From: Vicinamibacteria bacterium
Lineage (GTDB): Bacteria > Acidobacteriota > Vicinamibacteria > Fen-336
NCBI GenBank assembly: GCA_035570235.1
Contig: DATMML010000043.1
Location: 62,001 to 126,000 of the forward strand
Direction: 5' to 3'
Length of the DNA stretch: 64,000 bases
Of this stretch, positions 1 to 64,000 are shown in pieces. How positions within the stretch are numbered: position 1 is the stretch's first letter; each line of letters begins with the position of its first letter. A program made the translations under genes and the position numbers. The notes under the pieces are model-generated. The model was not told where the DNA came from and made no database searches. It saw only the letters and a list, made by a program, of their open reading frames with translations.

Positions 1-2
1 GC

Positions 3-452
3 GTGGCGTTTGGAACGGAGGCGGCACTGCTTTTTGCGGGCATGGCCGTCGCCCTCGGCCACGGGAAGAGCGTCTCCGGCGAGCCGGTCCGCCTCTACAT
101 GATCATCGTCCTAACCGGTCTGGCCATGGGGATCCGAAACGCCACTGTCCGCAAGCTCGGGGTGCCCGACCTCACCACAACCGTATTGACCCTCACCCTC
201 GCCGCTCTCGCCGCGGACTCCACCCTGGCCGGGGGAAGCAATGCAGGCTCGTCGAGGCGAATCGCATCTGTTGCCGCCACCATCGGGGGAGCAGCGATGG
301 GCACGTGGTTGCTCAGGGACTCGCTCACGCTGCCGCTCGCCACTTGCGGCGCCATCTCCGGGGTCTGCGCCCTCGCCGCATACTTCGGCCTCGCCGGCCG
401 AGGGGAGACGGCGCTCCCAGATAGGCCCACGGAGGCGGATCAGACCGGGTGA
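3..452 (+). CDS. DUF1275 (YoaK-like) membrane protein, 5' truncated
   Basis: C-terminal part of a polytopic membrane protein that begins before the window. The block GIRNATVRKLG followed by a threonine- and leucine-rich helix (PDLTTTVLTLTLAALAAD) is typical of DUF1275/YoaK proteins, which have about six membrane helices. Three hydrophobic segments remain here, then a short polar tail. The function of the family is not settled. The GTG at position 3 is only the first in-frame start inside the window and is probably not the true start. The arsRC genes follow on the same strand after about 200 bp. Confidence 0.75.
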   Translation: MAFGTEAALLFAGMAVALGHGKSVSGEPVRLYMIIVLTGLAMGIRNATVRKLGVPDLTTTVLTLTLAALAADSTLAGGSNAGSSRRIASVAATIGGAAMGTWLLRDSLTLPLATCGAISGVCALAAYFGLAGRGETALPDRPTEADQTG

Positions 453-633
453 GCGTCGGGTGCAGCCCGTCGAGCTTGAGGAGTTGCTCGCCGGGAAGAC
501 GCCGCTGAGAACCCGAGTCCCTCCGCGAGGGCAACGGCAGCTCTCTGCCTGTAGCCTCGCCATGGAGACGCCCGCCCTGGTCTTGTGTCTTCGCCGACCG
601 CGGGCAGCGTGGTTGCGTTAAGACGGGCATTCG

Positions 634-653
634 CATATACGTATTTCCATATG
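634..653. promoter_or_regulatory. Putative ArsR operator (inverted repeat)
   Basis: CATAT, ten bases, ATATG forms an inverted repeat in a short AT-rich patch that overlaps the proposed arsR start codon. ArsR-family repressors bind AT-rich inverted repeats at their own promoters, so autoregulation of arsRC is the likely role. This is inferred from position and symmetry only. Confidence 0.45.
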
Positions 654-1001
654 TCAGTCGAGGTGGGGCCTCTTGCTCGGCTGTTCAAGTCCTTGGGCGA
701 GGAGACACGGCTCCGAATCGTTGCCCTCCTTTCTCATGGCGAGCTCTGCGTCTGTCACCTTGAGGAGGCCCTTCGGTTGGCGCAGCCGAGCGTGTCCCGC
801 CACCTGGGCACCCTGCGGGCGGCGGGCGTGGTGGAACACCGCCGCGAGGGTAGCTGGGTCTACTACCGGCTCGCGCGCCAAGGCGATCCTGACTGTGAGC
901 GACACCTCCGGGCGCTGATGCGTTCTTTCGGCAGACGGTCGGTCCTGCGGAAGGACCTTTCGCGGCTAATAAGGATTCGCGGGCCCCAGTCATGCAAATA
1001 G
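651..1001 (+). CDS. arsR: ArsR-family metalloregulatory repressor
   Basis: A 116-residue winged-helix repressor that would release DNA on binding As(III) or another soft metal. The order is KSLGEETRLRIVALL (first helices), then GELCVCHLEEAL with the ELCVC cysteine pair used for arsenite sensing in ArsR, then the recognition helix QPSVSRHLGTLRAAGVV and the wing EGSWVYYRL. The ATG at 651 was chosen because it gives the usual family length; an upstream in-frame start at 585 adds 22 unconserved residues. arsC starts 20 bp downstream on the same strand, so the two form an ars operon. Confidence 0.9.
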   Translation: MSVEVGPLARLFKSLGEETRLRIVALLSHGELCVCHLEEALRLAQPSVSRHLGTLRAAGVVEHRREGSWVYYRLARQGDPDCERHLRALMRSFGRRSVLRKDLSRLIRIRGPQSCK

Positions 1002-1021
1002 CCTTCGAATAGGGAGCGGCC

Positions 1022-1522
1022 ATGACCGTCCACAACGTCCTTTTCCTCTGCACGGGGAACTCGGCCCGCAGCATCATGGCCGAGGTGCTCTTGAACCGTC
1101 GGGGCCACAGCCGTTTCCGAGCCTTCAGCGCGGGGAGCCAACCCAAGGGCGAGGTTCACCCCCTGACCCTGGAGATCCTCGAGCGCGCCCACCTTCCGAC
1201 GCATGGTGTCCGGAGCAAGAGCTGGAACGAGTTCTCGGGACCGGGTGCGCCGGCCCTCGACTTCGTGTTCACCGTGTGCGGGAACGCCGCCCAGGAGCGG
1301 TGCCCACACTGGCCCGGGCAGCCGATGACGGCCCATTGGGGTGTCGACGACCCTGCCGTCATCGATGGCCCTAAGGAGACGCGGCTTCGAGCCTTCAACC
1401 GGGCACTCCACGAGCTCGACGCAAGGATCCAGCTCTTCACGAGCCTTCCCTTGGAGTCCCTCGACAAGATGGCGCTCGCGGAGAGACTTCGCGATATCAG
1501 CCGCATCCCGCCGAAAGAATAA
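1022..1522 (+). CDS. arsC: Arsenate reductase, low-molecular-weight phosphatase type (ArsC)
   Basis: A 166-residue cytoplasmic enzyme reducing arsenate to arsenite. The N-terminal loop CTGNSARS is the CX5R phosphatase signature. The later motif VCGNAAQERCPHWPG carries the two further cysteines that relay the disulfide to thioredoxin in the Staphylococcus/Bacillus type ArsC. It is slightly longer than the common 130-140 residues because of a C-terminal helix. It follows arsR directly. No arsenite exporter (ArsB/Acr3) is adjacent in this window; one may lie before it or elsewhere. Confidence 0.92.
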   Translation: MTVHNVLFLCTGNSARSIMAEVLLNRRGHSRFRAFSAGSQPKGEVHPLTLEILERAHLPTHGVRSKSWNEFSGPGAPALDFVFTVCGNAAQERCPHWPGQPMTAHWGVDDPAVIDGPKETRLRAFNRALHELDARIQLFTSLPLESLDKMALAERLRDISRIPPKE

Positions 1523-1602
1523 GGTCCAGGGTCTTGGCTCGCGGGCGGCCCGGGGCTCAGCAACGGGTCCCTGAGCAGCGGCGGGAGGCTCCTAGGGAGA
1601 AA

Positions 1603-3222
1603 TTAGCGCGCGGCCAACTCGCTCTGAATGCGGGCCCTCCACTCCTCGGCCGGGGCGTAGCCCTCTCGTAGCTCGAGGGCCTGTTCCAGAAGTGTCAAAG
1701 CTTCCTGAGGCCGGTGCAAGCTGTACAGGCAGAGCCCGGCGTTGAAGAGGGTCGCGGGGTGGTCTTTGTACAGCTTCACAGACTCCAGGTAGAAGCGGAG
1801 CGCATCTAGGTGCCGGTCCAGGCCGGCGTAGATCCGTCCCATCTCGAAGGGTAAGTCCTTGTCCATAGGATAGAAGAGATCCCAGGCTTGCCGGAGCGCC
1901 TTGACCAACTCCCGACGCGCGGCTTCCGAGGCTGTCTTAGCCTGGTCGGCCAGGGGCCCCGCGAAGTGGTAGATCAGGTAGGGGTCCCACTCTCCGAGCT
2001 TGAAGAGGGCGAGGAGCACGTCCAGGGAAGGCGCGGGGAGCTCTTTGCGGATGCCGGCGGCGAGGGCGCAGTACTCGCAGGCGCCGAAGCCGTCGACGGC
2101 TTCGTGGAATGCCGACTGCGTCTCCCCAAACAGCGAATCGGGCGCCCCCATTAGAAAGGCGGACACCTTGAGGCGCTTGTCCCGGGAGGAGGAGTGCAGA
2201 GCCAGGCCGCCCCGCTCACGAAAATAGAGACCAATAGCGTGGTAGTTCACCATCATCGAGAAAGCGGCGCTGTGAAGGGTCATTTGGGGGTCGCCACGGC
2301 CGTTGAGCTCATCCTCATGGGTATGGCCCTTGTCCCCGGAGAGCAGCAGCAGACGCCCACCCGAAAAGCGTATGAGGTTACGGATGCCTTTGAGGGCCCC
2401 GATCGGGAACAGGAACGATGTATTGCCCAGTCTGGTTCGATAGGCGGCGAGGACGCGGTTCATGGCTTCGTCCTCGTAGTACTCCTCCCCCACGGGCCTC
2501 TGCTCGTAGCGGGTGGTGACCCGTTTCAACACCTCCGGATCCAAGGCCGTCTCCTCCCGCCGGCTCGACGTTGTCGTGACCAAACCTTCTTTGAGCTCTC
2601 CCTCCGAGACCCAGAAGACGTCCTGGGCCGTGCTATCGAAAACATAGTTGGCGATCAGAGCCAGGGGATTGTGGAGGGTGTCTGCGGAGAGCGTCTCTCC
2701 TGAATGCACCAGGGTGATTGTCTGGTCCCGCTCGAGATCGAAGGTCGCGAAATCCAGTACTCCCGCTTCCAAGAAGGGCTTGAAAACGTCACGGGACCGC
2801 CAAGCGTCCACATTGGCGGGCGCGAGGTCGGTCATGACGTAACGGAAGGAGAAGTGGGCCAGGGCGGGCAGCTCGCGCTGGAGGGCCAGCAGCTTTTTTA
2901 GGAACAGGAAGCCAAACTGGCCGGACCCCGCCGCAATCTCGAGGATGTAAAGCGGTGCTTGGGGGTCCAGGGGGCCGAGGGGCGGCGAAGCCCTTGCACA
3001 GTCCCGTAGAAAACCCGAGACGACGCGGGCGTAGGACTTGGCAATTAAGGCGTTGCTCGTGGCGTAGGAAGGGATCCGGTCCGACAACCAGGCCTGCTCG
3101 CCCCTCCGATCGTAGAAATCGCGCTGCGCACGCCAGATGAGCGAGGCGGACAGGCGCTGGCTCTTTTCGAGGACGAACTCAGCGCTTTCTGGTGCGGGCG
3201 CTCCCCCCCCTACTTGCTCCAC
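1603..3222 (-). CDS. SAM-dependent methyltransferase with C-terminal TPR repeats
   Basis: A 539-residue protein. Residues about 90-140 hold a class I methyltransferase core: LYILEIAAGSGQFGFLFLKKL is the SAM-binding motif I, followed by YVMTDLAPANVDAW. The layout resembles the large MidA-like/DUF185-type methyltransferases. The last about 80 residues contain tetratricopeptide-like helices (GRIYAGLDRHLDALRFY; NAGLCLYSLHRPQEALTLLEQAL), which usually bind a protein partner. There is no signal peptide, so it is cytoplasmic. The substrate is unknown. It is convergent with arsRC and appears monocistronic. Confidence 0.75.
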   Translation of the reverse strand: MEQVGGGAPAPESAEFVLEKSQRLSASLIWRAQRDFYDRRGEQAWLSDRIPSYATSNALIAKSYARVVSGFLRDCARASPPLGPLDPQAPLYILEIAAGSGQFGFLFLKKLLALQRELPALAHFSFRYVMTDLAPANVDAWRSRDVFKPFLEAGVLDFATFDLERDQTITLVHSGETLSADTLHNPLALIANYVFDSTAQDVFWVSEGELKEGLVTTTSSRREETALDPEVLKRVTTRYEQRPVGEEYYEDEAMNRVLAAYRTRLGNTSFLFPIGALKGIRNLIRFSGGRLLLLSGDKGHTHEDELNGRGDPQMTLHSAAFSMMVNYHAIGLYFRERGGLALHSSSRDKRLKVSAFLMGAPDSLFGETQSAFHEAVDGFGACEYCALAAGIRKELPAPSLDVLLALFKLGEWDPYLIYHFAGPLADQAKTASEAARRELVKALRQAWDLFYPMDKDLPFEMGRIYAGLDRHLDALRFYLESVKLYKDHPATLFNAGLCLYSLHRPQEALTLLEQALELREGYAPAEEWRARIQSELAAR

Positions 3223-3647
3223 CTACCCCCCGCTCTCTCCGGAAGAAACCTGGGGTTGAAGTTTACTCCCTGGCTCCCCCGACACGCCTTCCGCAATGTT
3301 GACGCAAGCTTCTTCTGCTAACTCCTTCCATAAGAATGCGTTACAAAATTGACTTCCAAGGCCTCCCCTCAGCTCTACCCAACCCTCGCTCACTTTGGGT
3401 AGGCGATCGTGAACCTCCCGGAGCGTGGGATCTTCGTCGTTGGCCACCCCTGAAAGCTCGGTCCGGGGCTCGCCGAGGCCACTCTGGGGGTTTCTCCCAC
3501 ACCACTTTCCGGCTCCCCCCAATTGTCGCAGCTTATGGTTTTCCATAACTTTGTAAGCGACCGTGAGTGCCACCTCTTTAATGGTCCCTTCACGCAGACA
3601 TGAAAAGGAAGCCCCTGACTCGAGGTCAGGAAGCTCAAAGTGAGCCT
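3223..3647. other. Intergenic region, divergent promoters presumed
   Basis: About 425 bp between divergent genes. I see no convincing coding sequence, RNA gene or sigma-54 site. Short open frames here look like composition shadows. Confidence 0.5.
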
Positions 3648-6600
3648 ATGACTAGAAACTCAGCGAGTTCGTCGCTGCTCGCCGCCGCGACGCTGTTCTT
3701 CCTCGTAGCGCTGCCATCCAACGCGCCATCCCAGACAGCGCCGACGGGCACGCCCTCCCCGACTGGATTGTTCAGTGCTCCCAGGGACTTTCTTGTCGGG
3801 ACCAACACCTTCGGCGTCACCGTGGGCGACTTCAACGGCGACGGCAAGTTGGACGTGGCCACGGCGGACTACGGTTCTAGCACGGTCTCGGTGGCACTGA
3901 GCAACGGCGACGGAAGCTTCCGGCCGGCGCTGAGCTTCGCGGTCGGCACGAACCCCTTCGCTGTGGTCGTGGGCGACTTCAACGGCGACGGCAAGCTGGA
4001 TGTCGCCTCTGCCAACTATGGCGCGGGCACCGTGTCGGTGTTGCTGGGCAACGGCGATGGGACCCTCCAAGCGGCGCAGACGATCACCGTGGGTGTGAAT
4101 CCTCGCTCTTTGGTCGTGGGCGACTTCAACGGCGATTCCAAGCTGGACCTGGCGGTGGTCAACTCGGGCTCCGGCACCGTATCGCTGCTGCTGGGCAACG
4201 GCGACGGAACTTTCCAGCCGGCAAGGACCCTCACCGTGGGCAATATGCCCACCTCGGTAGCCGCGCGCGATTTCAATGGCGACGGCAAGCTGGACCTGGC
4301 CGTGGTCAACTACAATTCCATGACCGTCTCCGTGCTGCTGGGCAACGGCGACGGGACCTTCCAGCCTGCCTTGAACGCAACCGTGGGCCCTGGCCCGATG
4401 GCGGTCGCCGTGGCCGACTTCAACGGCGATGGCAAGCTAGACCTGACCGTCGCCCACTATGACCCCACCGGCGTCTCCGTGCTCCTAGGCAACGGCGACG
4501 GGACCTTCCAGACCGAGCGCATGTTCGCGACGGGTCAGTTTCCCTACGGCGTGGCCGTGGGCGATTTTAACGGCGATGGCAAGGTGGATGTCGTGGTTCC
4601 CAACGAGGGTTCCCCGACCGTCTCCCTGCTGCTGGGCAACGGCGACGGGACCCTCCAGGCGGCGCGGACCCTGGGTCCCTGCGACCATCCCGCATCCGTT
4701 GCCGTGGCGGACTTCAACGCGGACGGCAGGCTGGACCTGGCGGTGGCGAATGCTGCCGCCACCACCTTCTCGATCTTTCTAGGCAACGGCGACGGAACCT
4801 TCCCGGCGGGCCGGAGCTTCGCCGCCGGAACAGGTCCTCACTCCGTGGCCAAGGGCGATTTCAACGGCGATGGCAAGCTGGATCTGGCGGTGGCCAACTA
4901 TGATTCCAACAACGTCTCCGTGCTGCTCGGCAACGGCGATGGGTCCTTCCAGCCTCCGCTGAGCTTCGCCACCGGCACCAATGCGCACTCCGTAGCGGTG
5001 GGCGATTTCAACCGGGACGGCAGGCTGGATGTGACCGTGGCCAACTACGGCTCCAACAACGTATCCGTCCTGCTTGGCAACGGTGATGGGACTTTGCAGC
5101 CGGCCGTGAACTACGCGGTGGGTCCCAATCCGTCGTCGGTTGTCGTGTACGACCTCAATCGCGACGGCAAGCCCGACCTGGTCGTGAGCAATAGTGGATC
5201 CAACACGATCTCGGTGTTGCTGGGCAACGGCGACGGAACCTTCCAGGCGGCCGTGAACTACACGGTGGGCAACAGTCCCTTCGCGCCAGTCGCACGTGAC
5301 CTCAATGGCGATGGTTTCCTGGACTTGGTCGTGTCCAATTTCGGTCAAAACACGGTCTCCGTGCTCTTGGGCAACGGCGACGGAACTTTTCGGCCGCAGC
5401 AGACCTTCGTCGCAGATTGGGGCGCTTGCTTTGTGGCCATTGCGGACTTCAATGGCGACGGCAAGCTGGACCTCGCCGTCGCCAACTACCACGCCAACGA
5501 CGTTTCGGTGCTGCTGGGCAACGGCGACGGCACGTTCCGCGCCGGGCCGACCTACGCGGTGAGCGTCAATCCCGTCTGGATCGGTACGGGGGACTTTAAC
5601 GGCGATGGTGTGCCGGACTTGGCCGTAAACAACCTGGGCACGACTTTCTCCTCCGTGCTCCTTGGCAATGGGGATGGCACCTTCCAGGCGCCAGCGAACG
5701 TAGGCGTGGGCGGCCGTCCCGTGAACACGGAAATGGGCGACTTCAACGGGGATGGTCTCCCAGACCTCGTGGTGACTAACTACGACTCTGGAACCATCTC
5801 CATCCTACTCGGCGTCCGCGGCGGTCCTACCGCGGCCACGCCAGTTCTGAGTCCGGCCGGCGGGACGTACTCCTCGTCGGTCACGGTAACGATCTCGGAG
5901 GGCACGGCGGGAGCGACGGTCTACTACACCACCGACGGCTCCACGCCCACGACCGCCTCCACCCCCTACAGCAGCCCGATCACCCTCAGCCAGACCGCGA
6001 CCGTCAAGGCCATGGCGGTGGCGAGCGGGATGGCCAATAGCAGCGTGGCCAGTGCTGCCTACACGATCTCCCAGTCGCAAGTGGCGGCACCGTCGCTCAG
6101 CCCGGCCGGAGGCACGTACACGTCGTCAGTCACGGTGACGATCTCCGACAGCACGGCAGGAGCGACGATCTACTACACCACCGACGGCTCCACGCCCACG
6201 ACTGCCTCCACCCGCTACAGCAGCCCGATCACCCTCAGTCAGTCCGCCACGGTTAACGCGATGGCGGCGGCGAGCGGAATGACCAACAGCACCGTGGCCA
6301 GCGCTACCTACACGATCTCCCAGTCGCAAGTGGCGGCACCGTCGATCAGCCCCGCCGGAGGTACGTACACATCCTCGGTCACGGTGACGATCTCCGACAG
6401 CACGGCAGGAGCGACGATCTACTACACCACCGACGGCTCCACGCCCACGACTGCCTCCACCCCCTACAACGGCCCGATAACCCTCAGCCAGTCCGCCACG
6501 GTTAACGCGATGGCGGCGGCGAGCGGCATGATCAACAGCACCGTGGCCAGCGCCACCTACACGATCTCCCAGCAGCAAGTGGCGGCACCCTCCATCAGCC

Positions 6601-8288
6601 CTGCCGCCGGGACGTACACATCGTCGGTCACGGTGACGATCTCCGACGGCACGGCGGGAGCAACGATCTACTACACCACCGACGGCAGCACGCCCACGAC
6701 TGCTTCCACCCCCTACAGCAGCCCGATTACTCTCAGCCAGTCCGCGACGGTCAAGGCCATGGCGGCGGCGAGCGGGATGACCAACAGCAACGTCGCGAGC
6801 GCTACCTACACGATCCAGCAGCAGGTGGCGACACCGGCCCTCAGCCCGGTCGGAGGGACCTACACCTCCTCGGTCACGGTGACGATCTCGGACGGCACAG
6901 CGGGAGCGACGATCTACTACACGACCGACGGCTCTACGCCGACGACCGCCTCCATCCCATACAGCGGTCCGATCACCCTCAGCCAGTCGGCGACGGTCAA
7001 GGCCATGGCCGCCGCGAGTGGGATGACCAATAGCAGTGTGGCGAACGCAACCTACACCATCCAGGTGGCAACACCGGCTCTCAGCCCAGGCGGCGGCCTG
7101 CACACCTCATCCGTGACGGTGACAATCTCGGACAGCACGCCGGGCACGACCATCTACTACACGACCGATGGGAGCACGCCAACGACGGCCTCCACGCCTT
7201 ACAGCGGCCCGATTACTCTCAGCCAGTCCGCGACGGTCAAGGCCATGGCGGCGGCGAGCGGGATGGCCAACAGCGGCGTGGCGAGCGCCACTTACACGAT
7301 CCAAGCGGCGACACCCGCACTCACTCCGGCTGGCGGGAGTTATGTCTCGTCGGTGACAGTGACGATCACGGAGAGCACGTCCGGTGCGACAGTCTTCTAC
7401 ACCACCGATGGGAGCACGCCGACGACCGCTTCCACCCCCTACAGCAGCCCGATTACTCTCAGCCAGTCCGCGACGGTCAAGGCCATAGCGGCCGCGAGCG
7501 GGATGTCCAGCAGCAACGTCGCCTCTGCCACCTACACGATCCAGCAGCGCGTGGCGACGCCGTCGCTCAGCCCGGGGAGCGGAACCTACCTCTCCTCGGT
7601 AACGGTGACACTGACCGACAGCACAGCGGGAGCGACTATCTACTACACCACCGACGGCTCCACGCCAACGACCGCTTCCACGCCCTACAGCAGCCCGGTC
7701 ACCCTCAACCAGACCGCGACAGTCAATGCGATAGCGGTCGCGAGCGGGATGGCCAACAGCAACGTTGCCTCGGCCGCTTACACGATCCAGCAGCGCGTGG
7801 CGACGCCGTCGCTTAGCCCGGGGACCGGAACCTACGCCTCGACGGTGACGGTAACGATCTCGGACGGCACGGCGGGAGCGACCATCCACTATACGACCGA
7901 CGGGAGTACTCCGACCACCTCCTCGCCCGCTTACAGCGGCCCGATCTCCGTTAACAAGAGTGAGACGGTCAAGGCGATGGCCTCGGCAGCGGGGATGGCC
8001 AACAGCAATGTGGCGAGCGCCACATACACGCTGCAGACGGCCACACCCACATTCAACCCGGCCCCCGGGAACTATATCCTCGCCTTGACATGGTCCATCT
8101 CCGACGCTAGTCCAGGGGCGACGATCTACTACACGACCGATGGGAGCACGCCGACAACGTCCTCCGCCAAGTACACAGGGCCGATGTTGCTCAATATCCT
8201 GGGGACGACCACGATCAAGGCCATCGCGGTTACTCCGGGCTGGTCTGTGAGTCCGGTGGCCACAGCTGTCTACAACGTCCTCTTATAG
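3648..8288 (+). CDS. Giant secreted FG-GAP/VCBS and chitobiase-type repeat protein
   Basis: A 1546-residue extracellular protein. A signal peptide (MTRNSASSSLLAAATLFFLV, cleavage near SNAPSQ) supports the ATG at 3648 over the in-frame ATG at 3600. Residues about 45-725 are 14 repeats of about 49 residues with the core GDFNGDGKLDLAVAN and SVLLGNGDGTFQ. These are FG-GAP/VCBS blades, and the DxNxDGxxD loop is a calcium site; 14 blades could form two seven-bladed propellers. The rest is ten repeats of about 80 residues with YYTTDGSTPTT and ATVKAMAAASGM, matching the CHB_HEX C-terminal beta-sandwich. No catalytic domain or membrane anchor is seen. Likely roles are adhesion or surface binding of carbohydrate. 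The near-identical repeats favour recombination. Confidence 0.88.
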   Translation: MTRNSASSSLLAAATLFFLVALPSNAPSQTAPTGTPSPTGLFSAPRDFLVGTNTFGVTVGDFNGDGKLDVATADYGSSTVSVALSNGDGSFRPALSFAVGTNPFAVVVGDFNGDGKLDVASANYGAGTVSVLLGNGDGTLQAAQTITVGVNPRSLVVGDFNGDSKLDLAVVNSGSGTVSLLLGNGDGTFQPARTLTVGNMPTSVAARDFNGDGKLDLAVVNYNSMTVSVLLGNGDGTFQPALNATVGPGPMAVAVADFNGDGKLDLTVAHYDPTGVSVLLGNGDGTFQTERMFATGQFPYGVAVGDFNGDGKVDVVVPNEGSPTVSLLLGNGDGTLQAARTLGPCDHPASVAVADFNADGRLDLAVANAAATTFSIFLGNGDGTFPAGRSFAAGTGPHSVAKGDFNGDGKLDLAVANYDSNNVSVLLGNGDGSFQPPLSFATGTNAHSVAVGDFNRDGRLDVTVANYGSNNVSVLLGNGDGTLQPAVNYAVGPNPSSVVVYDLNRDGKPDLVVSNSGSNTISVLLGNGDGTFQAAVNYTVGNSPFAPVARDLNGDGFLDLVVSNFGQNTVSVLLGNGDGTFRPQQTFVADWGACFVAIADFNGDGKLDLAVANYHANDVSVLLGNGDGTFRAGPTYAVSVNPVWIGTGDFNGDGVPDLAVNNLGTTFSSVLLGNGDGTFQAPANVGVGGRPVNTEMGDFNGDGLPDLVVTNYDSGTISILLGVRGGPTAATPVLSPAGGTYSSSVTVTISEGTAGATVYYTTDGSTPTTASTPYSSPITLSQTATVKAMAVASGMANSSVASAAYTISQSQVAAPSLSPAGGTYTSSVTVTISDSTAGATIYYTTDGSTPTTASTRYSSPITLSQSATVNAMAAASGMTNSTVASATYTISQSQVAAPSISPAGGTYTSSVTVTISDSTAGATIYYTTDGSTPTTASTPYNGPITLSQSATVNAMAAASGMINSTVASATYTISQQQVAAPSISPAAGTYTSSVTVTISDGTAGATIYYTTDGSTPTTASTPYSSPITLSQSATVKAMAAASGMTNSNVASATYTIQQQVATPALSPVGGTYTSSVTVTISDGTAGATIYYTTDGSTPTTASIPYSGPITLSQSATVKAMAAASGMTNSSVANATYTIQVATPALSPGGGLHTSSVTVTISDSTPGTTIYYTTDGSTPTTASTPYSGPITLSQSATVKAMAAASGMANSGVASATYTIQAATPALTPAGGSYVSSVTVTITESTSGATVFYTTDGSTPTTASTPYSSPITLSQSATVKAIAAASGMSSSNVASATYTIQQRVATPSLSPGSGTYLSSVTVTLTDSTAGATIYYTTDGSTPTTASTPYSSPVTLNQTATVNAIAVASGMANSNVASAAYTIQQRVATPSLSPGTGTYASTVTVTISDGTAGATIHYTTDGSTPTTSSPAYSGPISVNKSETVKAMASAAGMANSNVASATYTLQTATPTFNPAPGNYILALTWSISDASPGATIYYTTDGSTPTTSSAKYTGPMLLNILGTTTIKAIAVTPGWSVSPVATAVYNVLL
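3780..5822 (+). repeat. 14 tandem FG-GAP coding repeats (~147 bp unit)
   Basis: In-frame tandem repeats of about 147 bp. Each unit encodes a DFNGDGKLD-type calcium loop and an LLGNGDGTF strand. Unit 2 onward are highly alike at the DNA level, with occasional changes such as DLNRDG in units 10 and 11. These are protein-coding repeats, not a CRISPR or an RNA array. Confidence 0.9.
5831..8284 (+). repeat. Ten tandem CHB_HEX-type coding repeats (~240 bp unit)
   Basis: In-frame repeats of 78-82 codons sharing SVTVTISD, IYYTTDGSTPTT, PITLSQSATVKAMA and VASATYTI. The inter-repeat linkers shrink from SQSQVA to QVA or A along the array. The last unit is the most diverged and ends the protein. Strong codon reuse produces long antisense open frames that are artefacts. 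Confidence 0.9.
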
Positions 8289-8526
8289 GAGCGCCGTCCG
8301 GCACGCGGAGCTGGAGGAGGCCACTAAGGATTGCGTCGTTGGGCCGCAGCCGCAGGAGGCGTCGATGGAATGTGTGGCCAGGAGTGAGGGTCTAGTACCC
8401 ACTGAGGGGAGCGCATAGTGACAGCTTGGTCAACGCTTGAGATCTCCCCCAATTCGCTGGCGGCCACGAGCCAAGGAAGGGCGGTCCCAACTCCTGAGCC
8501 CATGATGCCCTGACGTTGGGCGCGAT

Positions 8527-9279
8527 CTACCGCAGGACAGGAATCGCGTCCGCGATGTCGGCAAGATCGTCCATTATGGAGTTGATCATTTTGTAGTAGC
8601 CACCATGGTCCCTGATCATGCCGCTGTAATCGGTCTCGCTTCCCGCCCAGAAGAAGGAGACCGCGTCATCATCCAGCCTGATGTATTGGCAGCGCATGTC
8701 TTTCATGCGCTTCATGAGCACCTCATTGCCGGCGATCCGTGCCGCGAAATCTCCGTCCGCCGCGCAGAGAAAGCCTCCCCTAGAGCCCAGCTTCTGCCGC
8801 TGCGGCAGCTTCTCCTCCGGCTGGATCACAGAGCAACCGCTCAGTATGTCCAGGCGGGGCGCGCGCCCCTTATCGTGCCGTACGATCATGGTCACGGAGA
8901 GTGGCTGGCCGATGACCGTCGAGAGCAGCCGATCGAGAGGACTACCGGTCACGCCGCCGACGCCCGACCTGTTCTGTCCGGTTAGATAACCGAGCACGCC
9001 GCCCACCTCTTTCCCGGTTTCTGCCATCGTCAGGCGCGCCGCGTACCGGCCCCAGACATTTCCGGCTCTCGCCGTGTAAAGCACCTGATACCCGCGGTGG
9101 GCCTTGCCGAGCCACGACCCCTCGGTGTTGGGGATCTGGACCGCTTTCAAGCCGGTCTCTTTCTCGAAGTCGGCCAGGATCTTCTCCTGCCGCGACTGCC
9201 CGTCGATCGCAGCGATGGAGATGAACGTGACCACGACCCCAACCAAGCCCACCGCTATGGCCGGCATATGCTGTTTCAT
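8527..9279 (-). CDS. Membrane-anchored hypothetical protein
   Basis: A 250-residue protein not recognised as a known family. Residues 7-27 form one hydrophobic helix (AIAVGLVGVVVTFISIAAI), so the protein is anchored or secreted. The remainder is soluble and mixed alpha/beta. There are three cysteines in the mature part (SGCSV, FLCAAD, MRCQY), which may form a disulfide or a heme/metal site, but no motif is clear. Neighbours are unrelated, and it is transcribed convergently with the repeat-protein gene. Confidence 0.6.
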   Translation of the reverse strand: MKQHMPAIAVGLVGVVVTFISIAAIDGQSRQEKILADFEKETGLKAVQIPNTEGSWLGKAHRGYQVLYTARAGNVWGRYAARLTMAETGKEVGGVLGYLTGQNRSGVGGVTGSPLDRLLSTVIGQPLSVTMIVRHDKGRAPRLDILSGCSVIQPEEKLPQRQKLGSRGGFLCAADGDFAARIAGNEVLMKRMKDMRCQYIRLDDDAVSFFWAGSETDYSGMIRDHGGYYKMINSIMDDLADIADAIPVLR

Positions 9280-9510
9280 TCGCCTCCCCAGTGTGCTGAA
9301 CTTGAAACGCAGCTGAGCGCGCCCGAAGGGGGGGTCTCAAGCAAGCGGGCGAGGAGACCCTGTCCGCTAAAGCACTGCCCTGGTCCTGGCACCGCCGACT
9401 CGAGGTTCTCCCCCGAAAGCCCCCTGGGGCATCCATCTCGTTCATGAAGTTGAACGATTGTACCCTCCACTGCCAATGTTGATGCTCACTTGTGGCAGAC
9501 TGGCGGGCCC

Positions 9511-10317
9511 ATGTCCGACTCCGACTACGTCCACGGATACTCCGACCGTGAGAACCTACGGCTCGCCGACCAGGCCAACGTACTCGGTTCCCTCCTTCAC
9601 CATGACACGCGATACCCAGCGGGAAGCATCATTCTCGAATGCGGGTGCGGCACCGGCGCCCAGACGGTCTTCCTAGCCAGCGGGAGCCCCGGGGCCCGGA
9701 TCGTCTCTCTTGATCTCGCACTTGGAGCCGTCCGGCAAGCCCGCGGGCGTATCCGGGACACTGGTTACGCAAACGTCTCCTTCCAGAACGCGGACATCTT
9801 TCACCTTCCCTTCCTCGATGGCGCCTTCGACCACCTCTTCGTCTGCTTTGTGCTGGAGCACCTGCTCGACCCAGTTCGGGCCCTGCGCTCCTTGATGCGC
9901 GTGCTGACCCCAGGTGGCTCCATCACGGTGATCGAGGGCGACCATGGCTCCTGGTACTCCCATCCACAGACACGCGAGGCGTCTCGTGCGGTCCAGTGTT
10001 TGATCGAGGCTCAGACGCGGCTGGGCGGCGATCCCCTTATCGGCCGCCACCTCTATCCGCTGCTGCTCGAAGCCGGCTTCCGCGACGTGGGGGTTACCCC
10101 GCGGATGGTTTACGTGGATGCAAGCCGCCCAGATTTGGTCGAAGGGTTTTCAAGAAAGACGTTCATCGCAATGGTGGAAGGAGTTCGTGAGCGCGTGCTC
10201 TCCATGGGCCTTGTGGACAGCGACGGCTGGGAGAAAGGGATCGCGGACCTCTACCGCGCGACCGAGCCTGACGGCACGTTCTGCTACACTTTTTTTAAAG
10301 CACGCGCGGTCCGATGA
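9511..10317 (+). CDS. Class I SAM-dependent methyltransferase
   Basis: A 268-residue Methyltransf_11/25-type enzyme. Motif I is ILECGCGTGAQTVFLA (residues about 40-55), motif II is IVSLDLALGAVRQAR, and motif IV region is LPFLDGAFDHLFVCFVLEHL followed by the post-motif RVLTPGGSITVIEGD. The cysteine-rich form of motif I is slightly unusual. The ATG at 9511 is preferred over an upstream TTG because the family normally begins about 30 residues before motif I. The substrate is not evident; UbiE/arsenite-methyltransferase-like folds look similar, but the extra conserved cysteines of ArsM are absent. Confidence 0.8.
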   Translation: MSDSDYVHGYSDRENLRLADQANVLGSLLHHDTRYPAGSIILECGCGTGAQTVFLASGSPGARIVSLDLALGAVRQARGRIRDTGYANVSFQNADIFHLPFLDGAFDHLFVCFVLEHLLDPVRALRSLMRVLTPGGSITVIEGDHGSWYSHPQTREASRAVQCLIEAQTRLGGDPLIGRHLYPLLLEAGFRDVGVTPRMVYVDASRPDLVEGFSRKTFIAMVEGVRERVLSMGLVDSDGWEKGIADLYRATEPDGTFCYTFFKARAVR

Positions 10318-10471
10318 TGACGGTGCTCCATCCCGCCGAGCATTTGTCCCCCGCTACTCTCAGGAGCGAAAGGCCATCCTCGTTTTGAATTAGCCCACGA
10401 CGAACCTGTTCGCCCAGCAGCCATGAACCCGGCGGACCTGGAGATCCACGCAATCCGCCCGCTGGCCGTAC

Positions 10472-10996
10472 TTAGCGATTGAGGATCCCCAGATAGGCCT
10501 TCCAGGGTCCAACCGCACCGGCGTATCTCTTGCTCATGACGCGGACCACTTGACCGATATGGTTGAGGTCATGCACGACCCAGGTGGCAAGAAGCTGTCC
10601 CAGCGTCACGATGCCAAGTTCGGGGTGCCGGCCCGTGAGCGATAGCTGGGGGGCATTCAAGGACACTTCCCTCAAGTAGGCGAGATTCGATGTCCGAAGC
10701 GATGCGAACTCCGCCAGGAGGGCGCTGGTGGAAGTGCTCTCAATGGCCTCCCGAAACCCGAACCGATCAAAGGGCACGAAGGTCTTTGCTTCGCCGTCAC
10801 TCAGAATGACCCTGATCCGAGGCACCCAGTCAGTCCTCTCCCCATGGATTAGATGACCCACCACGTCGCGCGGGCTGAAAGTGCCCGCGCCCTCGTCCGC
10901 AGTCAGCCAGCTCTCGGGGAGGCCCTCGAGTAGCTCGCGAAGAGTCTCCGGCGTACGCGACAGCACGGCTGTCACTTCCGCAACCTTCACTTCCAT
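10472..10996 (-). CDS. DinB-family putative metal-dependent protein
   Basis: A 174-residue four-helix-bundle protein of the DinB/YfiT superfamily. The expected metal ligands are visible: His in VVGHLIHGERTDW (about residue 48) and the pair in WVVHDLNHIGQVVR near residue 145. Bacterial members often act as thiol-dependent (bacillithiol or mycothiol) transferases or hydrolases, but many are uncharacterised. There is no signal peptide, and it appears to be a single gene. Confidence 0.82.
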   Translation of the reverse strand: MEVKVAEVTAVLSRTPETLRELLEGLPESWLTADEGAGTFSPRDVVGHLIHGERTDWVPRIRVILSDGEAKTFVPFDRFGFREAIESTSTSALLAEFASLRTSNLAYLREVSLNAPQLSLTGRHPELGIVTLGQLLATWVVHDLNHIGQVVRVMSKRYAGAVGPWKAYLGILNR

Positions 10997-11383
10997 CTCT
11001 CAGGCTCCTTGATACGGGTCCCCTTCACGTTCGAAATCCCCACACTCACGGCGTTAGCCCTCTGACCGCACTATGCACATGGTCAAGAGAATTTCCAACC
11101 GTCACTTAACGACGCACCCGTCCAAACCATTGGGTCTTGCTCGATCACTCTCTCATCGTGGCGCACATTTCCACATGACAAGGGCCCCTGCTCCCGGCTG
11201 CTTGTAAAACAATGTCATATGGGCTGCGCCAGCCACGCGGTGGCCGAAGGCGTCCGCCTTTTGTCCTGAACCGACCAGCACATGTGAACGTCAGTGGAAC
11301 TAGACTCTTGCGGACGCAAGACTCGCTCATGAACATGAGACACTAACAAACTCGGAATCAAATGGTCTAGGGTTGGAGGGACT
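10997..11383. other. Intergenic region between divergent genes
   Basis: About 390 bp. It must contain the promoters for the DinB-family gene and the following secreted protein. No operator, hairpin or conserved small gene is recognisable. Confidence 0.4.
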
Positions 11384-11923
11384 GTGATCATGAAACGAGC
11401 GGCTTTCCTTCTCGCCGCCGCGTGTCTCAGCCTCCTCCGGGTTGCGGACGGAGAGGTGCAAGGCGGCGCCAAGATGTTCGAACGCCTGCGCGCGCTGGCC
11501 GGGGAGTGGGAGGGATCGGTTGAATGGTCGGGCGCGCGAAGTGACAAAGGGAAGATGAATGCCACGTACTACCTGACCGGAGCAGGATCGAGCGTTGTGG
11601 AGAATCTGACCGCGAACGGCACCACACTCATGACCAGTGTGTACCATCTCGATGGCGAAGACCTGCGCATGACTCACTTCTGTGCTGCGCAGAATCAACC
11701 ACGCCTCAAAGCCACGCGGTTCGATGACGCGAAGGGCACTATCGAATTCTCCTTCGTCGACATCACCAATTTGCCTTTACCGGGCGCGCCACACGTCGAG
11801 GGATTCATGATCCACTTTGTGGAGCCGGGGCAGATCGCTCTCACATTCACCTTTGTCAGCGGCCGAGAGCGTAGCTACGAACGGATTGAGCTCAGGCGGG
11901 CAAGCTCAAAGCGGGTCGGGTAG
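11384..11923 (+). CDS. Secreted DUF1579-like hypothetical protein
   Basis: A 179-residue protein with an N-terminal signal peptide (KRAAFLLAAACLSLLRVADG). The mature region begins with ALAGEWEGSVEW and has later strands with DGEDLRMTHFC and GMIHFVEPG-like blocks. This pattern (a short helix, GxWxG, then antiparallel strands) resembles the lipocalin-like DUF1579 group seen in soil bacteria. The start could be ATG 11384 or the ATG two codons later. The ligand is unknown. Confidence 0.6.
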   Translation: MIMKRAAFLLAAACLSLLRVADGEVQGGAKMFERLRALAGEWEGSVEWSGARSDKGKMNATYYLTGAGSSVVENLTANGTTLMTSVYHLDGEDLRMTHFCAAQNQPRLKATRFDDAKGTIEFSFVDITNLPLPGAPHVEGFMIHFVEPGQIALTFTFVSGRERSYERIELRRASSKRVG

Positions 11924-12045
11924 ATGCCTCTTGACGCTGCCCCAAGCCACAAACACTTCCACCCTCGCGACCGTCCCATGGCCGCTTGTGGCGACGCGGC
12001 CGGCGTCTGTTGTTGGCTTAGCTGCGGTTGCCGGCCACATGCTGA

Positions 12046-12237
12046 TCACACTCGGAGCGCATCGACCAGTACCTGAAGCGGTGCCGGCTGGTGACGGCGG
12101 CTCGGGTAATAGAGGAAGAAGCCCTCGAACGGAGGGCACCACTCCTCGAGTACTCGCACGAGCCGGCCGCGCGCGACGTGTTCAGCGGCGTGCTCTTCCA
12201 ACGCGAAAGCCAGTCCGACCCCGTCCAGCGCGGCCTG
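12046..12237 (-). pseudogene. Remnant of a LysR-family regulator (C-terminal end)
   Basis: The minus strand reads QAALDGVGLAFALEEHAAEH, then [24 protein letters not shown] and a stop at 12046. This matches the C-terminal end of the LysR substrate-binding domain (AALDGxGLAxxxE ... [25 protein letters not shown]). Upstream in the same frame the similarity is lost, there is no helix-turn-helix and no start. The neighbouring frames also lack the rest. This is a decayed fragment next to the macAB-type operon, possibly its former regulator. Confidence 0.7.
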
Positions 12238-12450
12238 ACGACGGCAGGGATGAACCCCTCGCGCTTCCCCTCCGTGGCCAGTTTCCTCAGGGGGCGAGGC
12301 CGGAACCTGCAGGCCGGCACCTGGCGGTCCTGACTGGCTACAGCAGCAGGAACGCGGTAGGGGGCCGCCAGCGGCGCTACATCTGCAAACGGCCGCGCCA
12401 CGACGTCATCCGTTCGAACCGGAGGGCGCGAGGCGCCGTGCGAGCCTGGG

Positions 12451-13668
12451 TCACTCGTATCTCAAGGCTTCGATCGGATTCAGCGCCGCCGCTTTCTGTG
12501 CCGGATAGTAGCCAAAGAAGACCCCCACCGCACCCGAGAAACCCACGGCGACGATCATTACCACCGGCGAGATCACCGTCTCCCATCCCGTGAACTCCGC
12601 CAGAATCTTCGCACTCGTGTAACCGACAACGAGACCGGCCACCCCGCCGCAAATGCCCATCACGATGCTCTCGACCAGGAACTGGGTGAGGACGTCCGAG
12701 CCGCGAGCTCCGATGGCCAGGCGAATCCCAATCTCTCGCGTCCGCTCCGTGACCGACACCAGCATGATGTTCATGATGCCGATGCCGCCCACGAGCAGTG
12801 AGATCGATGCAATCGCTGCCATCAGCAGCGTCATCACGCGCGTACTACTCTCCGCCGCGGTAGCGAGATCGGTCTGATTGCGGACCGTGAAGTCATCGTC
12901 TTCGCCTTTGGTGATGTGATGGGACTCACGAAGGAGTGTGCTGACTTCGTCTTGCGCGGCCGGAATATCGCCGGGGGAGGCCGTGCTGGCCAGAATCTGC
13001 GGGATGCGCGGCTTCCCGGTGAGACGGGTTGACGCGGTCGTATATGGAATCAAGATCACGTCGTCTGAATCGCTGCCGCTCGCGGTTTGGCCCTTGGGCG
13101 CGAGCACACCCATCACCTTGAAGCGGACTGCCGCAATCTGGATCTCCTGGCCCACGGCGTCGTTGCCTGGAAAGATGCGTTGCGCGACCGTTCGCCCCAG
13201 CACGGCCACGCTGCGCGCCGCGCGAACGTCGTCGGGTCCGAAGAACACGCCAGAGTCAGTCTGCCAGTTGCGGATCGCCTGGTAGTCAGTGTCGACGCCA
13301 TTGATCGAAGTCCGCCAGTTGCCTCCGGGCGCGATGACCTGGCTGCGGGTGACGAGGACCGGCGATACCGCTACCGCGATTTGCGACTCGCTACGGATCT
13401 TCTCGGCGTCCGCGATGGTCAGGGTCGCGAAGGCCTGAGCGCCTTGGCTCACGCCCCCGGTGATACTCGCCCCCGGCGTGATGACGATCATGTTCGTGCC
13501 GAGGTTGTTGATCTGGTCGTGTATCCGTGACCGGGCCCCGTAGCCGACCGCGACCATGACGATCACCGCGGCGACGCCAATGATGATCCCCAGCATCGTC
13601 AGCATAGCGCGCATTCGGTTCTTGAGAATGCTTTGCACGGCCAGACGGATCAAGATAGAGAGTTTCAT
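12451..13668 (-). CDS. MacB-type ABC transporter permease
   Basis: A 405-residue inner-membrane permease. There is one N-terminal membrane helix (RMRAMLTMLGIIIGVAAVIVMVAV), a large periplasmic MacB_PCD domain (residues about 45-250), and three C-terminal FtsX helices beginning at LLMAAIASISLLVGGIGIMNIMLVSV and including the conserved ERTREIGIRLAIGAR loop. It is the permease half of a MacB split into two genes; in E. coli the ATPase is fused. Its ATG overlaps the ATPase stop by four bases. Family members export peptides, lipids or macrolides through an outer-membrane channel, which is not encoded here. Confidence 0.93.
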   Translation of the reverse strand: MKLSILIRLAVQSILKNRMRAMLTMLGIIIGVAAVIVMVAVGYGARSRIHDQINNLGTNMIVITPGASITGGVSQGAQAFATLTIADAEKIRSESQIAVAVSPVLVTRSQVIAPGGNWRTSINGVDTDYQAIRNWQTDSGVFFGPDDVRAARSVAVLGRTVAQRIFPGNDAVGQEIQIAAVRFKVMGVLAPKGQTASGSDSDDVILIPYTTASTRLTGKPRIPQILASTASPGDIPAAQDEVSTLLRESHHITKGEDDDFTVRNQTDLATAAESSTRVMTLLMAAIASISLLVGGIGIMNIMLVSVTERTREIGIRLAIGARGSDVLTQFLVESIVMGICGGVAGLVVGYTSAKILAEFTGWETVISPVVMIVAVGFSGAVGVFFGYYPAQKAAALNPIEALRYE

Positions 13669-14408
13669 GCCGCATCCACGTGCAGCGCTTCCAGGTCGCG
13701 GGCCGCGTCGTGCCTCTGCGTGACGGCCGCGTCCCCGCAGATCCGGCCGTCCCGCATCTGAACGATGCGGGTGGCGTAGGCGGCAACGTCGGGCTCGTGC
13801 GTGACGACGACTATGGTTATTCCCTGCGCGTTCAGTTGCTGGAAGAGCGCCATCACCTCGATTGACGTGCGGGTGTCCAGGTTGCCCGTCGGTTCGTCGG
13901 CCAGGACGAGGGCTGGCTCCGTCACGAGGGCCCGGGCGATGGCGACCCGCTGTTGCTGACCGCCCGACAGCTCGCTCGGCTGGTGATCGAGCCGGCCCGC
14001 GAGCCCCACGCGTTCGAGCGCCGCCACGGCGAGGGCGCGGGTATCCCGGCTGCGGCCAGTGCGGTCGTAGAGCATCGGCAGCTCAACGTTCTCAATGGCG
14101 CTCGTCCGTGCCAGTAGGTTAAATCCCTGAAAGACGAAGCCAATCTTATGGTTGCGAAGCGCGGCGAGGTCGTTCTTCCCGAGTCCATCGACGCGGACGC
14201 CATCGAGCGTATAGGATCCCGACGTCGGCGTGTCGAGGCATCCGAGCATGTTCATTAGCGTGGACTTCCCGGAGCCCGAAGTGCCCATGATCGCCACCAG
14301 TTCCCCTCGCGTCACGCTCAAGTCCACGTCTCGTAGCGCAAGCACTTCGGTGGTCCCGGCCCCGTACGTCTTGGTGATCTTGTCCGTCTGGATGACGATG
14401 GCATTCAT
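13665..14408 (-). CDS. MacB/LolD-type ABC transporter ATPase
   Basis: A 247-residue cytoplasmic ATPase. Walker A is GTSGSGKST (about residue 42), the Q loop is VFQGFNLL, the signature is LSGGQQQR, Walker B is [13 protein letters not shown], and the H loop is VVVTHEP. The spacing is that of the LolD/MacB subfamily, which powers mechanotransmission rather than classical transport. It sits between the adaptor (14 bp gap) and the permease (4 bp overlap), so all three should be one transcript. Confidence 0.95.
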
Positions 14409-14422
14409 GGCACTCTCGCTCC

Positions 14423-15703
14423 TCAGAATCCGCCACCGGGTCGACCGCGTCCGCTCGGCTGAGCGCCACCCAGCGGGTTGGCCGTCGACGCCGGGGGTTG
14501 TGAGGAGGCGGAGGCGATTCCATCGATCACCTTCATGCCTTCGGTCACGTTCTGTCCCTGGAGCTCGGTGAAGAGGCCATCGCTGATGCCGGTTCGCACA
14601 CGCGCGACCTGAAGCGTGCCCTTGGCATCCAGGGTGTACAGCGTGCCGCTACCGTTTCCCTGCGCACCCCCTTGCCCCCCCTTGTGAGCGAGCGGTCCGT
14701 TGGCGCTACCAGAGTTTCTGGCCGCGGTAGGCGTTTGTGCATCCCCGGAGGCCGGTGGAGTTCCGAAATGGGCGAGCACCTCGTCGCTCGGCTTGTAGCG
14801 CAAGGCCGCATTCGGCACCTTGAGGACGTTCCCGGCCGATTTTACGAGGAAGTCGACGCGGGCCGTCATTCCGGGGAGCAACTTGCCTCCGGGATTCTCC
14901 AACGTGACGATGACCGTGTAATTCACAACGTTGTCTGTCGTAGCGGACTGCAGACGAACCTGCTCTACGCTGCCCGAGAAAGTCTGCCCCGGCAATGCCT
15001 GGACGGTGAAGTTGACGGATTGTCCTTCCTTGATCTGTTCGATGTCGCTCTCGCCAACCAGCGCCAGGATCTGCATCCGGGAGAGATCGTTCGCGATGAG
15101 AAACAGCTGCGGGGCGGAGAGACTGGCGGCGACGGTTTGGCCGTTGTTGACGTTCCGCTCGACAATGACACCGTCGATGGGCGAGTAAATGGCGGTGAAG
15201 GAGAGGTTTTGCTTCGCTCGCTGCAGGGCGACGTTCGCCGATTTCACCGTGGCGTCTGCCTCCTGCAGGACCGATCCGCCCTGCTCGAGGGCGTTCGCCG
15301 GGATGAGCCCGTCGGACGAAAGCTGGCGGTTGCGATTCTGATCACTGTTAGCTTGCTTTTCCTCCGCCTGTGCCTTCTCGAGGGTCGCCTGGGCATCGGC
15401 CACTCCCTGCTGTGCGATGGTGGGATCGATCCGGGCGAGGAGTTGCCCCTTCTTGACGTGGTCGTTGAAGTCGACAAGCAGCGCGGAGATCTGCCCTGAG
15501 ACCTGAGTGCCGACGCTTACGGTTGTCACGGCCTGCAGGGTCCCGGTTGCCGAGACGAGGGCCTGGATGTCCCCCCGCTCCACGGTCGTGAAGCGGAGCG
15601 CGGGCGCCGGTGGAGCGGAGACGAAATGATAGAGCACAAACGCCCCCCCCGAGGCGGCCGCAACCAGGCCGATGACTATGAGTGCTTTCTTACTAAGAAT
15701 CAC
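14423..15703 (-). CDS. MacA-type periplasmic adaptor protein
   Basis: A 426-residue HlyD/RND-family membrane fusion protein. The order is an N-terminal membrane helix (ALIVIGLVAAASGGAFVLY), lipoyl half (VSATGTLQAVTTVSVGTQVSGQI), alpha-hairpin (about residues 95-165), second lipoyl half (YSPIDGVIVERNVNNGQTV), beta-barrel and membrane-proximal domains. A glycine- and proline-rich tail follows. The start is GTG, preceded by GAGGAGGG at good spacing. It is the first gene of the operon and links the MacB-like pump to a TolC-like channel encoded elsewhere. Confidence 0.93.
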   Translation of the reverse strand: MILSKKALIVIGLVAAASGGAFVLYHFVSAPPAPALRFTTVERGDIQALVSATGTLQAVTTVSVGTQVSGQISALLVDFNDHVKKGQLLARIDPTIAQQGVADAQATLEKAQAEEKQANSDQNRNRQLSSDGLIPANALEQGGSVLQEADATVKSANVALQRAKQNLSFTAIYSPIDGVIVERNVNNGQTVAASLSAPQLFLIANDLSRMQILALVGESDIEQIKEGQSVNFTVQALPGQTFSGSVEQVRLQSATTDNVVNYTVIVTLENPGGKLLPGMTARVDFLVKSAGNVLKVPNAALRYKPSDEVLAHFGTPPASGDAQTPTAARNSGSANGPLAHKGGQGGAQGNGSGTLYTLDAKGTLQVARVRTGISDGLFTELQGQNVTEGMKVIDGIASASSQPPASTANPLGGAQPSGRGRPGGGF

Positions 15704-16154
15704 GGTCCCTCCTCTCTTTTCAATGTAGATTCTGCAAACGTTACGGCACCATGTGCACGTATGTGGCCGTTGTGGGCCGTTATGCGAGATCTTGCGCCCG
15801 AAACCTCAGCCAAATGTGGAAGATGCAATAAGAGGGCCACCGCGCAATCGGATTCACTCCGCCGAAACGTGGAAGAGTGCGAGCCGTTGTCGGATGCTCT
15901 GAGGTAGCCCTCGCAGGACTACCGAGGCTGGCGCTGATCGCGGCTGCGGGGTACGCCCCCCAAGCGCGCAGGGGGCCGCTTCCATTCTGAAGTACACCAA
16001 CCAGTCCCGAGTGAGTACGGTCGCACCCGCAACCAAAGACCCCTTAGTGAGAGGTGTCCACCGAGCTAGGCGAGGCGAGCGCTGACCGTCACGTCCGCCG
16101 GGCGGGCGCGTTAAGGAGGCACCTGCAAGAGGCGGGGTGGTGTTTTGCCTTCCT
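15704..16154. other. Intergenic region upstream of macA-type operon
   Basis: About 450 bp. It contains the promoter region of the adaptor operon. A partial -12-like TTGCA occurs near 15730 on the minus strand, but the required -24 GG is missing, so I do not call sigma-54 here. No gene seen. Confidence 0.4.
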
Positions 16155-16985
16155 CTATTGCCGCTTGGTTCGGTACTCGTTGCTCCTGCGGAGTTCGTCC
16201 ATGATCTGCTGCTCGTTCCAATGATCACGCAGGACCCTGGCCTTGTAGTCCCGTGTCCCCGTCGCGTCCGGCTCTCGATTCAAGACTGCGCGATAGGCCC
16301 GGCGCACCATGTCCGTCGCCTCCGCGTCGCCGACGACCTGCTTCTGCCGCTTCTCGGGGCTCCTCGTGAGAGCTTGGCGCACGTCGTGCTCGTCGAACCC
16401 GTCATCGACGATGTGCCTTCGAAAGGTCTGCAGGCCCTCTGGGTCCGGCTCGCGGCCTAGGATGTCCTCATAGGCGCGGCGGACGATCCGGTCCGCGGAA
16501 GCGTAACGGCGCTCACTCGAAGCCTGCTCATCGCTGCGGCGAAGCGCTTCCCGGACGTCCCGCTCCGCCCAACCCTCGTCGATCATCTTGCTGCGGTAGG
16601 TGCGCATTCCCTCCGTGTCGGGGTCGCGTCCAAGGATGTCCTGGTATGCTCGCCGGATGATGGCTTCGGGCTGGACGCCCCCCACCTTGGAAACGCGTCG
16701 GTAGTCGGGGCGCTCACTCAGGTCGCGCCGAACCTCTGCCTCTCCCCATCCGTTCTCCCGCATGAGCACGCGGTACCGCTGCCGTTCTGGCGAAGAGGGC
16801 TCGCGGTTGAGGACGTCCCTGAACGCCCGTTCGATCGCCGTGTCCGGGCTCTCGGTTTCCGGTGCCATCGCGAGACCGTTGAGCGCCGCTGCCAGCTGGA
16901 TGCGGGTCCTTTCTTGTCCAAGCACGGACCCGCCGGCGGCGAGGCTCACGACGATCGCCATCGGCATTGCAGTGGTCAGTTTCAT
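16155..16985 (-). CDS. Secreted protein with four DUF4214-like repeats
   Basis: A 276-residue protein with a signal peptide (TTAMPMAIVVSLAAGGSVLGQ). The mature part is four helical repeats of about 50-60 residues built on RAYxDILGREPDPEGLxTYR ... VRxALRRSxE. This is the DUF4214-type helical repeat, found singly or in arrays in extracellular and S-layer-associated proteins. The first repeat is the most diverged (RAFRDVLNREPSSPERQRY). Function is unknown. The repeats are highly charged, suggesting a soluble periplasmic or cell-surface protein. Confidence 0.75.
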   Translation of the reverse strand: MKLTTAMPMAIVVSLAAGGSVLGQERTRIQLAAALNGLAMAPETESPDTAIERAFRDVLNREPSSPERQRYRVLMRENGWGEAEVRRDLSERPDYRRVSKVGGVQPEAIIRRAYQDILGRDPDTEGMRTYRSKMIDEGWAERDVREALRRSDEQASSERRYASADRIVRRAYEDILGREPDPEGLQTFRRHIVDDGFDEHDVRQALTRSPEKRQKQVVGDAEATDMVRRAYRAVLNREPDATGTRDYKARVLRDHWNEQQIMDELRRSNEYRTKRQ

Positions 16986-17314
16986 GATCTCCTCCTTTCA
17001 TCATGCCCGTCTTCTGGGCGGTGGCCCGCTAGGACCCCGCCCGACGGCAGGCCTTTGTTCGCGCTTGTGAAGTCGCGGGAGCCCTGGAGGCCGGTGAGAA
17101 GCAACCGGGGAACGGGACCAGGATCACGTTGCAACGTCTGATGTCGCCGCCCGCTTCCCCGGGTGAAGTCAGACTGTCCTCCTGGGGGGAACAACCCCCG
17201 TACCACCATGCGTCACGGATAGACCGCTACCATCGATGGGACCTACGGTCATGCCCCGCGGCGTTGCCGCGTGAGGCGCCCCACGCTGTTGGTGGTCTAT
17301 TACCGGCGCTCGCC
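16986..17314. other. Intergenic region, no gene seen
   Basis: About 330 bp between two minus-strand genes. It may hold the promoter of the DUF4214-like gene. There is no sigma-54 match and no clear hairpin. Confidence 0.35.
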
Positions 17315-17611
17315 TTAGTGGCGGTGCTCAGAGTCACGTCCGTAGTAGTGACGCTGAGGCTCATGTTGGGCGCGGTAGTCGTGAAGATAGCGGGGCTCCT
17401 GATTGTAGGTCTGCCAGCCCCGTGCGTCCCGATAGTGCCAGCGGCTTCCGTACCAGTACGCGGCGTGTCCCTCGTAGTACACAGGCGTGGTTGTCGCTCT
17501 AAATAAGGCGGGCGGAAAGATCTGAATGTTAATGCCCGCTCTAACCGGGGCGGCCCCTAGGCATGAAACGACCACGGCGCCCGTCAACATCCTCACAAGA
17601 CTTCGGTTCAT
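17315..17611 (-). CDS. Small secreted Tyr/Trp/His-rich protein
   Basis: A 98-residue protein. The ATG at 17611 has an AGGA site just upstream and gives a clean signal peptide (MNRSLVRMLTGAVVVSCLGA, cleavage near VRAG). The mature protein is rich in aromatic residues (PVYYEGHAAYWYGSRWHYR) and ends with a histidine-rich tail. The YYxG..AYWY..RWHY pattern occurs in small periplasmic proteins of unknown role. It starts 17 bp after the Spy-like gene and is likely cotranscribed with it. Confidence 0.65.
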   Translation of the reverse strand: MNRSLVRMLTGAVVVSCLGAAPVRAGINIQIFPPALFRATTTPVYYEGHAAYWYGSRWHYRDARGWQTYNQEPRYLHDYRAQHEPQRHYYGRDSEHRH

Positions 17612-17627
17612 GGGATCCTCACTTTTC

Positions 17628-18515
17628 CTAAGCAGCAGCTTGGTGACTCGCATGCTCGCGGAGCTCCGCGGCGAGTTTCGTGCGTTGCCCCGGCGTCAGC
17701 AGGGGCGTCACGGTCTCGTAGAAGAGAACCATTCGCGTGGCCCCGCGGCTCGCGAGGTGGGCGTTCGCGTTCGACGTAACGGTCTTTGCATCGAACGAGT
17801 CACCGGCGAACGCGGTGGAGAAGGCGTGGACATGCGTTTCGCCTTTCTGGGGATCGAACTTGGCGGAGAGTCCGGCCAATGCCGTGTGGAGAGCCGCCGA
17901 GATCTTGTTGACCTGGTCCGGCGTCAGGCTGACTTCTTGAGTTAGCTCCGCCAGCCGGCCGCCGGGTTCCCGCCCGCCCGGCTTCTCTTCGTGGTTGACC
18001 TGACGCCACACCTCCCAATGGGCCTGGACCTTATCGACGAGGGCCGCACGCTCGGAAGGGGACAGGATCGCGTGAAGCTTGTTTAGTGTGTCGAGGCTGG
18101 CCGCCTGCTCGCTGTCCGCCGCCGTGATGAGTTTGGCGATGGCCGCATCGACCTTGACCGTATCCACGGTGCCGGCGGCGATTCCGTCGGCTAGCGCCAG
18201 CTGGAGGCTTTGTTCCGCCTCTCGAGCGGGCGTCATTTCGGCGTGCAGGTCACTCTGGAGCTTCTCGATCTGGGGACGCTTGGCATCATCCGTGCCCAGG
18301 GTGTCGAGGCTCATGGCGATGAACTTGGTAACACCACCGTGATGGTGATGCCGGTGGTGTTCCTTCAACTCGGAGGCCGCTTGGTCATCCGCCGGTGTCG
18401 CGCTAGAAGTTGATGCGCCGCCCGCCGGCGACGGTGCCTGTACGGCTTCGGTTCCGGCAGCACTGAGTCCAAAGCCAGCCACCAGTGCAAGTCCTGTCAT
18501 ACTCAAAAGTCTCAT
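17628..18515 (-). CDS. Spy/CpxP-like periplasmic protein
   Basis: A 295-residue secreted helical protein. The ATG at 18515 is preceded by GGGAG and starts a signal peptide (LLSMTGLALVAGFGLSAAG). A histidine cluster (HHRHHHHGG) follows at about residue 60 and could bind metal. The remainder has two LTxxQ-like helical modules: LSPSERAALVDKVQAHW, and near the end LTPGQRTKLAAELREH. Such proteins are envelope-stress chaperones that may also bind metals. It lies inside a run of minus-strand stress genes behind the sigma-54 site at 19520. Confidence 0.7.
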   Translation of the reverse strand: MRLLSMTGLALVAGFGLSAAGTEAVQAPSPAGGASTSSATPADDQAASELKEHHRHHHHGGVTKFIAMSLDTLGTDDAKRPQIEKLQSDLHAEMTPAREAEQSLQLALADGIAAGTVDTVKVDAAIAKLITAADSEQAASLDTLNKLHAILSPSERAALVDKVQAHWEVWRQVNHEEKPGGREPGGRLAELTQEVSLTPDQVNKISAALHTALAGLSAKFDPQKGETHVHAFSTAFAGDSFDAKTVTSNANAHLASRGATRMVLFYETVTPLLTPGQRTKLAAELREHASHQAAA

Positions 18516-18591
18516 GTGCACTCCCATCAAAAGGCCGAAGACAGCGACGCCGTGTCCTCGGTCATGACCCCTGCTGCCGCCCAATGCGGAC

Positions 18592-18744
18592 CTAGAGTCG
18601 GCCTGAAAGGAGGACGACCAGCAGGACCAGAACGATTAGCCCCACACCGCCGCTCGGGGCATACCCCCACCCTCGGCTGTGGGGCCAGGTGGGGAGGACC
18701 CCGAACAGCATCAGAACGGCGAGTACGAGGAGGATAGTGAGCAT
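18592..18744 (-). CDS. DUF3309-type small membrane protein
   Basis: A 50-residue peptide with two hydrophobic helices flanking LPTWPHSRGWGYAPSGGVG. This loop (LPxWPxSxxWGYxPSGGxG) is the DUF3309 hallmark. The ATG at 18744 has AGGAG six bases upstream. The family is short, widespread in stress islands and uncharacterised. It lies between csbD-like and spy-like genes on the same strand. Confidence 0.88.
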   Translation of the reverse strand: MLTILLVLAVLMLFGVLPTWPHSRGWGYAPSGGVGLIVLVLLVVLLSGRL

Positions 18745-18813
18745 TGTGGACTCCTTACTTTGTCGCTCGTGAAAGAAAACGCCTGGAAACGATCCGGTCC
18801 AGCTTGGCTGGTC

Positions 18814-18981
18814 TCACTTCGCCGAGTCCTTGACCTTGTCGATCATCTTCTCAGCTGCCTGTTTGACCTTTCCGATCGTCTGATCGAGCTGACCCTCGCG
18901 CTTCAGGCTCGGGTCGTCGGTCAAGACTCCGGCGGCCTCCTTTACGCGCCCCTTCAGTTCTTCCGTCTTGCCTCCCGCCAT
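18814..18981 (-). CDS. CsbD-family stress protein
   Basis: A 55-residue soluble, charged helical protein: MAGGKTEELKGRVKEAAG, then DPSLKREGQLDQ and GKVKQAAEKMIDKVK. This is the full CsbD domain. In Bacillus CsbD is a sigma-B general-stress protein of unknown biochemical role. An N-terminally extended start exists upstream but adds only unconserved sequence. A clear paralogue is fused to a PAS domain at 43504. Confidence 0.9.
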   Translation of the reverse strand: MAGGKTEELKGRVKEAAGVLTDDPSLKREGQLDQTIGKVKQAAEKMIDKVKDSAK

Positions 18982-19049
18982 GTCGATTTCTCCTGTCTCT
19001 ACCGTTCGTGCTGCTTCGCCAGCGTCAGCGCCCCGCCCCACGCCCTCAG

Positions 19050-19253
19050 TTAATGCTTTTGATCGATCTCGACGGTCTCCTTGTTCCCGCTGCCGGAGAC
19101 CGCCACTATGAACCCGAGCCCGATCGCGATCACAATACCGATCGCCGTCCAGGCCGGCCCCACGCGTTCGATGACGCCCAGCTTCCACAGGGCGGCGACG
19201 AGCCCACCCAGGACGATGAAGTAACCCACCAGGTACATTTGCATCCACTTCAT
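19050..19253 (-). CDS. Small two-helix membrane protein
   Basis: A 67-residue protein. The ATG at 19253 is preceded by GGAGGA. Helix 1 is MYLVGYFIVLGGLVAALWKLGVI and helix 2 is AWTAIGIVIAIGLGFIVAV, followed by a short polar tail. It is not assigned to a named family. It is the first gene downstream of the minus-strand sigma-54 promoter at 19520-19535, with about 270 bp of leader. Confidence 0.72.
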   Translation of the reverse strand: MKWMQMYLVGYFIVLGGLVAALWKLGVIERVGPAWTAIGIVIAIGLGFIVAVSGSGNKETVEIDQKH

Positions 19254-19519
19254 GAGATCCTCCGTGCTCCATCCACAGAACGTGTCCTTAGCTTGATTCA
19301 ATGCCACGCGGTTCACGCCCCCGCGGGCGGAGCGGATCCTCGTCCAAGTCACCCGTCAGGAGCCATTCGTGGCCAAGCTGCAAGTGGATGAGCGCCTGAC
19401 AAGAGGCCGCAGAGACCGATTGCTCCTTTCGGCGCCTCTGCTGACCATGGCTACTCGAGACGCAAGGCCAAGCCTCTCCGGGCGAGCATTCCAGAGGGCG
19501 CTGTACGCGACTGGTCAAA

Positions 19520-19535
19520 AGCAACCCCCGTGCCA
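19520..19535 (-). promoter_or_regulatory. Sigma-54 promoter P1
   Basis: On the minus strand TGGCAC, GGGGG, TTGCT: a full match to the -24/-12 consensus with correct spacing. It faces the run 19253 to 17315 (small membrane protein, CsbD, DUF3309, Spy-like, aromatic protein). Confidence 0.82.
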
Positions 19536-19652
19536 CTCTGCCGCCTGCAGAGGGGGGTCCGCCTTGCGTGATACGCCTCTCCTAGATACGGGCTTCCTCG
19601 GCGCAGGAGGACGCCCCGTTGCCGAAGGCCGATCAACCCAATTGAGGAGAAC

Positions 19653-19668
19653 TATCTACAATCGGCCT
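19653..19668 (+). promoter_or_regulatory. Putative activator site A
   Basis: ACTATCTACAATCGGCC. It shares ATCTACAATC with sites B and D and lies about 120 bp upstream of P1 and about 90 bp upstream of P2, between the two. Likely an upstream activating sequence. Confidence 0.55.
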
Positions 19669-19755
19669 GAACCAGCCCTGTGCTCTCCGGCAATTCGCCT
19701 TCCTCGGAGAGCGAGATCCTCAGTCCTCACGCCGCCTCCAGGGCGCGCGTAAAGG

Positions 19756-19771
19756 TGGCGCTGATCTTGCT
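19756..19771 (+). promoter_or_regulatory. Sigma-54 promoter P2
   Basis: TGGCGC, TGATC, TTGCT: one mismatch to TGGCAC with the invariant GG and GC kept. It lies about 100 bp before the YtxH-type gene. Confidence 0.72.
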
Positions 19772-19872
19772 GGAGAGGACGGTATGCCGGCGAGTCCTCA
19801 GCCCGCCAAAGGCGCAGCGAGGAAGCCAGGCCGGCCCATCATACGAGCACGAACGTAACCCAAGGAGGTTTC

Positions 19873-20259
19873 ATGGCCGACCACAAGCCGGATTACACGT
19901 CACACGGCGCGTCATATTCCGCATTGACATTCTCGTTCCTCGCGGGCGGCATTGCGGGGGCAGCTGTTGCCTTGCTCCTCGCCCCACAGTCGGGCAAGGC
20001 GACCCGCGAGATCATGGGGCGCAAGCTGAATGACGCCACCGACTCAGCCCGCGAGCTGAAGGGTCGGATGGTCGACAAGCTGAACGATGCCGCAGACTCC
20101 GCGCGCGAATTCAAAGATCGAACCATCCGCCGGGGCCAGGAAATCGGTGAGGAGGCCACGAACCGTGTGGAGGGGGCAGCCTCCGCCCTCGCGGGCAAGG
20201 CTGGGCAAAGGGAGCGCGGGAAGAACGGCGACCTCAAGGCTGGCGATTCATCCGCCTAG
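19873..20259 (+). CDS. YtxH-domain stress protein
   Basis: A 128-residue protein with a strong AAGGAGG ribosome site. Residues 17-41 form a single membrane helix (LTFSFLAGGIAGAAVALLLAP) ending in APQSGKATREIMG, the YtxH motif (LLAPxSGxxTRxxL). The rest is two near-identical amphipathic helices (KLNDATDSARELKGRMV and KLNDAADSAREFKDRTI) and a charged tail, resembling LEA/apolipoprotein-like helices. Family members are general-stress proteins. It is monocistronic behind sigma-54 promoter P2. Confidence 0.87.
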   Translation: MADHKPDYTSHGASYSALTFSFLAGGIAGAAVALLLAPQSGKATREIMGRKLNDATDSARELKGRMVDKLNDAADSAREFKDRTIRRGQEIGEEATNRVEGAASALAGKAGQRERGKNGDLKAGDSSA

Positions 20260-20780
20260 GAATTTGTTCCTACTCTCGCTGAGAGCCACGGCTTCCTCTC
20301 GAAACCGTCGCTGAGCCTTGGTCCAGGCAAGGGCGCCGCGGACAGAAACGATGGCTGACTTGCAACAGCGTCAGGGGGCGCAGCAGTGTGCCTGCCAAGA
20401 CCCCACGGTGGCGACGGCGAGACCCGTGCCGGCACGAAGTCGCCCTTGGCGCCTAACGGAAGTCCACGCCATCGGCCAGGCCCCTGACGTCGGTCGCGAC
20501 CTCCCCGCAGAAGACCTGCCAGGCTCCCGAGTCGCGCTGCCCCGGACTCGGGCATGCCCGGCGCTGGGGTTGAATGGGGTTGTCCTCAGAAGGTATGGTG
20601 GTGCAGCCGGCAGAGTCGTAGAGCAACTGGAGGGGTGGATCAACACCAACCGCAACCAACTCTTGGCGCTCAAGCACCAGGCTGCTCCGTCTGGCGTAGC
20701 TGATGCCGAGACCACACCCCGAACCCCGAAGCTCCTGGGTGCGTCCGTGCGTGCCTGAGAAGACTGTCGGTCGCCTTAAC
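20260..20780. other. Intergenic region, no gene seen
   Basis: About 520 bp. Open frames exist on both strands but have no recognisable motif, signal peptide or ribosome site. No sigma-54 match. Confidence 0.4.
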
Positions 20781-21794
20781 ATGGCATCAAGGCCCCCATG
20801 CGGAGACGCGCGCCCTGCTCCCCTACCTCCATTGCGTGGTCCCCGAGGGTGGTCTCTGCTCTTTCTTGCCCTCCTTTTCGCATTTCCGGTGCTCTGCCGC
20901 GCTCAGACTAGCTCGCCGCGGCACGCCACGAATTCGGTATCTCTAGGTGAGGGGACAAACACTCCCTCTGTCGAATCGCTTTACCCGCCCATTACGGGTA
21001 TGGAGCGCGCTTCCTTCTCCGCTTCTCGCGAAACGCCGGAGCTCGACGCTGGCTTCCACCTTCTTTACGAACTGAAGCTCGTGGAAGCGCGAGGCTTGTT
21101 CGAGGCGTGGCTGCACTCCCATCCGGCAGATCCTCTCGGGAGCGCCTCGGAAGCGGCGAGCTACCTGTTTGAAGAGTGCTACCGGCAAGGCGTCTTGACT
21201 TCCGCGTATTTTCTTGACGACAAGCGTTTTCTAGGTGACATCCCCCTCAAACCGGACCCCGAGCTACGCGCGGCTTTCTTCGCCGCGGACAAGCAGGCCC
21301 AGGGCTTGGCCCGGCTGCGATTGAAGACAAACCCCGACGATACGAACGCCTTGTTCGCCATGAGTTTGAGTGCCGGCATGGAAGCCGACTATGCCAGCCT
21401 GATCGATAAGCGTCAGATTGAGAGCCTGAGAATGATCCGGGATGCTGATAAGTACGCCAAGAAGCTATTGGCAGTCGCCCCGGAAACTTCCGATGCCTAC
21501 CTCACCCTGGGGGCGGCGAATTACATCATCGGCAGCCTGCCGGCGCCCAAGCGATTCTTCCTCTTTTTCGCGGGAATCCACGGCGATAAGAGCGACGGCC
21601 TACAGCAGCTCGGGGTCGCCGCCGCGCACGGCCACTACCTCCGACCGTTTGCGAAAATCTTGCTGGCACTGGCAGCGCTGCGCGAGAAGAAGACGGAAGT
21701 GGCCCGCACTCAATTTGGGGAGCTCGTCGCAGAATTCCCGCAGAATCCGCTTTTCTCGAGTGAGCTAACCAAACTCAATGGTCAAGGGAGATGA
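20781..21794 (+). CDS. Secreted TPR-like repeat protein
   Basis: A 337-residue protein. A signal peptide follows a proline-rich start (WSLLFLALLFAFPVLCRAQ). The mature part is all-helical with TPR-like units: FHLLYELKLVEARGLFEAWL, AYLTLGAANYIIGSLP, and KILLALAALREKKTEVARTQF. Such periplasmic solenoids usually scaffold envelope complexes. The ATG at 20781 was chosen because an upstream in-frame start adds residues before the signal peptide. It is followed by a region of decayed genes. Confidence 0.7.
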   Translation: MASRPPCGDARPAPLPPLRGPRGWSLLFLALLFAFPVLCRAQTSSPRHATNSVSLGEGTNTPSVESLYPPITGMERASFSASRETPELDAGFHLLYELKLVEARGLFEAWLHSHPADPLGSASEAASYLFEECYRQGVLTSAYFLDDKRFLGDIPLKPDPELRAAFFAADKQAQGLARLRLKTNPDDTNALFAMSLSAGMEADYASLIDKRQIESLRMIRDADKYAKKLLAVAPETSDAYLTLGAANYIIGSLPAPKRFFLFFAGIHGDKSDGLQQLGVAAAHGHYLRPFAKILLALAALREKKTEVARTQFGELVAEFPQNPLFSSELTKLNGQGR

Positions 21795-22113
21795 CCTGTG
21801 CTAAGTCCCTCGTCAAGGCTCCTTGCTCTTTGCCCCGAGACAGCGGTGAATCTAGGTTCGTCTACGATTTCAGTGCCATGTGATGCCTAAAGTCGTTCTG
21901 CTGCCTTGTCCTGGTCCGACACTCTGGATCGAATTCGAGCAAGGGATGGCCATATTTCACGATTTGAGTACAAGAAAGCACCCCCAATCCATGGATTCTA
22001 CGACTTGGTACAGGCGACACCACCCGCGAGCGCGTCCGACGCCCGCCCTTGCCCCGTCTCCGGGGACCAGGCTGTCGGTGAGAGCGATCGTTTTTTGGTG
22101 GAGGCAGGGCGCC

Positions 22114-22245
22114 TCAGAACGCTTTGCCCTCCAGGCGGGCCAAGCGGAACGCGCGTCCTTCGGGGTCCTCCGCAAAGACGAAGCAGACGGCACGGTGGCA
22201 GAGCCCGCAGGCTCCGTCCTAGAAAAGCCGCACGGGGACTCTACT
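22114..22245 (-). pseudogene. Decayed DCC-family thiol-disulfide oxidoreductase
   Basis: The minus strand reads RVPVRLF, a TAG stop, DGACGLCHRAVCFVFAEDPEG, then RLARLEGKAF and a TGA. DCC/DUF393 proteins begin with LFYDGxCxLCxxxVxFV ... FAPLQGxxF, so the TAG sits where tyrosine is expected. A later stretch near 22000-22110 may continue in another frame (IALTDSLVP). With two stops and a shift this is a clear pseudogene. It lies right after an HTTM-like remnant, matching the common HTTM-DCC gene pairing. Confidence 0.75.
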
Positions 22246-22437
22246 TCAAGCGCGCCGGGGCAGGATCCTGCCGGGGTCGAACGCAGAGAGGTGCCACATC
22301 ACGACGTCGAGGCCAAAGACAGCGAAGTCGATAAGCCCAATGAGCAGGAGGTTCGGCGGTGGCCTGGCCGCTTGGACCAAAGAGCGGGCGCGGTGAAGTG
22401 GGGCCAACGACCTCAGCGTGACGGCTCCGACTCCCGG
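22246..22437 (-). pseudogene. Remnant of an HTTM-like membrane protein (C-terminal end)
   Basis: The minus strand is open for about 64 codons and ends PPPNLLLIGLIDFAVFGLDV, then VMWHLSAFDPGRILP and a stop at 22246. A final hydrophobic helix followed by HL..FDP..LP resembles the C-terminal end of HTTM (vitamin K-dependent carboxylase-like) proteins, which are often encoded just before DCC-family oxidoreductases. There is no start or earlier domain. Family assignment rests on the neighbour and a short match, so it is moderate. Confidence 0.5.
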
Positions 22438-22458
22438 TCAGAGAATTTCCCCATTCCT

Positions 22459-24297
22459 ATGCCAGCCCGTGGCGATTGGGCAACCGCACTCCTCTTGATT
22501 CTCCTCGCCGTTCCCTCTTTCGCGCAAGTGACGGTTCCCTCGCCAGCTTCACCGGGAGCGCCCGCGGCCCCCTCCTCGGAGCCTACCCCGCCGGCCGACT
22601 CCCGGGCCTTTCTCGATCAGATCGGCGGGTGCGTGGACAGCGGCAGGTTGAACGCCGAGATGAGCCTGCAGGCTGGCCGGGTCGAGGCGGCTCCCGGATG
22701 GGTGCTGCGGGTGACCGGAGCTCCAAAGCTAACGCTCGCCGCGGAGGCAGCCAGTGGTCGAGTCCGTCGCCTCGACATCGCGATCACCGAAGGCGCGCTC
22801 CTCCTCGATGGCAGGGGTCTGCGCCCCCATCTCTTCCTCGACAGCATTCGCTTCGAAGCAGGCAAGGGAATCACGGAGGCCCGTTTCCGCGGGCGCGGCA
22901 TCTGGAGACCGATCGTCTGGATCTTCAAGGGTCTCGCAAGGGCGGCGCTGCGGAAACTCGAACTCCGGACCGACATCCCATCGGTCATGCGTGGCGAAAT
23001 CCTGGAGTCTAAGACTGTGGCCGCGTCTACGGGAACCTTTCTCGACGTCGTCCGAGAGGTCAACATCCACGACTCCGAGTTCGTGGCGTTTGGCGGCCGC
23101 GCTCTGGGCTTCGGCGAGATCGTCCAGTTCCAAACTGCTTCACAACCAAAGACGGGCATGCCGCTGCGTGTCGCCCTCGACAGGGGCGTCTTCCAGCCGG
23201 GCCGAGGCGACCAACCGGCCCAGCTCGATATCGTGGGCCGGATCGACGGAGAGACTGAGAGTGGGTCCATCACCTTCGTTGGGGGCCGCAGCACTTTCTC
23301 GCATGGCGAGCTGAAGAAAGGCGCGTTCCATGTCCGCTCGGGAGAGGATGGAAAGCTCGAGACAACGATTTCCGCCGCTGCCTTCGCACTCGACCTGACA
23401 TCGGGACAGATGCGCTTGCCCGGGGGGCCGCGGGTTGACGTCGAGGCGCCTTCACGCTTCGCCATTCGAGATCTGGATGTACGGCCGGACGGCAAATACT
23501 CGGGGATCGTCGACGCGGAGCTGTTCGGGAAGACGGGTGCCATCGATCGGAGTGGAACCCTCGTCTCGGCGAGCGATGTGAAGCTGCGCACGCACGGGGC
23601 GGTAGTCGTAAACGGGCAGGCGACCGGTGACGTGGATCTCGAGTTCGGGTACCGCCTGGACTACGTGCTGGTCGTGCACTATCCCGTCGAGGAGATTGGC
23701 GACCGGAAGGTCCCCCTCGTCTTTCAGGGGCCCTTCGCGACAACGCTTCACCTCCAGAACGCAGGCAGCGGCGACGAAGGCATTGTTACCGGGGAATATC
23801 AGTTCAAGGTGCCGTGGCCCCCTATTGAGCTAGCCGCCTTGGAGGTTCTGACCGCCAAGTGGAGCGAGGACATTCCGGACGTCATCCGCAAGGTTGACTT
23901 TGTGATTGCGCCGCGCCGCTTCGGTCCGTGCGGCGGAAACTGCTTCTTGGTAAATGTGGACGTGACCGTCGAGAAGACGAAGGCTAAGGGCTTTCTCTTC
24001 CGCCAGATCTGCCACGCGGAGGGAAGAGCGGACCTTGTCGTCGATGAGCGGAGCCGCAGCTTCCTCCTCCGCAACGTGCGGATCGAGCCGCGCTGCGAGG
24101 GTTTCTTAAAGTGGGTGGCAAAGTTCGTCGCGCCGCTCCTGACGAAGACTTACACGGGCGTGACCCTCTTCCAAATGCCCGAAGACCTTCCCTTCACGAT
24201 CGAATCCGTCGGTAGCGGGGCGAACTGGCTCAGCATCGCCGGCAAGGTAAGCTGGACATCGAAGGCTGCAGAAGCTGCTTCGAAGCCTGCCCCGTAG
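22459..24297 (+). CDS. Large secreted protein of unknown function
   Basis: A 612-residue protein. The ATG at 22459 starts a signal peptide (GDWATALLLILLAVPSFAQ) followed by a proline-rich linker. The mature part is predominantly beta, with alternating short strands such as GWVLRVTGAPKLTLA, GALLLDGRGLRPHLFLDSIRF and VVVNGQATGDVDLEFGYRLDY. This is reminiscent of AsmA/TamB-like lipid-transfer or LPS-binding proteins, but I cannot name a family. Five cysteines are clustered late (FGPCGGNCF, RQICHAE, EPRCEGF). The open frame extends back to 21880, but that part lies over the decayed DCC/HTTM genes and is not believed to be coding. Confidence 0.65.
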   Translation: MPARGDWATALLLILLAVPSFAQVTVPSPASPGAPAAPSSEPTPPADSRAFLDQIGGCVDSGRLNAEMSLQAGRVEAAPGWVLRVTGAPKLTLAAEAASGRVRRLDIAITEGALLLDGRGLRPHLFLDSIRFEAGKGITEARFRGRGIWRPIVWIFKGLARAALRKLELRTDIPSVMRGEILESKTVAASTGTFLDVVREVNIHDSEFVAFGGRALGFGEIVQFQTASQPKTGMPLRVALDRGVFQPGRGDQPAQLDIVGRIDGETESGSITFVGGRSTFSHGELKKGAFHVRSGEDGKLETTISAAAFALDLTSGQMRLPGGPRVDVEAPSRFAIRDLDVRPDGKYSGIVDAELFGKTGAIDRSGTLVSASDVKLRTHGAVVVNGQATGDVDLEFGYRLDYVLVVHYPVEEIGDRKVPLVFQGPFATTLHLQNAGSGDEGIVTGEYQFKVPWPPIELAALEVLTAKWSEDIPDVIRKVDFVIAPRRFGPCGGNCFLVNVDVTVEKTKAKGFLFRQICHAEGRADLVVDERSRSFLLRNVRIEPRCEGFLKWVAKFVAPLLTKTYTGVTLFQMPEDLPFTIESVGSGANWLSIAGKVSWTSKAAEAASKPAP

Positions 24298-24603
24298 ACG
24301 GTCCAGCGATGCCGCTATGCCAGCAAAGAGGGCCCGAAGGGTCTCACTCGGTCCAGGCTTGATCCCACCATCTGCAACTCAGTCAACGAGTTAGCTGTTC
24401 CGCCCATCCGCTGAATTGCGGATTTGTCCATTCCGCAGTGATTGGCGCTCGGCTTCAACCGTCCTGTACCTCATGCGGACGGGATGCGCGTCGGCCGGCG
24501 TACGCCCACAGACCACGACCCCCCTCCTTTGCAACAGGTCCGGGCCTGATCCACGCCCGCCGCTTGTCCCGGTGAGGTAGCGGGACACGCTCCTATCGCG
24601 TGG

Positions 24604-24620
24604 CAATTTCTACAAAATAC
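24604..24620 (+). promoter_or_regulatory. Putative activator site F
   Basis: CAATTTCTACAAAATACAC, with TCTACAA at 24609-24615. It resembles site C (TCTACAAAATA) and lies about 155 bp upstream of sigma-54 promoter P3. Confidence 0.5.
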
Positions 24621-24764
24621 ACCCAACCGGCCGTCGCGAACGCTGTTCTCGGGCGGGGGGGGCGAAGGCGGGCGCACGTCCCATCTCGATCAACGCTCGG
24701 AACCATTTGCTCCCTCAGGTTTCCGCCCGTCCCTTAATCGAGACTACCCAAACAGCGAACGGAT

Positions 24765-24780
24765 TGGCATCCGCCTTGCT
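24765..24780 (+). promoter_or_regulatory. Sigma-54 promoter P3
   Basis: TGGCAT, CCGCC, TTGCT: matches -24/-12 with T for C at the last -24 base. It lies 180 bp before the DUF3494/IPTL-CTERM gene, on its strand. Confidence 0.75.
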
Positions 24781-24881
24781 CACGACCAAACGGTGCCGCA
24801 GCGCGCTCAATCCAAATCCATGCCTCTGACCCCGGATTTGGGTGTCGCCTTTCGCCTTTGCTGAAGCCGGGATAGCTTGAC

Positions 24882-24909
24882 AGACCCACTACATCCTGCA
24901 GTAGGGTCT
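24882..24909 (+). other. Leader hairpin
   Basis: AGACCCACTAC and GTAGGGTCT pair as a 9-bp stem with one bulged A and an 8-base loop, between P3 and the start codon. Possible mRNA stabiliser or regulatory hairpin. Confidence 0.35.
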
Positions 24910-24959
24910 GCTCGTCCCGGACTGGGTTCTAACTAACGACTCGGGATGGGAGAATCAAG

Positions 24960-25796
24960 ATGAAGAACCGGCTCTTGAGTTCCTTGGTGGCCGTGGGGTT
25001 CGGCGTGCTTCTTTATGGCCCTTCCCCGGCACTGGCTCAGGCATACTTGGGCACTGCTCAGCCCTTTGCGGTCCTGGGCGGGACAACGGTGACCTGCCTC
25101 GGAGCTGGGACCGCCATTACCGGAAGCATAGGTGTCAGCCCCGGCGCCGCGCCCACTGGCTTCCCGGTTCCGTGCGCCGGTGTCCCGATCATACCGCCTG
25201 CCTCTGATCCGGCTCAGCTTGCTCTCACCACGGCGTACAATACTTTAGCCGCGCTCCCCTGTGCCTCCACCGTGGGTCCCAATCTCGCTGGCCTCACGCT
25301 CACGCAAGGCGTCTACTGTGTTAACGCTGCCGCTTCCAATCTCACTGGAACACTCACTCTGAACGGCCAGGGCAATCCCAACGCAGTCTGGGTCTTTCGG
25401 ATGTCGAGCACGCTCATCACATCGTCCGGCTCGACCGTTGCCTTGATCAATGGCGCCAATGCTTGCGCCGTAGAGTGGCAGGTCAGCAGCTCCGCGACCA
25501 TCGGTTCCGGCACGACGTTCGTGGGAAACATCCTCGCCCTCACGAGCATCGCAATGGGTACCGGCGCAAACCTGACCGGTAGAACCTTGGCGCGAAATGG
25601 TGCGGTGACGCTGGATACCAACACCATCGGCTTCGGCGCCTGCGGCGCCGGAGGCGGCGTCGGCGGCGTGCCGCCTCCCTTCCCAGCGGGTGTCCCGACA
25701 CTGCCCCAGATCGGAGCATGGGCTCTCCTGGTGGTTCTTTTGGGTAGCGGTGCCTACCTACTCCGCCGGCGCACCCCCACCGAGGCGAGCAGATAG
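24960..25796 (+). CDS. Ice-binding-like (DUF3494) secreted protein with IPTL-type sorting signal
   Basis: A 278-residue protein: signal peptide (LLSSLVAVGFGVLLYGPSPALAQ), then a DUF3494 beta-solenoid (residues about 30-225). Recognisable blocks are FAVLGGTTVTC, GSIGVSPG, TQGVYCVNAA, TLNGQGNPNAVWVFRMSSTL, GSGTTFVGNILALTSI and TGRTLARNGAVTLD. The C-terminus has VPTLPQIGAWALLVVLLGSG and then RRR, a membrane-spanning sorting tail of the IPTL-CTERM class recognised by exosortase. DUF3494 proteins include antifreeze proteins, but many non-polar bacteria carry them as adhesins. The 3' end overlaps the convergent methyltransferase by 43 bp. It is preceded by sigma-54 promoter P3. Confidence 0.9.
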   Translation: MKNRLLSSLVAVGFGVLLYGPSPALAQAYLGTAQPFAVLGGTTVTCLGAGTAITGSIGVSPGAAPTGFPVPCAGVPIIPPASDPAQLALTTAYNTLAALPCASTVGPNLAGLTLTQGVYCVNAAASNLTGTLTLNGQGNPNAVWVFRMSSTLITSSGSTVALINGANACAVEWQVSSSATIGSGTTFVGNILALTSIAMGTGANLTGRTLARNGAVTLDTNTIGFGACGAGGGVGGVPPPFPAGVPTLPQIGAWALLVVLLGSGAYLLRRRTPTEASR

Positions 25797-26548
25797 CCGT
25801 GCCGCCGCACGGCCCGAACATGCCGATCGAGCCACACGAAGGGCTTGAGGAGGGCGGCGGTCAGGGGAGCGAGGCGCGGGCAGTAGGAGTGTAGGGCCAG
25901 GTCAGCCATCCGCAGCCAGCCCGGCACGAACAGGATCGCGGTCTCGGCGGCGACCTCGAAGCCGGCCGCCTCCAGCATCTGCCGGAGAGCGCGGCGCGAG
26001 AAGGACCGCTCGTACCCGTAGCCGTAGAGACCGAGCGCCTGCAGTACGGCGGCGAGGAGGGGCCGGAGGAAGGGATCCCACCGGTTTGGCACGCCCACCA
26101 CCGCGCGGCCGCCGGGCCGGAGCACGCGGTGGATCTCGCGCAGCGCCGTCTCGGGGTCACGGAAGTGCTCGATGGTGCCCATGGAGTAGACGGCATCGAA
26201 GCTGCCGTCGCGGAAGGGCAGGCGCCGCACATCGGCCACCAGGCCCCGGAGTCCCGAGTCAGAGAACGCCGCCTGGGCCTGGCGGACGATCGGCTCCGAG
26301 ATGTCGACCCCGAAGACCGCCGCCCCCTGCCCGTGCACCCATTGCAGGATGCGCGTGTTCTTGACCTCGTCCCACAGGTCGGTCTTGAGCACCGCGCACC
26401 GGCCAAGGTCGGGGACATGCTCGGAGAGCAGTCTCTTCTCGTTCTCGAAGTAGTAGACGGTGGACGCCGCGCCACCGAGGTCGGGAAAGTCCTCCCCCAC
26501 CTCCTGCCAGAAGCGGCGGTAGGCAGCGCTGAGGCTAGCGGGGACCAT
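25754..26548 (-). CDS. SAM-dependent methyltransferase associated with exosortase
   Basis: A 264-residue class I methyltransferase. The ATG at 26548 overlaps the exosortase stop by 14 bp, indicating translational coupling. A motif I-like segment is GAAVFGVDISEPIVRQAQ, and later blocks are LPFRDGSFDAVYSMGTIEHF and RVLRPGGRAVVGVPNRWDPF. The usual DxGxGxG glycine loop is replaced by DLWDEVKNTRILQWVHGQG, a form common in proteins that act on surface polysaccharide or lipid precursors. A longer in-frame start at 26623 lies inside the exosortase gene. A role in modifying exported or sorted products is inferred from the neighbour only. Confidence 0.72.
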   Translation of the reverse strand: MVPASLSAAYRRFWQEVGEDFPDLGGAASTVYYFENEKRLLSEHVPDLGRCAVLKTDLWDEVKNTRILQWVHGQGAAVFGVDISEPIVRQAQAAFSDSGLRGLVADVRRLPFRDGSFDAVYSMGTIEHFRDPETALREIHRVLRPGGRAVVGVPNRWDPFLRPLLAAVLQALGLYGYGYERSFSRRALRQMLEAAGFEVAAETAILFVPGWLRMADLALHSYCPRLAPLTAALLKPFVWLDRHVRAVRRHGYLLASVGVRRRSR

Positions 26549-27965
26549 CCACCGCCGGCCGCAGGGGAAGAAGCGTCCCCGCCGGGGGCTGCCCGGCGCG
26601 CCACAGCACGATCGCGAGGGCAACCGGCACCGCCACCGCCCACGCCCGCAGGAAGAGCGCGTGAGCCACCAGGCCCGTATGGGCGGCCAGCTCTCCGAGA
26701 ACCGCGAGCAGGACGACCTGGGAGGCGAGCAGCAGACCGAAGGCCGACAGGAAGCGTCGCCAGCCCGGGAAGGCCGTCATTCCGATAGCCAGGAGCAGCC
26801 CCGCCTGGTAGCCGGGTAGCAGGGCGAGCGCCCCCTGGGCGTCTCCCGGTGCGGTCAGCTCCGTCAGTGCTTGCGGGGCCAGGGAGGCAACCACCCCCGC
26901 AGCGGCGAACACGGCCGTCGTGAGGGCATGTCCAAGAACGGCGGTTAGGATCGCCGCCGCGCCAAGAGCCGCCCCGGCGCGCCGGGCGGCCCGCGCCCAC
27001 CTCCCGGGTGCCGGAGGCTCCCGCCCGAGGGCGAGCAGCACCACGCCGACGAGGGCCAGCACAAGCTGATGGAAGCCGTGGACGAGGAAGAGAGGCGAGG
27101 CGGCGAGGGCGGGGGGCAGGGCCAAGACGAGTACGCGGGCGATGGCGAGAAGGCCGAACAGCGGCAGCGCGGCGGCAAGGGCGACGACGCGCCGTGGCCA
27201 CGACAGGCGCACGGCGAGGACGCCCGCGATATAGAGAGGGATGAGGGCGGTCGCGATACATTCGGGTGTCACGACGAAAGTTCCGCGGCTCGTGGCCAGC
27301 GCGTTGCCGGAAGCCGTGGCCGCCACCCCCGCTCCCGTAAGCAAGAAAGCGGCGGAGCTCACGATCCAAGCGCCGGCCTCGAGCAGGGCGCGACTGCTCG
27401 AGATCCAGGGGGCGCAGAGGGCGAAGGCAACCAGGAGCACCGCCGCCCGGGGCGCGAAGCGACGGACGATCAGGGAAAGCGCATCACCCTCTCGAAAAGC
27501 GCCCTCGGCCCGCCCGCGCGCTTCGAGGGTCCCCCGCATCCAGGCAAAGACGTAGCCCGAGATGGCGAGGATGAGGATCGTGGGCCAGACCTGGAGATGA
27601 AGGGCCTGGAAGAGGGTCGGCGAGGCGGAGGCGCGGCCGAGTGTCGCGATGCGCAAGGTGTTCAGGGCCAGGATGAGGGCGATGCCGCCCGTGGCCCCGG
27701 CCAGACGGGCACGCCAGGGGACCGGGCAGGCGAGGATGGCCGCGAGGCACAGCGCAAGTGCGTCCGTCCCGCTGCACTCGAGGGTGACGGCGACCGGTGC
27801 CGTAGGGTGGCCGGCGTAGTAGTCCGCGGCCTGCTCCTGGAGCCGCGTCAGGGGGAGTACGAGCCGCTCCTCCGCCCACGGGCTGCGCAGCAGAGCGAAC
27901 AGCCCGAGGCTCCAGGCGAGCGCGCTCAGCAGGAATAGGGTCGCCCGAGGCGGCTCCGTCCGCAC
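26535..27965 (-). CDS. Tandem double-domain exosortase
   Basis: A 476-residue polytopic protein. Two exosortase/archaeosortase domains follow each other. Domain 1: TLECSGTDALALC with Cys64, LNTLRIATLG with Arg105 and ALHLQVWP with His123. Domain 2: VVTPECIATALIPLY with Cys235, LAIARVLVLALP with Arg276 and LVHGFHQLVL with His295/298. Single exosortases are usually about 170-300 residues with one Cys-Arg-His triad, so this looks like a fused duplication with both triads kept. GTG 27965 is proposed because earlier starts would run into the divergent gene. Its expected job is to cleave C-terminal sorting tails such as the one on the neighbouring DUF3494 protein. Domain 2 may alternatively serve a different substrate. 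Confidence 0.8.
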   Translation of the reverse strand: MRTEPPRATLFLLSALAWSLGLFALLRSPWAEERLVLPLTRLQEQAADYYAGHPTAPVAVTLECSGTDALALCLAAILACPVPWRARLAGATGGIALILALNTLRIATLGRASASPTLFQALHLQVWPTILILAISGYVFAWMRGTLEARGRAEGAFREGDALSLIVRRFAPRAAVLLVAFALCAPWISSSRALLEAGAWIVSSAAFLLTGAGVAATASGNALATSRGTFVVTPECIATALIPLYIAGVLAVRLSWPRRVVALAAALPLFGLLAIARVLVLALPPALAASPLFLVHGFHQLVLALVGVVLLALGREPPAPGRWARAARRAGAALGAAAILTAVLGHALTTAVFAAAGVVASLAPQALTELTAPGDAQGALALLPGYQAGLLLAIGMTAFPGWRRFLSAFGLLLASQVVLLAVLGELAAHTGLVAHALFLRAWAVAVPVALAIVLWRAGQPPAGTLLPLRPAVDGPR

Positions 27966-28071
27966 GGAAAGGATTCTAGTCCATGCCGCCCGGACTGTGC
28001 ATCCCGCGTTCCCTGTTCTCCCCCGAAAGGCGCCTGCGGAGCCCGGGCACTTGACGGTAAGCTCTGGGGCT

Positions 28072-30132
28072 ATGTCGGGAGAGCCACGGGAGAAGACCCA
28101 AGAGCTGTCGGGGGCCAGGGGGGCCACCCTCGCCTTTGCGGTGGCACTAGCCGCGACGCTGGTCATGGCCGCGCCGGTAGCAATCGCGCCTTCCGAGCGC
28201 CTTTTCGGGAGCAGCCAGACCTTCGGGCGAGAGGACCCGAACCGGGATCCTTTCATCGTGATGGAACAGTTCCGGACTGGCCAAGTCCCCAGGCCCTACC
28301 TGCAGCCGCTCACCGACCTCGCGGGCCGCGTCCTAGCCGGCCCGTTGGGCCCGGTTGCGGCCTACAACCTCCTAGTCCTCTCCTCGTTTCCCCTCGCGGC
28401 CGCCGCCGCCTACCTGCTGGCGCGTTACGTCCTCGGCTCTCATCTGGGAGCCATGGTGGCAGGTCTGGCCTATGCGTTCCTCCCCTTCCACGTGGCCCAC
28501 GCTACTGGCCACCCGCACGTGGCTCAAACGCAGTGGCTGCCGCTCTACTTCCTCGCCTTATGGCAGTGCTTCGACCGCCCGGATCTCCGCCGTGCCTCGC
28601 TTCTGCTCGCCTCCGCCGCGGCGGTGACGCTCTCGAATTTCTACGGGGGGCTCATCGCCGCCGTCCTGAGCCCGGTGGCGCTCGTCTCCTACGGGGTCGT
28701 CTCGCCTCGCGCGCCGGGCGAGGGCCGGCGGCGAAGCCTGGCGCTCACGGGCCTGACGCTCACCGCGGCGGCGGCCGCCGCCCTCCTCCTCATTCACCTC
28801 GTGGCCCCCGCGGTCCTGCTTGATCCGGGAGCTTTCGCCTTCCCCCGCTCCGACCTCTTCCTCTACAGTGCGAAGTGGTGGAGCTATCTCGTCCCCGCGG
28901 TGGACCACCCGCTGGCCGGCTCCCGGGTGCGGGAGTTCTGGGCCGGGCGCGGCCTCGAGGACGCGCTTCTTGAGCAGCAGGTGGGGGTGGGCTGGTCACT
29001 CCTGGCCCTGGGGGCCGTGCCGCTATGGCTTTGGCTGCGCGCGGACCGGAACTCGCTTGCGGCCCGCAGCGCCCCCATCCTGGCGAGCATCGCCGTGGCC
29101 GCCCTCCTTTGCTCGCTCTCTCCCGAGCGGAGGATCGGGTTGTTCACGTTCGTACGCCCCTCCGCGTTGCTTTACGCGGTGGCACCGATGTTCCGGGCCT
29201 ATGCGCGGTTCGGCCTAGTAGTCGGCCTCATGACCGCGCTGCTGGCGGGAGGGGGCGCGGCCTGTCTGTGGCGTTGGCCCCGCTCCGCCGGCCGGTGGGC
29301 GGCCGCGCTCCTCCTGAGCCTGGCCGCCCTGGAGTACGCGCCCTTCCCGCCTTGGCGGTGGCGCGACGTGCTCCCCACCCGCGCCCACCGCTGGTTGGCG
29401 GGGCAGCCGGGCCCGCTGCGGGTGTTGGACTGCGTGTCCCCCTCCCGGGCCTCCGACCTCTTCGCCCTCAGTCTCTTCCCCCACGAGGTCTCGCTCCTCG
29501 GCGGGAGCTCCATCGCCCGAGCGGGTCGGAATGATTCCGTCGGTGCGACGAGCTTCGACGACTGTGGGGAGCCGGAGCTTGGACACAAGCTCGCGGCCCT
29601 GGGCTACACCCACGTCGTCGTCCGGCGGGACAGCGCGGCCGGAAGATGGATAGCGGGCAAGCCGGCGCCAGAAGGGCTCACACGCGGCCCGGAGTTCGAG
29701 GACAGCTGGGTTTGGGTGGTGGCGGCTCAGCAGCCGCGCGCATACGTAACCGGCCTGGTCGGCTTCTACCCTCGCGAATACCTGGGCGAGGTCACGTGGC
29801 GCTGGATGGGGCAGAGCGGGACGTTCAAGGTGGTCAATGCCGCGGAACACCCGGTATCGACCGCGCTGGAGCTGGAGCTTCTGGCGTTTCCTGGCGACCG
29901 CCGCGTGGAGTGGTTCCTCGAAGGGCGCCGGCTCCACGAGCTGGGTGTGGTGGCCGAGTGGCGGCGGTACGTCCTTCCTCTCGGCACTGTCGCCCCGGGG
30001 GAGACTACCCTCACCCTCGCGTGCCACGGGCCGGCTGTGGTCGCGAACGACGTCCGCGGCAACGGCGACCCCCGCGCCCTCTGCCTGGCTGTGGGAAGCT
30101 GGAGGTGGGAGACATCCGCCCCCGTCCGCTAG
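28072..30132 (+). CDS. GT-C-like polytopic membrane protein
   Basis: A 686-residue protein with about ten membrane helices in its first 400 residues and a soluble, beta-rich C-terminal region. An early loop has DPNRDPFIVMEQFRTGQ and then helix-loop blocks such as AYAFLPFHVAHATGHPHVAQ and QWLPLYFLALWQ. This resembles PMT/YfhO-like GT-C enzymes, which transfer sugars from polyprenyl-phosphate carriers. The acidic first loop (DPNRD) could carry the catalytic aspartate, but this is not certain. The ATG at 28072 was chosen because it starts just before helix 1. It is divergent from the exosortase gene. Confidence 0.68.
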   Translation: MSGEPREKTQELSGARGATLAFAVALAATLVMAAPVAIAPSERLFGSSQTFGREDPNRDPFIVMEQFRTGQVPRPYLQPLTDLAGRVLAGPLGPVAAYNLLVLSSFPLAAAAAYLLARYVLGSHLGAMVAGLAYAFLPFHVAHATGHPHVAQTQWLPLYFLALWQCFDRPDLRRASLLLASAAAVTLSNFYGGLIAAVLSPVALVSYGVVSPRAPGEGRRRSLALTGLTLTAAAAAALLLIHLVAPAVLLDPGAFAFPRSDLFLYSAKWWSYLVPAVDHPLAGSRVREFWAGRGLEDALLEQQVGVGWSLLALGAVPLWLWLRADRNSLAARSAPILASIAVAALLCSLSPERRIGLFTFVRPSALLYAVAPMFRAYARFGLVVGLMTALLAGGGAACLWRWPRSAGRWAAALLLSLAALEYAPFPPWRWRDVLPTRAHRWLAGQPGPLRVLDCVSPSRASDLFALSLFPHEVSLLGGSSIARAGRNDSVGATSFDDCGEPELGHKLAALGYTHVVVRRDSAAGRWIAGKPAPEGLTRGPEFEDSWVWVVAAQQPRAYVTGLVGFYPREYLGEVTWRWMGQSGTFKVVNAAEHPVSTALELELLAFPGDRRVEWFLEGRRLHELGVVAEWRRYVLPLGTVAPGETTLTLACHGPAVVANDVRGNGDPRALCLAVGSWRWETSAPVR

Positions 30133-30160
30133 AGAGGTCTACGAACCAGCCTCTTGTAGG

Positions 30161-30176
30161 TGGCACGCAGATTGCT
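30161..30176 (+). promoter_or_regulatory. Sigma-54 promoter P4
   Basis: TGGCAC, GCAGA, TTGCT: full consensus. It lies 67 bp before the phospholipase-like gene. An inverted CTAC...GTAG pair (30140-30159) sits immediately upstream and could be an activator site. Confidence 0.82.
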
Positions 30177-30242
30177 CCTACAAGCCCCGGGGAACCCGGA
30201 CCACCGTCGACGCCGGCTAAGACTCACAGTCAGGGGGTCGGA

Positions 30243-31568
30243 ATGATCAAAGATGCGGCCCGCGCGGCGCGGGCCATTCTGGTGCTTCTGCTCCTGTTCG
30301 GGGTGACCACGCCATCCTCGGGTTACTCCGTGCTTACCCATGAGCAGATCGTCGATCTCCTCTGGAAGGACCAGATTCAGCCCCTCCTGCTGAAGCGATT
30401 CCCGAGCGCCACCGAAGAAGACCTGCGCAAGGCGCATGCGTATGCCTACGGCGGCTGCGTCGTTCAGGACATGGGGTACTATCCGTTCGGAAACGCGTTT
30501 TTCAGCGACCTCGTCCACTACGTGCGCAGCGGCGATTTTGTCGTGGCCCTCGTCCAGGAGTCTTCCGACGTCAACGAATATGCCTTCGCATTGGGAGCGC
30601 TTTCGCACTACTCCGCCGACAACACCGGCCACCCCACCATCAATCGCGTGGTCGCCCTGGTCTTTCCCAAGCTGCGGACCAGGTACGGAGACCAGGTCAC
30701 CTACGCGGACGATCCTAAGGCACACATCCAGACGGAGTTCGGCTTCGACATGGTTCAAGTGGCGAAGAACCGCTACACCTCCGATAGCTATCATGACTTC
30801 GTTGGTTTCGAGGTCTCCAAGCCCGTCCTCGAACGCGCATTTGAGAAGACCTACCAACTGAAGCTCGACGATGTCCTTGGCCACGTTGACCTGGCCATCG
30901 GGACTTTCCGCCGAGCGGTGAGCCAGGTGGTCCCAGAGATGACGCGGGTTGCGCTGCTCTCCCGCCACCTGGAGTTTGTGGACGACACACCCAATGCCAA
31001 CAAGAGGAAGTTCCTGTACTATCTTTCCCGCAACCAGTACGAAAAGGAATGGGGGACGACCTACCGCAAGCCGGGGATCAAGACACGAATCCTGGCGTTT
31101 TTCTTGCGATTGATTCCGAAGTTCGGGCCTTTCAAGGCACTCGCCTTTCAGATCCCCACCACGCAGACGGAGGACATGTACATCAAGAGTGTCGACAAGA
31201 CGGTAGAGAACTACGCGAGCTTGCTTAGCGAGGTCGGCAGCGAGAACCTTCACCTGCCGAACATCGACTGCGACACCGGCCGGGAGCCGCGGGCGGGCGA
31301 GTACGTTCTCAGCGACAAGAGCTATGCGCGCCTGCTCCACACCCTCTCCGAGCACGGATTCGACCAGCTCACGGCCGAGCTGCGCGCGAACATCCTGGCT
31401 TTCTACGCCACCCTGGATGCACCGAGCGCGACGAAGAAGGACCAGAAAGCCTGGCGCCGGACCCTGAGGGAGCTGGATGAGCTCAAGGTGGAGCCACCCC
31501 GAGCAGTACCCGCGCTGACGAGCGCATCGGGAGGGGCGGACTCAACGAATGCCAGCATTCGCCATTGA
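30243..31568 (+). CDS. Zinc-dependent phospholipase C-like secreted protein
   Basis: A 441-residue protein. A signal peptide (ILVLLLLFGVTTPSSGYS) supports ATG 30243, which has GGGGG upstream. The fold resembles the alpha-helical zinc PLC / S1-P1 nuclease group: THEQIVDLLW near the mature N-terminus, HAYAYGGCVVQDMGYYPFG, and ALGALSHYSADNTGHP, with the HxxxDNxGH pattern of zinc ligands. The late half (AKNRYTSDSYHDF, RKFLYYLSRNQYEKEW) is less diagnostic. It may hydrolyse phospholipids in the envelope or outside the cell. speD follows within 100 bp, so both are probably driven by sigma-54 promoter P4. Confidence 0.75.
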   Translation: MIKDAARAARAILVLLLLFGVTTPSSGYSVLTHEQIVDLLWKDQIQPLLLKRFPSATEEDLRKAHAYAYGGCVVQDMGYYPFGNAFFSDLVHYVRSGDFVVALVQESSDVNEYAFALGALSHYSADNTGHPTINRVVALVFPKLRTRYGDQVTYADDPKAHIQTEFGFDMVQVAKNRYTSDSYHDFVGFEVSKPVLERAFEKTYQLKLDDVLGHVDLAIGTFRRAVSQVVPEMTRVALLSRHLEFVDDTPNANKRKFLYYLSRNQYEKEWGTTYRKPGIKTRILAFFLRLIPKFGPFKALAFQIPTTQTEDMYIKSVDKTVENYASLLSEVGSENLHLPNIDCDTGREPRAGEYVLSDKSYARLLHTLSEHGFDQLTAELRANILAFYATLDAPSATKKDQKAWRRTLRELDELKVEPPRAVPALTSASGGADSTNASIRH

Positions 31569-31666
31569 AAGGGCATTCCCTCCGGGACCGGGACACCCGC
31601 CAAAATAGTCCTCCGCCCGCATCGGGGCTTGACGGCACCCCTCGCCTGCGCTTAACTGGCCCCACC

Positions 31667-32023
31667 TTGACGGATCCCCCGCTCGGTACGGAATGGCTCG
31701 TCGACGCGCACGGCTGTGAGGCCAACCGGCTGCGGTCCCAGGAGGCCCTCGCGGCCCTCTTCGACCGGATCGTCCAGGACCTCGGGCTCCGCACGGCAGG
31801 CGAACCGCTGTGGCACGTCTTCCCTGGACCGGGGGGCGTCACAGGGATGCTGCTCCTCAAGGAATCGCACCTCGCCTGCCATACGTTTCCCGAGCGCGGC
31901 TTCGCATCCTTCAACCTCTACTGCTGCCGTCCGCACGAGGAATGGCCGTGGCCGGAGCGGCTGGCCGAGTTCCTCGGAGCGCGACGCGTCGAGGTGCGAT
32001 CGTTTATGCGCGGAGGAGCCTGA
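31667..32023 (+). CDS. speD: S-adenosylmethionine decarboxylase (prokaryotic type)
   Basis: A 118-residue pyruvoyl-dependent enzyme that makes decarboxylated SAM for spermidine synthesis. The self-cleavage site is LLKESHLACHTFPE, where cleavage before Ser creates the pyruvoyl group; the Cys within HxxCHT is the second conserved active residue. FNLYCC and WLVDAHGC complete the core. TTG 31667 gives the usual family length; an upstream TTG at 31565 would add a non-homologous tail and overlap the previous stop. No spermidine synthase is adjacent in this window. Confidence 0.85.
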   Translation: MTDPPLGTEWLVDAHGCEANRLRSQEALAALFDRIVQDLGLRTAGEPLWHVFPGPGGVTGMLLLKESHLACHTFPERGFASFNLYCCRPHEEWPWPERLAEFLGARRVEVRSFMRGGA

Positions 32024-32107
32024 GCGACCGGAGACGTGGGTTCGCTCTTCCTGAAACGCTCCTCTCTCGGGGACGGATCCGCCGTACAGAACCGATGGAC
32101 GAGAGGC

Positions 32108-32542
32108 TCAGGGCGTGGCGGCGCGCGGGAACCCGAGCGTGCTGCGCACGAGCGTCTCCGCGTTCCGGAGCAGCGCCAGCGCCTGTGGGTCGCCGCGCGT
32201 CAGGCTCGCGGTGACCGGATCGCGCAAGCGAACAACCTTCTCCAGCGCGTCTTTGAAGGTGCCGGCGGCGGTTCGCGTGGCCTCGGCCTGCACGCCGTCG
32301 AAGAACTTCGACGCGAGCGGCTGCGCCTGTCCGTAATTCTGGGCGGAGACCGCATCCTCCGCGGCGAGGAGCTGGCCGAGCAGGCCGCCAAGACGGACCC
32401 GGGCCTGCGCCTCCGTAAGCTCCACCTGCAGACTGGTGATCTGCCCCTCGAGAGCCTGTCGCTGCTGATGCTCCGGCCAGTACCCGACCAGGTAGGCAAG
32501 TCCCGCCAGAACGATTACCAAGGCGCCGAAGGATCTCTTCAT
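32108..32542 (-). CDS. Membrane-anchored coiled-coil protein
   Basis: A 144-residue protein. One N-terminal helix (FGALVIVLAGLAYLVGYW) is followed by a coiled coil (EHQQRQALEGQITSLQVELTEAQ) and a helical domain ending VTASLTRGDPQALALLRNAE. No known family. It starts 65 bp after the BON protein gene and probably shares its sigma-54 promoter P5. Position suggests an envelope-stress role. Confidence 0.65.
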   Translation of the reverse strand: MKRSFGALVIVLAGLAYLVGYWPEHQQRQALEGQITSLQVELTEAQARVRLGGLLGQLLAAEDAVSAQNYGQAQPLASKFFDGVQAEATRTAAGTFKDALEKVVRLRDPVTASLTRGDPQALALLRNAETLVRSTLGFPRAATP

Positions 32543-32607
32543 GCGAGAACTGACCTCTTGCTCGTTCCTGACCCTGAGACGGGAGCGAAGTTCGAAGTGT
32601 ATTCCTA

Positions 32608-33099
32608 TTAATCCCTTACGACCGTGAGCTGGTTCCGAACCCTGTAACCCTCGGCCTTTTCCCGGGCCACCTTCTCCGCGGCCGCCTTCTGGGCGGCCGT
32701 CGGCACCGTGCCCTTAAGGGTCACGGTTTTGGTGTCGGCGTCGGTGTCCACGTCGATGTGGGAGGCGTCGATGCTCTTGTCAACCATGAGGGCGGCCTTT
32801 ACGTCGACGGTCTGCTTCTTGGCCCCCACTTCGGAGCCGACCTCCTTCGCCCCCTCCTTGATTTTCTCGCCAACGGCCTTGGTGCCTTCGGCGATTCTGC
32901 CCCCGACCTCCTTGGCCTTTTCGCCGACCCTGTGGGCAGTATCTTGGGACTCCCCCTTGGCCTCTTGAGTCTCCTGCCGGGCCTTCTCCGCGTTCTGCCG
33001 GGAGTCCTCCTTCACACCTTCCGCCGTGTTGCGGCACGCCGGTGCGGCCGCCAAAGCCATCACGACCACCGTCCCCAGCAGCGCTCCGTGATCCCTCAT
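32608..33099 (-). CDS. LEA-like plus BON-domain envelope protein
   Basis: A 163-residue protein with AGGAGG before ATG 33099. The signal segment (LLGTVVVMALAAAPACRN) may be a lipoprotein signal with Cys at about residue 18, though the lipobox is imperfect. Residues about 25-95 are a charged, alanine/glutamate/lysine-rich repeat (AHRVGEKAKEVGGRI, GEKIKEGAKEVGSEV), LEA-like and unfolded in solution. A BON domain ends the protein (DVDTDADTKTVTLKGTVPT, VRNQLTVV). BON domains bind phospholipid surfaces and are typical of osmotic-shock protein OsmY. Confidence 0.85.
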   Translation of the reverse strand: MRDHGALLGTVVVMALAAAPACRNTAEGVKEDSRQNAEKARQETQEAKGESQDTAHRVGEKAKEVGGRIAEGTKAVGEKIKEGAKEVGSEVGAKKQTVDVKAALMVDKSIDASHIDVDTDADTKTVTLKGTVPTAAQKAAAEKVAREKAEGYRVRNQLTVVRD

Positions 33100-33170
33100 T
33101 TCCCCGACCTCCTTACGATCTGTGACCGGTTCGGTCAGCACTTGAGCCTGCCTCTGATCCAGCAATCCAC

Positions 33171-33186
33171 GTGCCAGATGCACGAT
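33171..33186 (-). promoter_or_regulatory. Sigma-54 promoter P5
   Basis: Minus strand TGGCAC, GTGGA, TTGCT: full consensus. It faces the BON/LEA gene, about 70 bp before its start. Confidence 0.82.
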
Positions 33187-33317
33187 AAGAAACGGTCTCT
33201 GACGGCGCATGGGCAGCATTCCGCCACGTTGAGAACGAACTACTGTGGGAAGGCAGTTTGTACACCATACATTCGCGTGGGAGGCCGACGACACCAGCAA
33301 GCTATTGTTCCCGATCA

Positions 33318-33334
33318 AGTCTTGTAGAGATGTA
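33318..33334 (-). promoter_or_regulatory. Putative activator site G
   Basis: TTGTAGA (33322-33328; TCTACAA on the minus strand). It lies between P5 and P6, about 55 bp upstream of P6 and about 135 bp upstream of P5. Confidence 0.45.
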
Positions 33335-33381
33335 GTCGTCTCCCGTCCTGAATTCGAGCATGTCCTAAGGCAAGGACTTGC

Positions 33382-33397
33382 TGGCATCTCGCTTGCA
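33382..33397 (+). promoter_or_regulatory. Sigma-54 promoter P6
   Basis: TGGCAT, CTCGC, TTGCA: matches -24/-12 with T as last -24 base, the same variant as P3. It lies 73 bp before the second DUF3494 gene. Confidence 0.75.
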
Positions 33398-33469
33398 ACG
33401 GTCGGTAGCCTCTCGTTGAAGATTGATGAAGGCCTTGTTTTTCGGTGACTTTAGGAAACGGAGAGCCAT

Positions 33470-34414
33470 ATGAAGAGTAAATACTTGATTCTGTTGGCAA
33501 GCATGGGATTCGCCGCGTTTGTTTCGGGTCCGTCTCCGGCGTTGGCCGCCTCGCCAACTCTGGGTTCGGCGGCGAGCTTCGCGATCCTGGGTGCATCGAC
33601 GGTGACCTGTACCGTTGCCGGCGCCGTCACCGGAGACGTCGGCGTCAGTCCCGGTACCGCAATCACCGGCTTTAATCCTGATTGCACGCTTACGGGAACG
33701 CTGCACTTTGGTGATGCCGTCGCGCTTCAGGCCCACGTGGATGCCGGCCTCGCGTACCTTGCCCTCGCAGCACAGCCGTGCAGCAATCCCATACCCTTCG
33801 CCGGTGCTACGCAGCTGGCGGGAATGACCTTCAGTCCTGGCGTGTATTGCTTCGCGTCGTCCGCTTTCCTGAACGGAACACTCAACCTCACGGGCGCGGG
33901 CCCGTGGATTTTCCGGATGGGGAGCACGATCATAACCGGAGTGAGCGAGTCGGGCCCCGCGTCAGTTCTCGTCAATGGCCAGCCCACTTGCAACGGGGCG
34001 GACGTGTTTTGGCAGATCGGCAGCTCCGCGACCATCGGGGCAGGCACTCACTTCGTGGGAGACATTCTCGCCGTCGCTAGCATCGGCTTGGATCCCAACG
34101 CACACCTGGACGGTAGGGCCTTGGCGCTGAACGGTGCCGTGACGTTGAGTGGCAGCAATACCGTCTCCGTCTGCGGCTCCGGCGGCAGCATCCCCCCTCC
34201 GGGCCCCCCAGGGTGCAAGGTCAAGGTGATCTGTGATTGCAATGACCACCACGATGGTGACAACGATCGCCATGAGGGTGACAACGACCACCACGACAAA
34301 GATCGTAGTACCTGCCACGACCGTGACGATGACCACCACGACAAGGATAGCGACCACCACGACAAGGACGACGACCATCACGACAAGGACGGCGATCAGA
34401 AGAACGATCGCTGA
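33470..34414 (+). CDS. Ice-binding-like (DUF3494) protein with His/Asp-rich tail
   Basis: A 314-residue paralogue of the protein at 24960. Signal peptide ([20 protein letters not shown]), then the DUF3494 solenoid with [66 protein letters not shown] and [16 protein letters not shown]. Instead of a sorting tail it ends with [12 protein letters not shown], a small cysteine pair (ICDCN) and about 60 residues of His/Asp repeats ([15 protein letters not shown]). Such a tail should bind divalent metals or carry strong charge. No membrane anchor is seen, so it is probably released. Confidence 0.88.
34230..34411 (+). repeat. GAC/CAC-rich coding repeat (His-Asp tail)
   Basis: Short degenerate repeats of GACCACCACGACAAGGA-type units encode DHHDKD. 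About 60 codons, in frame to the stop. Likely prone to slippage; length may vary between strains. Confidence 0.8.
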
Positions 34415-34430
34415 CCTGAGACGGCTGGAC

Positions 34431-34464
34431 ACCCGGAGGCGCGATCTCTATCGCGCCTCCGGGT
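34431..34464 (+). terminator. Strong hairpin after the His/Asp-tail DUF3494 gene
   Basis: ACCCGGAGGCGCGAT, loop CTCT, ATCGCGCCTCCGGGT: a perfect 15-bp stem 16 bp after the stop codon. No T-run follows, so it may act as an mRNA-end stabiliser or a terminator of the weak-U type. Confidence 0.65.
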
Positions 34465-34552
34465 ACGTGGGTTTGGGCTGCGCCAAGCCCGATAGAGTGG
34501 CTAGAGTGTCTTCACCCTTATGGGATCAATCTAAGAGCGAAAGGGGCCTGTT

Positions 34553-34828
34553 ATGACCATCACGTTGCCGGGGCTCATACTCCTCATCATAATCGCGGCC
34601 GTCTGCGGCGCCATCGGCAGGGCTATCGCTGGCGACGTCCGCGGTGGGCTGATAGTTTCCATAGCCCTCGGTTTCATAGGAGCACTCCTTGGGCCCTGGT
34701 TTGCAACCCAGCTGAAGCTATCAGAGCCTCTGGTGGTCCACATCAGCGGGCATCCGTTCGGGATTCTGTGGTCGATCATCGGCGCTACCATCTTCGTGGC
34801 CGTCATTCACCTGGTCTCCCGTCGGTAG
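34553..34828 (+). CDS. GlsB/YeaQ/YmgE-family membrane protein
   Basis: A 91-residue protein with three hydrophobic helices and the family pattern AAVCGAIGRAIAGDVRGGLIVSIALGFIGALLGPW. The family (also called transglycosylase-associated) is induced by envelope, acid or general stress in many bacteria, but has no proven activity. AAAGGGG precedes the ATG. No good sigma-54 match is seen directly upstream. It may be read through from the previous gene or have its own promoter. Confidence 0.88.
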   Translation: MTITLPGLILLIIIAAVCGAIGRAIAGDVRGGLIVSIALGFIGALLGPWFATQLKLSEPLVVHISGHPFGILWSIIGATIFVAVIHLVSRR

Positions 34829-35012
34829 CGACTGAGGAGCAGGCGAGCCTTCCATTAGTGGGCTGTGAGTACGGCTTTCTCCCAGCCTTACAACACCAGG
34901 GCGGAGTGTTGTTCGGTCCCCGATGGGGCCTTGGCTCGCGCGCTTCTGTCATCTCCTGCGCGGCGTGCTGGTTAGGGCCGTACCCGACGAGACGAGATAG
35001 TCAACGGCTTGG

Positions 35013-35028
35013 CGGCACGTTGCTTGCT
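35013..35028 (+). promoter_or_regulatory. Weak sigma-54-like site before the PBP
   Basis: CGGCAC, GTTGC, TTGCT: spacing and GG/GC are right, one mismatch at the first base. If real, transcription would start near 35040, so translation would begin further downstream than 35042 (a GTG at 35204 is available). No TCTACAA site is found nearby, so it is tentative. Confidence 0.35.
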
Positions 35029-35041
35029 CATCTTGATCCCG

Positions 35042-37336
35042 ATGACCCTTCTCATCGAAACTGGTGCCCCTCTCCGCGGGGCGTACGTCGGCGACGACCG
35101 CAGGCGCTACCCTTTCCCTCGCGATCTGTACGGCGCTGCCGGGTCGCGGCTGCGGTGCGCCTGCGCCGATCTGGCCCACCGGCTGCAGTGTGCTGGCGCT
35201 TTCGTGGCCGAGCGGCTCCGGTCCGCGTGGTCGCACCGCTTCGTGCGGCTCGCCGCCCCGTGCCTCGTGCTCCTCCCGCTCCTTCCGGCGGCGGGATTTG
35301 TTCAACACCTCTACTTCGACCGGAGTGGCCTCCCCGATCTCGGGCCTTTCATCCGTTTCGAGCCCCCCACGATCGGCGAGGTCTACGACGGCCGGGGCAA
35401 GGTGCTGATCGAGCTGGCACGGGAGTACCGCCGGGTAGTCTCCTACGCCGAGGTGCCCCTCATCCTGCGCCAGGCCATCCTGGCCGCCGAGGACAAGAAC
35501 TTCCTCTCCCACTCAGGCGTGGACTACGGCTCTCTGCCGCGGGTGGTCCAGAAGACGGCGACGCAGGCCCTGGCCACCTGGTGGAGGGGCGGCGCGGGGT
35601 CCCGGCTGCTCTTTCCCCAGGGTGGTTCAACCCTCACGCAGCAGCTCGTCCGCGGCTACTTCCTCCAGGACCTGACCAGCCGTGAGAACGGTGACGCGCT
35701 GTCCCGCGGCGGCCTGACCCCGTGGCTCCTCTCCGCGGCCCTGGGGGTTAAGGCCACGAACAGACTTCTCCGGAAGCTGGAGGAGGTACGCCTGACGCTC
35801 TGGCTCGAGGAGGAGATGCGCCGGCGCTACGGATCGCAGGAGCGGGCCAAGCAGGAAATCTTCGCCCGCTACGCCAGCTTCGTCTATCTCGGCAACGGCC
35901 GCTACGGCTTCGCCGCCGGCTCCGAGTATTACTTCGGTAAGCGCCTGTCGAGCTACACGCCCCAGGACGCGGGGAATGCGGCTCTGCTGGCGGGAATCGG
36001 CAAGTCGCCCCGGGACTATGCGCCGGTGCCGGGCGATCGACGGCCCCTGCGCCGCCGCAACCAGATCCTGGCCCTGATGGCGCGCAACGGCTACATTCCC
36101 GAGGGCCTCGCGAGGCGCTGCCAGGCCGAGCCGGTCCGCGTGTCGGCGCACACCGTGGCCAAGACCCAGGCCCCGGCCGCGATCGAGAACGTCTTCGACG
36201 AGCTGAACCAGCACGGTGGGAGCCGCTTTAGCGTCGAGGACCTGTTCCAGGGGCGGATCGCGGTCCGCTCCACGGTAGACGAGCGCGTGCAGAACATCGT
36301 CAACGAAGGCCTGGAGAACGGTCTCGCCCTGTACGAAAAGCGACACCCCAGGGCGAAGGGCTTGATTCAGGGCTCGGTCGTGGTGCTCCGCAACGCGGAC
36401 GCCGCGATCCTGGCCGAGGCGGGCGGACGGCAGGTCTACAACGACCGCTACACGAGCTACTCCGATTACAACCGCGTCACGGGCTCGCTGCGGCAACCGG
36501 GCTCGGCGATGAAGCCCCTCGTGTATCTGGCCGCGTTCCGCCAGGGCCTGGACCTCGACACCACGGTGCCCGACGAGCCCATCGGCGTGCCCATGGGCTC
36601 GGACGATGACGTCAAGTGGATCGCCAACTACGACAACCGGTTCAAGGGCCCGATCCCGGCTCGCCAGGCCCTGGCCGAGTCCCGCAATGCGGTAGCCGTC
36701 TGGATCACCCGCGAGATCGGCATAGCCAACGTGATCCGGACCGCCCGGGAGCTGGGGATCCGCAGCCCGCTGCAGCCCTACGCCAGCACGGCGCTCGGGG
36801 CGTCAGAAGTGCGGCTCCTGGAGCTCGCGGGCGCCTATCGCGCCATGGCTTCGGGGATCCTGGCTGAGCCGCACGTCATCCATCGCGTGACGGACGCCTC
36901 TGGCGGCGTGCTCTACGAAGCATCCAGGTCAGCGCGGGCGATAGCCTCCGCTGAGCTGAGCCTGATCCAGGAGGGGTTGCGCGGCGTGGTCCGCCTCCCG
37001 GACGGCACCGCTCACTCCCTCGACACCCGGGACTTCCCGATCCCGGTGATGGGCAAGACCGGAACGACGAGCGACTTCCGCGACGCTCTGTTCGTCGGCT
37101 CCACCTACGGGCCCCAGGGGATCACGGTTGCGGTCCGGATCGGGTTCGATGACAACCGGGCCCTGGGGGAAAAGGAGACCGGGGGCCGCACTGCGTTGCC
37201 GGTTTTCAGGGAGATAATGCTCCGCGTCTACAAGGACCAGCTCGTGGGGCCGGTACCGCAGTTCCCCCGTGACATCGAGGAAAGGATCGACGGGTACCTG
37301 GCGAGGCAAGCCGAGCTGGCCACGGGCGAGGAGTAG
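35042..37336 (+). CDS. Class A penicillin-binding protein (transglycosylase/transpeptidase)
   Basis: About 764 residues. A membrane helix (VRLAAPCLVLLPLLPAAGFV) is followed by a GT51 domain: AAEDKNFLSHSGVDY, QGGSTLTQQLVRGY and RKLEEVRLTLWLEE, including the catalytic Glu of EDxxF. The transpeptidase domain has RQPGSAMKP (SxxK), ESRNAVAV (SxN) and GKTGTTSD (KTG). It inserts and crosslinks peptidoglycan in the periplasm. The N-terminal start is uncertain: ATG 35042, TTG 35009 or GTG 35204 (which begins just before the helix). The arginine-rich region before the helix is unusually long for the family if 35042 is used. Confidence 0.9.
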   Translation: MTLLIETGAPLRGAYVGDDRRRYPFPRDLYGAAGSRLRCACADLAHRLQCAGAFVAERLRSAWSHRFVRLAAPCLVLLPLLPAAGFVQHLYFDRSGLPDLGPFIRFEPPTIGEVYDGRGKVLIELAREYRRVVSYAEVPLILRQAILAAEDKNFLSHSGVDYGSLPRVVQKTATQALATWWRGGAGSRLLFPQGGSTLTQQLVRGYFLQDLTSRENGDALSRGGLTPWLLSAALGVKATNRLLRKLEEVRLTLWLEEEMRRRYGSQERAKQEIFARYASFVYLGNGRYGFAAGSEYYFGKRLSSYTPQDAGNAALLAGIGKSPRDYAPVPGDRRPLRRRNQILALMARNGYIPEGLARRCQAEPVRVSAHTVAKTQAPAAIENVFDELNQHGGSRFSVEDLFQGRIAVRSTVDERVQNIVNEGLENGLALYEKRHPRAKGLIQGSVVVLRNADAAILAEAGGRQVYNDRYTSYSDYNRVTGSLRQPGSAMKPLVYLAAFRQGLDLDTTVPDEPIGVPMGSDDDVKWIANYDNRFKGPIPARQALAESRNAVAVWITREIGIANVIRTARELGIRSPLQPYASTALGASEVRLLELAGAYRAMASGILAEPHVIHRVTDASGGVLYEASRSARAIASAELSLIQEGLRGVVRLPDGTAHSLDTRDFPIPVMGKTGTTSDFRDALFVGSTYGPQGITVAVRIGFDDNRALGEKETGGRTALPVFREIMLRVYKDQLVGPVPQFPRDIEERIDGYLARQAELATGEE

Positions 37337-37387
37337 ACGTCACCAGAAAGGAGCGCCTTACCACGGTCGGGTGCCCCGGGAGAGACG

Positions 37388-37780
37388 TTGGAACCCATCA
37401 CTCTTACTGTCGGCGGCGTGATCGGCCTCGGGGTCCTCGGGTGGGCCATCAACCACGCCCGCAACCGGCCCTTTAGGAAGGACGTCCCAGTCTTCCGCGC
37501 CTCTCGCTGGACGAAGGGCAACCGCATATGGCCCACGCAGGTAGCCGTGTTCCCCAAGCCGGGTTGTGCGCTGGACGCCGCGGCTCCTCGGCCATTTCGA
37601 GGAGACCATCGCGACCGACCAAGTCGCCTCGGTGAGCGTGGACGCCGACTCATCTTCGGCGATGTAATCATCGAGACGACCGGAGGCTCGCAGCCCATCC
37701 GCTGCCACGGCAGGCGTGACGCCGAGGAGATCCGGCGCGGGATCACCGAGGCTCAAGCCGGGCGGCAGCCGAAGCCTTAA
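37388..37780 (+). pseudogene. PH-like (bPH_2) protein with two compensating frameshifts
   Basis: 130 codons open. Residues 1-57 read sensibly, with a helix (TLTVGGVIGLGVLGWAI) and QVAVFP. Between about 37557 and 37647 the frame is wrong: the +1 frame there reads RVVRWTPRLLGHFEETIATD, then QVASVSVDAD, which fits the rest of a PH/DUF304-type strand pattern. After that the first frame resumes LIFGDVIIETTGGSQPI and RRDAEEIRRGI. An extra base near 37558 and a missing base near 37647 would explain this. Real mutation or sequencing error cannot be separated here. The ancestral protein would be a small PH-domain membrane protein. Confidence 0.6.
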
Positions 37781-37853
37781 CATCCCCGCGCGCTCCCTGC
37801 GGCGGCCCCACCCTCTTGCGCTCTTGACCAAGCGCCTCTAGTCGTCGGCGACA

Positions 37854-37880
37854 AGAGGTGAGCATCTGTTGCTCACCTCT
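37854..37880. terminator. Bidirectional terminator-like hairpin
   Basis: AGAGGTGAGCA, loop TCTGT, TGCTCACCTCT: perfect 11-bp stem between two convergent genes (stop codons at 37780 and 37894). Confidence 0.7.
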
Positions 37881-37893
37881 GATCCTCTCCCGC

Positions 37894-38037
37894 TTAGCGC
37901 CCCACCAAGATCAACACCCCGGCCGCGACGGCAAGTACGTTCAATATTTTCGCGGTGTGGGCAAAACGGATCTTGAAAAAGGGCAGTAGGCCCGTAGCTA
38001 TGAGCCAAACCGCCAGCAACAGTGTTCCCAGCATCAT
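37894..38037 (-). CDS. Very small membrane protein (47 aa)
   Basis: MMLGTLLLAVWLIATGLLPF is one helix and ILNVLAVAAGVLILVGR is another, joined by a short basic loop (KIRFAHTAK). AGGAG lies seven bases before the ATG. No named family; a stress-induced membrane peptide by context, as sigma-54 promoter P7 lies about 210 bp upstream on the same strand. Confidence 0.68.
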   Translation of the reverse strand: MMLGTLLLAVWLIATGLLPFFKIRFAHTAKILNVLAVAAGVLILVGR

Positions 38038-38247
38038 TGGTGCGCTCCTATCTAAGCCCCGAGGATCCGGCTCTTGACCCAATCATTCCGTCCACCCGAT
38101 CCACCTACCGGCCGCCACAGGCACGTCCAACGAGGGCCGAACCTGGCCTGGGCCGCGCGCGCACCCGGGCCCCCCGCTCGACCCCTCCGTAGGACTAAAA
38201 TCTCTGGTAGCGGGCGCTCCCGTCCTAAGCTGTACCTTGGAACTCAG

Positions 38248-38263
38248 AGCAACGAGCGTGCCA
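38248..38263 (-). promoter_or_regulatory. Sigma-54 promoter P7
   Basis: Minus strand TGGCAC, GCTCG, TTGCT: full consensus, about 210 bp before the 47-residue membrane peptide. The long leader is unexplained. Confidence 0.75.
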
Positions 38264-38469
38264 CCCCGAGACCGCGGGGGGGCGGCAAGCGCGTCTCCCT
38301 GCCCGACGCAGACGCTCAACGGCAGCGGGCTGGGACCGGAGTGGATTCACTCAAGCGGCACAGGAGTGGCTCAACGGCCCTGGATAGCCGAGGAGGGCGT
38401 TCAGGAGGTGCACGTGCGCGCCCTGCGCCGGGCGCACTACGCACCCTCGTAGGTGTGACGAGTCCGGGG

Positions 38470-38491
38470 AACAATCTACAATCTGCTTTCC
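38470..38491 (+). promoter_or_regulatory. Putative activator site B
   Basis: ACAATCTACAATCTGCTTTC, with TCTACAA at 38475-38481. It is flanked by GGAA and TTCC 16 bases apart, the same as site C. It lies about 210 bp upstream of P7. Confidence 0.55.
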
Positions 38492-38594
38492 GTCCGTGGA
38501 CTCAGATCGCGAACTCGTTCGCCGGCTCTCGCCCGGTGCCACTCCGCGCGACCAAAAGGCGGCCCGCCGGCGAGGTGCCGGGGGCCCCGCTGGC

Positions 38595-40793
38595 TCAGCG
38601 CGAGGTAGCCCGAGGCCCGGCTGGCGCCATTACTCTGGCTACCACGATGGCCAGCTCGCCTGGCGTCACCGGCTTGGGGACGTGCATCTGGAATCCGGTC
38701 CGCAGCGCGTCCAGCCGATCCTGAGCGCTGGCGTAGGCCGTGAGCGCGATGGCCGGCGTCGCGCCGCCGCGCTCGGCGGGCAGCGCCCGCACCCTCTGCA
38801 AGAGAGCATAACCGTCCTCGCCCGGCATGCCGATGTCGGCCACCAACACGTGGGGGCGCTCCCGCTCCAGGGCGTCGAGGGCCTCGCGGACGCAGGAGGA
38901 GGTGGCCACACGAGCACCGTAGCGCCCCAGGCCGATGGCCATCGCCTCCCGGGTATCTTCCTCGTCGTCCACCACCAGCACGCTCACGCCCGCGAGCGAT
39001 GGTGCGGCCTGCGCCTCTTCCGGGCCCGCCTTGGTCGGCGCCCTCCCCTCGGCTGGCGTCGTGTCGATCGAGACCCCTTGCCCCCGTTGCAGTCTGACGA
39101 TGAACACCGCACCCGACCGCCCCTCGCGATTCCGCGCCTCGACCGTCCCGCCATGCAGCTCTACCAAATGCCGCACGATGGCCAACCCGAGACCCAGTCC
39201 GGCGTGCCGCCGGGTGCTCGATGCGTCGGCCTGCCGGAAGCGGTCGAAGATGTAGGGCAGGAACGCGGGATCGATCCCGGGGCCGTCGTCCGTGACCGAG
39301 AGCTCGATGCAAGAGCCGGCTGCCTCCACCCGCACCTCTACCTGCCCCCCCACGGGCGCGAACCTGATGGCGTTAGACAGCAGGTTCCAGATCACCTGCT
39401 GTAGCCGGCTCGCGTCACCCAACACGGCGCCGGCCGCAGGGTCGATCGCCAGATTGAGCTGAATACCCCTGGCCTCCGCAGCCAGCCGAACGGTGTCCAC
39501 GGCCGATTCGATTAGCTCGGCCAGCCCCACCGGACTCCGGCTAATGCGGAACTGGCCAGTTATGATCCGCGAGACATCTAGTATGTCGGAGACGAGCTGG
39601 GCCTGGGCTTGGGCATTGCGATGGATCGCTTCGACCGCTCGGCTCACGGTGCCGGGATCCGAGCCCGGCTCACGCAGGAGGTGCGACCAGGCCACGATGG
39701 CGTGGAGCGGCGAGCGCAGCTCGTGGGACAGGGTGGCCAGGAACTCGTCCTTCAGCCGATTGGCTGCTTCCGCGTCGGCCCGCGCGAGACGCTCGCGTTC
39801 CAGGAGCGCGGCCCGCTCCTCCTCCGCCCGCCGGCGCTCGGTGATGTCGCGAAGGTATATCTCAAGCCGATCCTCCCGAGGGTAGGCGTGGGCCTCGAAC
39901 CAGCGGCCCGCGACCTCGGACCGCGCCTCGAAATGCACTGCTTGGCCATCGTCCACCGCCCGCTGACACTGCCGCTGGAACTCGGGGTCGGCGCCTTCCG
40001 GGTAGGTTGGCCAGACAACCCTCCCGAGCAGCTCCGACGCCGGCCGCTGAAAGATCATACTCTCGGCGACGGAGTTCGTCGCGAGCAGGCGCCAATCGTG
40101 GTCTATGACCAAATACGCATCCGTGATGCTCGCGAGCACCGTGCTCAGCTGCTCGTGGGCCGTGCGCAGCGACTCCTCGACGCGCTTGCGCCGGTCGATT
40201 TCGTCCTGCGCGGTTCTGTTCGCCTCTTCCGCCGACGCCCGTGCCACCTGCTCGCGCTCGAGCTGCGCTCGCTCGTCCTCCCGGCGCTTGCGGTCCGTCA
40301 GGTCCGTGACGATCAAGCAGAAGACACGCGCGCCCTCGAGGGGCAGCAGGGTGAAGGAGACCTGGGTGAGGACCAAACCTCCGCCCCTCCGGAACGAGAC
40401 CTCGCCGCGGCTGAACCCGCTCCCGGCGGCCTGCAGCAGCCCGGTCAGGGAGGCCACCCCCGGCCCGTCGAGGAAGCGCGACAGCCACGTGCCCAGGATC
40501 GCCTCCTCGGGCACATCCAGCAGCGCCGCCAGAAACGGGTTGCAGTAGAGCACGACTCCATCCTCGGACAGCGTGGCCGCGCCCATCTGCATCTGCTCCA
40601 CAATTAGGCGGTAGGCATGGTCCGCGCTCTTTAGCGTGAAGACCCGGTCTTCCCCGTTAGTCTCCACGACCAGCGCGTCCACTTCGCCGCTGCGGATCGC
40701 GCGCAGGGTCTCTTCCAACTCAGCCACTCGGGAACGCAGCCGCTCGCGCTCTCCTCCCAGCGGACCGCGGTCGGTTCTGGCCTTGACGGGCAT
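38595..40793 (-). CDS. Hybrid sensor histidine kinase of the kai operon
   Basis: A 732-residue cytoplasmic kinase. Two PAS domains (residues about 60-170 and 215-325; blocks LSEDGVVLYCNPFLAALL and LVIDHDWRLLATNSVAESM) separated by a coiled coil, then HisKA with the phospho-His in FLATLSHELRSPLHAI, an HATPase_c domain (NLLSNAIRFAP, DDGPGID, GLGLGLAIVRHL) and a C-terminal receiver (VLVVDDEEDTREAM, phospho-Asp in VLVADIGMPGEDGY). There are no membrane helices. It starts four bases after kaiB and ends the operon. The opening RSGEVDALVV..GEDRVFTLK is typical of kinases found next to KaiC homologues. Confidence 0.92.
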   Translation of the reverse strand: MPVKARTDRGPLGGERERLRSRVAELEETLRAIRSGEVDALVVETNGEDRVFTLKSADHAYRLIVEQMQMGAATLSEDGVVLYCNPFLAALLDVPEEAILGTWLSRFLDGPGVASLTGLLQAAGSGFSRGEVSFRRGGGLVLTQVSFTLLPLEGARVFCLIVTDLTDRKRREDERAQLEREQVARASAEEANRTAQDEIDRRKRVEESLRTAHEQLSTVLASITDAYLVIDHDWRLLATNSVAESMIFQRPASELLGRVVWPTYPEGADPEFQRQCQRAVDDGQAVHFEARSEVAGRWFEAHAYPREDRLEIYLRDITERRRAEEERAALLERERLARADAEAANRLKDEFLATLSHELRSPLHAIVAWSHLLREPGSDPGTVSRAVEAIHRNAQAQAQLVSDILDVSRIITGQFRISRSPVGLAELIESAVDTVRLAAEARGIQLNLAIDPAAGAVLGDASRLQQVIWNLLSNAIRFAPVGGQVEVRVEAAGSCIELSVTDDGPGIDPAFLPYIFDRFRQADASSTRRHAGLGLGLAIVRHLVELHGGTVEARNREGRSGAVFIVRLQRGQGVSIDTTPAEGRAPTKAGPEEAQAAPSLAGVSVLVVDDEEDTREAMAIGLGRYGARVATSSCVREALDALERERPHVLVADIGMPGEDGYALLQRVRALPAERGGATPAIALTAYASAQDRLDALRTGFQMHVPKPVTPGELAIVVARVMAPAGPRATSR

Positions 40794-40797
40794 CGCG

Positions 40798-41133
40798 CTA
40801 GGGGGTGCGCGCTACGAGGTCCAGTCCCCTGAGCACCCGCTCCGTCCTCGAGAGATCGCCTACCAGGCACCGCATCGGAGGGGGAAGCTTCTTGATGAGC
40901 GTCGGGACCGCCACGATCTGGTCGACGCGCAGCATCGCCGGCCGGTCGTAGACATCCACGACCTTCAAGTCGTACCGACCCTTCAGGTATTGCTCGCAGA
41001 TGGCCTTGATGTTAGCGATCGCGCGAAGCGACGCGGCGGTGGCACCCGCCACGTACAACTTCAGCTCGTAGCGGCGGGCCGCCGTCGCCGACTCCAGCTT
41101 GGCTTTCGCGGAGCGCTCCGCCTTCTGCGTCAT
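40798..41133 (-). CDS. kaiB: KaiB-family protein, second copy
   Basis: A 111-residue thioredoxin-like protein: YELKLYVAGATAASLRAIAN, LKVVDVYDRPAMLRVDQIVA, VPTLIKKLPPPMRCLVGDL. These are the KaiB family blocks, including the conserved PTLIKxxPxPxRxxxGD stretch. KaiB binds KaiC and, when it switches fold, captures regulators such as histidine kinases. It is tightly linked to kaiB1 (four-base gap) and the kinase. Confidence 0.93.
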   Translation of the reverse strand: MTQKAERSAKAKLESATAARRYELKLYVAGATAASLRAIANIKAICEQYLKGRYDLKVVDVYDRPAMLRVDQIVAVPTLIKKLPPPMRCLVGDLSRTERVLRGLDLVARTP

Positions 41134-41137
41134 CTCC

Positions 41138-41482
41138 CTACCCCTGCGGAACGATCTGCATGCCGATCAGGGTGCGCTCGGTGTTCGAGAGATCGCCGAT
41201 GAGCTTCTTCACTGGTGGCGGAAGTTTGCGGACCAGGGTTGGTATGGCGATGATTTGGTCAGCCCGGGCCAGCTCGGGGTTAACCAGCAGGTCGATGACC
41301 TCGAGCCGATACTTGCCGCGCAGGTGGGTCTCGCAGATCCTCTTCAAGTTCGCAAAGGCGGCCAGGGACCTGGGCGTCTGCCCCGCCGTGTAGAGCCGCA
41401 GCTCCCAGCGCTCGGCCGCCTTCGCTTTCGCGACTGCAGCCCGCACCCGGGACATGGGGCGGGACCTCTTGGCAACGCTCAC
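41138..41482 (-). CDS. kaiB: KaiB-family protein, first copy
   Basis: A 114-residue protein: [60 protein letters not shown]. It is closer to the canonical KaiB sequence than the second copy, since [10 protein letters not shown] is the usual form. The start overlaps the kaiC stop by four bases, so it is coupled to kaiC. Two tandem KaiB copies allow one to be a timer partner and the other to have drifted to another target. Confidence 0.93.
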
Positions 41483-42951
41483 GCCCTTTGCCCTCTACGG
41501 GCCGGACCTCCCGGGCGCTTCTTAAGCTGCGGGGGCTGGTCGTCGCCGAGGTCGACGCCTCGGTCCGTGAGCCGAAACTCTCGCACGTCGTGCGAGTGGG
41601 CCATGCCGCGCGACTTGAGCACGCAGAGCACGCGGCGGCGCCGACCCTGGCGTTCTAGGTCCCGCAGCACGATCCACGTATCGATGAGAGAGGAGACTGC
41701 CGCCTCCGTCTGCTCCGGGTGGACCCCGGCGGAGGTGAGGCTCGTGAATGCAACCGTAATGCCCTCCGACTTGAGAAAGTCGATGAGCCGCATGAGCATG
41801 GCCTTGTTATCGGCCAGCGACTCGGTCAGCGTAAAGTCGGTGATGGGATCGATGACCACCGCCGCCGGCCGGGACTCCCGGACCGCCCGGTGCATAAAGG
41901 CCAGGTGCGTCTCCAGCCCGTAGATGGTGGGCCGGGCCGCCTCCAGGCGGAGCAGGCCCTTCTTTAGCCAACGACCTAGATCGATGCCGATCGAGCGCAT
42001 ATTCCGTGAGAGCTGCCCTGGCGATTCCTCGAACGAGAAATACAGGCAACACTCGCCTCGGTCGCAGACGGCTTCCGCGAAGCGGGAGGCCAGGCTGGTC
42101 TTCCCGGTACCTGGTGTCCCCGAGATTAGGATGGTGCTTCCCCGGAAATAGCCGCCTCCCAGCATCGCGTCCAGCGATGGTATGCCGCTGGACACCCGCT
42201 CCGAAGACGCTCCGTGGTGTAGCCCCAGCGAGGTGATCGGTAGAACGGAGACGCCGTCGTCGTCGATCAGGAAGGGATACTCGTTTGTGCCGTGGCTGGA
42301 TCCGCGATACTTCACCACCCGCAGCCGGCGGGTGGATACCTGCTCCGTGACACGGTGGTCGAGCAGGATCACGCAGTCCGACACGAATTCCTCGAGCCCG
42401 TGCCGAGTGAGGCCCCCTGGCGCACGCTCGGCAGTGACGACGGCCGTCACACCGCGGTCCTTCAGCCAGCGGAACAGGCGGCGCAGCTCCGCGCGCAGCA
42501 CGGCCATGTTCGACAAGCCCGCGAACAGGCTCTCGATCGTGTCCAGCACCACACGCTTGGCCGCCGCGGTGTCGATGGCGTGACCCAGGCGGATGAAGAG
42601 CCCTTCCAAGTTGTACTCTCCGGTCTCCTCGATCTCGTTGCGCTCGACGCGCACGTACTCGATGAGCAGCTTCTTCTGGGCGGAGAGACGCTGGACATCG
42701 AAGCCCAGGGAGGCGACGTTCTCGGCCAGTTCCTCGGAGGTCTCCTCGAAGGCCATGAACACACCCGGCTCGCCCAGCTCCACGCCGTGCACGAGGAACT
42801 CGATTGAGAGAAGAGTCTTGCCGGAGCCGGCGCCGCCGCAGACGAGGGTGGGGCGCCCGCGCGGCAGGCCCCCTCCGGTGATCTCGTCAAGGCCTTGGAT
42901 GCCGCTGGGAGCCTTGGCTAGAGTCGAGAGAGTCGCTGATTTCTTGACCAC
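41479..42951 (-). CDS. kaiC: KaiC-like tandem RecA ATPase
   Basis: A 490-residue two-domain protein. [10 protein letters not shown] (39-46), [50 protein letters not shown] 42951 fits because MVKKSATLS and [16 protein letters not shown] match the family N-terminus and AAGGA lies upstream; a TTG start at 43002 is less likely. In CII, at the place of the cyanobacterial T426/S431/T432 sites the sequence is [13 protein letters not shown]: the dual site is Ser-Ser. KaiC homologues outside cyanobacteria are linked with stress tolerance. No KaiA is present. Confidence 0.95.
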
Positions 42952-42972
42952 GCACCAAAATCCTTGGTGACA

Positions 42973-42990
42973 GGCGCCGATCTCGGCGCC
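42973..42990. promoter_or_regulatory. Palindrome upstream of kaiC
   Basis: GGCGCCGA, TC, TCGGCGCC: perfect 8-bp inverted repeat just before the proposed kaiC GTG. Possible operator, or a hairpin over the ribosome site. Confidence 0.4.
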
Positions 42991-43075
42991 CCATGACGCC
43001 AATCATATTCTCCATTTGGAGGCCGGACGTCAACCAGCCCTGGAACTCAGCGAGCCCGAGGTCCAGCTCCACTGC

Positions 43076-43091
43076 TGGCACTCTTCTTGCT
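43076..43091 (+). promoter_or_regulatory. Sigma-54 promoter P8
   Basis: TGGCAC, TCTTC, TTGCT: full consensus, about 130 bp before the DUF3185 gene. Unlike the other sites, no TCTACAA motif is seen upstream, which lies in the kaiC leader. Confidence 0.8.
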
Positions 43092-43223
43092 GTAGCAGTG
43101 GGCGGGCAATCGCGGGGCGAGCTAAAGCGTCCTCCGCAGCCAACCATGGTCGCCCAAAGGGACAAACATGACGCCTGCGCTGAGGGAGTCGACGAGCGGC
43201 GGGTGCGTCGCGGGGAGGCATAG

Positions 43224-43436
43224 ATGAAGGGAACGAGGCTCCTGGGGGCGGTGCTCCTTGTTTTGGGCATCCTGGCCCTGGCCTATGGCGGGTTCAGCTA
43301 CACCAAGAACACGGAAAAGGCGAGTGTCGGGCCCTTCAAGATCGAGGTCCAGGACAGAGAGAGGGTGAACGTCCCGCTCTGGGCGGGTGTGGCTGTCGCG
43401 ATCGTCGGCGGCATCCTCCTCGCCCGGAAGCAGTAG
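43224..43436 (+). CDS. DUF3185-family membrane protein
   Basis: A 70-residue protein with two helices: LLGAVLLVLGILALAYGGFSY and VPLWAGVAVAIVGGILLA, joined by a soluble strand region (KASVGPFKIEVQDRE). This is the DUF3185 layout. GGGAGG precedes the ATG. It is a small stress-associated inner-membrane protein of unknown function, the first gene behind sigma-54 promoter P8. The CsbD-PAS gene starts 68 bp later and is probably on the same transcript. Confidence 0.82.
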   Translation: MKGTRLLGAVLLVLGILALAYGGFSYTKNTEKASVGPFKIEVQDRERVNVPLWAGVAVAIVGGILLARKQ

Positions 43437-43503
43437 CACCTCCTCTCGGGGGGGTTGATGGATTGCATCGGGGCATCGCCGACCTGTAAGTGGGAGATCG
43501 GCC

Positions 43504-44322
43504 ATGGCAAGCGGCAGGACCGATGAAGAGAAGGGGCGCCTGAAGGAGGCCGCAGGAGCCCTGACCGGCGATACAAGGTTGAAGCGGGAGGGTCGGCTCG
43601 AACAGCCTGCCGGGCAGACAAGACAGAGGCCGGAGAAGGTCATTGACACGATCAAGGAATGTATCGCAGTGACTACCGATGAGGGCGATCCGGGTGCGGC
43701 TGCCGCCCGACCGCAAGTCACGCAACTAGGCGGCAACCGCGACTTCGTACCGGAGGGACCTCTCACGAGGAGGACGCAGGCCAGGCGGCGGAAGGAGCGC
43801 CTCCGCGTCGCGCTCGCGGCCGCGCGGAACGAGCTCGAGTTCGGTGAGAGCCGGCTGGCGCCGTCCGACGCCGCCCAGGCTACGATCTGGGACTGGCACC
43901 TAGCCAGCGGCAGGGTGGAGTGGAGCGACACGCTGAAGGATCTCTTCGGTTACGCGGAGAGGGTGACCGATGCCGCCTGGCGCGAAGACCGCATCCACCC
44001 GGAGGACCGCGACCGGGTCAAGCTCTCCCTCGAGCGAGCGACCATCGTGAACCACGGGGCCGCGTGGACTGAGGAGTACCGATTTCGTCGGGCAGATGGC
44101 GGCTATGCCACGGTCATGGAGCGAGCCTACATCGTCCCGGACGACACCGGCCCCTGCAGAGTCCTCGGACGGATCACACCCGCCTCAGCCGGATGGCTGC
44201 ACGCCGGCCCCAGAACCTCCGCCGCCCCAGACGCATTGCTTGAACCGAGGCGCGCCGGACGCAGGCCCACCGCCGCGGCCAAGGCGTCGACTGCAGGGTC
44301 GACCCGGCCTGATCCGCGCTGA
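43504..44322 (+). CDS. CsbD-PAS fusion protein
   Basis: A 272-residue protein. Residues 1-50 are a CsbD-like domain (MASGRTDEEKGRLKEAAGAL, TRLKREGRLEQPAG), clearly paralogous to the stand-alone CsbD at 18814. Residues about 120-225 are a PAS domain of the PAS_3 type: ATIWDWHLASGRVEWSD, RIHPEDRDRVKLSLERA, EEYRFRRADGGYATVMERAY. The last 45 residues are low-complexity and may be non-functional. No output domain (kinase, cyclase, HTH) follows. A CsbD domain joined to a sensor domain is not one I know of. Confidence 0.75.
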   Translation: MASGRTDEEKGRLKEAAGALTGDTRLKREGRLEQPAGQTRQRPEKVIDTIKECIAVTTDEGDPGAAAARPQVTQLGGNRDFVPEGPLTRRTQARRRKERLRVALAAARNELEFGESRLAPSDAAQATIWDWHLASGRVEWSDTLKDLFGYAERVTDAAWREDRIHPEDRDRVKLSLERATIVNHGAAWTEEYRFRRADGGYATVMERAYIVPDDTGPCRVLGRITPASAGWLHAGPRTSAAPDALLEPRRAGRRPTAAAKASTAGSTRPDPR

Positions 44323-44836
44323 GGGGCAGGCCGCGTCGTCTTGAGTCGTTCTCTTCATCCTTCTCTCCCCTCTTAGGGATGACGACCCGTGGCGCTCAGA
44401 GCCGCGCCCCCGGCTGGAGTCTGACCCTGTTGCACACCGGGTGAGCGGCCCGGTTAGCCTGCCTTTGTTGGTCAAACACCACGCCAGTGCCGGTCCCACC
44501 GTCGATGATGGTCCCGGTGACGTGCCCTTGAGAGAGAGGGGAACCCGCCGCGTGGTCTGAGACAACGCGAGGATCGTCCGCGGCAACTCCCTTACCCCGC
44601 GGATCGCGGGGCCGACCCCGGGCGTTTCGTGGGAGAACTGGATGACGGTTCATCAGGCTGAGGATTCAACGCGACCGTCTTCTCGCTCGGTGTCTAGCGG
44701 TCCTGTCGGAGGCTCAGCTTCAGACCCGCCTCGAGCGATTGGCTGCCTGAAGACGCTGGATGTGACCTCATTTCCGACGACGCCGGCCGGGCGACGCCTC
44801 CCGGGCCTCGTCCCCGGAGAGGAGCCGCCCTCTCGC
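44323..44836. other. Intergenic region, no gene established
   Basis: About 510 bp between convergent genes. A minus-strand stretch near 44500 reads HVTGTIIDGGTGTG, faintly like the end of an SDR dehydrogenase, but nothing else supports a gene. Confidence 0.35.
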
Positions 44837-45367
44837 TTACTTTTCGCTCGTCTCGATCTTGGAGGCCACGTGCCGCACACCGGCGCAGTCGTAAGCGGCC
44901 TCGATCGCGCGCAGCCTTTGGGCGATGGCCTGGGTCTTTCCGCCGAGGAGCACGACCCCGTTGTCAACCGACTCCACGTTGATCCCGTCGAGGTTCTTGT
45001 CGGTCTTCAGGGCGATCTCGACCGCTCTCCTCACATCGCTGTCCGAGGCCTTCACGGCCTCCTTGCGAGTCTCCGGGACGACCTCCACCAGGTTCCGGAC
45101 GCCCGTCACGCCCTCGACGCCTCGGACCGCTGCCTCGGCCTTGTCCTTCTCTCCTTGGCTGCTCACCGTCCCGTGGAGGGTGACTTGCCCATGCTCGGTA
45201 TCGACCTTCACCGCCGTGCGGCCCGCGCCGTCGGTCGTGAGGAGCGCAAACCTGGCCCTTGACGTTATCCAGGCGTCGGGCCGGGCGGCGTGCGCCGATT
45301 GAACGGCAAGGTTCCACATTAAGAGGGCACTGCCCAGGGTCAGACTTAGCTTGCTGCTTGAACTCAT
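44837..45367 (-). CDS. Secreted double BON-domain protein
   Basis: A 176-residue protein. ATG 45367 is preceded by AAGGAGG and starts a signal peptide (LSLTLGSALLMWNLAVQSAHA). Mature: ARPDAWITSRARFALLTT, BON 1 (AVKVDTEHGQVTLHGTVSS, VEGVTGVRNLVEV) and BON 2 (LDGINVESVDNGVVLLGGKT, GVRHVASKIETSEK). This is an OsmY-like periplasmic architecture. It is a close paralogue of the protein at 51733. Sigma-54 promoter P9 lies about 85 bp upstream. Confidence 0.9.
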   Translation of the reverse strand: MSSSSKLSLTLGSALLMWNLAVQSAHAARPDAWITSRARFALLTTDGAGRTAVKVDTEHGQVTLHGTVSSQGEKDKAEAAVRGVEGVTGVRNLVEVVPETRKEAVKASDSDVRRAVEIALKTDKNLDGINVESVDNGVVLLGGKTQAIAQRLRAIEAAYDCAGVRHVASKIETSEK

Positions 45368-45450
45368 ACGCCTCCTTATAGCGCCTTGGCGCCCGCGGTC
45401 TGGCGGACGTGCAGCCCATCGGTTGCGGGCGCTTCCTTCCAAGGGCATAC

Positions 45451-45466
45451 CGCAACCTCCGTGCCA
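45451..45466 (-). promoter_or_regulatory. Sigma-54 promoter P9
   Basis: Minus strand TGGCAC, GGAGG, TTGCG: -24/-12 consensus. It faces the BON-BON gene at 45367. Confidence 0.8.
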
Positions 45467-45533
45467 CAGCGAGTACAGCGGTTTTGGCCCTATCCGTGCG
45501 ACCAGGTGCTCCGATGAATGACATTCCAGAAGG

Positions 45534-45556
45534 AACAATCTACAAAATAGCTTCCG
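45534..45556 (+). promoter_or_regulatory. Putative activator site C
   Basis: ACAATCTACAAAATAGCTTCC, with TCTACAA at 45539-45545, bracketed by GGAA and TTCC 16 bases apart as in site B. About 75 bp upstream of P9 and 125 bp upstream of P10, between the two divergent promoters. Confidence 0.55.
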
Positions 45557-45671
45557 TCAAACAGCTCATTTCGGTCGCCTCACCCAGCATTCGGGGACGA
45601 TCTCGCGCCCACAGGACCGGTCTAGCTCAATTCCTGGGCCCGAGCTGCGTCGGAAGGCGGCATGATGGTGT

Positions 45672-45687
45672 AGGCACGCGGGTTGCA
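45672..45687 (+). promoter_or_regulatory. Sigma-54 promoter P10
   Basis: AGGCAC, GCGGG, TTGCA: only the first base differs from TGGCAC. It lies about 140 bp before the hybrid kinase operon, suggesting self-activation of the circuit. Confidence 0.7.
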
Positions 45688-45827
45688 GGGGTACGTCTCA
45701 TCTGCTGCCCCCGTGTCGGCGACGGGGTGAAGCTTCTGGGGCAAAGCGCTCGGTGCCGCGAATCACCATCAAAGGTGAAAGTTGCCCGAACAGGAGCTGG
45801 GAAGGGCAGAGCGGTCCGGAAACTAAC

Positions 45828-47984
45828 ATGAGCGCAGATCAGTCTGTCTCCCCCGCTGTCCACGGTCAGAAGGGGCCCTTGGCTGCACATCAAGGGACGG
45901 AACCGATGGGAGGTGGATTGCCAGGGCGACTTGGGGGTTACGCGATCGGCCTGGGTGCTATCGTCTTTGCCGCCGCCATTGAGCTCGCCCTCGATCCCTT
46001 CATCGACACGAAGAGCCCTTTTCTGCTGTTCCTCGCCGCCGTGATGACTGCGGCCTGGTACGGTGGATTCAGACCAGCGCTGGCCACGATGCTGCTCGCG
46101 GCTCTGGCGAGTCTGATCTTGCCGCCCCCCTTCTCGTTGTCGCGCGGCTTTCCGGGGAACGCCATCAACCTCGCCCTCTTCCTGATCGAAGGCAGCCTCA
46201 TCAGCGTCTTCGGCGCTCGGCTCCAAAGGGCCGGCGGCCTGTCCACGGAGCGGGCCCTCGGCCCACTGGGCAACGGCCAGAAATCCGACCGTAGGGCCAA
46301 GGAGCTTCAACCGGAGCTCGAGATCCTCAACCGGCTCGGCTTGACGCTGGCGGGCCAGCTCAACATGGAGAGGCTGGTCGAAGCCGTGACCGAGGCCGGT
46401 GTCGCAATCACGGGCGCCGCGTTTGGGGCCTTCTTGTACAGAGATGCGTCCGACGGTTGGACCCACTTTGTCTCGGGAGCTTCCCGGGATGCCTTCGTCG
46501 ACTTTCCCTTGCCTCAAGATGCCGACGCCTTTGGTACACCCTTCCCACCCGAAGTCTCGCGGAGTGACGACCTCACGCGGGATCCCCGCTACGGCCAGAG
46601 CTTGCCATTCAAACGGATGCCGCCTGGCCAGTCGCCCGCACGCAGCTATCTTGCGGCACCCGTGCGCTCTGGCTCCGGCAGTTTGCTGGGCGGCCTCTTC
46701 TTCGGGCATCCCGATCCCGGAATGTTCCAGGAGCGTGACGAACGCCTGCTGGCCGGCCTCGCGGCCCACGCCGCCATCGCTGCGGATGGCGCGCACCTCT
46801 ATCGGGAGGCGCAGGAAGCGCGCACGGCGGCCGAGGCAGCAAACCGGGTGAAGGACGAGTTCCTGGCCACCTTATCGCACGAGCTGCGGACGCCACTGAC
46901 GGCGATCGTCGGGTGGGCGCACCTGCTCCAGCGCGGCAAACTCGCTCCCGCCGAGGTGGCGCAAGCCATAGATACCATCATCCGGAGCGCCACCGCGCAG
47001 AACCAGATCATCGATGAGCTCCTCGACGTTTCACGGATCGTCACCGGAAAGCTTCAGCTCGATCTCCGACCCGTGGAGATCGGGGCCGTCGTGAAGGCGG
47101 CGGTCGGGACGGTGACGCCCGCGGCCAACGCCAAGCTCATACGTCTCCAGCTCATCCAGGATCCCGCCGGGAGCTACGTCATGGGCGACCCTGAGCGCCT
47201 CCAGCAGGTGTTCTGGAACCTCCTCTCCAACGCCATCAAGTTCACTTCGAAGAATGGCCGGGTTCGTGTCAGCGTCGAGTCCGTCGGTTCCCAGGCCGAG
47301 ATCGTCGTTGTCGACACCGGTCTGGGCATCGACGCTGACTTCCTCCCCCACCTCTTCACCCGCTTTAGTCAGCGAGATTCCTCGAGCACGAGGGCCAACC
47401 GCGGCCTGGGCCTGGGGCTCGCGATTGCGCGCCAACTCATTGAGCTGCACGGCGGCAGCATCCACGCGGAGAGTCCCGGGAGCGGCCACGGGTCCACCTT
47501 CACGGTGAAGCTCCCCCGATCCCCCCTCACCGCAGCGGCCTCCAGGGAGCGCACCTACTCGCAGGCGGACCGGATCGTAGGACTGGAGGACGCGCCGGAC
47601 CTAACCGGGCTCCGGGTGCTGATCGTAGAGGACGACGACGATGCCCGCGCGCTCGTGGCAAAGGTGCTCGAAGGTCAGGGCGCCTGCGTAACGGCGGTCT
47701 CTTCCGCCCAGCAGGCGCTTGACAAGCTTGAAAAGGAGCCGATGGACGTGCTCCTCAGCGACATCGAGATGCCGGGCACCGACGGCTACCAGCTGATGCG
47801 CGAGCTGCGCCGGCGCCCATCCGAGCAGGGCGGCGCTGTTCCCGCGGGGGCCCTGACGGCCTATGCCCGAACCGAGGATCGCCTCCGTGCACTTCGCGCC
47901 GGCTTCCAATTACACTTGGCTAAGCCCGTGCAGCCTTCTGAGCTGGTCACCGTCGTGGCCAGCCTGGCGGCCCGCCACCTATGA
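45828..47984 (+). CDS. Membrane hybrid histidine kinase (DUF4118-GAF-HisKA-HATPase-REC)
   Basis: A 718-residue kinase. Residues about 30-125 contain a KdpD-like four-helix DUF4118 region (FLLFLAAVMTAAWYGGFRPAL). A GAF domain follows (NRLGLTLAGQLNMERLVEAV ... LAAPVRSGSGSLLGGLFFG). HisKA has LATLSHELRTPLTAI, HATPase_c has NLLSNAIKFTS and GLGLGLAIARQL, and the C-terminal receiver has VLIVEDDDDARALV with phospho-Asp in VLLSDIEMPGTDGY. ATG 45828 is preferred over an upstream ATG at 45753. It overlaps the next kinase by four bases. The GAF domain probably senses a small ligand or redox state. Confidence 0.92.
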   Translation: MSADQSVSPAVHGQKGPLAAHQGTEPMGGGLPGRLGGYAIGLGAIVFAAAIELALDPFIDTKSPFLLFLAAVMTAAWYGGFRPALATMLLAALASLILPPPFSLSRGFPGNAINLALFLIEGSLISVFGARLQRAGGLSTERALGPLGNGQKSDRRAKELQPELEILNRLGLTLAGQLNMERLVEAVTEAGVAITGAAFGAFLYRDASDGWTHFVSGASRDAFVDFPLPQDADAFGTPFPPEVSRSDDLTRDPRYGQSLPFKRMPPGQSPARSYLAAPVRSGSGSLLGGLFFGHPDPGMFQERDERLLAGLAAHAAIAADGAHLYREAQEARTAAEAANRVKDEFLATLSHELRTPLTAIVGWAHLLQRGKLAPAEVAQAIDTIIRSATAQNQIIDELLDVSRIVTGKLQLDLRPVEIGAVVKAAVGTVTPAANAKLIRLQLIQDPAGSYVMGDPERLQQVFWNLLSNAIKFTSKNGRVRVSVESVGSQAEIVVVDTGLGIDADFLPHLFTRFSQRDSSSTRANRGLGLGLAIARQLIELHGGSIHAESPGSGHGSTFTVKLPRSPLTAAASRERTYSQADRIVGLEDAPDLTGLRVLIVEDDDDARALVAKVLEGQGACVTAVSSAQQALDKLEKEPMDVLLSDIEMPGTDGYQLMRELRRRPSEQGGAVPAGALTAYARTEDRLRALRAGFQLHLAKPVQPSELVTVVASLAARHL

Positions 47985-49579
47985 TGGGCGGGACGCCCGC
48001 GGAGGGAGCGCGGATTTCCGAGGACACGGTGCGTCTCCCAGAGAGCGACGACGAGCTTAGAGAGTTTCTCGATCAGGCTACGATCGGCTTGCGCTGGATG
48101 GGTCCGGAAGGCCGCATACTCTGGGCGAACCGGGCCGAGCTGAAGATGGTCGGGTGCTCCGAGCAGGACTACATTGACCACAACATCGTGGAGTTCTTCG
48201 TGGAGCCCGACGCTGCAGCGGACTTGCTCGCCCGGCTCGCGCGCAGGGAGAGGGTCGAAGGCTATCAAGCGCGCCTTCGGGCCAAGAACGGCTCCCCCAA
48301 GAGCGTCCTGATCGACGCAAGCGGCCTCTTCCGGGGCGGCCGGTTCGTCCACAGCCGCTGCGTCACCCGCGACATAACGCTCCTCTTGGAGAGGGAGGGG
48401 GCCGCGCGGCAGCGGGCAGAGGAGACGAGCCGCTTGAAGGACGAGTTTCTGGCCTTGCTCTCCCACGAGCTGCGGTCACCCCTGGGTACGATCCTCGTAT
48501 GGCTCGGCCTGCTTCAGGAAGGTGCGTTGCATCCCGCCGAGAGAGAGCGCGCCCTCGGGGTCATCGAGCGCGGCGCGCGCTCCCTGGAGCGCATCATCGA
48601 AGACCTGCTCCACGCGTCGCGCATCGCCGCCGGCGGGCTCATGCTCACCCCGCAGCTCGTCGACCTCCGAGGGGTGGTCCGGGTGGCGGTGGACACCGCC
48701 TCTGCGGATGCGGCCCTCAAGGGCGTCGTACTCACGCGGTCTTCCGGGGAGATCCCCATCTGGGCAATGGGGGATCCGGGCCGGCTGCAGCAGGCCGTGT
48801 CCAATCTGCTATCAAATGCGATCAAGTTCACCCCAACCGGCGGCCGCGTCGAGGTCGGCCTGGACGCCATCGACGGGCAGGCCCGGCTCCGCGTCACCGA
48901 CACCGGCGAGGGAATGAGTCCTGGGTTCTTGCCATTCGCCTTCGAGCGGTTCCGCCAACAGGACAGTTCGAGCACTCGCGCCCATCACGGCCTCGGCCTG
49001 GGTCTCTATGTGGTACGCCACGTCATCGGGCATCATGGTGGTTTGGTGAGCGCGGAGTCCCCCGGCCCGGGGCGGGGCAGCACGTTCACCGTGCTGTTTC
49101 CCCTGGCGACACACCAAGGGGGGGATGCGAGCCCGTCGAGCACGAGGGAACCGCCTCAGAGCGAGGCCAGCCTTCCTCCGGCCGGCCTGACGGTTGTGCT
49201 CGTCGACGACGATGAGGACGCCCGTGAAGCCCTGAGGCTGATCCTTCAGCAGAATGGCATGCTCGTCACGACCGCGGCTTCCGCGAGAGAGGCGCTCGAG
49301 CTTGTCGAACGCCTGCACCCCGACATTCTTCTGAGCGACATCGCGATGCCGGGAGAGGACGGCCTTTCTCTCATCCGCCGTGTGCGCATGCTGCCGGTCG
49401 ACCGCGGCGGCCAGGTCCCCGCGGCCGCGTTGTCGGCGTACGCCGGGGCGGAAGACCATCGCAAGGCTCTCCAGGCCGGATTCCAGCGGCACATCCCAAA
49501 GCCGGTGGACCCTGTCCACCTGCTCGCCGTCATCGCCACCCTGGCCCGAAAGAGTGTGGGCGGCATTGAGGAAGGATAG
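47981..49579 (+). CDS. Cytoplasmic hybrid histidine kinase (PAS-HisKA-HATPase-REC)
   Basis: A 532-residue kinase: PAS (residues about 25-150; LRWMGPEGRILWANRAELKM, YQARLRAKNGSPKSVLID), HisKA with LALLSHELRSPLGTI, HATPase_c (NLLSNAIKFTP, DTGEGMSPGFLP, GLGLGLYVVRHV) and a receiver (VVLVDDDEDAREAL; phospho-Asp in ILLSDIAMPGEDG). The ATG overlaps the previous stop (ATGA). Two hybrid kinases in a row without an Hpt protein suggest direct transfer from one receiver or kinase to the NtrC-type regulator downstream, or an Hpt encoded elsewhere. Confidence 0.92.
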   Translation: MMGGTPAEGARISEDTVRLPESDDELREFLDQATIGLRWMGPEGRILWANRAELKMVGCSEQDYIDHNIVEFFVEPDAAADLLARLARRERVEGYQARLRAKNGSPKSVLIDASGLFRGGRFVHSRCVTRDITLLLEREGAARQRAEETSRLKDEFLALLSHELRSPLGTILVWLGLLQEGALHPAERERALGVIERGARSLERIIEDLLHASRIAAGGLMLTPQLVDLRGVVRVAVDTASADAALKGVVLTRSSGEIPIWAMGDPGRLQQAVSNLLSNAIKFTPTGGRVEVGLDAIDGQARLRVTDTGEGMSPGFLPFAFERFRQQDSSSTRAHHGLGLGLYVVRHVIGHHGGLVSAESPGPGRGSTFTVLFPLATHQGGDASPSSTREPPQSEASLPPAGLTVVLVDDDEDAREALRLILQQNGMLVTTAASAREALELVERLHPDILLSDIAMPGEDGLSLIRRVRMLPVDRGGQVPAAALSAYAGAEDHRKALQAGFQRHIPKPVDPVHLLAVIATLARKSVGGIEEG

Positions 49580-49690
49580 GATCGCCACGCCCTGGTTGAA
49601 GACGTGGATAAGAGCTCACTTCCGACCGAGTTCCTCGGGCGCAAGCTCCAAATCAAGTGCGGCACGCTCCGTCGCCCGACGTCGACGAGC

Positions 49691-49706
49691 TCGCCTCGCG
49701 AGGCGA
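49691..49706. terminator. Palindrome after the hybrid kinase operon
   Basis: TCGCCTCGCGAGGCGA is a 16-base perfect palindrome, then GTTT. It lies between convergent genes (stops at 49579 and 49767) and could be a weak terminator. Confidence 0.4.
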
Positions 49707-49766
49707 CGTTTAAGGAAGGAGCCCGCGCCTAGCCTCCATCAGCCAGGCCCCGCTGCGGCGACGGGA

Positions 49767-49922
49767 TCAGAAGACGGGCCGCCCCCGACCCTGGATCAGA
49801 TTGATCAACAGCACAGCCACGGCCAGGAACAGCAGAACATGGATGAGGCCCCCCATCGTGTACGAGCTGACCATCCCCAGAAGCCACATCACGGCGAGAA
49901 TCACGCAGATTGTCCAGAGCAT
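49767..49922 (-). CDS. lmo0937-family membrane peptide
   Basis: A 51-residue peptide: MLWTICVILAVMWLLGMVSS, then GGLIHVLLFLAVAVLLINLIQGR. This is the lmo0937 family pattern (LWxIxVILxVLWLLG ... GGxIHxLLxxAxxxLLxxLIxG). GAGGAGG precedes ATG 49922. Members are general-stress peptides in Listeria and many Gram-negatives. Sigma-54 promoter P11 is about 50 bp upstream. Confidence 0.85.
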   Translation of the reverse strand: MLWTICVILAVMWLLGMVSSYTMGGLIHVLLFLAVAVLLINLIQGRGRPVF

Positions 49923-49970
49923 AGCGCCTCCTCGGCGGAAGCCGCTTACGCGAGCCGGCATCTGTGCAGC

Positions 49971-49986
49971 AGCAAGCGCTGTGCCA
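49971..49986 (-). promoter_or_regulatory. Sigma-54 promoter P11
   Basis: Minus strand TGGCAC, AGCGC, TTGCT: full consensus, about 50 bp before the lmo0937-type peptide. Confidence 0.85.
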
Positions 49987-50074
49987 CTCAGCCAGCCAGG
50001 GTCTTTCGCGGATGGCTGCGGCTGGTCCGCCGTTTGTCATGCAGCCGTCGGCCTGCGATCGAGTCCCTCCCTGT

Positions 50075-50096
50075 ACACTCTACAATCTGCTACCGA
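50075..50096 (+). promoter_or_regulatory. Putative activator site D
   Basis: ACACTCTACAATCTGCTACC, with TCTACAA at 50079-50085. Its TCTACAATCTGCT is shared base for base with site B. About 95 bp upstream of P11 and 60 bp before the regulator gene; it could also be part of the regulator's own promoter. Confidence 0.55.
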
Positions 50097-50143
50097 GTTG
50101 GCCCGTGGATGACGCTTCCCCTCTCCGTCCGCCATTAGACTCC

Positions 50144-51484
50144 ATGGCGCCACCCTCTGCATTAATCGTCGACGACGACCCTGGGTTCCTGCAGGGATTG
50201 GCCGAACTCGTCAGGCGCGAGGGCTTCACGGTTGCCAGTGCCCACACCTTGAAGCAAGCCCGCGAGGCGATCGGGACGAATCCTCCCCACATCCTGCTCG
50301 TCGACCTTTATTTGCCTGATGGCAGCGGGCTCGATCTTCTGGATGGTCTCGAGCCCGCAACTGCGCCCGAGGTCGTTTTGATCACGGGGCACGCGAGCGT
50401 GGAGACCGCCGTGGAGGCCCTTCGCCGCGGCGTCGCTGACTACCTGACGAAGCCCGTCGACTTCGCCCGCGTCAAGATGGCCCTGGGCAACCTGACTCGC
50501 ACCCTGGAGATGAAGGGCGAGATCGGAACGCTGAGGAGCGAGCTGCGTAAGCTGGGCCGATTCGGGCCGCTCATTGGTGCCTCCACTCCCATGCAGATCA
50601 TCTACGACCTGATCGCCCGCGTGGCCCGGACCGACGCCAGTGTCCTGATCACGGGTGAGACCGGCACCGGCAAGGAGTTGGTAGCAGAGACCATCCACAC
50701 CCTGAGCCGCCGGAGCAAGGAAGCGTTCCTTCCCTTGAACTGCGGCGCCGTATCCGCGACCCTGATCGAGAGCGAGCTGTTCGGGCACGAGCGCGGCAGC
50801 TTCACCGGCGCCGACCGGATGCATAAGGGGTACTTCGAGCGAGCCCACCGAGGGACCCTGTTTCTCGATGAGATCACGGAGATGCCCACCGATCTCCAGG
50901 TCAGACTGCTCCGGGCCCTGGAGGCGTCCGCGGTCACACGGGTAGGAGGAAGCGAGCAAGTCAAGGTTGACGTGCGCATCGTCGCCGCCACGAGCCGCCG
51001 GGTCGAGGAAGCGGTTGCGGCGGGCAAGCTGCGGGAGGACCTGTTCTACCGCTTGAACGTTTTCCTCATCCAGCTTCCGGCGCTGCGAGCCCGGGTTGAC
51101 GATATTGAGCTGCTAGCCGAGCAATTTCTGAGCGAGCTGAACGCGGCCCAGGGGACGGCCAAGCGCCTCACGCGGGCATGCGTAGAGCGGCTCCGCCGGC
51201 ACAGTTGGCCAGGCAACGTCCGTGAACTGAAGAACGTGATTCACCGCGCCTTCATCCTCGCCGAGGAGGACCTAGGCGTCGACTCTCTCTCCCTCGGGGT
51301 TACCGAGGAGACTGGCGCCTCGAGCCTGGTGATGCGGGTGGGGACCCCGATCGCGGAGATGGAGCGACGCCTCATCCTGACGACTATCGATCATTTCGAG
51401 GGCGATAAGAAGAAGGCTGCCGATGTCCTCAAGATAAGCCTGAAGACGCTCTACAACCGCCTTAACGAATACAAGACCGACTGA
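50144..51484 (+). CDS. NtrC-type sigma-54-dependent response regulator
   Basis: A 446-residue regulator. Receiver (residues 1-125): ALIVDDDPGFLQGL, phospho-Asp in ILLVDLYLPDGSG, LTKPVD. AAA+ domain: Walker A TGETGTGKEL, GAFTGA loop present as GSFTGA, Walker B GTLFLDEI, and arginine-finger region RLNVFLIQLPALR. C-terminal Fis-type helix-turn-helix: KKKAADVLKISLKTLYNRL. ATG 50144 precedes the receiver directly; a longer open frame to 49964 covers P11 and site D and is not coding. This is the likely activator of the sigma-54 promoters in the window. The BON gene with P12 follows. Confidence 0.95.
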   Translation: MAPPSALIVDDDPGFLQGLAELVRREGFTVASAHTLKQAREAIGTNPPHILLVDLYLPDGSGLDLLDGLEPATAPEVVLITGHASVETAVEALRRGVADYLTKPVDFARVKMALGNLTRTLEMKGEIGTLRSELRKLGRFGPLIGASTPMQIIYDLIARVARTDASVLITGETGTGKELVAETIHTLSRRSKEAFLPLNCGAVSATLIESELFGHERGSFTGADRMHKGYFERAHRGTLFLDEITEMPTDLQVRLLRALEASAVTRVGGSEQVKVDVRIVAATSRRVEEAVAAGKLREDLFYRLNVFLIQLPALRARVDDIELLAEQFLSELNAAQGTAKRLTRACVERLRRHSWPGNVRELKNVIHRAFILAEEDLGVDSLSLGVTEETGASSLVMRVGTPIAEMERRLILTTIDHFEGDKKKAADVLKISLKTLYNRLNEYKTD

Positions 51485-51499
51485 CCGTTTTGTCGACGG

Positions 51500-51516
51500 C
51501 CCTTTGTAGATTCGTC
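51500..51516 (-). promoter_or_regulatory. Putative activator site E
   Basis: TTGTAGA at 51504-51510 (TCTACAA on the minus strand, within ACGAATCTACAAAGGGCC). About 80 bp upstream of P12, just after the regulator stop. Confidence 0.5.
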
Positions 51517-51590
51517 TCTCCGGTGACTCCCTCCCGAAGCGGGCGCATTGCCGCAAACCGCTGGCTCATCAGGTTAGCCCTGGGTGATCG

Positions 51591-51606
51591 TGGCACAAGG
51601 GTTGCA
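51591..51606 (+). promoter_or_regulatory. Sigma-54 promoter P12
   Basis: TGGCAC, AAGGG, TTGCA: full consensus, about 130 bp before the BON-BON gene and right after the sigma-54 activator gene. Confidence 0.87.
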
Positions 51607-51732
51607 GCAATGCCCATTGCGGCTTCGTTCCGCCGCAAAGGCCTCAACACCGATCGCCGGGAGGAGCAGATTGCTTCGCCCCGAGCGACGCGGTATCCGC
51701 AGAAGCAAACAAGAAAGCGTGAAGCCAACTCA

Positions 51733-52254
51733 ATGAAGAAGATGTCACTCACCTTCGGATTGGTCGCTGCTCTCATGATCGTCGGCACCGTTGCCGCGCA
51801 AGCGGACACCAAGGACGCCTGGCTGAGCACCAAGGCGAAGATCGTTCTGCTCACGATGGACGGCCTCAGTACGACGGCCGTCAAGGTCGACACCGTCGGC
51901 GGCAACGTCACGATTCACGGCAAGGTCGGCTCGGCCTCCGACAAGGCAAGGGCCGAGGAGACCATCCGAAAGATGGATGGCGTAAAGGACGTCAAGAACC
52001 TGCTGCAGGTCGTAGCCCCCAGCCAGAAGAAGACGGTCGATGCCAAGGACTCTGACGTCAAGGACCGCGTCGAAGCGTCGCTGAAGGCCGCCAAGACCAT
52101 GGACGACATCAAGGTGGCATCGGTGAACAACGGCGTCGTGCTTCTTTCCGGCAAAACCCAGTCGCTCGGCCAGAAGCTTCTCGCCATCGAGCGCGTCTAC
52201 ACCGTGAACGGCGTGAACCGGGTGGCGAGCGAGATCGAGACCGTCGAGAACTAG
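51733..52254 (+). CDS. Secreted double BON-domain protein, second copy
   Basis: A 173-residue paralogue of the protein at 44837. Signal peptide (MSLTFGLVAALMIVGTVAAQA), TKDAWLSTKAKIVLLTMDGL, BON 1 (AVKVDTVGGNVTIHGKVGS, MDGVKDVKNLLQVV) and BON 2 (DDIKVASVNNGVVLLSGKT, VNGVNRVASEIETVEN). ATG 51733 fits the signal peptide; an upstream frame reaches back over P12. BON proteins of this type bind membrane surfaces and protect against osmotic or other envelope stress. Confidence 0.92.
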   Translation: MKKMSLTFGLVAALMIVGTVAAQADTKDAWLSTKAKIVLLTMDGLSTTAVKVDTVGGNVTIHGKVGSASDKARAEETIRKMDGVKDVKNLLQVVAPSQKKTVDAKDSDVKDRVEASLKAAKTMDDIKVASVNNGVVLLSGKTQSLGQKLLAIERVYTVNGVNRVASEIETVEN

Positions 52255-52273
52255 GGGGAGTAAAGACCCAACC

Positions 52274-52306
52274 GGGGCACCTCGCCCGCTGAGGTGTCCC
52301 TTCTTT
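52274..52306 (+). terminator. Rho-independent terminator after the BON gene
   Basis: GGGGCACCTC, loop GCCCGCT, GAGGTGTCCC and then TTCTTT. A 10-bp stem with a T-rich tail, 20 bp after the stop. Confidence 0.85.
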
Positions 52307-52341
52307 GCTTGTGCCTAAGAGGGGCTCCGACGGGGTAACCC

Positions 52342-54264
52342 ATGCCGGTTGAGGTCGAGCCCGGTTTCGAGCGGGCCGAGGGGCCCTCGGCTCCTCGCTG
52401 GGCGGGGTGGCTCCTGGCGCTTGGCCAGTGTCTGCTCGCGCTTTCCCTCATCCGGGATTGGCTCTATGTCGGCACCTATCGCCTGTACCTCGACAAGCGG
52501 CTGGAGCCCGGGACGTCCGTGCCCGCCCTCGCCCGGCAGCGGTTCGAGATCCGCGGCGGCCGAGTCGAGCCGCAGATCCTGTCCAGCGAGGACGAGCGTC
52601 TGGCCTTCCCCGTCGACTTTCCCTGGCCATCCCGGTTGCGTCTGCGAGCCGTCCCCAGCGTCCAAGCCACGGTCGAGATCGCCATCGTCGAACAAGGCAT
52701 CCGGCGGACACTCTATCGTCGCACGCTATCCGAGGCGGCCGAGATCGCACAGCCCCTGCCGCCCACTACCGGTTTGCTTGAGCTAGCCAACCAAGGCGAG
52801 CTCCGGTTGTCGGACCCGAGGGTGGTGACGGAACCCGTTATGCCGCCGAGGCTCCTCGGCCTTCTGGCACTCGTCGTGCTCGCCGGTGTGAGAGCCGGAA
52901 GGCCCCCCCCCCACGCGCATACGCCGGCGCCCTGGGCCCGCTCCGCCCTGCTGGGCGGCCTCACCGCCGCCATCGCTGTCTCGCTCTGCCTCGGGGTCCT
53001 GGAAGTGGGCCTCCGGGCGACGGGCGACCACCTCCCCTCATGGGTCACCGCCCAACGCAGGAACCTGGGCGAGGTACACGCCGATCCCCGCTGGCAGGAG
53101 TCGGCGCGCTACGGCCCTCGTTTAGCTAGGTCGGTCCACACCTCCTGCGAGTGGCAGCACGGCGACATCGTGCGGATGGGGTTCTTGCCGCCCGGCCTCG
53201 CTCGTCATCCTGCCTACCGCTTCCCGTTCGTCACTGATGAGGAGGGCTTCCGTAACTCCGGAACGGAGCCCACGGCGCCCGTGGTCGCGGCGCTCGGAGA
53301 CTCCTTCACCGACGCCATGACGCTTCCCGCCGAGCTCAACTGGCCGGCGAGGCTCGGCAGCCTCTTGGGAGTGAGCGTGCGCAACTACGGCACCGCGGGT
53401 TTTGGACCCGGGCAAGAGCTGCGCGTGCTGGAGGAGTATGCGCTGCCGCGCCGGCCTCGCTGGGTCGTGGTCGGGTTCTTCGCCGGCAATGACCTGCAGG
53501 ACGCGGAGAGGTTCGAGAGCTTCGAGCGGGATGGTGGTCCCTTCCCTTCTCCTGCCCAGGGATGGAAGTTCAAAGAAGTGGTGGCGCGCTTCGACGAGCT
53601 CTACCTCATGAGTCTGTACGAGGGAGCAGCCGGTCTCCTCCGTGATCGGAACCGAGATCCCGCCGCCCCCGGGCGGCCTCAGGGCTTGGAGGACTACAGC
53701 GGGGAAGATCACACGGCCTCGGCGATCACTCAGCCTGGCTTCGACTGCGGTCTCTTTAGCCTACCCGTTGCCGGCCGCACCCTGCAGTTTGCGTTCCTTC
53801 CTCCCTACCTGAACTGCCTGAGGCTCTCCCGGGAAGAGCTCCAGGCGTCTCGTGGATGGGAGCTGACCCGCCGCTCTTTCCGAAAGATGGAGCGGCTCGT
53901 GCGCTCGCAGGGCGGCGAGCTCATCGTTCTGTTCATCCCGTCCAAGCCCCAGGTCTACTTGCCGCTACTGGAGGCGTCCTTTCCGCGGGCAGACCTACGC
54001 CGGGCCCTCCGGTATTGCCTTCGCGACCAACCTCAGCCGCCGGAGGTGGAGGTCATCATGCGCAATCGCTTGGCGCTCAACGACCTGATGCGCAGCTTTT
54101 GCGCGGAGGAAGGCATTACGTTCATCGACCTCACCGCGGAGCTGCAGTCGCGCTTGGGAACCGGCCACAACGTGTACTTTCCCGACGATTCGCACTGGAA
54201 TGCGGCGGGCCACGAAACCGCCGCCGCCACGCTCGCCAAGCGGCTGAGGAGTGAGCGCTTGTAA
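52342..54264 (+). CDS. SGNH/GDSL-type hydrolase-like protein
   Basis: A 640-residue protein. Helices at the N-terminus (WLLALGQCLLALSLI) and at about residues 170-220 (LLGLLALVVLAGVRA; LLGGLTAAIAVSLCLGVLEV) anchor it, with a soluble strand-rich part between them. The C-terminal SGNH domain has block I AALGDSFTDAMTL (nucleophile Ser), block III FFAGNDLQDA, and block V FPDDSHWNAAGHE (Asp/His). This resembles AlgX/AlgJ-type SGNH acetyl-transferases or esterases acting on exported polysaccharide. The substrate is unknown; the glucan synthase 2.4 kb away may be relevant. Confidence 0.8.
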   Translation: MPVEVEPGFERAEGPSAPRWAGWLLALGQCLLALSLIRDWLYVGTYRLYLDKRLEPGTSVPALARQRFEIRGGRVEPQILSSEDERLAFPVDFPWPSRLRLRAVPSVQATVEIAIVEQGIRRTLYRRTLSEAAEIAQPLPPTTGLLELANQGELRLSDPRVVTEPVMPPRLLGLLALVVLAGVRAGRPPPHAHTPAPWARSALLGGLTAAIAVSLCLGVLEVGLRATGDHLPSWVTAQRRNLGEVHADPRWQESARYGPRLARSVHTSCEWQHGDIVRMGFLPPGLARHPAYRFPFVTDEEGFRNSGTEPTAPVVAALGDSFTDAMTLPAELNWPARLGSLLGVSVRNYGTAGFGPGQELRVLEEYALPRRPRWVVVGFFAGNDLQDAERFESFERDGGPFPSPAQGWKFKEVVARFDELYLMSLYEGAAGLLRDRNRDPAAPGRPQGLEDYSGEDHTASAITQPGFDCGLFSLPVAGRTLQFAFLPPYLNCLRLSREELQASRGWELTRRSFRKMERLVRSQGGELIVLFIPSKPQVYLPLLEASFPRADLRRALRYCLRDQPQPPEVEVIMRNRLALNDLMRSFCAEEGITFIDLTAELQSRLGTGHNVYFPDDSHWNAAGHETAAATLAKRLRSERL

Positions 54265-54944
54265 CACGCCCGGGTGCCAGCCGCGTAGAGTCGAGTCCCG
54301 GCAAACGAGCGGCGGCTAGGCTCAGCGCACTTGCCGGTCGGGCCGACCTTGGAGTCGCTTGCGGACGCGTCAGGGAACAAGACGCTTCCATCGAGTCAGC
54401 CCCTGCCATTTGGGCTCGTTTTCCTTGGGCCGGCGCGGCGGTGATTCCACAGCCGGCGCCGGCTCGTCGCGGCTCCGGCAGGGACACTGGGTGGCTTCGA
54501 GGCGGCTGGACTAGCGGTTTCCATCGGGGTCCCCCCGGGTGTTTCAGTCGGCCCGAAGTGGTGTGCGTCCCGGGATCAACTCGGGCGAGGCCCCTTTTTG
54601 GAGGGTCTGTGATGAGGGCCTAGAGCCTCAACGACCCGTCCAACTAGGCTGCTCAGTGTCTCAAGGAAGTCTCAGGGATGGCGGGACCAAAATGGCGGCC
54701 CCGAGGCCGGGGATCTTCGCGGAGCTGCTCGGTCACGCGTCGTCACGTTAGCCCCGCCCGGCTAAGAAATCTCTTACCTCCGACGCTCCTGGCCTTCGCC
54801 CCAGACCTGCCCACGTGACGCGTGAGTCCGAGCGGTGACGATGTCGAAGGGAAGGACGGGAAGAGCACCGGAGGCATGAAGCGAGGAATCGCCGGGTATC
54901 GGCGTCCGACCACGTCGTGGACGCCTGGAAAGGGCTCAAGGGCT
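54265..54944. other. Intergenic region with diverged repeat copy A
   Basis: About 680 bp. It contains copy A of a diverged direct repeat (54336-54568) and no convincing gene. Proline/arginine-rich open frames on the minus strand are shadows. Confidence 0.45.
54336..54568 (+). repeat. Diverged direct repeat, copy A
   Basis: Shares ordered blocks with 56068-56303: GACCTTGGAGTCGC, AAGACGCTT, ATCGAGTCAGCCCCTG, GCGCGGCGGTGAT, GCGGCTGGAC, AAGTGG. No terminal inverted repeats or transposase. Nature unknown. Confidence 0.6.
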
Positions 54945-55157
54945 CTACGCGCGCTGATCCCACTCTGCGGCGCGAAACGCCTTCACCTGCCCCGGCCGAA
55001 TCGAGCGAAACCCGCGTGTGATCCAGGCGCCGCATTCCCAGGGGCAGGGGCCCATGAACGCCCCGATCCCTAGGAAGGATGCTACGCGTAGCCCGGCTGC
55101 GACCACGACGTTGCCGCACTTCTCGCAGGTCCAACGGCCGACTTCTTGAGCCGCCAT
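54945..55157 (-). CDS. Small CxxC protein (putative zinc ribbon)
   Basis: A 70-residue protein: WTCEKCGNVVVAAGLRVASF is a rubredoxin/zinc-ribbon-like knuckle, then GPCPWECGAWITRGF supplies a second CxxxC pair. The C-terminal RPGQVKAFRAAEWDQRA is basic. The two Cys pairs suggest a zinc site. No family recognised. The ribosome site is weak, so it may be a true small gene or chance. Confidence 0.5.
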   Translation of the reverse strand: MAAQEVGRWTCEKCGNVVVAAGLRVASFLGIGAFMGPCPWECGAWITRGFRSIRPGQVKAFRAAEWDQRA

Positions 55158-55340
55158 ACGCTAACACCTCATCCGGGCCATGGTCCGCCTTGCCCGTGTC
55201 ATCCCACGCCGCCTTGCCGCTCTTTCTTGCCCCCTGGCCACGCAAAGCACTTGTGGCCAGCCGCCCCGTCCAGGGCGAGGTCTGTTGCGGGGCCAGGCCG
55301 AACTAAGGCCGGGGCGTGCCGGTTGTCACCGCCACGCCCC

Positions 55341-55364
55341 CAAGGCCGCTATCAGGCGGCCTTG
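55341..55364 (-). terminator. Hairpin at the end of hsp20
   Basis: CAAGGCCGC and GCGGCCTTG form a 9-bp stem that overlaps the last hsp20 codons and stop. Plausible terminator without a T-run. Confidence 0.5.
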
Positions 55365-55798
55365 ATTTCGATTGTCGTCGGCGTCGCGGCTCGTGGCGTG
55401 GGGACCCTTACCTCCAGGATGCCGTTCGTATACTTCGCTTCCACTTGAGCAGCGTCGACACCCTCGGGGAGCGCGACGCTGCGCTGGAAGGAGCCGTACA
55501 CCGCTTCGCGGACGAAGTAATCCTTGCCCGTGGTGTCGTGGTCAGCCTTGCGCGCGCCCTTAACGGTGAGCACGCTATCCATCAACGACACGCTGACCTC
55601 TTTCGGATCCACGCCCGGCAGGGCGAACTGGATAACGTACGTGCCGTCCTGGATCCACCCCTCTGTGGCAGGGAGCCAAGACTCAGCAGGCAGAAGAGCC
55701 TCATTTGCGGCGGCCTCGAAAACCCCCGGAAGCAGGCCCTCGACCGGGTGATGGAAATGCAACTGCCGACTAGGTGACCAATGCAACATCGTCTTCAT
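55352..55798 (-). CDS. Hsp20/alpha-crystallin small heat-shock protein
   Basis: A 148-residue holdase chaperone. The alpha-crystallin domain spans residues about 48-140: YVIQFALPGVDPKEVSVSL, VLTVKGARKADHD, FVREAVYGSFQRSVALPEGV, and AKYTNGILEVRVPTP with the GILEVRVP strand typical of the family. GGGAG precedes the ATG. It acts in the cytoplasm to keep unfolded proteins soluble. Its AT-rich upstream region is unlike the rest of the window and has no sigma-54 match. Confidence 0.95.
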   Translation of the reverse strand: MKTMLHWSPSRQLHFHHPVEGLLPGVFEAAANEALLPAESWLPATEGWIQDGTYVIQFALPGVDPKEVSVSLMDSVLTVKGARKADHDTTGKDYFVREAVYGSFQRSVALPEGVDAAQVEAKYTNGILEVRVPTPRAATPTTIEIKAA

Positions 55799-55814
55799 GA
55801 CTTTCGTCTCCCTC

Positions 55815-55849
55815 TTTAGTGTTTTGTACTAAGATTAATTTAGCTAAAT
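55815..55849 (-). promoter_or_regulatory. AT-rich regulatory region of hsp20
   Basis: Two symmetric elements lie close before the gene: TTAGT-N7-ACTAA (55816-55832) and the palindrome ATTTAGCTAAAT (55838-55849). Neither matches CIRCE fully. They may bind a heat-shock repressor. Confidence 0.45.
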
Positions 55850-56067
55850 AGACTTATATCATAGTAGTCAGCTAATAGCAAATCCCAAAGCGAGGAGGGG
55901 GGGGCCGGTGGCCCCGAGAGGTCTAGAACGAGAAGTCCCGTTGCACGGGCAAGTTGCAGAGATACTGTGGACCCCCTTTGTGCCTCGCCCCGGCGCGACT
56001 CCACCCGCTCACAAACCAGATGGGGGGACTTATGAGGTCGAGGTGGGCCAAAAGCGCACTGATCGCT

Positions 56068-56303
56068 CCGGTCGACCTTGGAGTCGCCTTGGGGGACGCG
56101 CGCGGAGCAAGACGCTTACAGAAACAAGCATCATCGAGTCAGCCCCTGTCCCTTTGGCCCCACTTCCCGGGGTAGGCGCGGCGGTGATGCTACTGCGGGT
56201 CCTCTCGTCTCGGCTCAGGCAGGAACATTGGGAGTGTGGACGCGGCTGGACCTGCGGTTCTACCGGGGGTCCGCCAAGTGTTCGGATAGGCCGTAAGTGG
56301 TAC
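56068..56303 (+). repeat. Diverged direct repeat, copy B
   Basis: Second copy of the element at 54336-54568, same orientation, about 1.7 kb apart, bracketing hsp20 and the CxxC gene. Similarity is patchy, so the duplication is old. Confidence 0.6.
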
Positions 56304-56697
56304 CCGAGTGCTACCCCGGATTCACGGCCCTGCCAGCAGTGTCTGTAAGACCACATGCTGCTCCAGGAGGGGAAGGCCCGGGCCCGCCCACGCCGTCTCC
56401 GCCCTCCCAACTGCCGGAGAAGAGGGCAGCGTCAACCCGAGAAGGAGTCCCCAGTGTGCAGCGGGCAGAACACTGGAAACGACGGCGACACGCTCCGGGA
56501 GACCGGTCATTCTCGGAGACTGGTCGGCTGGGATGACATCACCAAGCCCGACTACCCGGGCATCGCAGGCTTGTTTCCGGAGTAACACTGAAGGAGACTG
56601 GATCTTCCGGCGATTACCGCCTCCGTTCACCGCGCTCGCGGCCGGCGAGACTCAGCACAGGAGCACGAGTGGCGTGGAACGTCGGACACCGTGACGC

Positions 56698-59600
56698 GTG
56701 GCGGAGACGCAGGCATTGAAAGCACCGTTCCATCTGTTCGGAAAACGCGCTCCGCCGCCGGCGGAGAAGCCCCTGCGCGACGAGCTGCTGAGCATCGAAC
56801 GTCTGGAAGAGAGGGCCAGGGCTCTCGCGGCCCGGTTCACCCTCGACCCCACCCCCCGGCGCGCGTCGCGCAACGTCCTGCCCCGCTTCGACGACAACGC
56901 CCGCGTCCTGCGCGAGGCCTACGTCACGATGGCGGACGACGTCCACCGGGGAGAGTTCGTCACCCCCGCTGCGGAATGGCTTCTCGACAACTTCCATCTC
57001 GTGGCGTCCGAGGTCTTGAACGTGCGCCGGAACCTTCCGCCCGGCTACTACCGCGAGCTACCCAAGCTCGCCTTGCGGGAGCTCGCGGGCGACGCCCGGG
57101 TCTACGCACTGGCGGTGGAGCTCATCCGCCACAGCGACAGTCGTCTGGACCGACAGCAGCTCGTGCGCTTCTTGAACAGCTACCAGGCCGTAGCCCCACT
57201 GACTATCGGCGAGCTGTGGGCCTGGCCGAGCATGCTGAAACTAGCCCTTATCGAGAACCTGCGGCGGCTCGCAGAGGAAACGCTCGAAGCCCGGGAGGCC
57301 GTCCGCGCCGCCAACGCCTACGTGGCCCGGATCGACGCCGCCGGCCAAGGGAAGCTTGCGCCGTTACCAAAGCCGTTCCACACCGCCTATGTCGTTCAGC
57401 TCCTGCAACGCCTGCGCGAGTACGGCCCCCGCCTTTCCACCGTCCGCGCGGCCGTTGACGCCCACCTTTCCGCCCAGCAGATGACCTCCGAGGACGCGAT
57501 CCGGAGCGAGCATCAGCGCCAAGCCGCGGCCCAGGTCTCGGTGGCGAACGCCATCACGAGCCTTCGTCTCTGCTCCACCCTCGACTGGAGCCAGTATTTC
57601 GAGGCCGTCAGCCTGATCGAGCAAGTGCTGCAGCGCGACCCCGCCGGTGCGTATCCCGGCATGGACTTCCTGAGCCGCGACCGCTATCGCCAGGCCGTGG
57701 AGGAGCTGTCCGAGCCCACAGGAGAGGCACAGATGCGGGTGGCTCTGCGGGCGGTCGAGAGCGCTCGCCAGGCCGCGGAGAGCGGACAGGCAGCGGACAT
57801 CGCCGCCCACGTCGGCCACCACCTCATCGGCAGGGGCCGGCGCGACCTCGAGCTGGACATCGCCTACCGTCCACGTTTCCGCCGCCGGGCGCGCCGTTTC
57901 CTCTTCGCGCAGGCGACCGCTGTCTACCTCGGGTTGATCGGTCTCGTGACGGCCCTCCTGCTGAGCCTCGGGATCAGCTACGTTCATGGACAGGGTGGAT
58001 CGCCCTGGGTGTCGGCGGGCGCCGCGCTTCCTCTGTTACTGCTGGCCAGCGAGGTGGCCATCGCCTTCGTCCAGCGCTTAGCCGCTCGTTGGGCACCGCC
58101 GCGACGCCTTCCCCGCCTCGACTTCCCGGCCGGGATTCCCGAGAACGCGCAGACCATTGTGGTCGTGCCCACGCTCCTCACGAGCGTCCCCACGGTGACC
58201 GGGCTTATCGAGCACATCGAGGTGCTGGCACTCGGGAACCTCGACCCGCGCATCCATTTCGCACTCCTCAGCGACTTTGCTGACGCCCCCGCGCGCGAGA
58301 TGCCGGAGGACGAAGCGATCCTCTCCGCGGCCCGGGCCGGGATCGACGGTCTGAATGCCCGGTTCGGCGAAGAGCGCAGCGGCCGCTTTTTCCTGTTTCA
58401 TCGCGTGCGGCAGTGGAACCCGAAGGAGAGCGTGTGGATGGGCTGGGAGCGCAAGCGCGGGAAGCTCGAGGAGTTTAACGCCTTGCTGCGCGGGGCCACA
58501 GACACGAGCTTCTCTGTGCAGGTCGGTGACGTGGGGATCCTGCCCAGCGTCCGTTACTGCCTCACCCTCGACTCCGACACACGCCTACCGCGGGACGCCG
58601 CGAAGAAGCTGGTCGGCATCATCGCCCATCCCTTGAACCGTCCCCGCTTCGACGCCCGTCTCGGCCGCGTGACCGAGGGCTACGGGATTCTGCAGCCCCG
58701 GGTCAGCGTGACGATGGCGAGCGCTGCCGGGTCGCTCTTCGCCCGCCTCTACGCCGGCCACACCGGCGTCGACCCCTATACCACCGCGGTGTCGGACACC
58801 TACCAGGACCTCTTCGGCGAAGGGATCTTCACAGGCAAGGGGCTTTACGATGTAGACGCCTTTATGGCCGCCCTCGATGGGCGCGTGCCCGAGAACGCGC
58901 TTCTCTCCCACGACCTCTTCGAAGGGGTCTACGCCCGCACCGCGCTCGTCACTGACGTGGAGGTGGTCGACGACTACCCCGCGAGCGTCCTCGTGCATGC
59001 GCGGCGTCAGCACCGCTGGGTGCGTGGCGATTGGCAGATCCTCCGGTGGCTGTTCCCTTGGGTTCCAAGCCGCTCGGGCCTGACGCGCAACCGCCTCCCC
59101 CTCATTTCCCGGTGGAAGATCTTCGACAACCTGAGGCGCAGCCTCGTGGCTCCCGCGACCGTTGTCTTGCTCCTTATGGCCTGGGTGCTCCTGCCCGGAA
59201 GCCCGACGGTCTGGACGGCCGCCATCCTGGCCGCCATCGCTTTTCCAATTTATCCCCTGCTCCTGGAAATGGCCTCCGGCCCCCGGCTACAACAGCCCTG
59301 GCGCGTCTTCCTGCGCGCTCTTCTTGAAGACGGCAAGACCACCCTCGCCCAGATATCGCTGCAGGTGACGTTTCTAGCCAACCAGGCCTACGAGAGGGCC
59401 CACGCGATCGTCCTCACCCTCTTCCGTCTCGGGGCGACCCAGCGGCGGCTGCTGGAATGGGAGACCGCCGCCGCCAGCGCGGCCCGAGGGGACGGCTTGG
59501 CGAGGCGAACAAGCAGGGAGCAATTCCTGCTAGAGATGCTCGCGAGCCCAGTGGTCGCTCTCATCGGCTTCCTTCTGATCCGGGTGGTGCGCCCGGACGC

Positions 59601-62600
59601 GCTCCTGACCGCCATCCCGCTCCTAGCCTTGTGGGCGGCGGCGCCCCTGATCGCATATGCGCTAAGCCAGCCAGTCATCGCGAGACGAGTCGAGCCAGGA
59701 GAAGCGGACCGCGAGTTCCTCCGTCTCATCGCCCGCAACACGTGGCGATACTTCGAGGCGTTCATGGGCCCCGAGGACCACGCTCTGCCTCCGGACAACT
59801 TTCAGGAGATACCGGAACCCCGGACCGCCCATCGCACGTCGCCCACGAACATCGGCATGGGGCTGCTCGCGACCCTGGCCGCCCACGATCTCGGCTTCAT
59901 CAGGACCGATGAGCTCGCCCTCAAGATCGAGGCCACGCTCACCACGATGGAAGGCCTCGAACGCTTCGAGGGTCACCTGCTCAACTGGTACGACACGCAG
60001 AGCCTGTCGCCCCTCCCGCCCCGCTACGTCTCCACCGTCGACAGTGGCAACCTTGCGGGGGCGCTCATCACCTTGGCGGAAGGGCTCCGCCAGGCGAGCC
60101 GGCAAACGCCGCCCGCTCCCGAAGCCGCTGCCCTTCCCTCAGCACACCTCCTCGACCTCGCGCGCCGGGCCGCTGCCTTCGCAGATGGCATGAGCTTTCG
60201 GTTTCTCTACGACCCGCAGCGCCGCATCCTCTCCATCGGCTATCGCCTTGCTGATGCCGAGGGGCCTGGCCGTCTGGACCCTTCCTACTACGACCTCCTG
60301 GCTTCGGAGGCGCGGGTGGCTAGCTTCATCGGCATCGCAAAGGGTGATCTCCCCGAGACGCATTGGTTCCACCTGGGACGGCTGGTCACAAGCGTGAACG
60401 GCACGCCCACTCTCCTTTCCTGGAGTGCCACCCTCTTCGAGTACTTGATGCCGGTCCTTTTCATGAAGAGCTTTCCGGGAACACTCCTCGACCAGACGTG
60501 CCGGATGGCCGTGCGGCGGCAGATCGCATATGCGACCGCTCGCGGGGTGCCCTGGGGGATCTCGGAGTCCGCCTACAACCTCGTGGACCGGTACGACAAT
60601 TATCAGTACAAGGCATTCGGCGTACCGGGCCTCGGCCTAAAGCGGGGCCTGGGCGACGAGCTGGTGGTCGCTCCCTACGCCACTGGCCTCGCGGCCATGC
60701 TCGACCCGGCCGAGGCGGCCCGTAATCTACGGCGCCTGGCCAGGGAGGGGCTCGAAGGCAGCTACGGCTACTACGAGGCCATCGATTACACCCATGGCAA
60801 GACCGACGAGCCCGGGAGAGGATCGGGCCCCTCCCAGGGAGTAGTCGTGCGGGCCTTCATGGCCCATCACCAGGGGATGACTCTCGTGTCCCTGGCCAAT
60901 GCCATCCTGGGCGACCCGATGGTCAAGCGCTTCCACGCCGACCCGCGCGTTCAGGCCACGGAGTTGCTGTTGCAGGAGCGGATCCCGCGCCAGGTAGCCG
61001 TGACCCAGCCGCGACCGGTCGAAGAGACGCGCGTTACCGGACCCCTGCCCGCGCTGGCCATTCGCCGCTTCCGCTCGCCACATACGCGTTTCCCGCATGC
61101 TCAGTTCCTCTCGAACGGGAATTACACCGCCGTCCTGACGAATGCGGGAGGGGGCGCCAGCTTCTGCCGGGGCCGCGCGGTCACCAGGCACCGAGAGGAT
61201 TCCACCCGCGATCCCGGAAGCCACTTCCTCTACCTGCGCGACGTGCGGAGCGGCTCGGTGTGGTCGGCCGCCTTTCATCCCGTGGCGAAGGAGCCAGAGG
61301 ACTACGTGGTCACGTTTCTTCCGGAGAAGGCGACCTTTCAGCGCCGTGACGACGACATCGCCACCCAGCTCGACGTCGCGGTCTCGACCGAAGACGACGT
61401 CGAGGTACGCCGTCTGGCGGTGACCAACCAAAGCGATCGCCCGCGCGAGATCGAGGTCACCAGTTACGCCGAGATCGTTCTCGCCCCGCCCGCTGATGAT
61501 CTGGCCCACCCGGCGTTCGGCAAGCTGTTCGTCGAGACGGAATATCTTGCCCAGAGCGCCGCCCTTCTCTGCCATCGGCGGCCGCGCGCCCCCGATGAAC
61601 CAGGCACTTGGGCGGTTCACGTGCTGAGCCTGGAAGGACGGACCCAGGGCCCCGTGGAATGGGAGACCGACCGCGCGCGCTTCCTAGGTCGTGGGCGCGG
61701 TCCCGAGGACCCCCAGGCCCTCGATGGACGCTCCCTCTCCGGCACGACCGGGATCGTGCTCGACCCTATCGTCAGCCTCCGGCAGCGCATTCGCCTCGCG
61801 CCAGGGGGCTTCATGCGGCTGTCCTTCGCGACGGGGATGGCGCCCTCCCGGGAGACGGCCTTGGCCCTCGCCCAGCGCTACCACGAGCCCAGCGCGGCGG
61901 CGCGCACCTTCGCCCTCGCCTTCGCGCATGCGCAGAGCGGCCTCCGACACCTTGGCATTTCGAGCGAAGAGGCCTTGCTCTTCGAGCGCCTGGCCTCGCG
62001 GGTCCTGTATGCCGACGGATCCCTCCGCGCGAGCCCAGAGCTTCTGGCCCGGAGCACCCTCGGCCAGGATGGTCTCTGGCCGCATGCCATTTCGGGCGAT
62101 CTTCCCATCCTCCTGGTGCGGGTTGTCGAGGAGGACGACCTACCGCTGGTGCGCCAGGTTCTGCAGGCACAGGAGTACTGGCGGCTCAAGGGGTTGAGCG
62201 CCGACGTCGTGATCCTCAACGAGCACCCGGTCAGCTATCTGGACGAAATGCACGCCCAGCTCGCGGCTCTTCTCGACCATGGGCCTTGGAGAACGTGGAA
62301 GCACCGGCCCGGCGGGGCCTACCTCCTGCGCGGGGACCGCATGCCGGAGGCCGAGCGCATTCTCCTCGCCGGCGTGGCGCGCGCGGTTCTGAGCGGCGAG
62401 CGGGGTGAGCTACAGAACCAACTCGCTCGGCCCGATCCCGAATGGCCGGAGCCAGCGGAGTTCGTGCCCCCCCTTTTGCCGGCCTCGGACACTCCCTCGC
62501 CGGCGGAGATTGCCCTGCCCCCCCTCGCCTTGGCCAACGGTATGGGCGGCTTCGCCGACGACGGACGCGACTACGTGATCAGCCTCGAAACGGATCAGGA

Positions 62601-64000
62601 GACGCCCCTGCCTTGGGCCAACGTCATGGCCAACCCTGGGTTCGGGACCGTGGTCACGGCCTCCGGGTCGGCCTATACCTGGTCGGAGAACAGCCGCGAG
62701 AATCGCCTCACGCCCTTCGCGAACGACCCCGTGACGGACCCCACGTCCGAGGCGCTCTTTATACGCGATGATGAGACCGGAGAGGCGTGGTCACCCACAC
62801 CGGGCCCGATGCCGCGTACGGGTGTGGACGGCCGCTTTCTGATCCGCCATTCCGCTGGGCTCACTCGTTTCGCCCAAGAAGGGCACGGGCTTCGGCAGGA
62901 CCTCGAGGTGTTCGTAGACGCCAAGGATCCGGTGAAGTTCTCTCTGCTCACAATCACGAACGAAGGCGGAAGGGCGCGTCACGTGAGTGTCTTCGCCTAC
63001 ACCGAGTGGGTCCTGGGACCACCGCGAGCCGGTCAGAACACCCACGTCGTGACCGAGCTCGACAAGGAGATCAGGGTGATTCTGGCCCGGAACGCCTACA
63101 ACCAGGAGTTCGCGGGGCGGGTGGCCTTCGCGCAGGCGAGCGAAACCCTAAGCTCGGCAACGGGGGACCGCATGTCCTTCCTGGGCCGCAACGGGTCCCT
63201 GGCGCGGCCGGCCGCTCTCCGCCGGGAGGCGCTGTCGGGCCGCTTCGGGGCGGGGCTCGATCCCTGCGCTGCGCTGCACATTTCCCTGGTGCTGGTCCCG
63301 GGCGAGACGCGCCGCGTCGCGTTCCTCTTGGGGCAGGGGAGGGATCTGGACCATGCCCGCGAGCTGGTTGCCCGGCATGGTGGCGTGGGGGCCGCGCAGG
63401 CCGCCCAGAAGGCCGCGCGTCAGAGCTGGGACGGCATTCTCGATACCGTCCGGGTCAGTACTCCCGACGACTCATTCGACCTCTTAATGAACCGCTGGTT
63501 GCTTTATCAGGACGTGAGCTGTCGGCTGTGGGCCCGGTCAGCTTACTATCAGCCCGGCGGCGCCTTCGGGTTCCGCGACCAGCTTCAGGACGTCATGGCC
63601 CTCTCGCTCGCCCGGCCAGATCTCTTTAGAGAACACCTGTTGCGAGCAGCAGGCCGGCAGTTCGTCGAAGGTGACGTCCAGCACTGGTGGCATGAGCCGA
63701 GCGGCCGCGGCACCCGCACTCGTTGCTCCGACGACCTGCTCTGGCTTCCTCACGCGGTTGCGCACTACGTCCGTACGACTGGCGACGCCGCCGTATTCGA
63801 TGAGCCGGTCCCCTTCCTTGAGGCTCCACCGCTCGCCCCCGAAGCCCAGGACGCCTACGTTCAACCCCGCCTCTCGGTCGAGAAGGGGACGCTCTTCGAG
63901 CACTGCCTGCGCGCCATCGACCGGGGACTAACCACGGGCGCCCACGGCCTCCCCCTCATGGGGAGCGGTGACTGGAACGACGGCATGAACCGCGTAGGAC
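56698..64000 (+). CDS. ndvB: Cyclic beta-1,2-glucan synthase (NdvB/Cgs), 3' truncated
   Basis: About 2434 codons, continuing past the window (full-length members are about 2800). GTG 56698 is the likeliest start. After a helical N-terminal region come membrane helices ([17 protein letters not shown]) and the GT84 domain: [49 protein letters not shown]. Then the glucoamylase-like region ([42 protein letters not shown]) and the GH94 domain, reached at DVQHWWHE and [13 protein letters not shown] with the catalytic Asp. The enzyme makes, sizes and cyclises glucan that is exported to the periplasm, where it aids osmoadaptation. Confidence 0.95.

Follow-up and report, generated by a model that had tools for sequence, protein, structure and literature searches.

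What the substrates of exosortases become attached to is an open question, and it is raised here by a cassette that encodes candidate acceptor-making enzymes beside a sortase. The locus lies in a 64,000-nucleotide stretch of contig DATMML010000043.1 of a Vicinamibacteria bacterium (hereafter the window, in whose numbering all positions are given). Because the cassette offers a single natural substrate to trace, the acceptor question becomes directly approachable; a second oddity is a one-chain sortase with two conserved active sites. Some soil Acidobacteria seem to use such a small gene set to trim the tail of one surface protein and fix the protein to the cell, and the enzymes of the set may build the handle to which it is attached.

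The substrate gene occupies positions 24,960–25,796 of the plus strand. Convergent with it on the minus strand is a gene for a 264-residue protein of methyltransferase fold (MT-fold gene, 25,754–26,548), recognised by Pfam similarity, an alignment of relatives and a structure model, and next to this, on the same strand, is the 476-residue double exosortase gene with a GTG start (26,535–27,965), identified by profile matches and its catalytic triads. The 3′ ends of the substrate and MT-fold genes overlap by 43 nt, and this is not an open reading frame artefact since the match of the MT-fold protein to its relatives reaches its last residues. The exosortase gene overlaps the MT-fold start by 14 nt, and the identical 14-nt overlap is present in genome G005. 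These overlaps bear out the preliminary description, in which the three genes were described as packed together. On the plus strand follow a large GT-C-like membrane protein with weak PTPS_related/YfhO similarity (gt, 28,072–30,132), a Zn-dependent phospholipase C-like protein (Zn-PLC, 30,243–31,568), which is a candidate member of the set, and a 152-residue SpeD-like AdoMet decarboxylase detected with PF02675 (31,565–32,023), the start of which is overlapped by the end of the Zn-PLC gene.

The substrate is a DUF3494/Ice_binding protein (PF11999, 170.5 bits) with a signal-peptide-like start, its export being judged by eye from the N-terminus, and its C-terminus reads ...GVPTLPQIGAWALLVVLLGSGAYLLRRRTPTEASR. 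Within this the sorting tail AGVPTLPQIGAWALLVVLLGSGAYLLRRR, encoded at 25,686–25,781 of the plus strand, combines a short motif, a hydrophobic helix and terminal arginines. The sequence and an alignment of 13 tails thus gave the tripartite signal of an exosortase target, defined as a short motif, a hydrophobic helix and a basic extreme C-terminus on an exported protein, and the IPTL-like tail proposed earlier was confirmed. The isoleucine at position 7 of the pattern, given earlier as a departure from the usual motif, was also found, but the displaced tryptophan is not a feature of this tail in particular, as 6 of the 13 aligned tails have no tryptophan there. No match of the window tail to IPTL_CTERM (TIGR04174) was obtained at E ≤ 1, and the 20.5-bit cut-off was not reached; it was passed by five of ten relative substrates. 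Four weak IPTL_CTERM matches elsewhere in the genome were rejected as sorting tails: in two the protein runs 353 and 408 residues beyond the match start, that in L007 sits 22 residues ahead of the stop of a 72-residue frame lacking a hydrophobic helix, and the last (L005) has no stop within its fetched locus. A search for further tails of this kind in the genome, which is 99.57% complete, returned none besides that of the window substrate. Exosortase-positive relatives usually carry one tail, sometimes two, and tails were absent from all 16 exosortase-negative relatives searched.

The exosortase protein scored 42.8 bits against TIGR04178 (cut-off 23), as expected of a superfamily member, and the genome search returned two stretches that both exceed the cut-off (42.4 and 23.1 bits). 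The first domain carries the triad Cys64/Arg105/His123 and the second Cys236/Arg277/His296, with the cysteine codons at 27,774–27,776 and 27,258–27,260 of the minus strand. Both sites are conserved: in 30 aligned rows the residues are retained in 29 (Cys64), 29 (Arg105), 30 (His123), 29 (Cys236), 28 (Arg277) and 29 (His296), and the rows that deviate are truncated, split or carry an internal deletion. The protein is therefore a double exosortase, as had been proposed, with two complete Cys/Arg/His sites in 476 residues. The C-terminal membrane part has no triad; residues 330–456 resemble an exosortase domain in the order of their helices, but no match emerged when this stretch was compared by profile as a third, degenerate domain (E values of 0.13 and 0.17). 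The best family was XrtH (TIGR04177), whose model matched each of the 19 double exosortases scanned. The window protein scored 60.8 bits, below the curated cut-off of 86. A fold search of the exosortase model against the PDB returned nothing at E ≤ 0.001, and a sequence search of the PDB with the family gave a single match that was judged to be due to chance. No other exosortase gene was found in the genome of the window. With one exosortase and one tail in that genome, the proposal of a dedicated, one-target locus is supported; many tails and sortases elsewhere would have spoken against it, and the local pairing is real.

Among 193 genomes of the class, the double exosortase was found in 28, the MT-fold gene in 26 and both in 25, leaving three double-exosortase genomes without it. 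The association holds even where the genes lie on different contigs; the Fisher probability of 5e-27 ignores the kinship of the genomes, all profile statistics having been computed without phylogenetic correction. In genome G475 the exosortase and MT-fold protein form a single ORF. The co-occurrence suggested in the preliminary description was thus found in 25 genomes, and a fused frame in one. Neither SpeD nor this MT-fold protein was found at any of 13 single-domain exosortase loci of the phylum, and the exosortase and MT-fold gene were absent from the plasmid records searched. The order of the cassette genes varies among genomes, and gt accompanies the others in half of the relatives (missing in 14 of 28).

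SpeD follows the exosortase in a similar manner. A SpeD-type AdoMet decarboxylase adjoins the exosortase, MT-fold or substrate gene in 22 of the 28 genomes, with six lacking an adjacent copy, and in a genome additional to these 22 (G504) the MT-fold protein and SpeD are a single ORF. AdoMet_dc is present in 26 of 28 exosortase-positive as against 17 of 165 exosortase-negative genomes; the two without a match are G434 and G016, the latter genome being 75% complete. The adjacent SpeDs derive from at least three SpeD lineages. All 23 SpeDs have the pyruvoyl serine, histidine and cysteine motif, and the PF02675 cut-off was exceeded by the four tested. Against TIGR03330 (cut-off 75.65) the SpeDs of L106 and L116 passed with 83.1 and 107.9 bits, and those of the window (69) and L122 (48.9) did not. 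The window SpeD is a presumed member of the cassette, since it lies 3.6 kb away and groups with SpeDs from another gene context and another lineage. G005 and G016, which belong to the clade of the window, have no SpeD at the locus.

The model of the MT-fold protein (pLDDT 90.5) has a methyltransferase fold, with Foldseek matches down to E 1e-16. The glycine-rich motif I is lacking, the strand at residues 52–55 being followed by TDLWDE, and in all 27 members K[TS]DLWDE (KTDLWDE in the window) takes the place of the glycine-rich SAM loop. This replacement makes it unlikely that the enzyme is a methyltransferase of the ordinary kind. The loss of the loop is by itself no pointer to decarboxylated SAM (dcSAM), as spermidine synthases that use dcSAM retain the loop. 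The microcin enzyme MccD (5fcd) is among the fold matches at rank 48, below 47 other methyltransferase-fold chains. The earlier claim of a modifying enzyme in the set accordingly stands through co-occurrence and fusion, but its identification as an ordinary methyltransferase probably does not, and SpeD and the GT-C-like protein had been overlooked.

The substrate gene is preceded at 24,765–24,780 of the plus strand by the sigma-54 type promoter-like site TGGCATCCGCCTTGCT, of the type TGGCAT-N5-TTGCT, and an exact site precedes the Zn-PLC/SpeD gene pair (30,161–30,176, plus strand). The motif scan gave nine occurrences of TGGCAYN5TTGCW in the window against 0.08 expected from shuffled sequence, and none before the exosortase. 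The claim that the substrate but not visibly the sortase is under sigma-54 control therefore holds in the window but is not conserved: a site with up to two mismatches was found upstream of one of 12 DUF3494 genes of relatives (G464), with a background of 11 in 551 ORFs, so that this control looks peculiar to the genome of the window. The sequence GGCC[CG]GA[AG]ACCGGC, considered as a conserved regulatory element ahead of the exosortase, was rejected because it is SpeD coding sequence; an Rfam search with it was empty.

The reading we favour, at a probability of roughly 0.5 on sequence evidence, is that the cassette is a dedicated, mostly one-target exosortase sorting system of the XrtH/IPTL-CTERM kind in which SpeD and the MT-fold enzyme make an amine-bearing acceptor. 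The sorting part is much the surer and is very probably correct; the aminopropyl part is tentative. After export of the surface protein, the exosortase would cut near the PTLP motif through a cysteine thioester and the new C-terminus would be transferred to an amine produced by the cassette itself. SpeD would provide dcSAM, and with it the MT-fold enzyme, acting as an aminopropyltransferase, would modify a lipid or glycan. The GT-C-like protein might present this acceptor, and the exosortase would couple the surface protein to the product. The two active sites might allow two steps by one polypeptide, or two acceptors. That the system encodes its own nucleophile in this way, through aminopropylation of a membrane lipid or glycan by the MT-fold enzyme, its SAM loop remodelled, and with a tandem exosortase using two working sites to join one dedicated protein, is possible but somewhat doubtful. 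A 2025 paper goes no further than stating that exosortases may act as transpeptidases (PMC11980579).

A true methyltransferase in an XrtH/IPTL-like cassette, modifying the acceptor lipid or glycan or the cut protein while SpeD serves polyamines or SAM balance, would agree with the fold, with the Pfam similarity to class I methyltransferases and with the relative substrates that pass the IPTL_CTERM cut-off (5/10). This is rather unlikely, as the loop replacement in 27/27 members opposes it and a polyamine role leaves the tracking and adjacency of SpeD, and its fusion to the MT-fold protein, unexplained. Improbable is a SpeD homologue with altered specificity, such as for ornithine or arginine, with a di- or polyamine as the group to which the exosortase links the protein: SpeD homologues with ODC or ADC activity exist (PMC10407285), but two SpeDs compared here align with structurally known AdoMet decarboxylases, catalytic residues included, and the tight link to the MT-fold enzyme would go unexplained. 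The variable gene order and the presence of gt in only half of the genomes would suit a chance meeting of a surface protein with an exosortase of the ordinary kind and a methyltransferase of the exopolysaccharide type; this is very improbable, being contradicted by the profiles, the co-occurrence, the fusions and the restriction of tails to exosortase genomes.

In the collection of papers searched, nothing was found on exosortases with IPTL-CTERM or with DUF3494 or on Acidobacteria with PEP-CTERM, and an earlier mention is possible; nothing related was returned for XrtH, and nothing judged related for exosortases with SpeD or AdoMet decarboxylase, a decarboxylase gene cluster or spermidine. 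XrtH (TIGR04177) pairs with IPTL-CTERM targets (TIGR04174), and the present system resembles this pair in the matches of TIGR04177 to 19/19 double exosortases and of IPTL_CTERM to 5/10 relative substrates. It differs in having two active sites in a 476-residue chain compared to a model of 158 positions, in its SpeD and MT-fold partners, and in that the exosortase and tail of the window miss the family cut-offs. PEP-CTERM/EpsH systems have sigma-54 regulators and many targets per genome, in contrast to the one or two targets here. The PEP-CTERM/EpsH (XrtA) system likewise combines an exosortase with a tripartite tail, and fusions of EpsH-like proteins with other membrane-protein domains are reported; neither the word decarboxylase nor the word methyltransferase appears in that text (PMC1569441). 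MccD and MccE, which aminopropylate a phosphate in microcin C, also combine an MT-fold enzyme, itself among the fold matches, with a decarboxylase, but MccE is PLP-dependent and the pathway is unrelated and has no sortase (PMC10491745). The cassette differs from the archaeal ArtA system in being bacterial and in its SpeD-type decarboxylase and MT-fold partner. PssD is a pyruvoyl enzyme. The archaeosortase ArtA requires PssA and PssD and an amine nucleophile has been proposed, so that, in the reading favoured here, both systems place a cysteine sortase beside a lipid-making arm ending in an amine-giving decarboxylase (PMC7157517).

The sorting locus comprises a gene for a DUF3494 (Ice_binding) substrate (24960–25796, plus strand), a methyltransferase-fold (MT) gene (25754–26548, minus strand), a gene for a 476-residue exosortase (26535–27965, minus strand) and gt, encoding a large GT-C-like membrane protein (28072–30132, plus strand). 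At its C-terminus the substrate carries VPTLPQIGAW followed by a hydrophobic segment and RRR. The gene coordinates confirmed the arrangement given in the preliminary description, with substrate and MT genes overlapping tail to tail by 43 nt and the MT gene overlapping by 14 nt that of a double exosortase, a single chain with two Cys/Arg/His active sites. The proposal of a dedicated one-target sorting locus with a modifying enzyme was supported in part, and is extended here by an AdoMet-decarboxylase-type protein (SpeD) and by the absence of the glycine-rich SAM loop from the MT.

The source genome (5.7 Mb, 99.57% complete; window G000:C43:62001–126000) was searched for other sortases and tails. 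The exosortase signature matched one gene alone, twice within that gene. The general IPTL model gave no tail above its cut-off in this genome; of its four weak matches, none proved to be a sorting tail at a C-terminus. With a model built from 13 tails the substrate scored E 4.1e-13, and the six further matches were weak (E 0.119 or worse) and none of them lay at a C-terminus. The local pairing of exosortase and substrate stands. The genome's second DUF3494 protein (33470–34414) has a long His/Asp-rich C-terminus without a sorting tail; its gene is also preceded by a TGGCAT-N5-TTGCA site (33382–33397).

Sigma-54-type sites were strongly enriched in the window, with nine occurrences of TGGCAYN5TTGCW against 0.08 expected, over 19520–51606, and ten of TGGCACGN4TTGCW with at most one mismatch against 0.5 expected. 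The site-rich stretch also encodes an NtrC-like activator (49964–51484) and three hybrid histidine kinases (38595–40793, 45753–47984 and 47981–49579). A KaiC-like protein with a double ATPase domain lies at 41479–43002.

The exosortase was present in 28 of 193 genomes of the class. Across 396 genomes of the phylum there were six full-length double exosortases, all within the class, and 13 single-domain matches outside it. Tails were compared in 16 exosortase-positive and 16 exosortase-negative genomes, a strong tail being one with E 1.5e-8 or better. Strong tails were found in 14 of the positives (one in 12 genomes, two in 2) and in 0/16 negatives (best E 0.0036); the search is partly circular, as these same genomes supplied 12 of the 13 training tails. 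Four tails outside the training set all fell in positives, on two tandem DUF3494 proteins (G459), one DUF3494 protein (G435) and a repeat protein with IPT/TIG-like domains, as judged by eye (G474). The 13-tail model gave no strong tail in positives G434 and G464, where the exosortase lies on a short contig; in G464 a DUF3494 gene beside it is cut by the contig end.

A tail-bearing DUF3494 gene adjoins the exosortase at 12 loci, while the neighbour is an Ig-like protein in G475 and fibronectin-type proteins with PALPLFG/PALPLLG tails in G536, G520 and G519. With all loci taken together, 20 of the 28 positive genomes have an identified tail substrate, G517 being the weakest case. Since substrate type differs between genomes, the payload varies while its pairing with the exosortase stays. 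G474 (loci L102, L115, L120, L121 and L184) carries two exosortase and two MT genes, its strong tail lying elsewhere on the repeat protein. In another class, at L223:7310–8524, a single-domain exosortase directly follows a tail-bearing 404-residue protein.

Co-occurrence of the MT with tandem exosortases, raised in the preliminary description, was borne out: the MT was present in 25/28 exosortase-positive genomes versus 1/165 others of the class, the exception being G427, where it shares a 3.5-kb contig with gt. In several genomes MT and exosortase lie on different contigs, so the link exceeds physical linkage; in G475 (L104:8670–10856) they are fused in a single 728-residue ORF. In 27 aligned MT members the glycine-rich SAM loop is replaced by K[TS]DLWDE[AVS][KR]NT[RH]I, directly after strand 1 in the AlphaFold2 model (pLDDT 90.5), and Pfam matches start downstream of it. 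The 50 Foldseek matches listed for the model were all methyltransferase-fold proteins.

A small AdoMet-decarboxylase gene adjoins the exosortase, MT or tail gene in 22/28 positive genomes. AdoMet_dc was carried by 26/28 positives versus 17/165 negatives of the class; 21 positives have exactly one copy, which is the adjacent SpeD in 18. In two negatives, SpeD adjoins a DUF3494 gene close to the end of a contig (G455) or is fused to the C-terminal part of the MT in one ORF at a contig start (G504, L248:2–739), and both loci have the appearance of cassettes truncated in assembly. All of 23 SpeDs retain the motif with the pyruvoyl Ser, His and Cys, and for two SpeDs this region aligns with structurally characterised AdoMet decarboxylases. 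In the SpeD tree the adjacent copies fall into three or more separate parts, and SpeDs from another gene context share one of these; such repeated recruitment is an argument for the chemistry being required. Further SpeD genes within the class (L235, L236, L238, L242 and L244) occur in a different context with a common zinc-ribbon-like neighbour and, in places, a membrane protein resembling spermidine synthase by eye.

In the window, SpeD lies 3.6 kb from the exosortase and is overlapped by a Zn-dependent phospholipase C-like gene, the pair (30243–32023) standing behind an exact sigma-54 site. Its closest relative is the other SpeD of the same genome (71%), and G005 and G016, close relatives at the family and order level, show no SpeD at the exosortase locus. 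Judging from the wider family, SpeD may belong to the window's sorting system.

At 13 control loci with single-domain exosortases of the phylum (up to about 8 kb of flank each side), SpeD or this MT occurred at none; one generic methyltransferase match (E 2e-11) lay at a locus edge. Around the cassettes the commonest families, antisense shadows aside, were exosortase, MT, SpeD, DUF3494 and gt, and the other neighbours recurring in four genomes were a few scattered genes, such as an ABC ATPase and, by eye, a regulator-like protein. A 5.2-kb contig with DUF3494, SpeD, exosortase and MT occurs in a MAG labelled Limnocylindrales. It is 72% identical to locus L029, whose record has the same sample prefix, and represents either misbinning or transfer.

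The triads of the double exosortase (C64/R105/H123 and C236/R277/H296) are kept in almost every one of 30 aligned rows, the exceptions being truncated or split rows and G468, which has an internal deletion in domain 2. The two domains are homologous (hhalign E 2e-7), and in a tree, well-supported branches set domain 1, domain 2 and the single exosortases each apart from the rest; this separation fits a double form that arose once and whose two domains have probably both been retained. In G534 (L116:6289–8167) a double exosortase lies in two overlapping frames beside SpeD, without the MT, as a split gene or frameshift.

What the sequences show is the set of parts, how these are conserved and co-occur, and two fusions; the mechanism is a proposal. 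By analogy with ArtA, the exosortase would cleave the substrate near PTLP and pass it to an amine; for ArtA, involvement of PssA and PssD is described and archaetidylethanolamine is proposed as nucleophile (PMC7157517). More tentatively, SpeD might supply decarboxylated SAM, whose aminopropyl group the MT-fold enzyme might transfer; MccD/MccE provide a chemical precedent in aminopropyl transfer onto a phosphate (PMC10491745). The XrtH model matched 19/19 double exosortases scanned, although the window exosortase scores below the XrtH cut-off. The cassette is a variant of the exosortase/IPTL-CTERM kind, and gives a testable proposal for the acceptor.

Follow-up and report, generated by a model that had tools for sequence, protein, structure and literature searches.

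A tandem exosortase is encoded by one gene of a Vicinamibacteria bacterium (Acidobacteriota), whose draft genome comprises 138 contigs. Its two homologous domains each carry a complete Cys/Arg/His triad and are followed by a third conserved membrane module, and the fusion is conserved across the class. The gene lies in a 64,000-nucleotide stretch of one contig, the window of this study, beside the gene of a secreted DUF3494 (ice-binding-like) protein that ends in a sorting tail. As judged from the sequences, the two catalytic centers may serve one dedicated sorting pathway, with the first domain (D1) as the canonical tail transpeptidase and the second (D2) as a diverged second site, and we give this reading about an even chance of being right. 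Here, the evidence on the protein, its relatives and its neighbors is summarized and the competing explanations are weighed.

The Gene and Its Features

The gene occupies the interval given for it in a preliminary description of this DNA, with the GTG and TAG codons located (Table 1), and its start site is the one common to the relatives, V/M-[PLR]-T-D. The first triad, C64/R105/H123, was likewise at the positions claimed. For the second triad the set of Cys, Arg and His was right, but the numbers were one too low, the true residues being C236, R277 and H296; an additional histidine of D2, H299, is not conserved.

Table 1. Features of the window and tailed proteins in relatives; the counts for triad residues refer to the 27 sequences compared.
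Feature	Position	Strand	Remarks
Tandem exosortase gene	26535..27965	-	476 aa; GTG start at 27965, TAG stop at 26535-26537
Domain D1, XrtH-like exosortase domain, 4 TM, residues 1-150	27516..27965	-	TIGR04177 1.2e-13, TIGR04178 41.3 bits (residues 1-155 cut out)
Cys64 codon, D1 predicted nucleophile (E-C-S-G)	27774..27776	-	26/26
Arg105 codon, D1 (N-T-L-R)	27651..27653	-	27/27
His123 codon, D1 (LHLQVWP)	27597..27599	-	27/27
Domain D2, second, diverged exosortase domain, residues 160-318	27012..27488	-	TIGR04177 5.5e-6, TIGR04178 20.4 bits (residues 156-325 cut out); TIGR04178 23.1 bits genome-wide
Cys236 codon, D2 predicted nucleophile (V-T-P-E-C)	27258..27260	-	27/27
Arg277 codon, D2	27135..27137	-	26/26
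His296 codon, D2	27078..27080	-	27/27
Module D3, conserved 4-TM, without catalytic Cys, residues 326-460	26586..26990	-	invariant D375, Q377, Q387, R440, P447
Secreted DUF3494 (ice-binding-like) protein with C-terminal sorting tail	24960..25796	+	PF11999 4.9e-50
Sorting tail VPTLPQIGAWALLVVLLGSGAYLLRRR	25692..25772	+	only confident tail-profile match in the genome, E=2.9e-11
SAM-dependent methyltransferase, 264 aa	25754..26548	-	PF08241 1.4e-23
Large multi-pass membrane protein, divergently transcribed	28072..30132	+	PF10131 0.0026, short of the cut-off
Large secreted repeat proteins with [VT]PALPLxG-TM-RRR tails	L044:14457-16070, L049:9859-10998, L061:3-3284, L065:2045-3460, L076:4120-5769		

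Two Exosortase Domains in One Polypeptide

The central claim of the preliminary description, that a single polypeptide holds two exosortase domains, each with its full triad, is borne out. The NCBIfam models match each half separately. The best match of the whole protein was exosortase H (XrtH), with two matched stretches. When the whole genome was searched with TIGR04178 (cut-off 23 bits), exactly two places scored above the cut-off, both of them in this ORF, and D1 reached 42.4 bits. D2 is borderline alone because its score as a cut-out segment (19.6-20.4 bits) falls under the cut-off.

The two halves were also compared with each other. Profile-profile comparison of D1 with D2 (hhalign) gave E=1.5e-6, the reversed control giving P=0.24. 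In a joint alignment of D1, D2 and 14 standalone exosortases, C64 falls on C236, R105 on R277 and H123 on H296; the catalytic columns line up, and within D1, D2 and the standalone exosortases they show no variation wherever the residue is present. The spacing is equal in both halves (Cys-to-Trp 20, Trp-to-Arg 21). None of the six triad residues varies among the 27 sequences (Table 1), and all six are kept in two further members, L054 and L062.

The motifs reported for exosortases are C-x-G, N-x-x-R and H-x-x-x-G (PMC1569441). C-S-G, N-T-L-R and the His are present in D1, and the Gly after His is absent (H-x-x-x-W-P); in D1 and the standalone exosortases alike, C-x-G keeps its Gly and N-x-x-R its Asn in all or nearly all sequences. 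In D2 the Cys, Arg and His are invariant and in register. The motif of this half reads P-E-C-I ... A-I-A-R ... V-H, so that the Gly and the Asn are lost. The AlphaFold2 model places a beta-hairpin (residues 216-231) ahead of Cys236. In the tree inferred for the same sequence set, D1 forms one group (98/90) and D2 another (100/100), with a very long D2 branch of 2.56 changes per column. The monophyly of each domain is consistent with one ancient fusion that was inherited vertically.

The Third Module and the Predicted Topology

A third four-helix module, D3, was overlooked in the first reading. It contains no conserved Cys, and its membrane topology repeats that of D1 and D2. Residues 326-476, when cut out, gave no NCBIfam match, and no exosortase family matched D3. 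Comparison of D3 with D1 and D2 by hhalign gave P of about 0.09, a better value than those of the reversed controls (0.56-0.79) but not a significant one. D3 was thus rejected as a proven third exosortase, and the case for its homology to D1 and D2 is suggestive only.

The tandem exosortase is predicted to be an inner-membrane protein with 12 TM. In a positive-inside analysis of 26 sequences, with helix limits guided by the AlphaFold2 model, the density of Lys plus Arg per 100 residues was 11-31 in the cytoplasm-assigned loops and 0.3-7.4 in the periplasm-assigned loops. The pattern agrees with a series of three 4-TM units, each N-in/C-in, that leaves both triads outside, and the catalytic face of D1 is predicted to be periplasmic. 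The model has a mean pLDDT of 82.7 and a pTM of only 0.62, and its R277-H296 loop is poorly modelled. Searches of the PDB gave nothing by sequence and nothing below E=0.001 by fold.

Distribution of the Fusion

The search for the same fusion in other genomes, proposed in the preliminary description, revealed relatives in 31 of the 193 genomes of the class, belonging to 21 genera, some of these relatives being fragments at contig ends. A scan of named genomes with the single protein found no relatives, whereas a profile scan did, and the named records concerned were mostly Vicinamibacteria/Acidobacteriota MAGs. Among 396 genomes sampled across the phylum, full-length matches were confined to the class, and the genomes outside it showed only D1-like single-domain exosortases.

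Some records have peculiarities of their own. L054, labelled Candidatus Limnocylindrales, contains the full Vicinamibacteria module and is probably a mis-binned contig. In L028 (1507-2837, minus strand) and L075, D1 lies in a different frame from D2-D3; the cause may be an error in sequencing, a frameshift or a natural division of the gene.

The Sorting Tail and the Likely Substrate

The DUF3494 protein encoded next to the methyltransferase and exosortase genes is likely the dedicated exosortase substrate. It ends in VPTLPQ-TM-RRR, that is, in a tail composed of motif, TM and basic residues. A custom profile of 13 tails had one confident match in the genome (46.8 bits), which was this protein; its tail is itself among the 13, so what counts is that no other tail matched with confidence. 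The next match (E=0.05) is antisense to another gene. The weak matches elsewhere (C54, C36 and C97) were rejected; named by eye, they are an antisense frame, a helix of an ABC permease and the N-terminus of an RmuC-like protein, respectively. A general search for tripartite tails over 1.75 Mb (about 30% of the genome) revealed no second Pro-motif tail. A second DUF3494 protein (33470-34414, plus strand) has a His/Asp/Lys-rich repeat (HHDKD...) at its C-terminus and no sorting tail; it is possibly metal-binding and freely secreted.

Sorting tails were also sought in the genomes with the fusion, as had been suggested, and in about a dozen relatives a DUF3494 protein with a VP[TAS]L-x-TM-R tail adjoins the exosortase. 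In another branch, tails of the [VT]PALPLxG-TM-RRR type are carried by unrelated secreted repeat proteins near the gene (Table 1), FN3-like by eye. Almost every tail near the gene in the relatives conforms to P-[ATS]-[LM]-x, and the presence of such tails on unrelated proteins in another branch indicates that the passengers change and the tail type persists.

Neighboring Genes

The ATG of the methyltransferase gene lies inside the exosortase gene, with an overlap of 14 nt (26535-26548) that is the same in L002; in L017 (1474-3627, plus strand) the exosortase and the methyltransferase form one ORF of 718 aa. Of the 27 genomes of the class in which the methyltransferase was found, 26 also contain the fusion (Fisher p=4e-26), and the large membrane protein co-occurs with the fusion in 15 of 18 genomes (p=2e-11); both p-values are optimistic, because related genomes are non-independent draws. 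The membrane protein gene is absent from about half of the fusion-bearing genomes, and its product is possibly a GT-C-like glycosyltransferase, as a weak family match hints. Downstream of it are genes for a zinc-dependent phospholipase C (30237-31568, plus strand; PF00882, 8.8e-24) and an S-adenosylmethionine decarboxylase (31592-32023, plus strand; PF02675, 7e-24).

Proposed Mechanism and Alternative Explanations

In the proposed pathway, the DUF3494 protein would be exported by Sec, after which its VPTLPQ-TM-RRR tail would hold it in the membrane. D1, to judge by its family, would cleave the tail and form an acyl-enzyme. The gene neighborhood suggests that the protein might then be transferred to an acceptor in the membrane or at the surface, which the methyltransferase and the glycosyltransferase-like membrane protein may build or modify. 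D2 would be a second working site on the transfer/acceptor side or in a further processing step, and we prefer this to a site for a second tail family. We infer catalysis at either site as well as the acceptor and the division of labor. Catalysis by D2 is favored because its Cys, Arg and His are fully retained under strong divergence, with the motif neighbors changed; the invariance of this triad may also reflect structure. The lost motif context of D2, together with the finding of only one tail class, suggests a different step and not a different substrate. That two working centers act in sequence on one substrate, within a three-fold repeat in which the third unit no longer has a nucleophile, is a tentative proposal in which we place limited confidence.

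A rather unlikely alternative is that D2 is no longer a catalyst and that D2 and D3 serve as a scaffold. As a pseudo-dimer within the protein they would shape the substrate groove or anchor partners, with the triad kept for packing. This alternative would account for the missing C-x-G and N-x-x-R context and the long branch of D2, and D3 exemplifies a Cys-less module of the same topology within the protein; yet all three catalytic residues stayed invariant as their motif neighbors changed, and in a family this diverse (35-54% identity to the window protein) an inactive domain would probably have lost one or more of them. The preliminary description had offered two roles for the fused pair. One, an obligate internal dimer, may be correct. 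The other, dual specificity, by which each of the two domains would have its own class of C-terminal tail to process, we regard as improbable: the genome has only this exosortase and only one confident tail, which does not support two tail specificities, the second DUF3494 paralogue ends His/Asp-rich, and almost all tails near the gene in relatives are alike. The strong difference between D1 and D2 around the Cys would suit dual specificity, and a second tail class may be missed by the tail profile and the family models, the general rule having covered about 30% of the genome.

That the fusion is an artefact, through chimeric assembly or chance motif matches, is scarcely conceivable, even though the window genome is a draft and one relative has its halves in different frames. 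The full-length fusion recurs in many genomes and contigs from independent assemblies, including a contig of 6.1 Mb, at 35-54% identity, which excludes an assembly artefact, as the preliminary description had required of a genuine fusion, and the D1-D2 homology and triad invariance argue against chance matches.

If two catalytic centers do serve one pathway, this would be the first exosortase with two working centers in one chain. What exosortases attach to their substrates is, to our knowledge, not settled. With a two-site enzyme and one recognizable substrate, cleavage and transfer might be separable by single-cysteine mutants, and the linked genes, including the methyltransferase, point at acceptor chemistry.

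Comparison With Known Systems

No exosortase with two active sites was described in the open-access papers searched, in agreement with the earlier statement that none was known, and no NCBIfam model matches such an enzyme; the novelty of the tandem exosortase rests on these two observations. Described exosortase fusions join EpsH with EpsI or CAAX-protease-like domains (PMC1569441). They resemble the present protein in adding another domain to an exosortase, but the partner there is not a second exosortase. EpsH (PF09721) itself matched the tandem protein with 6.6 bits (cut-off 25.7), and nothing in the genome scored above that cut-off.

XrtH (TIGR04177) is the family that best matches the protein, both whole and by halves, at scores below its cut-off of 86 bits (whole protein 60.8, D1 51.4, best in the class 67.7). 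Its model is one domain of 158 positions, whereas two domains are present here. The VPTLPQ-TM-RRR tail resembles IPTL-CTERM (TIGR04174), although the DUF3494 tail was not among the matches of that model and did not reach its cut-off of 20.5 bits. The single-domain exosortases of other Acidobacteriota (L127-L140) match D1, with C-[ND]-G, N-x-x-R and H conserved, and are mostly about 170-250 aa long, without D2 or D3. Like the exosortase/archaeosortase superfamily in general (TIGR04178; EpsH/XrtA, ArtA), the tandem exosortase is multi-pass, with Cys/Arg/His predicted on the outer face and a partner with a tripartite tail (PMC1569441, PMC4343526); unlike that superfamily, it combines two complete domains and a third module in one chain.
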